From Dillenia suffruticosa (taxonomy: Eukaryota; Streptophyta; Magnoliopsida; Dilleniales; Dilleniaceae): DNA of 64,000 bases. A program made the translations under genes and the position numbers. The notes under the pieces are model-generated. The model saw only the letters and a list, made by a program, of their open reading frames with translations. It did no database searches and was not told the origin of the DNA. Numbering within the stretch: position 1 is the stretch's first letter; each line of letters begins with the position of its first letter. Positions 1 through 64,000 of the stretch are shown here, in pieces. The stretch is taken from the NCBI GenBank assembly GCA_033439265.1, contig JAVTVX010000012.1, positions 35,032,261 to 35,096,260 on the forward strand, read 5' to 3'.

Positions 1-376
1 AAATTTTAATTTTAATCATAAAATTCTATATTTTTTGTTAAAAAATTTATAAGATAAAAAAAAAAAAAAAAAAAACAGCTTCTACTTGTATGGCTTCACT
101 TTGACTTCAAAAAATTTATAGTTCCATTGACAGGCTTCACAAACCCACTGCAAGGGCAGCAATGAGCAATCTACCACTTCCAACCTCAACTAACAACAAC
201 ACACCATCAATAATATCCTAAAATATCATATTCCCCTTAGAGAATGATGATCGTCAAGCCAAGAATTTGGAGGAAGAAGTGATCACATATGCTATGAGTG
301 AAGCAGAAAAAATAAACCCCAGAAAAAAAAAATAAAATTGGAAAACAGAAAGATGATTAGACGAAAATTGTGTTAC

Positions 377-486
377 CTGAGAGCACGAAGAGCCATGTGT
401 GGAGACAAAGCATGGAATAAGAAATTAGCTCCATGGAGAAATAGTACAAACCCTGTGCAACCCAACACAAACCACTCTACTACCAT
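377..486 (-). CDS. Possible first coding exon of an unidentified membrane protein (partial)
   Basis: Read on the minus strand, an ATG at 486 opens 36 codons plus two bases and ends at a good donor (CTCTCAG|GTAACA, G of the exon at 377). The peptide begins MVVEWFVLGCTGFVLFLHGA and continues with NFLFHALSPHMALRAL. It is strongly hydrophobic, so it resembles a signal anchor or first membrane span. The sequence just upstream (487-520) is a CT-rich, leader-like stretch on the coding strand, and an AT-rich TATA-like stretch lies near 618-628. I found no convincing second exon between 1 and 376, so the intron would run past the left edge. I do not recognise the family. The call rests on the coherent hydrophobic reading, the leader and the splice donor; chance is possible. 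Confidence 0.42.
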
Positions 487-520
487 TTCTTTCTTTCTAG
501 AGAGAGAGAGAGAGAGAGCT

Positions 521-1586
521 GATGACATGAGACTTTAAAAGATAAAAATAGGAAGAGCTCTCCAAACCTATGTGGCGATTAAAATATGAATACCGTGGCG
601 TGTGACAAACAAGTTCTCTTATATTTTATTTCTTAAAGCAAAACAAAGCCGATTTGATTGGGTCGTTTGGAGAGAAACTCAAGTTACCCTTCCACGGACA
701 ATCCACATAAAAAAAAGGCAAAAAAATTTAAAATCATTACCTCTAAGAAAAAAAATATATATATATATTTTTTTTGTGTTGGGGTGGCGGAGGGGTGGGA
801 ATATTTTAAATTATAATTTTTAATGATGAAAAATATTGGCATTTTAATTCTCCGAAGTACATATATAATTTTTTAAAAAAAAATTAGGAATTGCTGCCTT
901 CTCTCCCTTCCTTGGTGGTGAGAGAACTATCTTAATTATGTATATCAATTTCTTTGAATATAAAAATACAAATATTGCACTAAAACAATAATAATTTCTT
1001 TTTTTAGAAAAAAAGATCATTTTTTTTGAAAAATTGATTTTCTAGAAAAAAGAATGAATTGAAAATGGGGAAGAAAATCCTGATTCATTTGAATTGAAGA
1101 CGCTAATAATTATAATTACAATTTTTAATGTCTAATCCATTGAAAATTAAAGCAATTTATCATTAGTTTAAAAAATGATTGTTATTTATCAATTTATTTG
1201 TATTTTATTCCAAATATCATTATTAAAGAAAATATCCATCATTGACTTGGAAAGCCTTACAAAAGCATTTGAAGCCGTTGGATCAGCATTGATGTCATGA
1301 TCAAAATTAAGGTGGTAGGGGCATGGGGGGCAGATTATCCGATTCAACCTCTCCTTGAATTATATGTGTCTTGCCGACAATCTCGATTAATGAAATATAA
1401 TATTAAAATTTTAATTAAATTTAAAATTTAAAATTTAAAATTTAGATATATAAAAATTATACTTAAAGACCCATCATTTAATAAGAATTTTATAAATATT
1501 TAAATTAGATTAATTAAAATATATTTTTAATTATCGAAATAAAAAAGAATTATACCTGTCTTTAGCACGCTGAAACCGAAACACCC

Positions 1587-1621
<35 letters not shown>

Positions 1622-3698
1622 CATGTTTTATTAATCAATTCCATGCACCGACGGCCACCATAATAGTGTATTTTGATCCTGGTTTTTGTTGTTTACTTAA
1701 TTTTATTCTCCGTTCGTTTGTTTGTGCCTGCAGAAAGTGAGACTACCCCATGTCCCTCGACTCGACTGGTGGGCCTCGTACCGACGATGCGATGAGCTCA
1801 GTGTGATGCCAAACTCCACCGATTCTCTTGGAGAAAGAGTTTGTCAAACAATTAAATTAATGTACTAAATAAAAATAATTTTAATTTAAATTAAATTCAT
1901 TATTTTTAATATGAATCTCTCAGGCCCCTTTCCTCATGAGGTTGCATGTTAGCTCACCAAGATTATTTAAATCAACTGATATAAATATTTATATTGCTGC
2001 CGATGTTTTTTAAGTTTTTAAGCATAATTCGATTTATAACAATGAACGGATAGTCAGTTTAGTGGATAAAATTATTAGATTTTTTAATAAAATTTTGAGT
2101 TTAAATTTTAAAAATAAAAAATATATTAAAAGAACTTTGTCTAAATTGATTTCGACAATATTCAAATCAAATTATCCAAAATATGATTTTGAATATCGAT
2201 TGATTATATAAAAAATAACTCTATTTATACCATGATTTGGAAATACAAAATCAATGGAAATTGAAATCCAACAATCTAGAGAAGCCCATGTCATGCTCTT
2301 GTGACATTTTAATATTAGAAACATGGATCAATACTTAAGGGAGAGCTCAAGCGGTAGAGTCTCCACACTTCCATCATTTCTTTTTCTCTTGAGGACAACA
2401 CTGATAGTAGATTAATTGTAGGATTTATGTAATTTTTGGAATTTTGTGTTTCAAAGAGCAATCTTAATAAATTAATCATTATTTTAGTTTTGACTTGTCT
2501 ACTGTATCAGAGAAGGCACGGTGTTATTCTCATTGCAGGACAACTCCCAACTCCTGGGTACGTTAACCATGTTTTAACCTCAATGTTTTCATATAGAACT
2601 AACTTCGCACATGGTTTTCTTGCTTCTCCAAGATTGATTTTGGGTCCCCAAAAGATCCTTATTTTAAGATTTGTGGGCCTGGTTTTATGATTTTGTTGGG
2701 GTAACAAACCAGATGCAACAGAGCAGTAGAATTCTTTTTTTTTTTTTTTTGGTACTAGCAGTAGAATTCTTTTGCTTGTAAAGAAGTGATGATTTGTACT
2801 AAAAGGATTTGCTCGCTAGTTAATTTGACAAACACCGTGCAGATTAGTATTCGGCCAATAGTATCTTTCTGATAGAAGTGCCTTTTAACAAGTAATTATC
2901 ACTCAATTGAACAGTTCGCCTTCCTACTTTGAAGAAAACATAAAAGATCACTGGTCTAGTTTCATAGCACTGAAAAATGAATCAGGACTATTAGAGAGGG
3001 CTGCTACAATGGTTGCCCCTCCTTGATCCAGTGCAGAATTGCTCCAGCCAAGTAGGGGCTTCCCCGAGCTTATCACAATTCATGAGTTCAATCCATTAAG
3101 CCAACTTCTAACTTGCGAAAGACAATCTGTTAGTCTAATATGAAGCCTAATTCGTCACAGCTCCTCATACGTCGAGTTTAGAGTTGCTCAAGCTCACTTC
3201 ACTAACAAAGTCAACACTGCCCCCAATATTTCCTAGTAACCAAACAATTTGCAGGCTAATCATTTTCAATTTGTGAATGTCATCCTCGTGCAGGAGCACG
3301 TAATCCTCTATACTGTTCCAATTTTATTGGATGTCCTCCCAAGGTGCAATTTGCAGGCTTACTTTCTTTGGCATAAAATCAGTAGCTGTAACAAAAAGCT
3401 CAATATTTCCAAGGAACCAACTTGAACGAAAAACCATATAACCATTTCATAGAATAAAATGTTCCATTAACTATAATAAGATTATTTCTTCACATGGTAC
3501 GACTAAGGTCAAGAAAGAAGCAGAAAGGGAGATGACAACTTGATCAAGCACTTAAAGATGCTGTTACAGCAGAAAATTCCAAGGGTGGCAGTCAAATGGG
3601 ATATCAAACTAGGAAAGGTCATTGAAGATCCTACCCACGAACAACCCCCTTGTCTGTATATGTCATTCAAAATAGTTCTATGATAGCTTACTCATTGT
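521..3698. other. Intergenic stretch without a recognisable gene
   Basis: AT-rich DNA with no ORF I can support. It holds a (CT)n run at 1590-1619, homopolymer A/T runs, and minus-oriented pieces of the dispersed AT-rich repeat described elsewhere (about 1395-1540 and 2040-2200). The part nearest 3698 is downstream of the Di19 stop and will include its 3' UTR. Confidence 0.6.
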
Positions 3699-6600
3699 CT
3701 AGTCTCTTAAGAGAGTTGAGAGGAGCAAATCTTGCATAAAAAGAGTCCTCCCTGTAGCCTGTCTCATCTTCTCTTCCCGCTCTTCATAACTCAAAGAAGG
3801 ATCAAAACTGCATGTGCAGAGTGGAGAGTTTAGGGTTCATATGATGAAGCTCAAAAGGAGAACTTTAAATGAATAGCACGCAAGAGAGTAAGGACACTAA
3901 GAAATAATACAGGATTAATGTCATTCAAACAAATAGTTACCCTTAGGTAGACTAACCAAGGTGATGTCGCTAGGAGAATTGCTGAATAACTTTCTAACTC
4001 ACATGCAAATCCTCCTTTCCACAAGACCTTGGTTGGTCAAACTTACATTCATCATTTGTTTAAATAACATTATCCAATAATATATACCTTGATTTCCAAG
4101 AATGGCCTGATGCTGCATTCTTTGTAGAGGTGTCCTCAGTACTTGATATTACAGATTTTGAAATTTCTTCTGCTTCAGAAGTAGGGAAATTCAAGATAAG
4201 TGATGATAGGAATGGATCATTAACTGCATTAGATGCATTAGCATTGCTTGACCGATATCCACCACCACCTAAAAGAACCTGAAGATGAGCCTCGCGAAGA
4301 TCCCGGCCCAGGAGAGACAATGCCTGACTACTAGGAATTGCAACTCTACGTAATCTACGATGTCTCTGCAAGTAATTATTTGTCAAGGGAAAAACAACCC
4401 CAAATTAAAATGGACAAATAATTCTAATTTCATATTAAGATCAAACATAATGGAAAATTTTTGTGTTGAAAAAGGATATCTTGAATAGATGACCATGTTG
4501 CATGGTTATGTGACTATGCATGTCGCATGCAACTTTAACAGAGCAAATGGGACAAACCTGCAAGAAGGAATGCCAAAGCAATGTCAATGTAAACAAGTCA
4601 GAGGTCAATTTTTCTGTTCAACGTATTGATCAAAAAAATATAGACCTAAATTGGAAAGAATAACTTATTAACAAATACAGGATGTACATTAATTGCAATT
4701 CCTTCACTTTACCATTAGACAGGCACTGTAACTCATAGACAAGAAACCAAAATACAACCACATTGATCAAATAAGTACCCCTTTCATGGAACAACACTTT
4801 AATCATTACTACATGACTGCACAAAGGTGCCCTATGACAACCAAAATTGATTGCAAGAGAGAATTGTGGAGACATGATTCCCGCTTTTTTGTGCATTTTC
4901 AAGTGCATTAATCTGTACACAACGACATGGCTCACAGCATGTGAGCACAATTAGTGAACCGTGCAAATGGAAGAGCCTGCTGTAGACTAACAATATATTG
5001 TCAGAAATCTATACCTAGTGGACTATAATACATACAGCTGTACTCCAACAACTCATATGACAGATTTGCAAGTTCCCTCCGCAACTATTGAGCATCACCG
5101 GCAACTTGGAACTGTGTCACCTGTCAATAGCTCTTGGAGTGATATTACATCCTCTATTAACAAAATTAATTTTAAACATTAATGACCTCATCCAGAATAA
5201 CAAATGTTGAGGAAATATGCAAAGGTTTATTTAGTTTATAAGTTTTCCAGACTAATGAGTTGTGATACAACCAGATCTCAGCTATGCCTTTAGACTGAAC
5301 CCTCCTGGATGGATGTGAAATTGAACTAAAACAAATAATAGTAAAGGAAGAAGTTACAAATGTTTGCAGAGAATAAAGTAAATACCTGATAGAAAGGAAA
5401 GCTCTTATGTTCTTTCAAACATCACCAGAGAATATAAAAGGGCACACCCTTGCAATTCTCTAAAGATGGGTTTGCACATAAATGACAAAGCAATCGAGTC
5501 TCAAATATTCCAAAATAACACTTGAGAGAAAGCATGCTAACATCAACCCTCCTAAGTCCTAGTAACACCTACTCCTTGTCCAAAAGAAAAGGCACATACA
5601 CCATACAAAAAATTCCCATTATATGATCCAAAACTCCCAAAATACATAAGGAATGGTTGGTTGGAAGGTTCTTTCAATGCCTATGCTAAACGCTTGATGC
5701 TCACATCCTTGTTTGCGCATAAATACTATGCTGCTTAAATACCAGAATTCTTGTTTGACAATTTTTGCAATCACAATGAGAAAGATAGCATAGGCTATTT
5801 CTGGGAATGAATGGTAATTCACTCCACAACACTCGCCTGGAAAATGGTATTCATCATGGCTCAAAATTAGGACAGATGCCGGGCCTACTTTTTGGTTCTC
5901 ACATACTTTTTCATGCAAACATGACTTTTTATGCATGCACAATTGACAAAATGGTGATACATCAGCGTTATAATTAACATAGCTATATTTACATGCTACA
6001 AGCTGAGAAAAAGGGATACTTTGAAAGACACTACCCTTTTTTTGTTAGAACAAAAAAGACAACTAAGCAAGGGACATCTCTTGAGCACCAACTCGAGGGG
6101 AAGGCGATTCCTGCAGTGTCACCTAAAGGGTACTATCTTAGGCTGTGCCATGAATAACCCATATTATTTAAGACTGATTCTTAAGATATCACTAGGATTC
6201 TTCCATTCCTTCTCACCCCTTTTCTTTTTCCACCTTTATTCAACCACAGAATTCAAATTCCATCCATAAATATGAATCATCCTCAAACTTCGCCATCCAA
6301 GATAAAATAAAAATCACATCTTTGAAATTATTTAAGGAAAAAAAATTAGCAGCATAATATCTATCCGACCATCAACCCAAGATGATTACAAATCAAAGGA
6401 AACACAAAAAAAATATTAAAAAAATGAATCTCACGTGAAAAAGTAAAAAAAAAAAAAGAGAGAGAGAAAGGTTACTTACGGTGACTCTAGACTCTCCGGA
6501 GTGCTCATCCTCAAGGTGAGAGCAGAGGGAGGCGATATCGTATTCCTCGTAACAGTAGGGACACGGGAAATCTGGACGAACGACATCGTCTTCAACCTCG

Positions 6601-6782
6601 CAATCATCGATGCACAACCGATCAAAATCAAATCCCATAAATCAAGAAAATCAATCATTAAACGATCGGAACAGAGATGATTATTAATAAAACCAACCTA
6701 ATTGAGAAGAGTTGTGATGATGTTGCAAAGTGAGTTGACGTTTTGCAGCTGCGAGACGAGCGGTCCAGAAATCTGAATCCAT
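3699..6782 (-). CDS. Di19-like: DEHYDRATION-INDUCED 19 (Di19) family zinc-finger protein, five exons
   Basis: Exons on the minus strand are 6782-6698, 6622-6480, 4557-4480, 4371-4088 and 3807-3699. They total 699 nt, in frame, for 232 residues, a usual Di19 length. The N-terminus is MDSDFWTARLAAAKRQ. A Di19 zinc-binding region follows, with CPYCYEEYDIASLCSHLEDEH (about residues 49-69) and, from exon 3, VCPICSVKV...HITMQHGHLFK. Exon 4 carries LRRVAIPSSQALSLLGRDLR, the hallmark Di19 linker. Exon 5 encodes the conserved tail FDPSLSYEEREEKMRQATGR and ends LLSTLLRD-stop (TAG at 3701-3699). Di19 proteins are nuclear C2H2-type factors linked to drought, salt and ABA responses; the role here is inferred from family membership. 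Introns 2 (1922 bp) and 4 are GT-AG. Intron 3 looks U12-type AT-AC, and intron 1 lacks an AG at its expected end. Confidence 0.92.
4372..4479 (-). other. U12-type AT-AC intron in the Di19-like gene
   Basis: After codon AAG (exon 3 end, 4480) the minus strand reads ATATCCTTTT, a full match to the minor-spliceosome AT-AC 5' splice site. Near the other end, TCCCTTGAC at 4390-4382 fits the U12 branch-site consensus, with the branch A 11 nt before a terminal AC (4373-4372). Splicing there joins HGHLFK to LQRHRRLRR, exactly the continuity expected in Di19 proteins. No GT-AG alternative gives that join. The intron is 108 bp. Confidence 0.87.
6623..6697 (-). other. Di19-like intron 1, apparently without an AG acceptor
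   Basis: Exon 1 ends ...CAATTAG|GTTGGT; reading on past it gives a stop within a few codons, so an intron is required. Family homology places the join at QL-DRL, which needs exon 2 to resume at AT CGG (6622). The 75-bp stretch between contains no AG dinucleotide on the minus strand; it ends GATTTTG. Using this join keeps the whole 699-nt coding sequence in frame. It is either a non-canonical GT-TG intron or a broken acceptor. An ATG at 6638 could start a shorter product. Confidence 0.6.
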
Positions 6783-9239
6783 TCTTCAAGAGAAAATTAT
6801 CAGATTAAATTTTTTTCTTTTTGAGTTTTTTAGTTATGGGGTTGGAGTTATTTTGAAAATTCCCCTTTTCTTAATCCGATCAAAACAACAAGAAGCGGTG
6901 TAGGAGACGAGAAATTGTAGGAAAAATTTCCAATTTATCGATTTATGGACACGTTTTATTTATTATTTAATTATTTTATTGGTCTAACATTTATGATATT
7001 TTTTTATATTTTATATTTATTACTTTTAGTTGGGGTAGCCGGGATATGGATTTTGTAGGCAAGTGTTTTGCCCTTTTCTGCATCCCACTAGAATTGATTT
7101 TGGTCCATTAGATCTAAACCATGATTGCATGGATAGGCTCCACGCGACCTCCAACACGAACATAATACACGATTTATCGATATTTAAAATTATATTTTAA
7201 TTATTCTGATTTAAATATTCTTGAATTCAACTTAAAATAAAACTCTTTTGATATAATTTTTTTCATTATTAAGTTTTAAATTTGATATTTAATTAAATTA
7301 TAACCAAATAAATAATATATTATTTAGTTTATAAATTCTATAAAAAAACTAAATTTATGATGTTATTATAATTAAACAATTCTCCATTAAAACAACTTTA
7401 TTTCTCGATAATCAAATGTAGACATGTTCAATATTGTGATTTGAATCAAAATCAAATCTTGTATAACTGAACCATAATACTAAAATATTCTAGTTTGATT
7501 TTAAAATTAAAATATATAAACTATTAGTTCAATTTGAATTCTTGATTTTTGTAATGAAAATTCAAACAACTTTAGAATTGGAATCGTAAAGAAATGTTGA
7601 GAATGGTAAAAAATTGTGAAAGAATTTTAAAAAAATATACAATAACTAAAAATAAAAAGAATTGAACCACAATCGAACCGGAACTAAAACCTTTTAATTT
7701 AATAATCAAGCAAAATTGCTCAATTTCAAAATCAGATTCGGAATCAAAATAAATATTTTAATTCTAGTTTTTTTTCCTACGAAATTAAAATAATCAAATT
7801 TTGATTTGATTTTGATTCAGTTCAAAATTGTGAACATATTTAACAAAAAGATCAAAAATAAATAAATATATATATTCGTGCCTCCTCAACCCTTATGCGT
7901 TCTCCCGGTAATAGACCCCTCCACAGTTCCGGCATATCACTGGGAGAACCGAGTAGAGGCGTTTCAAAGCCCCATGGTCTCATACAATGCATCCAAATTG
8001 AATAGCTTTTGTTTGGAATAAGGGATCAATTGATTCGTCTTCAATCTTCGATCTTCGATCTTCAATATTACATGGAGGGCAAACCTCTTGTGAGTCTTGC
8101 CAAATTATTACTTTATATGGAAATGGGTGTTTGGTCATTGAGACAGCATAGTTCACAAATAATATTAAAAATATAAAATCCAAGTGACTGTACTTATCAT
8201 GCATGAACTTCTAGATTCTCTTTTAATAACTTCACTTCAAATTTAATAATAATAATAATAAATTATGCATATTTTTTGTAATTTAAAAAACATTTAGAAT
8301 AGTTATTTAAAACAAAATTGTTTGATCCAAAAATGGTATAATATCTGGACGGTTGATATGTAAACAAGGACACGTACTTCAGATATAATAAATTATAATA
8401 TGTGGTTGACAAGGCCAATAGATATTCAATGCCGCCCGTTTACGGGTTTGGCCCATTTCAATTTTTTTTATTGATTTGAACTTCCGATCACGGAAACGGG
8501 AAAAATTATGACTATTAAATTATACTCAAATTATACTCTTGAAACGACCCATTTCAAAATTGCCAACTCTCTCATTACTCACTTTTATTTCAAGTGGTTC
8601 GCATTTTAAATTCTTAAATGAGATTTGGAATTCAAATTTTGGATATAACAAAAATAAATATTAAAAAAAATTATTTTTTTAAATATCTAATTTGATTTGA
8701 ACCGAATTCAATCAGATTCAACGTAATTATCAGATACTGATAATTTATTTAAAAAATGATTAAAAAAATGAATTCCAGAGGCTGTTGATAGATATTTAAA
8801 ATTATTTTGGGCTCTAATCCTGACTTATGGACTTTGTTATTAATTGGATAAACCAAATTAATCCACTAGTTTATTTTGTGTTGTTGTACATGTTAACTTT
8901 AATTCAAAATCAATGAAGATGAAGTGCATCATGGGAGTGTGTGTTTTAAGAATAATATTAGATATAAATTAAACGAGTTAAAAATTAAATAAAATAATTT
9001 TATATTATTAAAAAAATTAAGATTGTAAAATTAAATAATTTTAAATTAATTAAAAAACTAAATAAACACATGATTTGACCAATTTTTGATATGATTTTGG
9101 GATGAATGGATCCAATTTTAATTGGTCGACTAGGGTGGCCTCGGAAAGTATTGGGATGGTGAGAAAGTGAACTAGATCCTTGAGTTGTCATTGCGCTCTC
9201 TCTCTCTCTCTAAGAAAAAAAAAAAAAAAAAGATCGACC
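6783..9239. other. Intergenic stretch upstream of the Di19-like gene
   Basis: The first few hundred bases would hold the Di19-like promoter and leader. The rest is AT-rich with no supported gene. A copy of the dispersed AT-rich repeat lies near 7165-7380, and short (TAA)n and (CT)n runs occur near 8250 and 9196-9211. Confidence 0.5.
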
Positions 9240-9984
9240 TTGGAATGGATTTAGTCTGATGCAGACAAATTCTTAGCATTGAAAAGCTCACTCACATCGA
9301 AGACGAGTATCTGAGCTGCAAACGGGTTGCTGAACTAATTTTCTTATAGGTAAAAAAACAAGTCTAAGCTGCATTACGCTAAGACTTGTGTCCTATTCTT
9401 CTGATTTATGCATTCCTCCTTGCTTACCATCACTAACATCGGAATGGCCCAGAACTTAGGGCTCCTATAATAAGTGATCCTACAAAAACTGTCCCAGCGG
9501 CCCTCACAAGAGATATCCCCCAAAATAAATAAATAAAAAGACCCAACACTCCATAAGAATTAGTGCCGTTTGATACAAACAACATTCGACAGTATTGACA
9601 ACAGCTAGATTTAAGGACCAAAATTCTGAGCCAACTTCACCACTGATATGAAAGTTTTGAAGAACCAAGAAATAAAAAGAGTTCACCACGGTCTAGATCT
9701 ATGTTATTGGGAGTCGATACAGGCGTCAGCTGTGGGCTTGGTCCTCATGTCCGCAAGCCAGTCTCTTGTGGATGCAGGTAGTGCTGGCAAAGTGAAAAGT
9801 TTCTGTACCGTAATTGGATCGTATAGTATTCGAATTCGGTCAAGACAAAAAAAAAAACATTCGCCGGTGTTTTATAGTTTAAGTGCCCGCAAATATCAAA
9901 CATGGAGAATTTTAAATAATACTTCCCAACAAATTCCAGGGCGTGTTGTAACCTACAAAACTAGATAGACAACCTTTGACACCT

Positions 9985-10075
9985 TGCTCCTCCATGACCT
10001 AGTGGTACAAGAGGCTCTACTCACTACACGTGGTGATGGTTCAAGCTCCAATTGACCTGGCCACGGGCCAATTTT
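9985..10075 (+). repeat. tRNA-like (SINE head) sequence with A- and B-box motifs
   Basis: CCTAGTGGTACAAGAGG (box-A-like) is followed about 35 bp later by GATGGTTCAAGCTCC (box-B-like). This is the spacing and wording of tRNA-derived plant SINE heads. I could not define a 3' end, a poly-A tail or target-site duplications, and the cloverleaf is too poor for a working tRNA. It is probably an old SINE fragment. Confidence 0.4.
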
Positions 10076-12670
10076 GAAAGTGAATTGGCCCAAAACTCTA
10101 GAAACTGTTCAGCTATTGACCAGCGTAGGATCGAAATTAAACTGGAATTAGAACCTGCGGTTCCTAGAACCATTAGGCAAATCAGACCAGAACAGAGATG
10201 GACTGGCCTACACAGTTCCGGTTCGAAGGTGAGATGTTGAAAACAAATCTACACCTTCCCTAGATAAACCATTCAGCCTACTTGCCAAGTAAGTGCAGAT
10301 ATTTTAAGTTCAATTCCTGCATACAATCTCGTTGCTTACACATTGTCTGCTAAACCTAACATGTTTCTTGAGATCTTTAAAGCATTCAATGAATAAGTAT
10401 TTAATGAGGCCATTGAACATATCCCTTTCTTCTAGGACAATTAAAGAATGTTCCCAATCACGTGTATGTTGATTCATAATAGCACATAAACATGAAAGAG
10501 AAGTCCCTAACTACAACTGACAAACATTATGTAAATCCTCATAAAATCTTAATTTTCCATCAATGAGTCAAAGACTTAGTCAAGTCCAACTTTCAGACCT
10601 CAACTAAGCCTGATGGGAGTGTGATTAATATTGCCCTTTTCCATAAATATATGGCTCCCAAAGGCGGTATGATGTTAGAACAACAAATTCTAAATTTTTT
10701 TTAACTTTCTTTTTTTGGAGGGGGGGATCATACAAGCATCTATTGATGGGGTCAACATCCAGAGCAACATATGGGGTCAATATAGAGAGCAACATGACCT
10801 GGAAATAATTGATCTCAGTTTTATTGACGCAGGGACCTTCAAGTTATCCATGAATAGTTACTTAAAGATGCTTCAAACCAAACACAAGCATGGGATGTTC
10901 CATGGCAAATGATTTTGCAGTCCCAGGAATCCGATGCTTCTAAGATTATTAAGATGGTTCTAGTAGCCTTGAATGCTTCATCCAAATGCATCGTGAGAAA
11001 CCAAGTGGGTAAAATGAGATATTTATAGCTTACATAAGGTGACTCAAATCAGGTATGCAAACTCAGGAAAAGCTAGAGAATCACAGGTCATTGTAGCATA
11101 TGGGTTATGTGAAAAATAAATACAAAATTATGATAACTTATTATGGTTTTGACTTGTGATACCTACTTGAACCATAATGTCCATAGCCAATGAAGGAAAA
11201 CGGTTGCCTCAAATAACCTTACAATGTTGAGTAAGATGAAGAAAACTACGATCGGTGCACCGTCCAACAAACAACAATCATCCATCTACAATGTAAGAAG
11301 TATGAAACATTCACTCAGGCTGCTCAGCAAAAAGAAAAAAGAGAAAAAAATAAATTACTCAGGCTATTGAAGATTGAGTTTATTACTCATAAATTGAAAA
11401 TGTAGATCAAATGAAACAGTCACAAGACAAACAGAAAAATCATTCATCAAACAGTTCTTTTAAAATCCAAGTACAACTTCCAAAATTAAGTTATCAAACA
11501 GAAACAGAAGCTAACTGGTAAACTCCCAACATGAAGTCAGCCAAAAGGGTCGGAAATCACAGCCCTAAAATAAAAAAGATCCATGTCAATGAAAAAACAA
11601 AAGAATAATAGATTGCAATCTAGGAAAATTTACAAATATGGGCAAGATAAACATACAGGGCTTAGGATCCTCACACAGACGGATAAGGATCAACTCCTAA
11701 GGATTTTTAAACTACAATGAAGTTTAAGTGCACGTGTTAGCTTAGAGTTGGTGAGAACACTGAACATTTTATGATGTAATCTCAAAATAAGTTAAATGTA
11801 CCGCGAACCACTGAAGGTCCATATTTTTTTCAAGATACACTTTCCAAGAGGAGAGAAGATCAGCTAAAACTCTAGTCATATTTCCAGTAGAATTAATTTT
11901 TTTTATTATTTTTTTATAAATCAAATAAGAATTGCGCAATAAGCCTGAAGATCTGTAATCTATTTGTTGTAGCAAGAAATATAAAATTTATCTAATATCG
12001 TGGTACCCCAAATCCTGGTGATAGCCAACTCTTGGGTAGTAAAAGCCTGATTGTAAGTGAAGTAACCTAACCAAAATTTCATGAAATTGATAACAAAATG
12101 GCGTCTGTACATACATTGCTAATGAGAAAAAAAATTATCAAAGCCACATTGAGATTGACTACCAATAATAATTAGACATTCATATGCGCACATAAATAAT
12201 TGGAAAGACAGTTCAGCTGCATCCATAAGCGATCTGAACAATGCAAATGTCACAGATTGGCACATCCAGGCAAAAGCTATAGAACCACTTTTCCATGAAA
12301 TCAGTATTGTGTTTCTTTTGATACCACATAAATATTATATATACACATGTTTTTCTGAGGATACATATAAATAAACAATGGTACGAGTACTCACAAGTTT
12401 CAACTCAAGTATGACTAGTTTAAAAGAAGAATAAAAGTTGGAAAATTGAAAACTCCAGAAAGCGTCAAAAGGTGGGACAGAAGCTAACACTGAATAAAAA
12501 CATAAGGTGAAATTCCATAGGCTTCTCAACACTTCTTTCTTCACTGCGAAATTTTAGGACACAAGATTCAATAGTTCACCTTTCTCTATCAACTTTAAAA
12601 AGATTGTCTCCTCACCTAACCTAGTGAAGCAAAAAATCTCCAAGTTACTCCATCTTTAATTGCATGATCT
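10076..12670. other. No recognisable gene
   Basis: Long stretch of moderately AT-rich sequence downstream of the NFD6-like stop codon. It may include that gene's 3' UTR or alternative terminal exons, since homologues are known with several C-terminal variants. Translated frames are short and look random; none matches a family I know. Confidence 0.45.
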
Positions 12671-14189
12671 TCATCTAGTCTTGGTTTTCCCTACAAGTGG
12701 AAAAGAATATGCAGTTTTTTATTTATTGCAAGAGCAACAGAAAGAAATAATCTTTAGATTGCAAGTAGATAGTACCTCAAAAAAAAAGGGAAGATTTTAG
12801 TATTGCAACTTTTTTGAACTCAAGAATCTTTCAAATATTTGCCCTTTGAAATTGGGTCATGGCTGCACACTTTTATCCCGCATTTTATCTGATTAGAATT
12901 ACTTCTTTTATTAGCATCACTTACCTCGGTGAACAATTGCAAGGGGACAGTAACATATCACAAATCATTCAGACCCTCTTGTGGCAAGCATTTCATGTAT
13001 TTGGTTATGCCAATCTTGAAGGCAACCTAGTGGTAACTAAAACCTAGTTGCTAGGGTATTAATCTCAATGAAATTTCAAACTTATTATCAGAACAATGTG
13101 GCGATCAATTACCAGAGGTGTCATTCTATGGATTTTCAGTCCAGTAAATGGACTAACCAGTAACTCTACAAGTTGTTTGCTGCAATTCTTATATCAGTGC
13201 CCTAACATCAGACTTAGATATCTTAGAAAGGTACACAGGGGTGGGCTCACACAAAAACGCATCTTATAACATACCATGTTTTTTAGGCTACCAGTGGATT
13301 CACCTTGATTGCAGTCACTCCATATATTAATAACTCCCCAGGAATTTCAATTGCACTAATATTCAACAGTGTAGGAAGTGGGTTCAAGCTTTCCCTATTC
13401 CCTTTTCATCAATGCACTCTTGATGTATACAAAGGAGTGCTACCCCCTTCTCCTCATTAATAATTCTTCATGTATATGATGGTTGGATTTTTCAAAACTC
13501 CATGGACATGTAGAAGAGAAATGCTATCCCCACTCGGACCAAGACATAATTTTTACTTGTTCAAATAACAACTAAGGTGAAGCAGGGACATGAACAATAA
13601 ATGTCTATAGCACAAACAATGACAGGTTGCAACGACGTGATGACATAATAAAAATTTTTACACTAGGGTCATAGGATGTGTCACGCGGTGTCCATGCATG
13701 CAACATGTATCAATAATCTTAACTCTCTCATTTAGACTTCGAATGTTCCCCTGCTTAAATAAGACTTGGTGACACAAGTCCATAATAATGTGAACTTAGA
13801 TGGCTAGGACGCTAATAGGAATCATTAACTTTGTACGAAGCAAACTCAAATCTAACCTTAAGATACTAAAACCCTAACTTGGTACAATAAGGGCATCAAA
13901 TGCCGCAACACAAATGTACAAGGACGATTTTTAAGACTAATTGAAGAACCCCGTCAAAAGAACACAACCAAAACCCAGAAAGAAACTATTGAAGAGAGAG
14001 AGAGAGAGAGAGGAAAGAAGATTACCATCAGGAATCCAACCATAGCTGCGGCGAGAAACGGAGAGCATTGAAGTGAGCAAAGCAGAAGCTGTGGCGCTGT
14101 GGTATGGAAGGGCTGTCTCCATACTGAAGCTGGTTAACTCCACCGGAGACCTTCATTTTTTACAAATCAAAACATATTATTCCAAATCA

Positions 14190-14231
<42 letters not shown>

Positions 14232-14378
14232 CCTGAAGATGCGAGCAGAGAGGGGTTTTTGTTTGATAAAGCGGAAAGAAGAGCGAGAGGCATTGGCTCC
14301 CGGAGTGGAGAGTTTAGTCGCGGCGTTTCTGATGGCTGAGCAGCGGAGGATGGACCTGGCCGCGGCGAAGGAAGCCAT
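12671..14378 (-). CDS. NFD6-like: NUCLEAR FUSION DEFECTIVE 6-like organellar protein, three exons
   Basis: Exons on the minus strand are 14378-14233, 14150-14026 and 12690-12671; they total 291 nt and encode 96 residues. The N-terminus [20 protein letters not shown] is a typical Arg/Ala/Ser organelle-targeting presequence. RIFRSPVEL spans the first exon junction. The core [20 protein letters not shown] and the SYGWIPDG tail match the small NFD6 family. Arabidopsis NFD6 is needed for polar nuclear fusion in the female gametophyte and is predicted to be mitochondrial or plastidial; that role is family knowledge. Intron 1 is only 82 bp and mostly CT dinucleotides. Intron 2 is 1335 bp. The last exon adds just seven complete codons' worth of sequence (KTKTR-stop), preceded by a good acceptor (CCACTTGTAG); it was chosen because homologues end in a similar KTR tail. 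Other terminal exons may also be used. Confidence 0.88.
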
Positions 14379-15060
14379 GTTTGGGATCTAGCGCTTGATG
14401 GGGATACTATCGATACCTCATTTGGAGGCCGAGGGTTTTAGCTTCAGGGTTTTGAGGTCAGATTAGGAATTTTAAATTCTAATAAAAAACTTGGCCCAAT
14501 CTAAAAGGTTCGTGGGCTTGGTTGATATGAATGGAACCAATAGGCACAAACCTTGGCTCAATTTCTCTCTCCCTCTCCGGGCTGGTTTTTCTTTCTCTCT
14601 CTCTCTCTTTTTAATCTATTGCAAACCGATCTCTAAATTATCCAAGTATTTGATTTAAGTACTATAAGATCCATTTAGTAATTGATTATCTCAGCACTTA
14701 ATTTTTAATTTTTAAAATTCAAATTCAAGATTTTAATTAGGAGAGTTTAATGTTCAATTATTATATTTACGGGATTAGTTTTCTTAACTGGTTTGGGAAA
14801 ATTGTTGGCTGAGTTGAAGCAGGCGAGAGTTCGGGAGGCAATGGAGATATATTTACTCTCGTTAATGAAAGAAGGGCTGAGTCTTTTCATGGCTTGCCAC
14901 CCACACAAGTTGAAATCTCATTGTTGGGCAGATGTAAAAATTAAGTACTGTTAAATTATAATGAAAAATATATATTTTTTATATATTATAATGAAATATA
15001 TATATATATATATATATAAGCAGGCGCCTGATATCGCCTGTTAAGTTTATATTTCTCCAT
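14379..15060. other. Intergenic, upstream of the NFD6-like gene
   Basis: Holds the presumed NFD6-like promoter, a short (CT)n run near 14592-14607, and a (TA)n run at about 14995-15018. The (TA)n run is followed by a GC-rich palindromic motif CAGGCGCCTG and a nearby partial inverted copy (ATCGCCTG). No gene seen. Confidence 0.4.
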
Positions 15061-15064
15061 TCAC

Positions 15065-15930
15065 ACAGTTTTTTTTTATTCAAAACATTACACCTTTTTT
15101 TTTTTTACTTTTTTTTCGCTTAATTCTTTTGACTTTTTTTGAACCACCCTTTTTTTTTTGTAATTTCATTTAAGTCCTTGCACTTTTTTGATCCATTTTT
15201 TTCCTCTTAAGCTCTTCATCTTTTTGGAACTATTTTTTTTTTCATTCAGCTCTTTCACCTTTTTTTTACCTTTTTTTTCCACTTAAGTTCTTCGTGTTTT
15301 TAGGACATAAGTCTTTTCTTCCTTTTTTGTTTCACGGGAAGTCGTCGCTTTGTTTTTAAACTATAATTTTTTTTTCCATTTAGATCATTTCTTTTTTATT
15401 TTTTAACCTATTTTTTTTCTCTTATATCTTTCATGTTTTTGAAATATATATTTTTCTCCTTTTGTTTTTTTTTGATCTTATGGATAGTCGTTCCTTTATT
15501 TTTAAATCATAATTTTTTATTTTTTATTCAGATCCTTACATTTTTTATTTTTTTATTTAGTTTTGTTCCCTTAAGTCAGTTGACATTTTTAAACATAGGT
15601 TTTTTCCCGTTTTGGGTTCTACTTGTCCATTCAGATTCTCTTTTGGACCCATTTTTTTAACTTTAATCATTCTGCTTTTTTTAATATAAAATTTTCACCT
15701 TTTTAAAGCACAGTTTTTAAATTTTTTTATTCAGATACTTGTTTTTTTGACCATTTTTTTCCTCTTGAGTTCTTCATCTTTTTAATATAAGTTTTTCCTT
15801 ATTTGATTTTTTGAATCTCACGGATGATTATTCTTTTGTATTTATTATCTTTTTACTCTATTTATTATTATTTTTTAACTCATTCGTTAGTCTTTTTTAG
15901 AATTTTAGTAATTAGGCTTTTTTTCTTATC
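15065..15930 (+). repeat. T-rich degenerate tandem repeat, about 0.87 kb
   Basis: The plus strand is strongly T-rich. Phrases such as CTTAAGTTCTTCAT, TTTTTTGATCCATTTTTTTCC and TTTTTAATATAAGTTTTT return in varied form roughly every 40-60 bp. It looks like a degenerate polypyrimidine minisatellite or the remains of a T-rich transposon tail. Frames through it encode only Phe/Leu-rich peptides and are not credible genes. Confidence 0.5.
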
Positions 15931-15987
15931 GTTAATATTTGTTATATTTTTTATTAATTTAAATAATAATTTAATTTAAATATTAAG

Positions 15988-17011
15988 TTAGAGAGAGAGA
16001 GAGAGAGAGAGTTGAGGTGTCATGAGATTCCCCCAAAACAAGTTTTCTTTTGGTTTAACCAAAAAAAAAAGTTAAGGGTCAAAAGAAACAAAGTAGACAA
16101 CTAGACACAGGATGGATACAATGATGAGATGCAGAGAGGCACTCAGAACCAGTGGTACCATTTATTGGCATTTACAGACTTGCTCTTCCAAAATTTAAAG
16201 AACGGTGAAAATAACAAAAACTACAGTACCGAAGACCGAAGTTGGCTTATTTACTTTCCCCTTTTTTTATTTTTATTTTTTTTATATATATACTGTATCA
16301 ATAGATATCTAAACTTATATTCTGACTAATTTGATTTAAAATTTACAATGACTCATTTAAAAGTTAACTCTCTCAACATAATTTACTTCATACCTCAATC
16401 ACAAGTCAAAATCAAGATTTTGGTTAAAGAATCTAGAGTCATATCTCACAAAATCAATTAATGATCGGTGCAAACTTACTTTCTCATAATTGTATGTTTG
16501 TATCAAAGTTTTATAGGTGCAATGATAGAGCGTTGAACTTACTTAAGTATAAGTGTTGAATTTGAATATTAAAAATAAAAAAATAAAATTTGAAAGAACC
16601 GTTCGTTTAATAAATTTTACGATATTTAAATTAGATTAATAGAATAAATCCAAGATATTTGTTGAAAAACCCAAAAAAAAAATCATTATATATTTGTTTA
16701 CTATGTTAGATATAGATCATCGTACATACACAAATTAGTGAAGTATAGTCTTCTGCTAAAGTGATAACCTTCTCTTTCTGTCACCAATAATTAAAAAAAA
16801 AAAAAAGAAGATAATCTTCACTTTGGCCCTTTGGGTAGATTAGTAAAATGGAAATCACGAATGAAAATCAGATACACACAATATAAGAGGACATAATTTT
16901 GATCACCCATTTTGACAACAATAATGAATTGACACAAGTTCGGAAGCAATTTATTTTCCCTTTCATGTATGTACTCTTAACAATCCAACAGTCTGATGAT
17001 TGATCATTCTT
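15988..17011. other. Intergenic with a dispersed AT-rich repeat copy
   Basis: A (GA)n run at about 15990-16010 and a plus-oriented member of the dispersed repeat at about 16290-16470 (TTATATTCTGACTAATTTGA ... CTCTCTCAACATAATTTACT ... TTTTGGTTAAAGAATCT). No gene seen. The part near 17011 would include the 3' UTR of the next gene. Confidence 0.5.
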
Positions 17012-18644
17012 CTATCTTGTTGAGGTGCTTTTACTTCGACTCAACTTTACAGGAATCCCAAGCAACAGAGGAATACAAATCCCTTGTGCCATTTCCGATT
17101 TCCGGTCCTTAGGCACTTCTGAATTAGGTAGATTGCTAACAGTTTTTCTCTCGTGTTCTTCTTCAATGCGAATTGCATTCGAAAAATATAGCCTTCCTCC
17201 ATTCCCAGGTCTGATCCCAATGAGTCTGCCTAGCGAGACACTGTTATCTTGAAAGAAAGATGCAGTAGACTGATCTTGCAAAACAAATTCAACACCAACA
17301 TATTAACCTTCAAAAGAAAAATCATCAATGACCCGTACTAATGAACGTTTTCATGAGCTAAGTGCTAGGTTGAAGATGTGTTAAGTCCATATCGATAAAC
17401 TCAAACTCAGGACATGGTATATAAATCTAATAAGCCCCCATCTCCTTTTAGCAACTAGCTTTTAAAATAGAAATTAAGTTCATCACTATGTATATATGAT
17501 TAAGCAAAGCGTGTAATGAGAACCTCAGTGTCGAGGTCTGAGGATGAGAATGAGGAGAAACTAGTTGAGCGTGCGCGCAAAGAAAGGTCTGGGTCTCCTG
17601 CAACAGCAAGTCTCATGTTCATGTTTCCGAGGCCTAATGGCCATCCAATAGGCATATCAGGAACCTGAAAATTAAACATTGTTTATCATGTTCAATTAGT
17701 TGACCCCTCAAAAAATTTAATATTAATTTGTCAGAGTTATGAAATTGTGTGATCAAAATATTCATTGGAAGAAGGGTATTTCTTAAACATAGGAACTATA
17801 ACTACTTCAACTTCAATCTCAATACTAGGTTGAGAAGGAACAATCAGAACCTGATCTAAGTTTTCATCAAACATGTTTGGAAAATTAGGAATTGTTTAAA
17901 CACTTGACTAAGTTCATATATAGGACTCGTCACCTAAACTTCATTTTCTGACTTAACTTTAAAGGGTTGAAAGAAGATTACAGAATAAATCTGATCAACC
18001 AAATAAGACAGCCACAAACAAGCAACTTAAAGCTTTTGCTTTAAGTGAAATCCATTATGGAATAATCCCATATGATGTGATTTAATTAACAATATTACAA
18101 AACAGATCTGCAGAAAGAAAGAGGATAGTGAATTTTCTAAGGATACGAGAAGAGAAAAAATCCATGAGCCACAAAACAAAAGAAAAAAGTCGTGGAATTA
18201 GTAACATCACTAAAAAGGTCCACTTCATTTTTTTTCCTGGCCTTTGCTGATGATGATTCCAAAAAGATACCCATGAAGTAATACCAATCGATATAGTTCT
18301 ATAAAGTTAGTCAGATTAACCTCTCTCTCTCTCTCTCTCTCTCCCCCTCTCCCCCCTCCCCCCCTCAAAAAAGAAAAAAATTGTGCGAATTGAGAAGATG
18401 CTCACTGTGAAGCAGAACTCGAAAACAATAATAGGATACAATCAGGACTACAGCTTAATTCGGATGATTCAACCAATCAACTTGAAGAGAGAGAGAGAGA
18501 GGCAATAATTCAAGACACCCATTAACAGATCATTCATGAACTGCAAATTGAATCGGCAAAAGAACTCAAATTACTCCTCCCAAAACAAAAATTGAAAGCA
18601 GTGAAAAAGAGAGAGAGAGGAAGTTGGGGTACCTGAGTGAGCAT
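17012..18644 (-). CDS. Uncharacterised At3g17950-like protein, three exons
   Basis: Exons on the minus strand are 18644-18633 (12 nt: M L T Q), 17664-17524 and 17269-17012; they total 411 nt and encode 136 residues. Conserved blocks are GWPLGLGNMNMRL (about residues 11-23), a Ser-rich stretch, then DLDTESTASFFQDNSVSLGR and LIGIRPG. This is the signature order of the small plant family typified by Arabidopsis At3g17950, whose biochemical role is not established. The C-terminus is basic and ends SRSKSTSTR. The exon 2/3 join (GAG|TCT) uses the CAG inside GATCAG; it recreates the family string DLDTES and is preferred to the AG four bases upstream, which breaks the frame. The tiny first exon is supported by the CTCACTCAG|GTACCC donor and by family N-termini. 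Nuclear or cytosolic location cannot be told from sequence. Confidence 0.83.
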
Positions 18645-19740
18645 AGTGTCAACGGCCTTTCTGAAAGGAATGAATGGTCACAAGAGAGAAAAAATTTGGA
18701 AGGACAAAAATGAGATGTTTTTCTAGGAAAAATCCAGGAGGAATATGCATCTGTGAGTACTAATAATCTCCAAAGAATAGGCTTCCTTAAAACCTGAGAA
18801 ATTAAATGATTAATAAAAAAGGGTCCCACTTGGAAGTTAGGCCTTTTAAATCACTTCCTCGGATGTCCTCCATAAGAGGTGTGTATGGTCCCTATTTTGC
18901 ACCTTAACCTCTTCAATTTACCGCCATATTTTCAAAACTCTGTTCCTAAACAAGGCTCTGTTTGGATCATCATTTAATAGACTTCTTTCTTTTTCTTTTA
19001 AATGATCAACTCAATCCTATTATTAAAACCTCATTCATATCAGCCATAAGCTAATGCAATTTAAATACGGGAGTTTTATCGATAAATTATTAATTGAACA
19101 AATAATAATTTTCTTTTATATTAATGATCTATAATTTAACTAATACCGTCTTTTTTTTTTTTTTCTTTTGGTATTTTGAATTCGAGATATTTATAAGAGA
19201 GAGAAAGGGATGATGCCATTTGAGTTATAGTTTATTAATACCGTCTTTTTATTTTTAGAGATCTTGAGTTTGAGTCTACTAAAAAAAATTATAATTTCCT
19301 TTCATAGAACATTGGGCCCCACCCTCTTATAAATCACACAGGGGTAATGGAATATTCTACCATTTTACAATATCATAGAAATAATGACTTTTGAATAACA
19401 ATTGAGATAAAGTATTCTACATCGTCTCAAGGGTATTCAGAGATAAGGTAAGATAACGCTAGGAGTATATGAAAAAGCACTCCTCATGCATCAAACTTAT
19501 ACTATTAACCCATATGCATATATATATATATATATTTATTTATTTATTTATTTAATTATTTATTTATGATTTGTTATTTTCTTAATCGAAAGGTTTCGTA
19601 GCTAACCTTCCTTGATTACCTAATTTATATACTTCTTTGTATTTTACACATTTTTTCTTTATCTTGTCGGCGTGGCGTGGATCGTAGAGTTGTATCGACT
19701 AATTTTTTGTTTTCGTATGTTAGACCAAAAAAAAAAAATA
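18645..19740. other. Intergenic, upstream of the At3g17950-like gene
   Basis: Presumed promoter and leader of the At3g17950-like gene near 18650-18850. Two similar poly-T-associated segments follow (TAATACCGTCTTTTT at about 19141 and 19235) with TTGAATTCGAGAT / TTGAGTTTGAGTC box-B-like words. They resemble decayed SINE tails. No gene seen. Confidence 0.4.
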
Positions 19741-19760
19741 CATATATACATACTTAAATA

Positions 19761-19802
19761 CATACATACATACATACATACATACATACATACATACATA
19801 CA

Positions 19803-19832
<30 letters not shown>
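19761..19832 (+). repeat. (CATA)n tetranucleotide microsatellite, about 18 units
   Basis: Uninterrupted CATA repeats over about 72 bp. It reads as Tyr/Val/Cys/Met or Ile/His/Thr/Tyr runs in translation, which are not real proteins. Confidence 0.95.
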
Positions 19833-19835
<3 letters not shown>

Positions 19836-20264
19836 TAAAAAATATCTCAAATGCAAGTCCAACATAGTATTAAGTATTAAAGCTCGATCAAACACATTAA
19901 ACAACAATGCAAATGCAAAAATTGAGATGGCCTAGGGTTGAGTTCGAAAGCAAGTGTAAGAAAAATTTGTAAACATGGTATAGGTAGTTTTTGTAAAATT
20001 TTGTAAATAAGTGTCATAAAAATGGGGTATAATATTCATTTTATAACTATTCTAAATATTATCGAGCCTCGTACGCTAGGTATCCAAGCCCCCTTTTAGC
20101 TGATATCGAAATCCAATTTGAATATAATTCTAAACTTAGAGGTATTCAATTAAAAAAAGAAATTATATATTAAAAATAAATATCCTATTATAAAATTGAG
20201 TTTGGAGTTTTAGATATGAAAACAAGTAAATTAAAAATAGGGAAAGGAATAAAGTCATTGATAA

Positions 20265-20459
20265 AAATGGTGAGCCTCGGTAAGGTAGAAGTATTCCTTA
20301 ATCATGGTTGGGAGTTCGATCCCTTATGAAAATAGAAAAATCAGTATTTAGAGACCTACTTCTTTAATTGGGTTTTGTAAACGGTCAATTTAGATTAATC
20401 GGGACGAATTCTCAGATATTGAGTTGGTGGCCTAGTGATGCTATAAAAAAAAAAAAAAA
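20265..20459 (+). mobile_element. SINE-like retroelement copy 1
   Basis: Contains a near-consensus pol III box B, GGAGTTCGATCCC (20311-20323). A body follows with TTTAGATTAATCGGGACGAA and CAGATATTGAGTTGGTGGCC, and the element ends in a run of 15-16 A. The same body occurs in the second copy at about 21335-21508, which makes a shared SINE family likely. The 5' end is approximate and target-site duplications were not resolved. Confidence 0.55.
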
Positions 20460-20825
20460 GAAGGTAGACATCAGGGGACCCTACGTTTGCAAAGAACATG
20501 AAAACGTTGTCCCAAATTTATAATTTTTTCCAAAAGAGAAAAAGGAAAAATGTCCCAACCGACACGGCACTTTTATGAGATGCATTGACGTTGAATGATA
20601 AGTAAACTAACATGATTAAATAATTCTTCCCCACACTTCCTCCCCCTTCAATCATTGAATGCTTAGTTGTTTGTTCTATGGATGCTCTCACCAATCCATC
20701 ACCGTTTCATCTTACAATCCACACGTGAGATTTCACGTGCGAATCAAAATGCCAAGAGGAGAAAATACAAATCTTGTGGTGGTAAAGAGCCCTCAAAACT
20801 AACACTTATTATTGTAGGCGAGATG

Positions 20826-20964
20826 ATATCACGGATATAAAATAATGGACTTTAAACTCAATAGAAAAACTCAACTCAAGAGATCGAATTATTAAATGAA
20901 AGAATTTATTAGATTTAAATACTAATTTATGATTTTTTAGAGATCTGATATGAGATTTGTAACA
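20826..20964 (+). repeat. Direct repeat, left copy (about 139 bp)
   Basis: Begins TATCACGGAT, passes through AACTCAACTCAAGAGATCGA and TTTAAATACTAATTTATGAT, and ends GAGATTTGTAACA. It closely resembles the segment at 21199-21334. The intervening ~235 bp is itself built from repeated ACTCTGATAT / CGACTCTCACTC words. The whole looks like one composite element or two insertions of one short family. Confidence 0.65.
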
Positions 20965-21198
20965 TTACCTTTCTCTTGAAAAGTCGAACGTTCACGGACG
21001 GTTCTTACTCCGAACGGCTCACACTCTGGATGGCTTTCACTCTGTCGGATAACCCTTTTCCTCTTCGGACAATTTTTACTTCGACATCAGGTAACCCTTT
21101 TCTGTTTTGAACGACTCTCACTCTGATATTTTAGACGACTCTCACTCTGATATCAAGTAATCATTTTTCATATTAGACCAGAGACTCTGATATCAATT

Positions 21199-21334
21199 TG
21201 TCACGGATCCAAATAATAGACAAAAATCCAATATGAGAACTCAACTCAAAAGATCGATATGTTAAGTGAGAAAGTTTATTGAATTTAAATACTATTTTAT
21301 GATTTTTTGGGGATCCGATGTGGAATTCGTAACA
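21199..21334 (+). repeat. Direct repeat, right copy
   Basis: Counterpart of the 20826-20964 copy (TGTCACGGATCC ... CTCAACTCAAAAGATCGA ... GTGGAATTCGTAACA). The second SINE-like copy begins immediately at its right end, which suggests nested insertion. Confidence 0.65.
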
Positions 21335-21508
21335 GATTGACACATTCGTCCTTTAACTAAGTCAGGAATTCGACTCCCCTGAATACAGAAAAAACAATGT
21401 TGGGAGATCTGCCCCCTACAAAATGGGTCCTATAGCGGTCGATCTAGATTAGTCAGAACGAATATTTAGATATTGGGTGGCGACCAAACCATGATACTAA
21501 AAAAAAAG
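21335..21508 (+). mobile_element. SINE-like retroelement copy 2
   Basis: Box-B-like CAGGAATTCGACTCCCC at 21363-21379, then GATCTAGATTAGTCAGAACG and TTTAGATATTGGGTGGCGAC, ending in an A-rich tail (21498-21508). The body aligns by eye with the element at 20265-20459 but differs at many positions, so the family is old. Confidence 0.55.
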
Positions 21509-23045
21509 AGCCCTCAATTTCTTTTTTGGTACCATGTTTTGGATACGGTCCGGTATCTGGGATTTTGTCCGACTAATCCGGACCGACAGTTGTAGTGGTT
21601 TCTTTTCGGAGGGTGGGTCTCCAAACGGGGAACGCTCCATACACATGAGAATCTGATACTCTCAGCGAGAGTCGAAACTTGGTTATATTTAAAGGAATTC
21701 AATCTCACATTCAGTTGAATCAACCCACGTTGATAGAGTTCTCAAATGAAAATGAAGAAAAGACCCCTCAAATCAAAGATGGGTTAGGCCCAAAGTGAGA
21801 AAGGAAAGACCATATGGGCCCGCCTCAAAGGCTATCCTCCATTTATTGTGCTACTTGTTTGGCCCAAAAGGCCCAAGCGAAGGTGGAATCCCATTCAAAG
21901 GTTGGAGCGGGTGATAAAATTTTTTGTCAGATTTAACGCTTGATTTTAGCCGAAAGGCCGAGAAAGGTATAAATTTAATGCATGAAGCTGAATTAAACGA
22001 GTTAACAAATTGAGTGAAATATTTGTAATAACTTTTTTTTTCATGAAATATTCTTTTGTCAATATATCATCCATGAGGTTAAACTCTTCTTTTCTTTGCC
22101 TTTTGGATCTTTTTCAAGGGACAAAGGCCAATGAATTTGAGTATTGGAGTGATAATGAGATGAATTTTGTGGTGGAAAATGCATAAATCTTGGGTTTTCA
22201 CCCATCGATATCCAGATTTTATTCAATTAATTCAGTTTTTGTGAGATCTATTAAAGGGTTATCACTCTCAAATCATTTTTCTCAATTCTCATAATTCGAA
22301 TTCAAAATTTTTATTTAAAAGCGTAAAGTATCTGATCACTTAACTCGAGATAATATTATACAAATCTATTTCTAACGTGAAAGATTACATAAACTATAAG
22401 CACATTCTATACCCAAATGGCGGACAACCCGATCTAAACATCCAACAAATTATAGCAATAACCTGGGTTAAGGATAACTTTCTACAGCTATGTCACTAGC
22501 TGCATTTTACGGCTACAAACCGGACCAATTGCAAATATATTTTAATCCTCAAAATTCCGTACCCAGACTCTTTCAATTGCTAATATTATTTAATACAACA
22601 TAAATTTTTTAATAAATTATTAATAAAATAAATTAATGAAATTAAGAAAACACGTGATAAGTACAAAGCACAAAATTTTAATAAGTATACTATGAATTAA
22701 TGATTTTTACGATATATAATAAACTGTTTGTAATTGATGAATTAATAAATTAAATAACTTTGAATAAATTAATTAATAAATATCACATTATTATTATTAT
22801 TAGTAAGGTATCATATGAAGGAAATAAATTTAAAAGAGATTTAATTTTTTAAAATTTAATTAAATTTAAAATCAATTTAGTCGGGTTTAAATAATTATTT
22901 TATTCAAAAAATTATAGTTATTTTTGATATTTTTGGATGAGAGAAATAATTATTTTATTAAGATCATTAAATAATGTTTCTTAAAAAAAAATTATGTGAG
23001 TAAGGTAATTCAAATTCTGATCATTGAAATTTATAACGTCCAAGA
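21509..23045. other. Intergenic, no recognisable gene
   Basis: Very AT-rich, especially 22560-22990, where short runs of TAAATTAATAA-like words dominate. Nothing coding is supported. Confidence 0.5.
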
Positions 23046-23050
23046 TAATT

Positions 23051-23115
23051 CCATATATACCCTTGCTCGTACAGCTGTCATCACGTTGCTGAACAGCTGT
23101 CATCACCTTGGGAGT
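23051..23115 (+). promoter_or_regulatory. Putative promoter of a plus-strand transcription unit
   Basis: CCATATATACC (23051-23061) is a plausible TATA element. It is followed by two direct copies of ACAGCTGTCATCAC (23071 and 23093), each with a CAGCTG E-box palindrome. The next ~225 bp, up to the first splice donor at about 23340, contains no ATG and is GA-rich, as expected of a plant 5' leader. This is inference from motifs; no transcript evidence is available. Confidence 0.4.
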
Positions 23116-23229
23116 TGCGACCTTCTAACCCTAAGCCCTTTACTTCTCCCTTGCAAACGATCAGAAGGTCATTTTCTCGTAGGCATTGGGGGGGGGGGGG
23201 GGGGAGGGGAGAGAGCGCAAGAAAGAGAG

Positions 23230-24013
23230 CGCAAGAAAGAGAGCGGGAGGGAGGGAGGAAGGGAGAGAGAGGGAGAGCGCTTGGTCTTCTCTTCTTTTTG
23301 CAAGTTTCTTCTTGAGTCTCTCAGCAATTAGACTGCAAGGTAAGGCTTTTTGTTAAAATTTTGTTTTCTTGATCGCAGGATTGTGTGAGTCTCTCTCTCT
23401 AGGGTTTCTAACACCTGCTTTGAAATTTCTAGACGGAGAAAGAGAGAGAGAGAGCGCATTGTCTTCTCTTCTTGATTATGGTCTTGGTGTCTGGATTTTG
23501 TTTCCTGCGTCTCTCAGCAATTAAAATGCAAGGTAAGGCCTTTTGTTTAAAATTTTGGTTTCTTGATCGCAGTATTGTGTGTGTGTCTCTCTCTAGGGTT
23601 TCTAACACCTGCTTTGAAATTTCTAGACGGAGAAAGAGAGAGAGAGCGGATTGTCTTCTGTTCTTGATTATGGTCTTGGTGTCTGGATTTTGTTTCCTGC
23701 GTCTCTCAGCAATTAAAATGCAAGGTAAGGCCTTTTGTTTAAAATTTTGGTTTCTTGATCGCAGTATTGTGTGTGTGTCTCTCTCCAGGGTTTCTAACAC
23801 CTGCTTTGAAATTTCTAGACGGAGAAAGAGAGAGAGAGCGGATTGTCTTCTGTTCTTGATTAGGGTCTTGGTGTCTGGATTTGGTTTCCTGCGTCTCTCA
23901 GCAATTAAAATGCAAGGTAAGGGTTTTTGTTTAAAATTTTGGTTTCTTGATCGCAGTATTGTGTGTGTGTCTCTCTCCAGGGTTTCTAACACCTGCTTTG
24001 AAATTTCTAGACG

Positions 24014-24099
<86 letters not shown>

Positions 24100-25170
24100 G
24101 AGAGCGCATTGTCTTCTCTTCTTGATTAGAGTCTTGGTGTCTGGATTTGGTTTCCTGCGTCTCTCAGCAATTAAAATGCAAGGTAAGGCGTTTTGTTTAA
24201 AAGTTTTCTTGATCGCAGTATTGTGTCTCTCTCTAGGGTTTCTAACACCTGCTTTGAAATTTCTAGACGGAGAAAGAGAGAGAGAGAGAGAGAGAGAGCG
24301 CGCATTGTCTTCTCTTCTTGATTAGGGTCTTGGTGTCTGGATTTGGTTTCCTGCGTCTGTCAGCAATTAAAATGCAAAGTAAGGCTTTTTGATTAAAATT
24401 TTGTTTTCTTGATCGCAGTATTGTGTCTCTTTCTCTTGGGTTTCTAACATCTGCTTTGAAATTTCTAGACGGAGAAAGAGAGAGAGAGCGCTTCTTGATT
24501 AGAGTTTTGTTGTCTGGATTTGGTTTCCTGCGTCTGTCAGCAATTAAAATGCAAGGTAAGGCTTTTTGTTTAAAATTTTGTTTTCTTGATCACAGTATTC
24601 TCTCTCTGTCTCTCTAGGGTTCCTAATGCCTGGTCTGAAATTCTAGACATCGTAGTATATCTGTGTGGTTTTTTCAAGTCTCTTTGAATTTTAAATGGAT
24701 ATTGAGGTCTTGAATCTTATGCATGTTCTGGATCGGTGAAGTGAATCAATCAATCTCTCCATGTATTTTCTAATTTTTGTCTTTCATTTGGAGTTTTAAT
24801 TGGAGAATTTTTTGCAGAATTCCATGGTTGTTTCTGGTGGTGATTAGGGTTTTGGTGTCTGGATTTGGTTTCTTGATTCTCTCAGCAATTGGAGAATGCA
24901 GGGTAAGGCTTTCTGTTTAAAATTTGAATGATTGTGATTGCATTATTTTGTCTCTCTCTAGGGGTTCTAATACCTGCTCTGAAATTTGTAGACATCTGAT
25001 ATTTGTGTTTGGTTTTTTCAAGTATCTTTGAATTTTAATTGGACATTGAAGTTTTGAAACTTATACTCGCTAAAGTGAATCAATTAGTTCATTCTTTCCA
25101 TGCTTTTTCTGTTTTTTTTTTGTTTCATTAGGAGTTCTAATTGGAGAATAACTTTTTTTCTTGGATTGAT
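23230..25170 (+). repeat. Tandem array of a leader exon plus adjoining intron, eight copies
   Basis: The string CAGCAATTAAAATGCAAG|GTAAGG (or a close variant) recurs at 23322, 23515, 23707, 23899, 24165, 24361, 24538 and, more diverged, 24883. Spacings are 193, 192, 192, 266, 196, 177 and 345 bp. Each copy has an exon-like part (GTCTTGGTGTCTGGATTTGG, then CTCTCAGCAATT), a consensus donor, then intron-like sequence with pyrimidine-rich AG acceptors (TTGATCGCAG, CTCTCTAG) and a variable (GA)n tract. Copy spacing varies mainly through the (GA)n length. The last two copies carry an extra ~150 bp (GTTTTTTCAAGTCTCTTTGA and on), so the ~192-bp unit looks like a shortened version of an older ~345-bp unit. 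In copies 2-8 an ATG lies just before the donor. No coding body was found downstream. Confidence 0.82.
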
Positions 25171-25319
25171 GCTATTTAAGTTTAAATTTGAGATTATGCA
25201 GGAAATAGTACAATGTAATCATGTTAATGGAATGGTTGTATTTTCTGGGACGATGTTGTTCTATTTCCATATGTAGCCATTAATTCAAATCCTTTCCCCC
25301 CCAACTTTCTATAATTTTG

Positions 25320-25439
25320 TACCCATTATGAAAATGTATGAACAAGGGCAAAAGAAGTGACAATTCAAAAAAAAAAATCCAAAAAATTAAATTTGATTGG
25401 TTGACGAGGAAAACCATGTTTAAAACAATCAAATTCTTT

Positions 25440-25490
<51 letters not shown>

Positions 25491-25577
25491 AAATGACAAC
25501 CTGAATTCTAAAAATGACAGCAAATATTAACCTAACACCCTTTGAATATATATATCTAAAATGAAAAACAAATTAAA

Positions 25578-25661
<84 letters not shown>

Positions 25662-28222
25662 CTTCCCAAAAGTAATATTATTTAGAAAATGAAAATTTTA
25701 AATCTTTTTGCCTTATCTTTCCACAAAATCAGTTTTCCACAAACCAAAAAGAGACCAGGAGAGGGCAAAAGATTTTTTACAATCTAAGATCCTTTAATAT
25801 TTACTCTTCACCAAATCAAAGAAGGGGAGAAGAAATTATGAATCCTAGAGATTGCTTTTGTGAATTATAAATCCGATTTCCTGACAAATCAACTCTTAAC
25901 CCTAAGTCTCTTCCAAGTTTGTCCATATGATGAAATCATATGAACAAAGAATTAAAAAGAAAAAAAAGGAGAGAATTCAAAAATGAAATTCCCCACTAAA
26001 TTAGATTTGATGTTGAATGAGAAAAGCTCCTTTAGAAAGCTGAAAATATATTTGGGCATAAAAGCGACAATCTGAATTTTAAAATAAAATTTACTATGAT
26101 TCCTGAAGCAACAATTCTTTCCTTCTTATGAAATCATACGAATGAAGAGAAAAAAAACAAAAAAATTGAGGAGGGAATTCAAAAAGAAAAATTACCAAAA
26201 ATTTGATTCAGTCTTCAAAGGGGAAAAACCATTTCAAAACTCTGTAAAATTCTAAAAGGAAAAAGGAAATATATTTTGAAAGAAAAGCAACAATCTAAAA
26301 TTGAAAATAATAACGAAATTTCTATCATTAATGAAGTAAATACTCAATTAAAACATGATAAAATTCAACTTTCCACAACATAGCTCAAAAATAGTTCATC
26401 TTTTAAGCTAAATTTTCAAAAAAGTATATGGATTGTCCCACATTTCTGTCCACTTGAGAATACGGAGGCTTTTTTTTAACTTCAGTCGAATCTATTACTA
26501 TACCATTAATGATCATAATCATTTGAAAAACACTGTTATTATCAACAAATATTAATTTAACATAGTTTAAAATATATGTATTAAAAAAGATCAAGTATGA
26601 TGTCAAAGAGAGAGGTGCCCATTAGTTTTCTCCCTATAAATCATATTTGTTTTTTTAGGATAAAATGTTGTTCTAATATTTCCCATAATCTTTATGCATG
26701 CGCAAAAGAATTTTGACATTAATTTTTTCTCGAGAAATGATATTTTTTAGCGTAAAATAATTTTTTGTCCCAGTTTTACCTCTAATCTTTAAGAACATCT
26801 AAAAGATGGAAGACATTAATTTTCTCCCTAGAAATGATATTTTTAAAATAAAATCTTTTATTTTTCTACTTCTTCCCCCTCATTTTTCTGCACATCCAAA
26901 AAATGTTTAACAGTAGTTTTTTCCCTATAAATGATATATTTTTTTTAGAATAAATTTTTGTCTAATTCTTTTCCCTTAACTTTATGGATATTCAAAAAAT
27001 TTTTGATATTAGTTTTCTCCCTAGAAATGATTTTTTTTAGAATAAACTCTTTCCACAACTTAGTACACAAATTGTTCATCTTCTAAATCTATGCTAAATT
27101 TCCAACAAAGTATATCGATTGTCCCACACTTCTTTGCACTTAGAAATATAAGGAGGCTTATTTTTTTTAACCTCAATCAAATCTACGACTATACTAGTAA
27201 TGATCATAATCATTTTAAAAACATTGATTTATTTTCAACAAATATTAATTTTCAACAGCTGTTAATTTAACATAGTTTAAAATATATGTATAAAAAAGAT
27301 CAAATACCATGTCAAAGAGAGAGATGGCTATTAGTTTTCTCCCTAGAAATGATACTTTTTAGAATAAAACCTCTTTGGTCTAATCTTTCCCATAATCTTT
27401 ACGCATACCCAAAATAATTTTGACATTAATTTTTTCCTGAGAAATGATATTTTTTAGAGTAAAGTATTTTTTGTCTAATTTTCCCTCAAATCTTTAATCA
27501 CATCTAAAAGATTTATGACATTAATTTTCTCCCGAAAAATGATTTTTTTAAAATAATATCTTTTTTATGTAATTCTTCCCCCTAATCTTTATGCACATCC
27601 AAAAATTTTTTACAATAGTTTTTCACGAGAAATTATATTTTTTTCAGCAAAATTTTTTCTTTTTCTAATTCTTTCCCCATATCATTTTGCACATCAAAAA
27701 AATTTTTTACATTAGTTTTCTCCCAAAAAATGTTATTTTTTAAAATGAACTCTTTTTTATCCAATTTTCCCCCTAATCTATATGCTCATCCAAAGGCTTG
27801 TTTTTTTTTAAACATTCTGACAATCTTCTTTTTAAAATCTCTTCCCAAAAAATCTACTACCCACCAATTCAAAGAAGGATAGATCCTAGAGATTGCTTAT
27901 GCGACTTCTAAATCACATTTCTAAATAAACAAAAGATCTTTTGCCTTCACCTACAGTCCCAACTACAAAATCATGTGAGCAAAGACTAATTGAAGAGAGT
28001 ATTCAAAAAAAAAAAAAAAGAAAGATCCAATTAAATTCAATCATGTCGTGAGAAAAACCAAAACCCTTTTCAAATTCTTGAAAAAAGTAAGTAAATTTGC
28101 TCAAAAATGCAACCATCTAAATACTGAATAAGAATGAAAATTTTTGCAACTAATGAGGTTTTTACTTGGTAAACCATGTCACTAACTAAATTATAAACGA
28201 AACAATGTAAGATCATTATCTT
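25320..28222 (+). repeat. Left flank of the large array: diverged repeat units
   Basis: Older, scrambled relatives of the core units. One module (AAATTAAATTTGATTGGTTGACGAG and following) parallels the AATTCAATCATGCGATGAGAAAAACC module of the core. The segments near 26390-26640 and 27060-27340 are two copies of one sequence (AAAGTATATGGATTGTCCCA / AAAGTATATCGATTGTCCCA), each followed by runs of the ~95-bp sub-repeat. Contains a (TA)n run at 25443-25487 and a (GA)n run of about 78 bp at 25581-25658. No gene. Confidence 0.7.
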
Positions 28223-31200
28223 CCTCCCTAGAAATCATACTTTTTAGAATAAAACCTTTTTGGTCTAATCTTTTCCATAATATTTTTGCATACCCAAAAC
28301 AATTTTGACATTAATATTCTCGCGATAAATGATATTTTTTAGGGTAAAGTATTTTTTGCCTAGTTTTCCCTCTAATCTTTAACCACATCTAAAAGATTTA
28401 TGACATTAATTTTCTCCCTACAAATGATACTTTTAAAATAAAATCTTTTTTGTGTAATTCCTCCCCTTAATCTTTCGGCACATCCAAAAATTGTTTACAT
28501 TAGTTTTTTCACTTGAAATGATATTTTTTCATCATAATTTTTTCTTTTTCTAATTCTTTCCTCTTTTCATTATGCACATCCAAAAAATTTTTTACAATAG
28601 TTTTCTCCCAAAAAATGTTATTTTTTAAATGAACTCTTTTTTGTCCAATTTTCCCCCTAATCCTTATGCTTATCCAAAGGCTTTTTTTTTAAACATTCTG
28701 AAAATCTTCTTTTTAAAATCTTTTCCCAAAAAATCTACTATCCACCAATTCAAAGAAGGATAGATCTTAGAGATTGCTTAGGTGACTTCAAAAGCACATT
28801 TCTATATAAACAAAAGATCTTTTCCCTCCACCTACAGTCCAAACAACGAAATCGTATGAGCAAAGACCAATCGAAGAGAGTATTCAGAAAAAAAAGAAAG
28901 ATCCCAAAAATATAAATTCAATCATGCGATGAGAAAAACCAAAATCCTTTCCGATTCTCTGAAAAAGCAATTAAATTTCTACAAAAATACAACCATCTAA
29001 ATCCTGAATAAGAATGAAAATTTCTGCAACTAATAAGGTTTGCACATTGTAAACCATGTCACTAACTAAATTATAAACCAAACAATGTAAAATAGATCGT
29101 TATCGTCTAGATCTATGCTAAACTTCCGGCAAAGAGTATGAGGATTACATAAACTTCGTGATAATTCCGTGCCCACCGAAAGAAAAATGAGGATGCTTAT
29201 ATTTTCTTATCTCAACCATATCTAAAACCATACCTCTAATGAGACAATCATTCCAAAAGTGGTTTTGTTGTCAGACACGCTCTAAGGTATTACGAAAAGG
29301 CATAATGTCAAATGGAGATGTGCATATTTGTTTTCTCAACAAAAATAATATCTTGCATAAGATGAAATTTGAAATCTTATTGCTTGATTTTCCCCCAAAA
29401 TCAATTGTGTGCTAAATAGCAAAGAGAAGAGAGGGAGGTATCCAAGATATGTTTGTCTGAAACGATTCTTATATAATCTTCCCCCGCCCCCAAAGAATTC
29501 CTCTCCACTAAATCAAACTTACAAAGAGACAAGATCGACTAGATTTTAGAGATTACTTTCCTCATTTGTAAACTGCATTTGATGACAAGCCAAAATCTTT
29601 CCACTCAACCTTTTACACATCATGTTGAGTTGTATGAACAAAAAGTTAAAAAAAAAAAGGAACAGAAAAAAGAAAATCCAAAATGAGAGATGAAAAATAA
29701 AACCCAACAAGAGTAGATTAGATCGTCCAATGAGAGAAACAACGACAAATTCTAATAGAAAAAAAAGTAAATATTTGTGGACCAAAAATTAAAAATCTGA
29801 AATAACAACATTGTTAGTAACTTAACTATAAATCCAACACTATAAAATAAATAGCTATTTTCCTCCCTAGAAATCATACTTTTTAGAATAAAACCTTTTT
29901 GGTCTAATCTTTCCCATAATCTTTATGCTTACCCAAAAGAATTTAGACATTAATTTTCTCGCGATAAATGATATTCTTTAGGGTAAAGTATTTTTTGCCT
30001 AATTTTTCCTTCTAATCTTTAACCACATCTAAAAGATTTATGACATTAATTTTCTCCCTACAAATGATATTTTTAAACTAAAATCTTTTTTGTATAATTC
30101 CTCCCCCTAATCTTTCGTCACATCCAAAAATTTTTTACATTAGTTTTTTCACTTGAAATGATATTTTTTCAGCTTAATTTTTTCTTTTTCTAATTCTTTC
30201 CTCTTTTCATTATGCACATCCAAAAAATTTTTTACAATAGTTTTCTCCCAAAAAATGTTATTTTTTAAATGAACTCTTTTTTGTCCAATTTTCCCCCTAA
30301 TCCTTATGCTTATCCAATGGCTTGTTTTTTAAACACTCTTAAAATCTTCTTTTTAAAATCTTTTCCCAAAAAATCTACTATCCACCAATTCAAAGAAGGA
30401 TAGATCTTAGAGATTGCTTAGGTGACTTCAAAATCACATTTCTATATAAACAAAAGATCTTTTCCCTCCACCTACAGTCCAAACTACGAAATCGTATGAG
30501 CAAAGACCAATCGAAGAGAGTATTCAGAAAAAAAAGAAAGGTCCCAAAGATATAAATTCAATCATGCGATGAGAAAAACCAAAATCCTTTCCGATTCTCT
30601 GAAAAAGCAATTAAATTTCTACAAAAATACAACCATCTAAATCCTGAATAAGAATGAAAATTTCTGCAACTAATAAGGTTTGCACATTGTAAACCATGTC
30701 ACTAACTAAATTATAAACCAAACAATGTAAAATAGATCGTTATCGTCTAGATCTATGCTAAACTTCCGGCAAAGAGTATGAGGATTACATAAACTTCGTG
30801 ATAATTCTGTGCCCACCGAAAGAAAAATGAGGATGCTTATATTTTCATATCTCAACCATATCTAAAACCATACCTCTAATGAGACAATCATTCCAAAAGT
30901 GGTTTTGTTGTCAGACACGCTCTAAGGTATTACGAAAAGGCATAATGTCAAATAGAGATGTGCATATTTGTTTTCTCAACAAAAATAATATCTTGCATAA
31001 GATGAAATTTGAAATCTTATTGCTTGATTTTTCCCCCAAAATCAATTGTGTGCTAAATAGGAAAGAGAAGAGAGGGAGGTATCCAAGATATGTTTGTCTG
31101 AAACGATTCTTATATAATCTTCCCCCCCCCCCAAAGAATTACTCTCCACTAAATCAAACATACAAAGAGACAAGATCGGCTAGATTTTAGAGATTACTTT

Positions 31201-34200
31201 CCTCATCTGTAAACAGCATTTGATGACAAGCCAAAATCTTTCCACTCAACCTTTTACACATCATGTTGAGTTGTAAGAACAAAAATTTAAAAAAAAAGGA
31301 ACAGAAAAAAGAAAATCCAAAATGAGAGATGAAAAATAAAACCCAACAAGAGTAGATTAGATCGTCCAATGAGAGAAACACATGACAAATTCTAATAGAA
31401 AAAAAAGCAAATATTTTTTTACCAAAATTGAAAAATCTGAAATAACAACATTGTTAGTAACATAACTATAAATCCAACACTATAAAATAAATATCTATTT
31501 TCCTCCCTAGAAATCATACTTTTTAGAATAAAACCTTTTTGGTCTAATCTTTCCCATAATCTTTATGCTTACCCAAAAGAATTTAGACATTAATTTTCTC
31601 GCGATAAATGATATTCTTTAGGGTAAAGTATTTTTTGCCTAATTTTTCCTTCTAATCTTTAACCACATCTAAAAGATTTATGACATTAATTTTCTCCCTA
31701 CAAATGATATTTTTAAACTAAAATCTTTTTTGTGTAATTCCTCCCCCTAATCTTTCGGCACATCCAAAAATTTTGTTCATTAGTTTTTTCACTTGAAATG
31801 ATATTTTTTCAGCTTAATTTTTTCTTTTTCTAATTCTTTCCTCTTATCATTATGGACATCCAAAAAATTTTTTACAATAGTTTTCTCCCGAAAAAATGTT
31901 ATTTTTTTAAATGAACTCTTTTTTGTCCAATTTTCCCCCTAATCCTTATGCTTATCCAAACGCTTTTTTTTTTAAACATTCTGGAAATCTTCTTTTTAAA
32001 ATCTTTTCCCAAAAAATCTACTATCCACCAATTCAAAGAAGGATAGATCTTAGAGATTGCTTAGGTGACTTCAAAATCACATTTCTATATAAACATAAGA
32101 TCTTTTCCCTCCTCCTACAGTCCAAACTACGAAATGGTATGAGCAAAGACCAATTGAAGAGAGTATTCAGAAAAAAAAGAAAGATCCCAAAAATATAAAT
32201 TCAATCATGCTATGAGAAAAACCAAAATCCTTTCCGATTCTCTGAAAAAGCAATTAAATTTCTACAAAAATACAACCATCTAAATCCTGAATAAGAATGA
32301 AAATTTCTTCAACTAATAAGGTTTGCACATTGTAAACCATGTCACAAACTAAATTATAAACCAAACAATGTAAAATAGATCGTTATCGTCTAGATCTATT
32401 TTAAACTTCCGGCAAAGAGTATGAGGATTACATAAACTTCGTGATAATTCTATGCCCACCGAAAGAAAAATGAGGATGCTTATATTTTCTTATCTCAACC
32501 ATATCTAAAACCATACCTCTAATGAGACAATCATTCCAAAAGTGGTTTTGTTGTCAGACACGCTCTAAGGTATTACGAAAAGGCATAATGTCAAATGGAG
32601 ATGTGCATATTTGTTTTCTCAACGAAAATAATATCTTGCATATGATGAAATTTGAAATCTTATTGCTTGATTTTTCCCGCAAATCAATTGTGTGCTAAAT
32701 AGCAAAGAGAAGAGAGGGAGGTATCCAAGATATGTTTGTCTGAAACGATTCTTATATAATCTTCCCCCCCCAAAGAATTACTCTCCACTAAATCAAACAT
32801 ACAAAGAGACAAGATCGGCTAGATTTTAGAGATTACTTTCCTCATCTGTAAATAGCATTTGATGACAAGCCAAAATCTTTCCACTCAACCTTTTACACAT
32901 CATGTTGAGTTGTATGAACAAAAATTAAAAAAAAAGGAACCGAAAAAAGAAAATCCAAAATGAGAGATAAAAAATAAATATCCAATAAGAGTAGATTAGA
33001 TCGTCCGAAGAGAGAAGCACAACAAATTCTAAAAAAAAATAAAGCAAATATTTTTGGACCAAAAATTAAAAATCTGAAAGTTAATAATATTTTAAACTTC
33101 TACCATTAAGGAAGTTAATTATTCTTAAAAAGACTAAGTCCAGCTCAATAGTAGAAGAGTTCATAAATAGTAACAACATTGTTAGAAACTTAACTATAAA
33201 TTCGACACAATAAAAATAAATAACTATCTTCGCCCCTAGAAATGGTACTTTTTAGAATAAAACCTTTTTGGTTTATTCTTTCCCATAATCTTTATGCTTA
33301 CCCAAAAGAATTTTGACGTTAATTTTTTCCCAATAAATGATATTTTTTAAAGTAAAGTATTTTTTGTCTAAATTTTTATGCTAATCCTTAAGCACATGTA
33401 AAAGATTTGTGACATTAATTTTCTCCCTATAAATGATATTTTTAAAATAAAATGTTTTGCTATGTAATTCTTCCCCCTTATCTTTCTGCACATCCAAAAA
33501 TTTTTTACAACGGTTTTTTCATTTGAAATGATATTTTTTTCAGCATAATTTTTTCTTTTTCTAATTCTCTCCCCTTATAATTTTGGACATCCAAAAAATT
33601 TTTTACATTAGTTTTCTCCCTAAAAATGTTATTTTTAAAATGAAATCTTTTTTGTCGAATTTTCCCCATAATCTATATGCTCATCCAAAGGATTTTTTTT
33701 TTAACATTCTGAAAATCTTCTTTTTAAAATCTTTTCCCAAAAAATCTACAATCCACCAATTCAAAGTAGGGTAGATCCTATAGATTGCTTTGGTGACTTC
33801 TAAATCACATTTCTAAATAAACAAAAGATCTTTTCCCTCCACCTACAGTCCCAACTACGAAATCATATGAGCAAAGAAATCATATGAGCAAAGACTAATC
33901 GAAGAGAGCATTCAAAAAAAAAAAGATCCCAAAAAAAGTTAAATTCAATCATGTGATGAGAAAAACCAAAACCCTTTCAAATTCTTGAAAAAAGCAAGTA
34001 AATTTGCAGAAAAATGTAACCATCTAAATCCTGAATAAGAATGAAAAATTTTGCAACTAATGAGGTTTGCACATTGTAAAATGTGCCACTAACTAAATTA
34101 TAAACCAAACAATGTAAAATTGATCGTTATCTTCTAGATCTATGCTAAACTTCCGGCAAAGAGTATTAGGAATACATAAACATCCTGATAATTCTTTGCC

Positions 34201-37200
34201 CACCGAAAGAAAAATAAGGATGCTTATATTTTCTTAGCTCAACCATATCTAAAACCATACCTCTATGAGACAATCATTCCATAAGTGGTTTTGTTGTTAG
34301 ACACGCTCTAAGGTATTAAGAAAAGGCATAAATGTCAAATAGATATGTGCATATTTGTTTTCTCAACAAAAATAATATTTTCCATAAGATGAAATTTGAA
34401 ATCTTGTTGCTTGATTTTTCCCCCAAAATCAATTCTTTGCCAAATAGTAAAAAGAAGAGAGGGAGGCATCCAAGATATGTTTGTCTGAAATGATTCTTAT
34501 ATAATCTTCCCCCCCCCCCAAGAATTACGCTCGACTAAATCAAAGATATGAAGAGACTTGATAGGTTAGATTTTAGAAATTACTTTCTTCATCTATAAAC
34601 CGCATTTCATGACAAGCCAAAATCTTTCCCCTCAACCTTTTACTCCTCATGTTGAGTTATATGAACAAAAAGTTATAAAAAAAGGGAACAAAAAAAAGAA
34701 AAACCAAAATGAGAGATCAAAATTAAATACCCAGCATGAGTAGATTAGATCGTTCGATGAGAGAAACACATGAGAAATTCTGAAAGTTAATAATATTTAA
34801 AACTTCTACCGTTAATGAAGTTAATTATTCTTAAAAAGATTAAGTCCATCTCTACAGTAGAAGAGTTCACAAATGGTAACAACATTGTTAGTAACTTTAA
34901 CTATAAATCCAAACACTATGAAATACATAACTATCTTCCTCGCTTAAAATGGTACTTTTTAGAATAATTCCTTTTTTGTCTAATCTTTTCCGTAATGCTT
35001 ATGCATATCCAAAAGATTTTTGACATTAATTTTCTCATGATAAATGATATCTTTTTAGAGTAAAGTATTTTTTGTCAAATTTTTCCCTTTAATCTTTTTG
35101 CATTTCTAAAAGATTTGTGACATTAATTTTCTCCCTACAAATGATATTTTTAAAATAAAATCTTTTTCATGTAATTCTTTCCCCTAATCCTTCTGTACAT
35201 CCAAAATTTTTTACATTTGTTTTTTTCACTCCAAATGATATTTTTTTCTTCTTAATTTTTTCATTTTTCTATTTCTTTCCCTTGATCATTATGCACATCC
35301 AAAAAATGAACTCTTTTTTGTCCAATTTTCCCCCTAATCCTTATGCCTATCGAAAGGATATATTTTTTTTAACGTTCTGAAAATCTTCTTGTTAAAATCT
35401 TTTACCAAAAAATCTACTATCCACCAATTCGAAGAAGGGTAGATCCTCGAGATTGCTTACATGACTTCTAAATGACATTTCTATATAAACAAAAGATCTT
35501 TTCCCTCCACCTACAGTCCCAACTACGAAATCAAATGAGCCAAGACTAATCGAAGAAAGTATTCAACAAAAAAAAAAAGAAAGATCCCAAAAAAATTAAA
35601 TTCTATCATGCGATGAGAAAAACCAAAACCCTTTCAATTTCATGAAAAAAGCAAGTAAATTTGCACAAAAATGCAACCATCTAAATCCTGAATAAGAATG
35701 AAAATTTCTGCAACTAATGAGCTTTGCACATTGTAAGCCGTGTTACTACCTAAACTAGAAACCAAACAATGTAAAATAGATTGTTATCATCTAGATGTAT
35801 GCTAAACTTCCGGCAAAGAGTATAAAGATTATATAAACTTTGTGACAATTTTGTGCCCACTGAAAGAAAAATGAGGATGCTTATGTTTTCTTATCTCAAC
35901 CATATCTAAAACCATCCCTCTAATGAGATAATCATTCCAAAAGTGGTTTTGTTGTCAGACATGCTCTAAAGTATTAAGAAAATGCATAATGTGAAATAAA
36001 GATGTGCATATTTGATTTCTCAACAAAAATAATATTTTCCATAATAAGAAATTTGAAATCTAGCTTGATTTTTTTCCCGAAATCAAGAGGCATCCAAGAT
36101 ATGTTTGCCTGAAATGATTCCTATATAATCTCCCCCCCCCCAACAATTACTCTCCACTATATCAAATATATAAATAGACAAGATAGGTTAGATTTTAGAG
36201 ATAACTTTCCTCATCTGTAAACCGCATTTCATGACAAGCCAAAATCTTTCCCCTCAACCTTTTACACCTCATGTTGATTTGTATGAACAAAAAGTTCCAA
36301 AAAGAAGGGAACAGAAAAAAGAAAATCCATAATGAGAGATCAAAAATAAATAACCGACAAGAGTAGATTAGATCGTCCGATGAGAGAAATGCATGACAAA
36401 TTCTGAAAGAAAAAAAAGCAAATATTTTTTGACCAAAAATTAAAAATTTGAAAGTTAATAATATTTAAAACTTCTACCATTAATGAATTTAATTATTCTT
36501 AAAAAGATTAAGTCCTGCTCAACAGTAGAAGAGTTCACAAATGGTAACAACATTGTTGGTAACTTAACTATAAATCCAACAGAATAAAAATACATAACTA
36601 TCTTCCTCCCTAGAAATGATACTTTTAGAATAAAACCTTTTTGGTCCAATCGTTCCCATATCTTTATGCTTAACCAAAATAATTTTGAAATTAATTTTCT
36701 CTCAAAAAATGATATTTTTTAAAGTAAAGTATTTTTTGTCAAAGTTTTTCCTTCAATCTTTAAGCACATCTAAAAGATTTATGACATTTTATCTCCCTAC
36801 AAATGATATTTTTAAAATAAAATCTTTTTTTGTGTAATTCTTCCCCCTAATCTTTCTACACATCAAAAATTTTTTACATTAGTTTTTTCACTTGAAATGA
36901 TATTTTTTCAGCATAATTTTTTCTTTTTCTAATTCCTTCCCCCTATCATTATGCACATCCAAAAAAATTTTTACATTAGTTTTCTCCCAGAAAAATGTAA
37001 TTTTTTTTTTTTTTTTTTTTGAAATGAACACTTTTTTGTTCAATTTTCCCCCTTATCTTTATGCTCATCTAAAGGGGTTTTTTTTTTATCGTTATGAAAA
37101 TCTTCTTTTTTAAATCTTTTTCCAAAAAATCTACTATCCACCGATTCAAAGAAGGATAGATCCTAGAGATTGCTTACGTGACTTGTAAATGACATTTCTA

Positions 37201-40200
37201 TATAAACAAAAGATCTTTTCCGTCCACCTACAGCCCCAACTATGAAATCACATGAGCAAAGACTAATCGAAGAGAGTATACAAAAAAAAAGGAAAGATCC
37301 CAAAATAAATTAAATTCAATCTTGTGATGAGAAAAACCAAATCCCTTTCAAATTCTTTAAAAAAGCATGTGAATTTGCACAAAAATGCAACCATCTAAAT
37401 CTTGAATAAGAATGAAAATTTCTGCAACAAATGAGGTTTTTACATTATTAACCATGTCACTAGCTAAATTATAAACCAAACAATGTAAAATAGATCGTTA
37501 TCTTATAGATCTAGACTAAACTTTCCAGCAAAGAGTATGAGGATTGTATAAACTTCCTAATAATTCTGTGCCCACCGAAATAAAAATGAGGATGCTTATA
37601 TTTTCTTATCTCAATCATATCTAAAACCATACCTCTAATTATCTCAACCATATCTAAAACCATACCTTTAATGAGACAATCATTCCAAAAGTGGTTTTGT
37701 TGTCAGACATGCTCTAAAGTATTAAGAAAAGGCTTAATGTCAAAAAGAGATGTGCATATTTGTTTTCTCAATAAAAATAATATTTTGCATAAGATGAAAT
37801 TTGAAATCTTATTGCTTGATTTTTTTTCCCAAAATCAATTCTCTGCCAAAACAGTAAAGAGAAGAGAGGGACGCATCCAAGATATGTTTGTCTGATATGA
37901 TTCTTTTATAATCTTCCCCCGCAAGAATTACTCTCCACTAAATCAAAGATAGAAAGAGACTTGATAGGTAAGATTTTAGAGATTACTTTCCTCATCTCTT
38001 AATAGCATTTCATGACAAGCCAAAATCTTTCCCCTCAACCTTTTACACCTCATGTTGAGTTGTATGAGGAAAAAGTTAAAAAAAAAGGGAACAGAAAAAA
38101 GAAAATCCAAAATGAGAGATAAAAAAATAAATACCCGACGAGTATATTAGATCGTCCGATGAGAGAAACACGACAAATTCTAAATGAAAAAAAAGCAAAT
38201 ATTTTTGGACCAAAAATTAAAAATCTGAAGTTAATAATTTTTAAAACTTCTACCATTAATGAAGTTAATTATTGTTAAAAAGTTTAAGTCCAGCTCAACA
38301 GTAGAAGAGTTCACAAAAGGTAACAACATTGTTAGCAACTTAACTATAAATCCAACACTATAAAATACATAACTATCTTCCTCCCAAGAAATGACTTTTT
38401 AGAATAAAACATTTTTGGTCTAATCATTCCCATAATCTTTATGCATAGCCAAAAGAATTTTGACATTCATTTTCTCCCGATAAATGATATTTTTTGGAGT
38501 AAAGTATATTTTGTCTAATTTTTCCTTCTAATCTTTTATCACATGTAAAAGATTTATGACATTAATTTTCTCCTTACAAATGATATTTTTAAAAAATAAA
38601 ATCTTTTGTGTAATTCTTTCCCTTAATCATTGTGCACATCGAAAAATTTTTTACATTAGCTTTTTCACTTAAAATGATATTTTCTTCAGCATAATTTTTT
38701 CTTTTTCTAATTCTTTCCCCTGATCATTATGCACATCCAGAAAACTTTTTTCATTAGTTTTCTCCCTAAAAATGTTAATTTTTAGTATGAACTCTTTTTG
38801 TCCAATTTTCCCCCTAATCTTTATGCTCATCGAAAGGATTTTTTATTATTTTTATTTTTTTTACACTTTGAAAATCTTCTTTTTAAAATCTTTTGTTAAA
38901 AAATCTACTATCCAGCAATTCAAAGAAGGGTAGATCCACGGGATTGCTGAGGTGACTTCTAAATCACATTTCTATATAAACAACAGATCTTTTTCCTCCA
39001 CTTACAGTCCCAACTACGAAATCATATGAGCAAAGACTAATCGAAGAGAGTATTCAACAAAAAAAAGAAAGATCCCAAAAAAAATTAAATTCAATCTTGC
39101 GATGAGAAAAACCAAAACCCTTTCAAATTCTTTAAAAAAGCATGTGAATTTGCACAAAAATGCAACCATCTAAATCCTGAATAAGAATGAAAATTTCTGC
39201 AACTAATGAGGTTTTCATCTAGGAAACCGTGTCATTAGCTAAATTATAAACCAAACAATGTAAAATAGATCATTATCTTCTAGATCTAGGCTAAACTTCC
39301 TGCAATGAGTATGAGGATTATATAAACTTCCTAATAAATCTATGCCAACTGAAAGAAAAATGAGGATACTTATATTTTCTTATGTCAACCATATCTAAAA
39401 CCATACCTCTAATGAGACAATCATTCCAAAAGTGGTTTTATTGTTAGACACGCTCTAAGGTATTAAGAAAAGGCATAATGTCAAATAGAGATGTGCATAT
39501 TTGTTTTCTCAACAAAAATAATATGTTCCATAATATGAAATATGAAATCTTATTGCTTGATTTTTTCCCCAAAATCAATTCTCTACCAAAACAGTAAAGA
39601 GAAGAGAGGGAGGCATCCAAGATATGTTTGAATTTATTCTTATATAATCTTCCCCCCCAAGAATTTCTTCCCACTAAATCAATGATTTAAAGAGACAAGA
39701 TAGGTTAGATTTTAGAGATTACTTTCCTCATCAGTAAACTGCATTTCATGACAAGCCAAAATCTTTCCCCTCAACCTTTTACACCTCATGTTGAGTTGTA
39801 TGAGCAAAAAATAAAAAAAAAAAGGGAACAGAAAAAAGAAAATCCAAAATGAGAGATAAAAAATAAATACCCAACAAGAGTAGATTAGATCGTCCGATGG
39901 GAGAAACATGACAAATTCTAAAAGAAAAAAAAGCAAATATTTTTGGTCCAAAAATTAAAAATCTGGAGTTAATTATATTTAAAACTTCAACCATTATTGA
40001 AGTTAATTATTGTTAAAAAGATTTAAGTCCTGCTCAACAGTAGAAGAGTTCACAAGAGGTAACAACATTGTTAGTAACTTAACTATAAATCCAACACCAT
40101 AAAATACATAACTATCTTCCTCCCTAGAAATGATACTTTTTAGAATAAAACCTTTTTGGTCTAATCATTCCCATAATCTTTATGCATATCCAAAAGAATT

Positions 40201-43200
40201 TTGACATTAATTTATTTTTGATAAATGATATTTTTTGGAGTAAAGTATTTTTTCTCTAATTTTTCCCTCTTATGCACATGTAAAAGATTTATGACATTAA
40301 TTTTCTCCCTACAAATGATATTTTTAAAATAAAATCTTTTTTCCCCTAATCTTTTTGCACATCCAAAAATTTTTTACTTCAGTTTTTTCATTTGAAATGA
40401 TATTTTTTTCAATATAATTTTTTCTTTTTCTTATTCTCCCCTTATCATTATGCACATCAAAAATGTTTTTTACTTTTGTTTTCTCCCTAAAAATGTTATT
40501 TCTAGAATGAACTCTTTTTTGTCGAATTTTCCCCGTAATCTTTATGCTCATCCAAAGGATTTTTTTTTTTTTAAACATTTTGAAAATCTTCTTTTTAAAA
40601 TCTTTTCCCAAAAAATCTACAATCCCGAATTTAAAGAAGGGTAGATCCTAGAGATTGCTTAGGTGACTTCTAAATCACAATTCTATATAAACAAAAGATC
40701 TTTTCCCTCCACTTACAGTCCCAACTACGAAATCATGAGTAAAGACTAATTGAAGAGAGCATTCAAAAAAAAAAGAAAGATACCAAAAAATATTCAATCA
40801 TGCGATGAGAAAAACCAAAACCCTTTCAATTGTTGAAAAAAGCAGGTATATTTGCACAAAAATGCAACCATCTAAATCAAGAATGAAAATTTTTGCAGCT
40901 AATGAGGTTTGCCCATTGTAAACCGTGTCACTAACTAAATTATAAACCAAAAAATGTAAAATAGATCGTTATCTTCTAGATCTAAGCTAAACTTTCGGCA
41001 AAGAGTATTAGGATTACATAAACTTCTTGATAATTCTATGCCCACAGAAAGAAAAATGAGGATGCTTATATTTTCTTATGTCAACCGTACTAAAACCAAA
41101 CCTCTAATGAGACAATCATTCCTAAAGTGGTTTTGTTGTCTAACACGCACTGAAGTATTAAGAAATGGCATAATGTCAAATAGAGATGTGCATATTTGTT
41201 TTCTCAACATAAATAATATTATGCATAAGTTGAATTTGAAATCTTATTGCTTGATTTTTCCCCCAAAATCAATTCTCTGCCAAATAGTAAAGAGAAGAGA
41301 GGGAGGCGTCCAAGATATGTTTGTTTGAAATGATTCTTATATAATCTTCCCCCCCAAGAATTACTCTCGACTAAATCAAAGATATGAAGAGACAAGATAG
41401 TTTAGATTTTAGAGATTACTTTCCTCATCTGTAAACCGCATTTCATGACAGGCCAAAATCTTTCCCCTCAACCTTTTATTCCTCTTGTTGTGTTATATTG
41501 TCAAAAAGTTAAAAAAAAAAGGGGGAACAGAAAGAAGAAAATCCTAAATGAGAGATGAAAAATAAATACCCAATATGAGTAGATTAGATTGTCCGATGAG
41601 AGAAACACATGACAAATTCTAAAAGAAAAAAAAGCAAATATTTTTGGACCAAAAATTAAAAATCTGAATATTAATAATTTTTAAATCTTCTACCATTAAT
41701 GAAGTTAATAATTCTTAAAAAGATTTAGTCAAGCTCAACCGTAGAAGAGTTCACAAATGGTAACAACATTGTTAGTAACTTAACTATAAATCCAACACTA
41801 TAAAATACATAACTATCTTCCTCCCTAGAAATGATACTTTTTAGAATAAAACCTTTTTGGTCTAATCTTTCCCCTAATCCTTATTCATATGCAAAAGAAT
41901 TTTGACAGACATTTTCTCCCGATAAATGATATTTTTTAGAATAAAGTATTTTTTGTCTAATTTTTCCCGGTAATTTTATGTATATCTAAAAGATTTATGA
42001 CATTTATTTTCTCCATTCAAATGATATTGTTAAAATAAAATCTTTTTTGTGTAATTCTTCCCCCTAATCTTTTTGCACATCCAAAAATTGTTTACATTAG
42101 TTTTTTCACTTGAAATAATAATTTTCTCTGGATAATTTTTGCTTTTTCTAATTCGTTCCTCTTGTCATTATGCACATCCAAAAACTTTTTACATTAGTTT
42201 TCTCCCTAAAAATGTTATTTTTTAAAATGAACTCTTTTTTGTCCAATTTTCCCCCTAATCTTTATGCACATCCAACGGATTTTTTTTTAACCTTATGAAA
42301 TTCTTCTTTTTAAAATCTTTTCCCAAAAAATCTACTATCCACCAATTCAAAGAAGGATAGATCCTAGAGATTGCTTAGGTAACTTCTAAATCACATTTCT
42401 ATATAAACAAAAGATCTTTTCCCTCCACCTACAATCCCACCTACGAAATCATATGGGCAAAGACTAATCGAAGAGAGTATTCAAAAAAAAAAAGCAAGAT
42501 CCCAAAAAAAATTAAATTCAATCATGCGATGAGAAAAACCAAAACCCTTTCAAATTCTTGAAAAAAACAAGTAAATTTGCACAAAAATGCAACCATCTAA
42601 ATCTTGAATGAGAATGAGGTTTGCACATTGTAAACCGTGTCACTAACTAAATTATAAACCAAACAATGTAAAATAGATCATTATCTTCTAGATGTATGCT
42701 AAACTTCCGGCAAAGAGTATAAGGATTATTTAAACTTCCTGATAATTCTGTGCTCACTGAAAGAAAAATGTGGATGCTTATATTTTCTTATCTCAACCAT
42801 ATCTAAAACCATACCTCTAATGAGACAATCACTCCAAAAGTGGATTTGTTGCCAGACACGCTCTAAAGTTTTAAGAAAAGCCATAATGTTAAATAGAGAT
42901 GTGCATATTTGTATTCTCAACAAAAGTAATATTTTCCATAAGAAGAAATTTGAAATCTTATTGCTTTATGTTTTCCCCCAAAATCAATTTTCTTCCAAAT
43001 AGTAAAGAGAAGAGCGGGAGGCATCCAAGATATGTTTGTATGAAATGATTCTTATATAATCTTCCCCCCCAAGATTTACTGTCGACTAAATCAAAAATAT
43101 GAAGAGACAAGATAGGTTAGATTTTAGAGATTACTTTCCTCATCTGTAAACCGCATTTCATGACAAGCCAAAATCTTTCCTCCCAACCGTTTACACCTCA

Positions 43201-43527
43201 TGTTGAGTTGTATGAACAAAAAGAAAAAAAAAAAGGAAGAGAAAAAAGAAAATCCAAATTGAGAGATAAAAAATAAATACTTAACAGGAGTAGATTAGAT
43301 TCTCCGATGAGAAAAACACATGACAAATTCTAAAAGAAGAAAAAGAAAATAATTTTTGGGACCAAAAATTAAAAATATGAAATTAATCATATTTAAAACT
43401 TCTACCATTAATGAAGTGAATTATTCTTGAAAATATTAAGTCCAGCTCAACAGTAGAAGAGTTCACAAAAGGTAACAACATTGTTAGTAACTTAACTATA
43501 AATCCAGCACTATAAAATACATAACTA
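28223..43527 (+). repeat. Core of a large tandem array: nine units of about 1.64-1.78 kb
   Basis: Unit starts, taken at the CCTCCCTAG-like word, are 28223, 29862, 31502, 33231, 34938, 36605, 38380, 40119 and 41820, ending about 43527. The independent marker GAGACAATCATTCC gives the same register: 29241, 30881, 32524, 34267, 35925, 37673, 39414, 41109 and 42822. Module order in each unit: a block of about five ~95-bp sub-repeats; AAATCTACTATCCACCAATT; TTTCCCTCCACCTACAGTCC; a poly-A stretch; GCGATGAGAAAAACCAAAA; AAACTTCCGGCAAAGAGTAT; AAGTGGTTTTGTTGTCAGAC; ATCCAAGATATGTTTGTCTG; a poly-C run; TTGATGACAAGCCAAAATC; ATTGTTAGTAACTTAACTAT. The first units (28223-32700) are nearly identical to each other. 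Short frames recur at matching positions in several units but are broken in others, so I do not call them genes. Confidence 0.93.
29862..30325 (+). repeat. Example block of five ~95-bp sub-repeats inside one array unit
   Basis: Each sub-repeat follows the pattern TTTTCTCCCTAGAAATGATA, then TTTTTTAGAATAAAATC, TTTTTTGTCTAATTCTTCC, CCCTAATCTTTATGCACATC, and CAAAAGATTTTTGACATTA. Starts are near 29862, 29955, 30051, 30144 and 30241. The same five-part block opens every core unit, and further copies lie in the left flank. The array is therefore nested: short sub-repeats inside long units. Confidence 0.85.
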
Positions 43528-45740
43528 TCTTTTAGATCCATACTAAACTCTCAACTAGACTTGGGGATTGGATAAACTTCCCAATGATTCCCTCCCTGCT
43601 TGAAGAAAAATGAGGAAGCTAATATTTTTCTATTCACAGACAAATCTACAATCATAAGTCTAATGTTAACATTCATCTTAAAAAGATTTTATTTTCACAA
43701 ATATCAATCAAAAACCCTTTAAAATTTGAACACAAAAAGAATTAGTCAATCATGATGTTAAAGAAAGAAGAACTCGTTAGATTTGTCTTCCAAAATAATA
43801 TTTTTCGGAAAATGAAATTTAAAATCTTTTTGCTGAATCTTTCTGTTAAAAGTTGATCTCAACTGCATGAAGAAGAGAGAGCATCAAACATTCAAAAGAT
43901 TTTTAACAATCTGAAATCATTTTCATACCCAAAGATTCTACATTCAAAAAAATCCCAGTTCCTCACAAACCAAATCTTTCCCCTCCACTTCCAAGCCCTA
44001 CGATTCCTTGCTAACCAAATTTGGAAATCCCATTTCTTCACAATTCAAATCCAAATTTGAAGATGGTGTTTTTGTTGTTACCGAGTATCAACCTCATATA
44101 TTAGAATTTTCTTTCCCAATTTTAAAATCCCATTGTTGACAAACCAAATCTTTCATCAAAATCATGCGTGGAGTAAAAAAATATATATATATATGAAAAC
44201 TGTGAGAATTCCCCCCCCCCAAAAAAAAAATCCCAACAAAGTTTCATTCGATAGTGTGATGAGAAAAAACACTTTTGAGACCCGTCAAATTCTAAAAGCC
44301 AAGAGAAATATATTTGAAAAAATGTAACAATCTTTAATCTAAAATAATAATTAAATTTCTGGTGCTAATGAAGTTAATACAATTAATACAAAATAAAATT
44401 CAACTCTCGGTAATAAACTTTCCAAATGGTAACAACTCTCCTAAATGGTAACCACTCTATGGGTAAGTACGGGTCGAATATTGTAAAATAGATAGTTACC
44501 TTTTAAGTATATGCTAAACTTCCAACAAAGCATATAGATTATACTTTTACAATCTGAGAATCCTCTTTGCATAATCTTTTCCCAATCTACTTTCCAACAA
44601 ATCAGAGAAAAAATCAGGTCGAAAGGATAGATCATATAGATCATATAGACAGATTACCTGATGGTAAATCCAATTTCTTCCCCGACCAAATCTTTCCCCT
44701 CCCCTTGTTATAGTTCTGTCCCTATCATGAACCAATATGCCGTTTGAAGTTCTGAAAGAAGGAAATGCAAATTTGCACATAAAAAGCAACAATTAAAAAT
44801 CTAAAATATGAACCAAAATTTCTACTACTAATGAAGTTAGTACTATTAAAACAAAATTCAATTCAACCCATGTTCGCTTGTAAGAACTGTGTCGGTAACA
44901 AAATTATAAACCATCATTGTAAAAATAATTGGTAATTGTATCTAAATCTATGCTAATCTCCCAACGAAGTATATGGATTCTTCAACTTCCCACACCTCTC
45001 TGCCCATCATTGTACCATATATGACGTGCGTTTCTTTCATTTGTTGATGAAAGAGTTAAAGTCTAATTGAAGTCCAACTCAACAATAACTGATTTCACAA
45101 AAAAGTAATAACATTGTGGGTAACTGAACTATAAATCTACGCTCTAAAATACTTAACTATCTTCTAGATCTATACTAAACTCCCAACAAGCCTTAGGGAT
45201 TGTATAAACTTCTCAATGATTCCCTGCCCACTTGAAGAAAATTGAAGCTTATATTTTTTAATCACAATCAAATCTACAATCATAAGTCTAATGATGACAA
45301 TCGGCTTAAAAACATTTTATTGTTCACAAATATCAATAAAAAATCCTTTAAAATTTATACTCAAAGTAGAAAAAGTCATTCATGATGTCACAGGTAGAAG
45401 AACACGTTAGATTTGTCTCCCAAAATAACATTTTTCAGAAAATGAAATTTGAAATCATTTTGCTGAATCTTTCCCCTAAAGGCTGATCTCCCCTAGATGA
45501 AGAGGGAGAGCGGCAGACATTCGAAAGATTTTTTTGTATCTGAAATGATTTTTGAACCAAAGAGTTCTACATTCAACAAAATCAGTGAAAGAATGGGAAG
45601 AAAGGAAAGATCTTACAAATTGCTTACCTAATTTGCCAATTCAATTTCCTCATAGACTATATCTTTCCCTTCCCCTTCCAAGCCCAACAATTCCTTGCTC
45701 ACTAAATTTGGAAATCCTATTTTTTCCCAATTTACTCTCC
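43528..45740 (+). repeat. Right flank of the large array: two diverged units of a related type
   Basis: Two similar segments, about 43520-44100 and 45145-45740, share TATCTTTTAGATCCATACTA / TATCTTCTAGATCTATACTA, the CAATGATTCCCTGCCCACTT-like word, AATCTACAATCATAAGTCTA, and a closing CTTCCAAGCCC...ATTCCTTGCT. They keep array-like modules (AACAACATTGT, GATGAGAAAAAAC) but lack the sub-repeat block. They look like older or ancestral units at the array edge. A poly-C/poly-A junction occurs near 44210-44230. No gene seen. Confidence 0.65.
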
Positions 45741-48518
45741 TAGTTTAAGGGTATACGAGGGAAAAAATTTGTTCATTTCTATTTTTTCAAATTTCTAAAT
45801 TTATAAAAAGATAGAAAAATGTCAATTTTATCTTATCTCTTTAGCTCTTTGTATCTTGCTCGAGCCAGATGATAAAAAATTATCATGTCTGATTCTTTCA
45901 GGGAGGAATTTATACGTATTCATGTAGACAAATAAAAAAAAATCTAACTTGAATGTGAGTACGATATGCTTGTGGTAATTTCACCCTCTTTTGGCTAAAT
46001 GTAAAATTTAGAAATCTAACTAAAATGTGCTTTTTATGCTTGAACACACACACACACACACACACACACCTGAACGATGAGAGGTAAAAAAAAAATAGCT
46101 CTCCCCTGAAATTTTAACCAAAAAAACTTTTTACATATTTTTCAAAATTATAATGTCTGAAAAATTAAAACATGGAAGCTTTAAACTATAATATAAATGC
46201 ATATTATATTCTGCCTCTTGACATAATCTTTTAACTTCGCCCACATATGTTAAGTTGCTATATTGCATACTAAATGAAATAATGATTAAATGTAAAAATA
46301 ATTTAAAAAAGAGGATTGAATGTATCTCCGGCCATTCTTGATTCCGATGATTGTGATAGCACCAAAATGATACTTGGAACATGCACCGGCTTTTTAAGCA
46401 ATCAATTTCACTCAATAGATGGTGTGGAGTTTTTGAAATTTGGACTTAGGGACCGAATGCACTAAGAGGAGGTTTATATAGACTCTCAACCATCAAAGAG
46501 CCATTAAAATCCTATAATTGTCATCCTAAATTATTGTTGAATATTATGGGAATTTATTTAAATATTCAAAACGGAAAAAAAAGATTAATCGTGTAGAGGT
46601 TTGAATAGGATACCAAAATCCGACCAAATGCATTCCAATTCAAAATCTTTCTATTCTTTATAACATTTAATTTTTTTCGGTTATATTTTTCCCATTAGTT
46701 TCATTTTAAGTACATGAACTTATGGGATTTGAATTTGAAAAAAATTATTAACAACATATGCATTAAACCTACAAGTTTAACTTTGCTTCAAAAAATATCA
46801 TAATAGTTTTCTGATAGACCTAAATATGAATAAAAGTGGTTAAATAACCTTAATTAATGATATTTTTGAGGAAAAAAAAATTATATTGACTGGAGGGGTC
46901 AATGGATTTTGGAGAGCCACCGTAGCATATAGCTCCAATCTAAATGTAATGTGTGTATTTTTGTTAAAACTAGAGCATGGATGAGATTAGCCTATTATGC
47001 ACTTTTTCTTCCCCTTTGCCCAGTACCATACGCTTGAAATGAAAAAAGAGTCCATATTCAACAATTCACGTAACGTTAGTAAGGCCAATCAATCTAGGCT
47101 TATGGGCCAATGCTATGTGATAAATAACCATTCAAAGCAACTGTAAATATCAATTTGGTATGCTTTTGGTGATGAAGGATGGATGCCCATTTAGTGTTTT
47201 TGGTAAAGCAAAGGCTCTGTGACAACCATATTATCATATGGTGCCCCTTTCATGTACTAAAACCACACGTTCTTGGCCTAACAATGAGAAAAAAAGAGGG
47301 AATTTCGTTGCAAATTTCACGAGAACATAAAATGTTTGTTATCTCCCTGGCTCTGTGTCTATTTCCGTTCATCTTCAACCTCCGGAACATCAAACAAAAA
47401 AAAAATCTTAGTCACTTCTTCTCTCTCCACAGATCTTCAAATTCAGAAAAGGCTCACCTTATTCGTCCAAATTCCAGAAACGCCCTTATTATTATAGAAC
47501 CCAAAATCCAAAACCCAAAATTAAATCTCACATCTTCCCAAAATTAAACTCCTAAATCTGTCATCATTTTTTTATGAATACTGAAGATGACAAAAATCTG
47601 ACCTTGATAGAAATTTGAATTGATTCAGAAAACTTGAGATTTCTTGCCAAGGATAAGAAAATCCAAAGTAATTTCTAAGAAATTGAAAGAAATTTGATAA
47701 AAATTTTGTCTCTTTCCATATATCTTCATCTAAAATCCAAAATCTAGGAGGCGGAGAGTTTTGACAAACCCAATATGAGATTGGAGAGCTTTGGGTGTGA
47801 GAAAATTGCAGTTCTGAGATGGGTTTGATTGAGAAAATTAGGGTTTTGAGTGCATGGAATGTTCCGTCCAAGTAAACCTTTTCATCCCGAAAATTTCACT
47901 GATTCTGACATGGTGGAAAGGGTAGGGTTTTTGATCGCGAACTGCGATGTTGAATGTGGTGGATGAAGTTAGGATTATGAGAGAGAGTCGGGAGATTGGA
48001 GGAGGGAGGGAAAGAGGAGAGGTTAAAGACCATTTGGTATCTCTTCGCCATGTTTGCTAATACCTTCAATAGCTTCTGCCTGAACAAATGATCAAATGCT
48101 TGCTGCTTAAATATATAAAGAAACTTGATAAAGCATTTGAGAAAGTGGGTTTGTTTGCTTGCTGCTGTTGGTGATGAGAGTAGAAAGTGGGTTTGTTTGC
48201 TTGATGCTATTGGCGATGAGAGAGGAGAGAGAGAGAGAGAGAGAAATGGGTTTGTTTGTTGCTGTTGGCGAGCAGAGGAGATGGGAGAGAGAGGGGAGGA
48301 TGATTGGGGTTAATTTTGAAAAAAAATATAAATTTGGAGGTCAACTCAACTTTTCCGCGCGTGATTCCCAGACTCTGTGAAATCCTACTTTTTCCGTCAC
48401 TTTTTTTTTTTTTTTAATTTAACTACATGGAAATAATTTGATATTTTTTTCACCATAGGAGAATACCTGAATTTCGATCAAACCACATGGGATAAATAGT
48501 AATTTTTCCTTTAATTTT
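45741..48518. other. No recognisable gene; simple repeats
   Basis: AT-rich with a (CA)n microsatellite at 46044-46069. The part 47330-48310 is less AT-rich and has several short frames on both strands, but none shows a domain, a signal or a convincing splice structure. A three-copy minisatellite of about 42 bp (GAAAGTGGGTTTGTTTGCTT and following) lies at 48141-48279, interrupted by (GA)n. Confidence 0.45.
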
Positions 48519-50894
48519 TGTACACCCCGTATGATTTCCATGTGCTTGCCTGCACTCTCTCTCTCTCTCTCTGCCTTCCATGAAATCAATTATGGCACTT
48601 CCGAAAATGCATGTAAACCTTCAAATTTGAGTGTCTTCAAGAAGATTCAAACATCTCCATCTTTCGCCATGGTTGCTGAAGGGTTTGCAGGTTGAGGAAA
48701 GGTCTAGGGTTCCAAACAGTGAATTAGAATCAGGTAAGCCTCTAATATTACCCATCTCACTCAATGCATTCATTCATCTTGAATTTGTTCGTGACCTAAA
48801 ATGCACAAATGAATTACACTGCATTTAGCCCCAAGATTTGTTTGCTTGATTCGTGCCTTTTCTTCCTCTATTTCCTGTTTGTAGTCTTGAAGAAATTTTC
48901 ATAGATTAGAAACATGGTGCTTGGGGCTGAAATCCTTGATTTTCCTGCATCCTGGACAGCTTGTGTACTGTGTGATCTTTCTGCTATAACTCCTCCTACA
49001 CTGCTGAAAATTGAATGGGGTTTATTTTTGCTAAAACTAGACTTCTAGAGTTTTAAAATTACATGATTCGAAGGTTTTCGTTGAGAATAGAATTTTTGAT
49101 GAATTTTTGAAGTGGCATGAATTCTGCAGAAAATCTATTCTATTCCCTGTTCTGGCAGTGAGTTTTAGTGCAGATTTGAGCTGTCTTCAAGGTAGATTTA
49201 GGTTTAAGTCTGAACATGAAAGTTATAGATCCATGTTTTATCTTTAAATTGAGACTTGAATTACTTAAATCTAATATGTACGGTGAAAGTTATGATAAAT
49301 TTTCCGTGACTGTGCATATTGAGTTGTAAATTCTAGTATATGATATTTATGGACTTAGATTCTTTTGTACGATTTGAATATATTAAGGATATAAACATAA
49401 ATTTTGTAGTTTTATGTCTAAGCTTTAAGTAACAATTGGAATTTCCATGATCCGAGTAGTGTAGATCAAGATACAGTTATTTCTCTCTAATATGTTGTGT
49501 CAGAAATGTATGGGAAAATTAGAAATTGTGATATATTAGAATAAATCAATTTACTCTAGCGTTGGTATATGATTTAATGATTAAATTGTGACCGATGTCT
49601 TAGGTTAAGACATTCAAAATCAGAAGAAAGGTTGGATTTTGTTCAATTTGGGAATTGAGAGCGATTACCCTCTCAAAAGGTGAGTGAATGGTTCATTGTG
49701 ATCTTAAATGAGTAAAATTATTAAAAATTCTTTATAAATGATTTGGAATGATTTTTATACTATTGGTATGAATTGTTTTGTGATCGTGGGGTGTCCGAAA
49801 TGTGAATTTGAACTCGATATGTATCTATTATTTTTATAATTGAGGTTGTGCCATGTGATTATTGGATATTTGATTTATGAATGCAAAGTTATGGTTTGAC
49901 AACTGATTATTGAAATTTTGACATTGATTGAGAATTCGAATGGTTGTGAAAAAAAAAAGAAAGAGAAATGGTGCAGTGAAAATGGCTATAGTCGTTTCTC
50001 CCCCACGGAACAACCTGACAGGGTGACGTTATGGAATGAAAACCCTTGGCGGGCTTTCGTCCGGCTTCGGCTAAACCTGGTATGGGAGTGTTTTCATAGG
50101 ATCCCATGATTTTCGAGAAATATTTAATTAAATGGATGCATGTTTGTTGAATTATCCTGATTTATTGAAATTATTTTATATATATATATATAATGTTATT
50201 TATGAGTTATGCTTTGAGCTCCCCACCTTCACCCCTCATTTATTGTCACAACACCATTGCACTCCATTCACTGAGTGTTCTCAATACTCACCCCTCTTTA
50301 TACTTTTCAGAGGATATTTAGCAGGGAGATTTCATTTGGAAGCAGCGGAAGAATTATTTTTGTTGATTTATATAGGTATTTAATGATCTAGGGTTTATTT
50401 TGGGATGATATGTAATCCATGGAAGGGAAAACTTTGTATTAATCTTTTGGTTTGGATTTTAATCGATGCTTGTCCTATGACGAGGGGTAAGTATTGATAG
50501 AATCCATGTTTGTTTATTGTGAAACTTGGTTATTTTTATTTAAATTCTCCTTTTGCAAAACTTATTGTTTCAAATGGGACATTTGGACTTTTAATTTGAC
50601 TTTTTAGCTGTATATGGATGAGAGGGAGTTGTATACTGTCTGGAAGGCCCGGTTGGCTAAATTGCATGCATGCATGTACAGGGATGGATCCGGTGGATCC
50701 TTTGTTTGTGTGACCTTGCATGCTTTTGATAATTGATAACTTAGGAGGGTCATTTGAATGTTGTCGAATTATTTTTGAATCAGGATATACAACTTGAATG
50801 TTTTGCGGTGTCTCGGTATATGAGGAGGTTCTGCCGGTATGTCGGGATAACACAACAGTTGTTGCGTGCTTGATCTGAGGGTTGGGGCATGACA
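48519..50894 (+). mobile_element. Possible solo LTR or non-coding LTR-retrotransposon remnant
   Basis: The left end TGTACACCCC and right end GGGGCATGACA form the short TG...CA inverted termini typical of plant Ty3/gypsy LTRs. The interior has wording often seen in such LTRs (AAAGTTATAGATCCATG; CACTGAGTGTTCTCAATACTCACCCC). No primer-binding site follows the right end and no coding domain is present, so a solo LTR is the simplest reading. I did not find a clear target-site duplication, so the left boundary is uncertain. Confidence 0.35.
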
Positions 50895-51011
50895 GCTTAC
50901 CCAATGCATAGGTTTTACAAGTTTTATTTATTTTTCTATCACCGATATCCGTAACTTATATTTTGACTAATTCGGTTTGAACATTTACGAGATCTTATTT
51001 AAGGGACGGTT

Positions 51012-51707
51012 TGTTACGAACCCCAAAATGACCCACGAACGTATAAGGTCTCTGTAACCCATGAAGATAGCTGGACAAGTTTCTAAGAAAGACACTTAGT
51101 TATAAATAGGAGAGGAAATAAATGTTGAGGGTGTAATAAATGAAGATGATTCAAAGAGTTGTAAGTGAACTTAAAAGATACATTTATGATAGAGGAAATC
51201 TAAGGAATATATTCTAGAATAGCATTTATAAAAGGGATCAAAAGTCACTTAGATTAGTGGCTAAGATTTTAGATGATCAAAGGGCCATTTAGATATGTGG
51301 TTAGAATATAATATGACCCTTTATACTTCCTCTCCCCCTAGCCCATAAATAAGCAACCCTCAAACATTGTAATCATTCAATCCAATTTCAAATATGAAAA
51401 TATAACTCCATTTTCTCTTATTGAGAGTGATTTATCTAAGACTCTTAGGTAAATCAAGACTTCCTAAGTTCAAGTAGGCTCACGATTCCTTTCTTTTCCT
51501 AGGGCCATGTTCAACCTTTCCCTTAACTTTTGTTACCTTAGCTCTTGTTTCATTCACCAATTATGCAACCACTTTGCTCAAGGAACCCTCTCCTCTTTGG
51601 ACATAGCTGCCGCCAGAGGCCTAATCCAATCCCGTACCCAAAAATCATCCCGTCAACACGCTCACCAAGTAGTGCTCCAGATGGCCCATCGACCCATGCT
51701 CATTACA
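51012..51707 (+). repeat. 5' LTR of the gypsy element
   Basis: Starts TGTTACGAACCCC, contains CCTAGCCCATAAATAAGCAA (TATA-like region near 51338-51355), and ends CTCATTACA just before the primer-binding site. Confidence 0.85.
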
Positions 51708-52378
51708 ATTGGTGTTTTTGTTGGGAATTGGGCTTGTCCACCCACACAGCAAACACTACCATCACATTTTGTTGAGAGAAAACATCATCGCCATATTTCA
51801 TTGAGAGTTAACATCCATACCATCCTTTTGGTAATCAATTGTGTTCATTTGTAATCCACAAGTGATCATGACTGAGAAGAATCCAACCAAAAGGAGAGAA
51901 TTGACGCACTTGCGGAGGCATCGAAAAGAGCAAAATCCGACACTGATCAATGACTTTCCAACATTGAGCAAAGCTTGGCAGACATTATAAGTATGGTCCA
52001 AAGCATGTGGAAAGCAGCATTACCACCCGAGCAAAGAAGTTACCATCTCCAAAAGGAGGTGCCTTATCAAGCCACGACTCCAATAGAAGAGGCCCCTTCA
52101 CTTGTGGTCCATCGTGAACCAGCAAAGCAAAACCATAGAGCAAACAGTTTGCTCCAAGGCCCAAACCACCAACCTAGAAAGGATCTACCACCAGGAGCCT
52201 AGAGGGATGAGAAACTGTAGGCAATACCGCCCAGCCTAAAAGGAAGTCCAACTCATTGGACAACCCAAATAATTTCAGCCTCCTTCAACCACAGGAAGAA
52301 TCCAAAGTTGGAGAATCGGTGTACCTCCACTTCACCACACGAGCGACAAAAGAAATTCCGAGCAAGCTACCATAACAT

Positions 52379-52701
52379 TAAAGGACAAGTATTATGGTCC
52401 TTATCCAATTGTGGCTAAATACGGAACGATGGCATATAAGCTCGACCTTCCGTCTCATATTCGCATGTACCTGGTTTTTCATTGGAGTTGGCTGAGAAAA
52501 CGAGCAAAAAACATCTCTCACCTAACAACCACAGTACCAAAGTTCGAGTATAATGGAAACCCATTCCCCGTACCAACACAAGAGGACCCTTTGCTTGTGG
52601 TCCATCAAGATCCAACTTTGAACCTTGAGGACAAGATTGGTCTTCAAGGGGGGCGAATGTTACGAATCCCGAGATGGTCCACGAACCCAAGCACCAAATA
52701 G
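52379..52701 (+). pseudogene. Remnant of gypsy pol (integrase C-terminal region)
   Basis: The frame reads KYYGPYPIVAKYGTMAYKLD and then LPSHIRMYLVFHWSWLRK. It corresponds to the YYGPY-I-K-G-AYKLELP-IHPVFHVSQLK signature at the end of Ty3/gypsy integrases, and closes with LEDKIGLQGG just before the purine tract. The reverse transcriptase, RNase H, protease and integrase core are absent. An upstream frame (about 51975-52200) with PSLVVHREP may be a further gag or pol scrap. Confidence 0.75.
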
Positions 52702-53401
52702 AGGACTACAAGGTCTCTATAAGCCATGAAGACTGCTTGTACCGGATAAGTTTCTAAGAAAGAGACACTTAGTAATAAATAGGATAAGAAAATAAATGCA
52801 ACGGAGTAAATGAAGGGATTCAAAGAGTTGTAAGAAAACTTAAGAGATGCATTTATGAGATAGGAAATTTAGGGGATATATTCTAGAACAACATTTATGA
52901 AAGAGATCAAGAGTCACTTAGATTAGTGACTAAAATCTAGGGTGATCAAAGAGCCACTTAGATATGTGGCTAGAATGTAATATGATCCTTTGTACTCTCC
53001 CTCCCTCCCTCCCCATAGCCTATAAATAGGCAACTCTCAAATATTTTTAATCATTCGGTTCAACTTCAAATATCAAATATCAAAATATAAGTTGCTTTTC
53101 TCTTATTGAGAGTTATTTATGTTAGGCTCTTAGGCAAGTCAAGGCATTATAAGTTTATGTAGGCTCACGGTGCCTTCCTCCGCCAAAATCCATGTTCAAC
53201 CTTTCCCTCTAACTAAATCATCTTAACTCGAGCCTTTTGCTCCATTTACCAACCGAGCAACCACTTTGCTCAATGAACCCTCTCCTTGTAGAGCATAAGT
53301 GCCGCAAAAGAGGCTTAATCCAACCTTTTACCCCAAAGTCATCCTGCTAACACACCCACCAAGCGGTACTCCTAGCGGTCCATTGACTCGGGTTTGTTAC
53401 A
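52658..53401 (+). repeat. 3' LTR of the gypsy element
   Basis: Starts TGTTACGAATCCC, contains CCATAGCCTATAAATAGGCA (the TATA-like block), and ends GGGTTTGTTACA. It carries small insertions relative to the 5' LTR (near 52690 and 52737). Confidence 0.85.
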
Positions 53402-53620
53402 CGATTCTCTCAGCATAATATTTTTTATTTTTAAATTTTAAATCCAAAATTTGGTTAAAAATTTATTACTTTATTCTATTAAATCGATTGTTCGTTGGTA
53501 GTGTCACGAGTTATTGTGATATTAGGATATCTAACCATCATAATTGACTAATTTATTATATAATATATAAATACATTATTAGACAAATCGTTTCATATCG
53601 AAGTAATGCTGAGATAGTAA
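53402..53620 (+). repeat. Right half of a dispersed AT-rich repeat split by the gypsy insertion
   Basis: The left half lies at about 50939-51011 (ACTTATATTTTGACTAATTC ... TTATTTAAGGGACGGTT). The right half resumes with CTCTCAGCATAATATTTTTT, AAATTTGGTTAAAAATTTAT and AAATCGATTGTTCGTTGGT. Together they match the uninterrupted copy at about 16290-16470. Confidence 0.6.
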
Positions 53621-53621
53621 A

Positions 53622-53785
53622 TTTTTTTTTTTTTTTTTTTTTTTGGCTCTTGGATTGAAGCGTTTCCTTTCTCAGGTTAAGGGATAAATAAGTTTTGAGA
53701 GGCCCATTGACACCAACGCTCGACTGGGGCTCTGGTGGCAAGGCTCTTTCTGCTTCCCTCGGTTCGAGCAATGGTACCTCAACTT
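53622..53785 (-). mobile_element. SINE-like retrosequence with a poly-A tail
   Basis: On the minus strand a body with ATTGCTCGAACCGAGGGAAG (box-B-like) and CAGAGCCCCAGTCGAGCG runs into a tail of about 23 A (53644-53622 as poly-T on the plus strand). Its 5' end is not clear. Confidence 0.35.
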
Positions 53786-54663
53786 TCTTCTGCTTATGCT
53801 TCTTTCTTAAACGTAGAGGTATTCTAAAATACCTCCCTTTTTCTCGTATTATTTAATGTGAGGTGAAAATTATCTTAAAAAATATTATATATAAAATATG
53901 ATATAAGAGAACTGTGAGAATTGGTGAAAACTCAACATTCTACCGCTTTAGGCTTTGCAATTTTCAGGCCAAGCCTAGGCTTTGCAAAAAATGCCTAGCG
54001 AGCTCGAACTAGAGTTGAGCTGACCACGTGTGTGTGTGTGTGTGTATGTATATAATATGATTATTTCTCTTATTTTGCATTTGATTAACAAAAGGGTAAT
54101 AGAGTAACCAGTAACCAACTCCATTATTCAGGCTTAAGGGCATGGGTATACCCTTTTTTTCTTTTTTACATAAAGTACACTAATGGCTCCACCAGATAAA
54201 AATTGATTAAAATAATAAATAAAAAAATTAATTTGAAAACAAAAAGTAATATAAATGGGTGGTCTTGGGCTTCCACATGGAGTAAATGTACAGACTTGGG
54301 CTCAATTGGTATGAGCTGGCCCAGTTAATAATGCATTATTATGAAATCGACCCACCCCTCGGATTTTCGCATGGCTTTGGGCAAGGCACAGAAAATAGTT
54401 TCAATCCCTTTGCTTATGGTTCGATCAACGGTACCCCCATTTTCCAAACAAAACCCCAAACATATTGAGGTATTCTAAAATACCTCCTAACTTTTTCGTC
54501 CCCTTCCATCCAGTAGGTGATCATAAATCCACAAAGAACCCGTCACAAGGTGCAGGTTTACATCACTACCATATAATCATGGCAATTGAAAATTAATCCA
54601 CCTAGACCCACCCACTTTTTCTTCCCTTCCATCTACGTGATCATAGACCCGCCAACAAGTTGA

Positions 54664-54665
<2 letters not shown>

Positions 54666-54699
<34 letters not shown>

Positions 54700-54775
54700 G
54701 GATATTTGAATCCCGAATCATGGGAATGGGGAAGAGGTTGTGACCATTATACTGTCTTCTCGTGAACACAGGTTA
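54666..54775 (-). mobile_element. Second poly-A-tailed SINE-like fragment
   Basis: On the minus strand GATTCGGGATTCAAATATCC (box-B-like) lies next to a tail of 31 A. Similar poly-T plus TTGAATTCGAGAT-type words occur near 19165, 55120 and 58690-58730, so these are probably decayed copies of one family. Confidence 0.4.
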
Positions 54776-55443
54776 TAAGTTTATATGTACCAACTCATAG
54801 CAATTCAAATTTTGGCTATGACTTCAAGGTTTATATATATTATTTATTATTTATTTATTTAATTTATAAATTATAGTTATATATATTTGGTTTTGTAATT
54901 ATTTTCTTTCTCTTTATTTAAATTTCAAACAAAATACTTGCTATTTTTTTTTAATGTGAACTTAAAGTTTTATGTTATTATCAGAGACGTGCTGTTAGAA
55001 CTCATTTCAAGTTCATATTTTCGTTGTTTTCTTTATTTTCATCATATGATATTTTGATAATATTTTTTTATTGAATCAATGATAGTAAAATTTTTAATGA
55101 TGAAGATGTATATATATATTTTTTTTAACGCAGAGATTCGAATATGAAATCATTAGATTGAGAGAAAAATTGTGATTACTAGGCTGTCCCCTTGGGACAA
55201 TGAAGATGTATACTCCTTACAACTTAATGATTTTACCCATAAACTTGATGTTAATCAAACATGGTCCTACTTGGAGTACCCCTCCACCCCCTTCTATCCC
55301 ACTCTGAAAATTTGAAAAAATTTACTCTCTGTGAACAAACCTTGCGCCGGCGAGTAAACCACAATCGAGTTTTTTATTATTATAAAAAAAGAAAGAAAAG
55401 AGAAATGGAAGAGAGGTTCATTGGACATGATATTTGAATAGCA

Positions 55444-55449
<6 letters not shown>

Positions 55450-55510
<61 letters not shown>
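55450..55510 (+). repeat. (GA)n microsatellite, about 61 bp
   Basis: Pure GA run. It lies at the left edge of the first copy of the direct repeat described next. Confidence 0.95.
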
Positions 55511-55512
<2 letters not shown>

Positions 55513-55519
55513 CATCCCC

Positions 55520-55870
55520 CAAAACATTACCCAATATAAATTTTTATTTCTTGTCAATTGTACTTATTTTAAGTATTATAATAATAGAAACGTTGAACAC
55601 AATTTTTCTTTACATGCATTAATGGATCTTTGAAACCATAGGCATTATGTAAACATAGAGTCTAGCTGTTAAAAAATCCTTAGACAATTATCATTTTTTT
55701 TTTCATTTTTGGTCAATTAGCCAAGGGATTTTACGATGGTGAACCACTTGTTTGCAGTTGTTCCTAAGTTGCCACGAGTTTGATGAAATTACGCGACTCT
55801 TGACTCGAAAGAAATGATTCGGTGTGTTCCATTCTGAGACCTTATCGGACTCTTTGTACTAATCCACCGA
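55520..55870 (+). repeat. Direct repeat pair, left copy (partner 57290-57625)
   Basis: Shared words include CATTACCCAATATAAATTTT / CATTACCTAATCTAACTTTT, ATTTCTTGTCAATTG, CACTTGTTTGCAGTTGTTCC / CATTTGTTTGGATTTCTTCC, and GAAAGAAATGATTCG / GAGGAAAGAACC. The copies are about 1.76 kb apart in the same orientation and well diverged. They could be two insertions of one element or an old local duplication. Confidence 0.6.
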
Positions 55871-56218
55871 CCCATAAAGGGAAACTTGATATTAATGGAT
55901 ATTCGACTGGGTGAGTAAAAATATTATGAATTTTTAATTAAATCTTAAATTTAAAAATTAAAAAAAAATTATATTAAGAAAGTTTTTTTTAATTAAATTT
56001 AATAATATTTAAATTAAATTAATTAAAATATAATTTTAAATATATAGATCCATCGTTTGAAGAAAAAAGAAAATGAGAGGACCTCGGTTGTTGCCTGTGG
56101 CTACGGGAAGGCATTAAAAATTTCCAAACCCCCTAAGGTCCATGGCTCGAGAAATGGGACCCAAAAACAAATTTAAAAGTATTCTAAAGTGCCCCCCCCC
56201 CTCTCTCTCTCTCTCTCA

Positions 56219-56450
56219 GAGTGAATGACAATTCAGCCATTACGTTCTCTGTTAATTTTCCATGATGGGTGTTACTACCGATAAAAATATTGAACCATTG
56301 TCAATCATTTTCTATTTCTGCCGGAAAGAGTGAATGACAATTCAACCATTCCATTGATAAATGTAACAATAGGTTTTGACGTTGATGAAAATGCTGAACG
56401 ATTATCATTCATTTTACTGCACTGCAAAAAATGGTGGGTGATGATTCAAC
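56219..56450 (+). repeat. Degenerate tandem repeat of about 110 bp, two copies
   Basis: GAGTGAATGACAATTCAGCC at about 56219 and GAGTGAATGACAATTCAACC at about 56328, each followed later by AAAATATTGAACCATTGTCA or AAAATGCTGAACGATTATCA. A further partial copy (GGTGATGATTCAAC) follows. Each copy is also partly self-complementary. Confidence 0.55.
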
Positions 56451-57289
56451 TACCAATTCGGTGAGAAATCACAATAATAATCGAATGATTACGAATTTTA
56501 TAAATATCACATTTTATACCAAATTTTACAGCCTTACGTGCAACATTCCCTACGAGTAAGGCATCAAAATGGAAGGGACCCTTTTTTCGGATTTCAGCCC
56601 ATTGGAGGTATGTTGATGAACTTGACCCTTCAATGTAGGGTAGTCATCAACTTACTATTTGCATAAATTTGTATTATATGGAAGCAACTCATCGCACAAA
56701 GTGGATTTTGGGATTGAATGAGCACCTTTTGATTGTTTACTTGATGCAAGTGAGTTTTGGTTTAGTATGGACACTTAATAGCACTATACAATCATATTGT
56801 TATTTTTGAAATTCTTATCACTACAAATTAAAAAAAGAAAAAAAGAAAACCCAACAAATTTCCTCTTTATTTCTCCTTAACTCTTGTGGGGGATGGAACC
56901 ATTGAAGCGTACTAGGGTTTGCTTGCTATTTTCTACTTTCTATTGTTCCAAAATCCTCGGTATTTTTTGTTGTAGGGTTATAAGTTGGATAAAAAAAAAC
57001 TTCCAAACTCAATCATTGCTGTCATGATCATCTTAATAATTAGAAATTTAAATTAGTAATATTTTTTTTGGTGATATTTGAGTACTGGTATTTAGAAAAC
57101 CAATTAATCCGACTTGATTAGTTGTGGAGTCCAATTAGGGATAGACTCTTTTTGATTTTATTTTTTCATTTTTAAAACTCAAATTTGAGATTTTCAATAA
57201 GAAATTTAGTATTGTCACGAAATCCAAAAATTGTTCGTAAATTTATAACATTTGAATACAACTTCGAGTGAGGAAGCTCCCTTTCTAAA

Positions 57290-57625
57290 TCATTACCTAA
57301 TCTAACTTTTAATTTCTTGTCAATTGCATTTATGTTAATTATCATAACAGCATAAATTTTAAACACTATTCTCCTGTATATATTAGAAATCACCAAGACC
57401 ATACACATTAAGTTAACACACTATGCGTGTGTTAAAAACATTGTTTGTAGAATCAAAAAAAAATATATGCTTTCTATCAGTTACTCAAACAATTTACGGC
57501 GGCAAATCATTTGTTTGGATTTCTTCCTAGGTATCATGAGCTTAATGAAACTACCCAACTCATTACTCCGAGGAAAGAACCTAAATGTGAGTTCAGTAGT
57601 CAGACTTGATGGGACTCCGTGGTAT
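57290..57625 (+). repeat. Direct repeat pair, right copy
   Basis: Counterpart of 55520-55870. No coding sequence is evident in either copy. A copy of the dispersed AT-rich repeat follows at about 57720-57905. Confidence 0.6.
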
Positions 57626-57905
57626 GTAATTTATTGGGACGGTTGTATAAATCTCCATTTTCTAATCCGTTACTTTTATATTTAAATTCTTATAAATATT
57701 CATCAATTATTATTTTAGTATTATACCGATTGATATTCGAAATTATATTATAACTAATTCAATTTAAGACAGTGATTCATTTAAAAGTTTACCCTTTCAA
57801 CGTTATTTTTTCCATGACAAATCACGAATCGAACTTGAAAATTTAATTAAAAAATTTAACGCTATATCCTATTAACCCAATTATCCATCGATTCCATTCA
57901 CCAAC

Positions 57906-60900
57906 TATGAGTGTAACGTTAAATTAAACTGATTATTAAAAAAAATAAACCAAAAGAATTGATTTTTTAAATTAGATTCCGTATGAACTGAATTATCGTG
58001 GTTTTAAATACCACATTGTAGAACTATTAATCATCTATGCCATACACGACGAGTAATGCTATATATATATTATATGAGTCAAAAATCAAATAAATCAAAT
58101 TTTAGTATAAAAATAGAAAATTTCAAACTAAAATTATTTATATTTAGTTAATATACGTTTCAATTTAAATAAAAAAATATTTAAAATATCTTAAATAAAA
58201 CTGTCAACTAAAATTTAAAAAATATATATATATGATATCAGCTGTGATAAAAAAAAGGGCTAGGGACTAATTAAATTTGTCATTTCATTTCAAAAGTGCA
58301 CTTCCTTTTTCCTTTCCCACATTTTTTTTTTCTTAGGTTGGTGCATGTAAGTGTTTGATTATATGAAAATTTCTGAAAAGTAAATTTTTTTTTTTTTTTT
58401 TGGGTGTAGAGGAAGAGTTGGTGGGAGTGATCATAAAAGAGCCTCCTTTTTCTATTATGACTCCCACTTGTTATTATGGCCATTCCACAATTTTTCTACT
58501 CTTTATTAACACCAAACACTATAATTGCTTCTGCAACTGTGTCCCCTTTTTCCATGGCTTGTTATGGAAAGGGCAGCTTTCTTCATAACAACTATGCTTG
58601 GTCCCTCTAAGCTTATCAAACACCTACCCCACTCCTGCAATTCCATGCTCTTTGTTATTCTTGCGTACCCATTCTTTTTTCTTCTCCTTTTTTTTTTATA
58701 TATATATATATATAAAATATTGAATTCGAGATCTTTAAAAGTGAAGGACTCACATTCTTCTCTTACGGAGAACTAGATGGGATTAGTTAGATTTTTTTTT
58801 CCCACTTTTCTATGTGTTAATTTATTTAATTTTTCAAAAGTTTCATTTGAAAAACCTTAATTTGTCTTAAACTATTTTATTTTATTTTTTGAAAGTTTAT
58901 TGCCAAGTTGTGCCAACAGACCCAAAAAGCCAATTTAATACTTAAATCTTTAGTGGGTAACATGAGGCGGTGTTCGTCTCAAAAAAAAAAAAAAAAAAAA
59001 AAGAGAGATGTGGTTGGATGATTACATTTCTCCTTTCAATGCTATTTAAATAAGCATTTAGAGTTCAATTAATTTTAGAGCTGTATGAAAACACATTATT
59101 TATTGCACATGAACAAGCCTTTTTCTTTTATCCTATTCATTTTGGAAATTATAGGCACAGATGTATAAAACAATAATTTTTGACATATTTGAGAAATATC
59201 ATCACAACCAGACATAATTTAAGTTAGCATTCTTTAAGGAGTAATTTTAATTTTCAGTAATTTTCAATTTATTCTGTGATTTATACACCAAGAGTAACTC
59301 TTATCGTATAATTCGCAAATCTCATGATAACCCCAACGTAAAAAAAATCAATTGTGAACAAGCTCTTATATAGTTTATTTTATCCGTAATATTTTCAATT
59401 AAAATGAAAATTTCTTATTAAGAAATATAGAATTTTATAAATAAAAATCTAATTTATTTTATAAAAATAATTAAAATTTTTTATTGTGCTAATTACTTTT
59501 TTTTTTCGTTAAAAAAGTGTTGAACGGCCAAATCACTTTTTCTTTGCCAGGTAACAAGTAAGAGAATTTATTGGGTACGAATTCCGGCCTTTGATTTGCA
59601 GTGACATTTTCTTAGATCGTTGGCATCTTGGCCTTGAGAATCACTAAATGTTTTGGATTTTTATACTGATGCATACTTAAACTAGTAAAATAAAGTGTTA
59701 ATTTTTTTAATTAAATATTAAATTTATAATTTAAAAATAAAATTAAAAATCATTCCCTAAATAAGACTCTACAAACACTTGAATTAGATTAGTTAGATAT
59801 CGTGGTGGAAACCAAAAAAATGTTTTGGCTCTTTATCATATGATCAGAAAAATATAGAAAATGAAACAAACATATTAGGTTATAAGAACAGAGTTAATGT
59901 CGTGTAAACCTATATACATTAAAGAAATCTATAAATTTTTCTTAAAACAATTTTAAAAAGCAACATTGTTTTGGGACCGCTAGCAACCCAAAACAAAAGG
60001 CATTCCTTTTGGAGTAGGAATTTTTTTCAAAGTCCAAAGAACACAATGCCCTAAAGACATAGCATATTATCAAAGTCGAACCGCCATTCACGGCATTTAT
60101 GAAAAAGAAAAAGATAAAGATAAAGAAAAAGAAAAAGAAAAGGAAAAAGGACAATTGACTCAATCAATTAAAGCATTTTAAATGATAACTTTTGACCTTA
60201 AACAAAAATTTCTAGCATGACCCTTTGTTTTTTTTTCTGGACCTGCAACTCATACCATACCAAACTAGAGGCGTTTCTCAAGGTGGGTTCTTGGCTTCTT
60301 GCCCCATTTAGGCATTTGTCACCGAGGGACTAGCCATAAGATTCTTCCTTACTAACCCTGACTAAAAAGTTGCAAATAAATCCAATTGAATTTAATTTTG
60401 ATTATTTTATAAATACAACAATAATAATATAAAAAATCCATATATAAATTTTTGTTCAGTTTTATATTCACCGCCTATCTATCGTAACCTTTTCTTCTTT
60501 ATATGGATTTGAAATCGGTCATGACGTAGTTGATTATTTTATTAATAAATTAAACTTAATTTAGAAACCGAGTTTAAAACTTATATCCAATTTCAAACTT
60601 TCGAGCAAGCTTTAATTAACTCAAATACTTCATTCAAACTCGATTTTTTTTTGTACTACCTTCAATATATATAATTATATTTTGATTAATTCGGTTTAAA
60701 TGTCTGTAGGGTCCTATTTAGAGGACAACTCTTCTAGCTTAACTTGAACTCAAAACTTGATTAAAAAACTTAATACTCAATTTCACTAAATTGACCGTTT
60801 ATCGGTAAACTTGACTTGCTTAATAAAAGAGTTTAAAAATTGTGCTTGTACCCGAATGAGCAAAATAAATCAAGCCAATCTCAAACTAGATATAGCCACA

Positions 60901-61134
60901 AACAACAATTAAGATGTTCATAACCCAAATACAAAAACAAAAATACTTTAATGGTTTTGCTTCTTAGAAGCATCACAAGTGCTTTGCAAACACAAAAAAT
61001 TAAATTACATTAACAAAACACAAAAGTATTCAAAAGCACAAACATATATAATTTAACCTTATTTTTCCTACTAATTTAGTATCCAAGACAAACAAACGAC
61101 CATAATTAATACAATCCAAACAAAAATAATCAAA
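57906..61134. other. Intergenic, no recognisable gene
   Basis: AT-rich, with A/T homopolymers (58387-58401, 58981-59003), a (GAAAAA)-like minisatellite at about 60099-60147, and dispersed-repeat copies near 59695-59790 (minus) and 60662-60800 (plus). The 60900-61134 part would include the 3' UTR of the E6-like gene. Confidence 0.5.
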
Positions 61135-61896
61135 TTAAGGCATAAACTCATCCTGATTAGCCTCTTGGTACTCTTCTTCCATGGAGTAGTTGTTGTTAGG
61201 CTCATAGGAATTCCCATTATTGTTGTTGCCATGGTAGTAAGAACCACCACCGCCATTCATGTTATAATGGTACTCATCATTATTCCTCATGTTCATAGCT
61301 CTAATTTTCTCGTACTCGTTATGGTATAAGTTGTTCTCTTTATTAACATCGTAAAAGTACTTACCATTTTCGAGGAATCTAGTGTCACTTATCCCTTGTT
61401 GTTGTTGTTTTTCATGGTATCCTTCATTGTTGTTGTTGTGCCTATACCTCGTATCGCTCATGCCTTGGTTTTCGGTCTCATAGGAGGCGGCATTGTTGTT
61501 GTAGTAGTAGTAATTTTTGTTGTTGTTTGTGGTGGTTCTTGTTGTGGGGTTGTTCTCAAAGGACTCTTCGGACTCCGTCTTGTAGTAGGTGGTCTCTGGG
61601 GTGTAGGTTTCTTCTCCAGTTGTGGTCTTTGTGGAGCGAAGTTGTTCGGTGTTGTGACGGTATAGGCCATAGCCATTTTGAGTTTGTGGGATGAAGTTTG
61701 GCTCCTCTTCTTCTTGCTTCTTGTTTTGTTGCTCTTTGGTTGGGAGTTCTTCGGTTTCCTTCACATTGTTGTTGTTGTCTTGGTAGCGATAGTGAGTGGC
61801 TTTGCTAAAGGACTGGACTTCTCTGGCATGGACTTGGAAAGAGAACAAGAGGATAAGAATTAAGATGCAGGAGAAGAATTTTGTGGAGGGAGACAT
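61135..61896 (-). CDS. E6-like: E6-like secreted Asn/Tyr-rich protein
   Basis: A single uninterrupted exon encodes 253 residues. Residues 1-24 form a clear signal peptide (MSPSTKFFSC..., hydrophobic ILILILLFSF, cleavage likely after VHA), so the product should enter the secretory pathway and probably the cell wall. The mature chain is hydrophilic and low-complexity: runs of N, Q, E and T, a YYYYNNN stretch, and two GMSDTR/GISDTR motifs (about 145-150 and 168-173), the second in GISDTRFLENGKYFYDV. That motif and the composition match the plant protein E6 family, named from a cotton-fibre-abundant protein whose exact function is unclear. The C-terminus is acidic (MEEEYQEANQDEFMP). The start codon is the only ATG giving the signal peptide. 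A TATA box lies about 70 bp upstream. GTT-rich plus-strand frames over this gene are artefacts of the Asn codons. Confidence 0.9.
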   Translation of the reverse strand: MSPSTKFFSCILILILLFSFQVHAREVQSFSKATHYRYQDNNNNVKETEELPTKEQQNKKQEEEEPNFIPQTQNGYGLYRHNTEQLRSTKTTTGEETYTPETTYYKTESEESFENNPTTRTTTNNNKNYYYYNNNAASYETENQGMSDTRYRHNNNNEGYHEKQQQQGISDTRFLENGKYFYDVNKENNLYHNEYEKIRAMNMRNNDEYHYNMNGGGGSYYHGNNNNGNSYEPNNNYSMEEEYQEANQDEFMP

Positions 61897-61963
61897 GGCG
61901 TAGTGCAGATAGTTTGTTGGCCTTTGTGGAGTTTACTGGGGAGCCTTATGATAATCTCAAAGT

Positions 61964-61971
61964 CTTATATA
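61964..61971 (-). promoter_or_regulatory. TATA box of the E6-like gene
   Basis: TATATAAG on the minus strand, about 70 bp upstream of the ATG at 61896. This predicts a short leader of roughly 35-45 nt. Confidence 0.65.
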
Positions 61972-61974
61972 GAA

Positions 61975-62036
61975 CCCTCCCTCCCTCCCTCCCCCCCCCC
62001 CTCTCTCTCTCTCTCTCCCCCCCCCCCCCCCGGGGG
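61975..62036 (-). repeat. G-run / GA tract next to the E6-like TATA box
   Basis: On the coding strand: a G run of about 15, then (GA)n, then a G run of about 12, then four GGGA repeats, ending directly at the TATA box. The plus strand shows the C/T complement. It has the composition of G-quadruplex or triplex-forming DNA. Confidence 0.85.
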
Positions 62037-64000
62037 ATTTTCTTCTCATTAAGTGATATTGGGGAAGGACAGTATTTAATGAATTGTGGACCCTTTTGAG
62101 TGAGGACACTTTTATATGGAAACCCTTTTCTTCGAAGTTTGCTTCAATGCTGATTTCTCCCGAACTAATCACTACCTTACGGAAAAGGCAACATTTAATC
62201 ATTCTTGTCAAGCATTTTTTTTTCTTCTTTTTTTTACCTTGACTTGGTTATTCTGGTTTTTACTACTCACCCAAAAGAAACACAGTTAAAACCGAAGAAT
62301 GAGCTTAGAAGATGCCCATCCGCATTGTGTCCACAGAGGTACACGAGTTAGCCCCCATATTTACTGCACAACTTGTTACCATGATTTCCTTTCCTAACAT
62401 GCATCAAATCAACTGCAGATGTCAGACTCCCACATTAAATTTTAAAACGAATCAAGATGATCAGACCATGAAATTATAATCTAAAATGTTAATTTGTTTT
62501 TCTAAAAATTATTATTCACTTTCTTATCCCCTTTGTTCTTGGTTTGCTCCTACTAAAAAAAAAATCGTGCCATTAAAAATTAAATTTTGGCTCATGCTGT
62601 TCTGGCCTTATCAGCTATTAGGCCATTTGAATTTTTGCAATGTTGCACATGCCAAGTTAAAGCTTCATTCAATTAAGCTGAAATTTTCTATGACTTGCTA
62701 TTAAACCACCATTAATGGCATTCCTCCATTAACTTATTGATGCTGATGGGGAGGGGTATTTTGGAAACAATCAAAAGGTGAAAATTGTAAATGAGGTATG
62801 GTGGCCTTACAAGTTATCATCATGGGTGGATTGTGGATGGATGAAGTGGGTTTGGTGGGTCATGCGAAATTGTGGCATTAATGCCCACTTCATGTGCCTG
62901 TCTCTCTCTCTCTCTCTCTCTTACAGCTCTTGCCCATTGCAAAGGCAATGCCAAACCCTTTTACCACCGCAATGCCCTTGTGTGCTTACTACTTCACGTG
63001 CCAATCATTGTTGGCATGCACACGACATCATACACCACAGAGGACCAGCCAATCACAGAGCCTGTGGGAATGTAATGCTGGACTAGGTACCCCCCCTTCT
63101 GTTTTCACATTGAACCCTGTTGATGACCAGTCCCTTTTGATCTTGTAGCCTGTCAGTCTGCGTTGGGCTATAGTTCTCTTCCCCTCCCCCTTGTGAATAT
63201 TTATGCGATGGGGTCCCATGTTAGCTGGAATATCATGTACATATCTCAATATCTCTATCTGTTCTGGATTTTGTCTTCATTATCTTACATTTGCCTTCCC
63301 TTAATTTGACGTAACAATTTTGATTGTCTTATCCACTTTCATGAAAATTTAATGAAAGATTATTTTTATGCAATTTCAATTTTTTTTTTCTAAAATTGTA
63401 TTAATCCTAACTTTATGATTTTACCCTGACGATAACGACATCTAATCAAAGCCTAATTGAAGTCATATATTTCATGGGCATTCCAAATCTTGGTACAATT
63501 GATGGATTCTTGGTACAATTGATGGATTTTGTAATCTATCTTGGAAAAAGTTTTTGGGAAAACAATTTTCAACTTTTTTACATCTTTTTGAGGTAGAAAG
63601 GTTGAGAAAGTTCAAAGAACAATGTCTTGTTTTCTAGTTATTGGAATTAATAAAACCAAGAACATGAGATCAAACAAATCAAACTTTTCTTGTCCGACAT
63701 CATTTTTTCTTTTTCTTTTTTTCTAAAAACAAGCATTAGTTTAGGAATTGTTCTCAGATTTTCAAGTTTTTTTTTCTTTAAATCAATCGGTATCTGAAAA
63801 TATATTTTGATTAATCTGATATGAACATTATCATATCTAAATTAGAGTCTCAAATTTAAAAAACAAGACTTAATTAAATGATTTAATACACTTATCCACT
63901 AAACCGACTATCGGTTAGTCTAGATTTTCAACCTTTTTGCATGCGGATTTGGTGTTGGTTGGAGGCACTTCTACGTTCATGAATTGGTCTCCAAAATTTA
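62037..64000. other. Upstream region of the E6-like gene and intergenic DNA
   Basis: No supported gene. The segment 62780-63200 is less AT-rich than its surroundings and contains a (CT)n run (62901-62920), but short frames there have no recognisable domain. A perfect 20-bp tandem duplication (TCTTGGTACAATTGATGGAT) lies at 63488-63527. A dispersed AT-rich repeat copy lies at about 63785-63920. Confidence 0.5.

Follow-up and report, generated by a model that had tools for sequence, protein, structure and literature searches.

A nested higher-order tandem array behind a recurrent promoter-like leader in the genome of Dillenia suffruticosa

Results

The window is a stretch of 64,000 nucleotides of Dillenia suffruticosa DNA (C12:35,032,261-35,096,260; locus W), taken from a 596-Mb assembly of 37 contigs, which are designated by C-numbers and bear no chromosome names. 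Positions without a contig or fetched-piece number are those of the window. A Di19 gene lies on the minus strand at about 4-6.6 kb (4063-6641; Pfam zf-Di19 and Di19_C), and a 253-aa, Asn-rich, secreted-looking ORF without a Pfam match, which we take to resemble fibre protein E6, on the minus strand at 61135-61896; with these, the description of the region as gene-poor in a first-pass annotation holds only in part. A Tf2-1-like SH3 domain fragment (52273-52698; Pfam SH3_Tf2-1), presumably of Ty3/gypsy type, is found 6.5 kb beyond the tandem array described below.

The array is preceded on the plus strand by a leader region at about 22,948-25,280, which the first-pass annotation had omitted. This region starts with a promoter-proximal block carrying a TATATACCCTT motif (22948-23137), shared with other loci, and continues with the leader itself (23138-25280), which is supported by TRF and genome homology and consists of 192/196-bp tandem repeats of exon-like sequence ending in AATGCAAG/GTAAG, followed by a unique 3' part. 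TRF places the repeats at 23309-24030 (period 192, 96%) and 24074-24488 (period 196). The promoter-proximal block aligns with C24 and with C17 at 71.7% identity over 138 columns each, and the promoter-proximal region with C34 at 68.5% over 1,492 columns, starting at 21770; only 39 bp of the block are common to C15:3.02M (hereafter C15a), and no direct match to C29 was detected. The TATATACCCTT motif is aligned in five loci, with a TGTATACCCTT variant in C29 and C26, and GTAAG is retained in 9 of 11 aligned leader rows, the exceptions being C29 and C26. In the comparison of W with C34, most leader windows are 90-97% identical versus 87-95% for the array, and between C15a and C24 the leader is no better conserved than the array. 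With a somewhat better conserved leader in one pair and no difference in the other, these alignments do not show a special constraint on the leader and so provide no demonstration of function.

The array had been described as a nested tandem array of about 20 kb at 25320..45740. Self-BLAST and profile searches bear out its organization, with nine head-to-tail units that each open with five sub-repeats of about 95 bp, and restrict the regular array to 28,177-43,531, the adjoining 25,286-28,176 and 43,532-45,750 being made of monomers of the same family that have diverged or are truncated. The nine plus-strand units, recognized by their cores, sub-repeats and tree position, each comprise five 95-bp repeats, the remainder of a monomer A and a monomer B. 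By self-BLAST, a 1,125-bp core was found in nine copies that are complete or almost so, starting at 28679, 30318, 31965, 33690, 35364, 37075, 38852, 40564 and 42282, with at least 1,117 core positions aligned in eight copies and 1,075 in the copy at 33690; a tenth, truncated piece is located at 27801-28223. The cores follow one another at 1,639, 1,647, 1,725, 1,674, 1,711, 1,777, 1,712 and 1,718 bp, in agreement with the proposed periodicity of about 1.7 kb, and TRF independently yields periods of 90-97 bp for the sub-repeats. Pairwise identity among the nine cores is 88-98%. As one off-diagonal self-BLAST HSP spans 10,630 columns at 84.7%, the array is far beyond chance. At its left edge, diverged monomers on the plus strand (25286-26620; nhmmer matches at 25516-25925 and 26402-26695, BLAST matches to other loci) are followed by two truncated plus-strand units (26620-28176; self-BLAST and sub-repeat profile), each with a five-copy 95-bp block (26631-27052 and 27340-27801). 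The diverged monomers of the right edge (43532-45750, plus strand; BLAST, nhmmer and profile) include one at 45104-45731 with a single un-expanded 95-bp segment.

The units are dimers, each combining two diverged monomers of about 850 bp, A and B. A monomer profile, seeded from the right-edge monomer (45,100-45,735 and its matches), identified 51 pieces in the window, and a majority consensus built on 64 monomers, taken both from the window and from elsewhere in the genome, has a period of about 850 bp; its six-frame translation contains no long frame on either strand. Monomer B spans the larger part of the model (in unit 2, which has it at 30692-31254 on the plus strand, positions 10-579; nhmmer E 3.9e-117). 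In monomer A the middle is replaced by five copies of model positions about 304-400, as in the unit 2 block at 29864-30325 (plus strand; sub-repeat profile and same-index identity), so that the 95-bp sub-repeat is a piece of the monomer. The 95-bp profile has 57 matches in the window, namely five in each of 11 blocks (the nine units and the two truncated units preceding them) and two single, un-expanded copies inside ordinary monomers (34368-34426 and 45419-45479); two of the blocks, the first truncated one and that of unit 5, have a shortened fifth copy. The monomer junction reads like TGTTG...CAACA, and an LTR origin was considered.

Sub-repeats of the same index in different blocks have a mean identity of 86.6% (275 pairs), compared to 71.5% for those of different index, whether taken from separate blocks (1,100 pairs) or from one and the same block (110 pairs); the five-mer therefore predates the amplification of the unit. 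At the family II loci examined (C15a, C24, C9, C10, C17 and C31), the 95-bp piece is present as a single copy beside 13 of 13 cores or core starts in the fetched sequence. In family I, four to five copies adjoin 16 of 17 cores or core starts: five in all nine window units, four to five in 3/3 on C34, and five in 4/4 at C15:5.755M (C15d). Core starts rather than whole cores were counted in three of the four cases at C15d and one of the three on C10. The remaining family I core, at C15:5.69M (C15c), has one 95-bp copy and adjoins a large separate expansion. There, at C15:5688001-5698000, a block of 95-bp repeats became the amplified unit, with 72 profile matches in 10 kb and blocks about 500 bp apart. 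Thus, a monomer of about 850 bp was arranged in tandem, a piece of it of about 95 bp became a block of five in one lineage, and the five-mer-bearing monomer was then amplified together with its neighbour, as a unit of 1.64-1.78 kb, at the window locus.

The tree and the identity table were computed for 26 cores, the nine window cores and 17 selected from the other loci fetched, with core fragments excluded. All nine window cores group in a single clade (98/92), whose inner branches measure about 0.007-0.010. Units 1-3 share a stem of 0.041, have tips of 0.010-0.024 and are 96-98% identical; they are recent copies. The tips of units 4-9 are 0.039-0.064 long, and these units are 88-92% identical to each other versus 89-90% to the copies on C34. 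Being nearly as far from one another as from C34, they indicate that the array is not homogenised as a whole; neither the identity table nor the star-like tree of the window units gave a sign of ongoing array-wide homogenisation.

The array is apparently non-coding, judging by its reading frames: the longest stop-to-stop frame in the window array is 122 aa, and a Pfam search with five frames of 95-122 aa gave no family at E 0.01. An Rfam scan of the window returned nothing at gathering score, and a tRNA scan led nowhere. Unit 2 is free of inverted repeats of 14 or more nucleotides, and folding of one 800-nt piece gave z-scores of -1.20 on the plus and +1.04 on the minus strand, without a structural signal. 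No element-encoded protein was found in the window array, which leaves room for non-autonomous elements. The earlier statement that the units do not look like a known transposon is consistent with the Rfam, frame and Pfam results, and the array may still match a catalogued repeat. In composition the array is strand-asymmetric, unlike both flanks, with a GC skew of -0.16 to -0.28 per 2 kb and 17.5% C versus 11.5% G over 25660-45740. Unit-specific substitutions, counted in seven of the nine window units, amount to 25.4 (C>T) and 22.4 (G>A) per 1,000 sites and do not account for this asymmetry. The observed/expected ratios of CpG and CHG are 0.47 and 0.61 in the window array, 0.33-0.41 and 0.56-0.67 in the arrays of five other loci, 0.59 and 0.87 in the left flank, and 0.56 and 0.68 in the right flank.

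Relatives of the array are clustered on seven other contigs (C34, C15, C17, C10, C9, C24 and C31), and C27 carries short fragments, so that the suggestion of a chromosome-specific array is not supported. As 36 of 123 and 40 of 181 candidates were scored in the two array searches, the first of which listed only part of its matches, the whole-genome counts are lower bounds; in the leader search all 27 of 27 were scored. Among the scored candidates, the C27 fragments are the only array copies outside the leader-bearing contigs. A homologous leader is present at 20 places in the genome, with neighbouring copies counted as one place, one place (C15:5766617) resting on a 156-bp match, and seven partial pieces excluded (C34:1060204; C15:5570487, 5572349, 5623066, 5652945 and 5714864; C30). 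The C30 piece is a 258-column intron-like fragment, with neither a leader exon nor a parent gene in 3 kb. At 17 of the 20 places, same-strand array matches are located downstream of the leader: on C12, C34, C9, C24 and C31, at C15a, at six places in C15:5.58-5.77M, at three on C10 and at two on C17. The leaders on C29 and C26 are each accompanied by one truncated monomer. Downstream of the C11 leader, no monomer was found in two samples (1.0 and 1.2 kb) within 6 kb, and the array matches listed include none on C11.

The family II loci C15a, C24, C9, C31 and C17 form gapped collinear chains, built from pieces of at least 300 columns and at least 75% identity, with most pieces at 82-90%. C15a and C9 share the flank past the array including a PPR fragment, and C17 shares only the part before that fragment; this common flank speaks for segmental duplication. 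Downstream of the C15a array the PPR-repeat fragment is on the minus strand (fetched piece L020:7708-8073), and a cytochrome P450 fragment was noted near the C17 blocks (fetched piece L014:1353-1922). The sequence beyond the C34 array includes a hAT-type transposase frame that is open over 728 aa (fetched piece L013:6496-8679; Pfam DUF659 and Dimer_Tnp_hAT, with zf-BED below cut-off). We also considered W and C34 as alleles. This is not favoured, because their homology begins only at about 21,751-21,770, and comparison with the fetched C34 stretch gave no flank match beyond that point or to the right of the array.

The leader regions of C29 and C26 are 97.2% identical over 4,554 columns, one near a contig start (C29) and the other near a contig end (C26), on which grounds they are probably either allelic copies or a recent terminal duplication. 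Behind the leader and its truncated monomer on C29 (764501-769500 and 769501-777500) lies another nested tandem array, for which no similarity to the main array was detected. Its spacings are about 1.0-1.14, 1.9-2.1 and 6.2 kb; of its eight kilobases, six have a GC skew of -0.35 to -0.49 and two of -0.14. It contains a palindromic stretch of 1.14 kb (L035:3710-4849, in the second of the two C29 pieces), 87.7% identical to its own reverse complement, where GC reaches 66% per kb. Decayed minus-strand frames recur in this array and presumably resemble a plant retroelement ORF; three pieces of them match no Pfam family. A 46-aa peptide from putative C29 exons found nothing in Pfam and one PDB match at E 1.4, and a genome search for a parent of these exons returned only C29 and C26.

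Discussion

In higher-order repeats of the alpha-satellite type, diverged monomers are bound into a larger unit, which is then amplified, so that copies of the same index are closer than neighbours. The window array has the same features, its multi-monomer units running head to tail. It differs from that type as a local, 20-kb, leader-linked array with star-like units. Array-wide homogenisation is usual in satellites; the structure found here is a higher-order repeat without it.

Related leader-plus-array blocks occur at many sites, some of them collinear over many kb. As the relatives lie at many places, most of them behind the same promoter-like leader, a duplicated block of leader and repeats describes the locus better than a satellite peculiar to one chromosome, and we think it probable, with some reserve, that the array is the body of such a block, composed of a promoter-like, exon-like leader and a nested tandem array without recognised coding sequence. 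Its amplification steps may have proceeded via unequal exchange or replication-based tandem duplication, and the block would have spread through segmental duplication. The leader would be, or have been, a transcription start, and the array mostly a neutral passenger, decaying without homogenisation as a whole. Neutral tandem growth in a leader-bearing block spread by segmental duplication would be the most cautious mechanism to propose. Against the duplicated block count the C11 leader without a sampled monomer, the C31 array, which as read comes only to about 17 kb from its leader, the irregular spacing of the monomer starts detected at other loci (113 to 4,039 bp), the different array on C29, the missing sign of special constraint on the leader, and the strand asymmetry, for which the counted substitutions do not account. 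Among the publications listed for plant tandem and nested repeats, we recognised none that describes this array family, and absence from print is not claimed.

Some of the other readings are compatible with this one, so that our confidences in all the readings together, this one included, sum to slightly more than certainty. The main rival, which we regard as possible but doubtful, is a functional lncRNA gene with the leader as promoter and first exon or exons and the array transcribed as a long repeat-rich RNA; it would place the transcription start at the TATACCCTT block and is compatible with a duplication history. It draws on the promoter-proximal block and TATA-like motif common to several loci, on the splice-donor-like GTAAG in most leader rows, and on the shared orientation of leader and listed array matches at all 17 places that have both. 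The Drosophila hsr-omega lncRNA gene, as outlined in PMC9865238, has a comparable architecture, in which tandem repeats with a 280-bp unit extend over about 5-15 kb behind a unique 5' part that contains exons. The plant locus, set against that outline, has many genomic copies, a repeated leader and a unit of about 1.7 kb, and its transcription is hypothetical. The lncRNA gene is disfavoured by the lack of a consistent excess of conservation in the leader, the loss of the donor GTAAG in C29 and C26, the tandem multiplication of the exon-like leader itself, and the folded 800-nt piece without structural signal.

The C29/C26 pair bears on an extension of the lncRNA reading. Behind this leader a dissimilar array with an even stronger C-over-G skew (array read at C29 only) replaces the main array, which would suggest that array growth is favoured, irrespective of sequence, by the leader or by its transcription. 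It is conceivable, though we hold it to be unlikely, that plants have a family of hsr-omega-like non-coding loci, in which a tandemly amplified shared leader would repeatedly acquire or maintain strand-asymmetric downstream arrays.

A repeat locus producing siRNA, or behaving in a paramutation-like manner, is in our view improbable, and would be compatible with a duplication history. The tandem arrangement of monomers of about 850 bp and the depletion of CpG and CHG in the array speak for it; the depletion is, however, little stronger than in the right flank, and unit 2 lacks inverted repeats. The tandem repeats of maize b1 reportedly have a unit length of 853. The lengths are similar (maize b1: PMC3798267), whereas silencing and siRNA are hypothetical for the window array.

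We consider quite improbable that leader and array form a large mobile element and move as a unit. Numerous dispersed copies in which the parts follow in the same order would fit, but the last array matches in W and C34 stop at different monomer positions, the left homology limit differs between locus pairs, the flank after the array with its PPR fragment is common to C15a and C9 and partly to C17, as in a segmental duplication, and the five array frames match no Pfam family. Satellites of Lathyrus that arose from tandem repeats within LTR retrotransposons, as reported in PMC7004042, resemble the present family in their dispersed loci and arrays expanding in length. They differ from it in that no LTR element was recognised around our arrays, whose dispersed companion is the leader.

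Knobs are built on a short knob-type monomer, and the chromosome-specific macrosatellite or knob-like locus proposed in the first-pass annotation is highly improbable, as its long units and local array, which do fit a macrosatellite in the loose sense, are opposed by the clusters on seven other contigs and the C27 fragments, by several loci of tens of kb each, and by the absence of a short knob-type monomer.

The paralogous loci examined retain the state that preceded the 95-bp expansion, which makes the order of nested amplification directly legible. Should the leader prove active, these loci would represent a multi-copy counterpart, in a plant, of lncRNA genes with repeat tails, and would offer a natural test of whether transcription favours the growth of tandem arrays.
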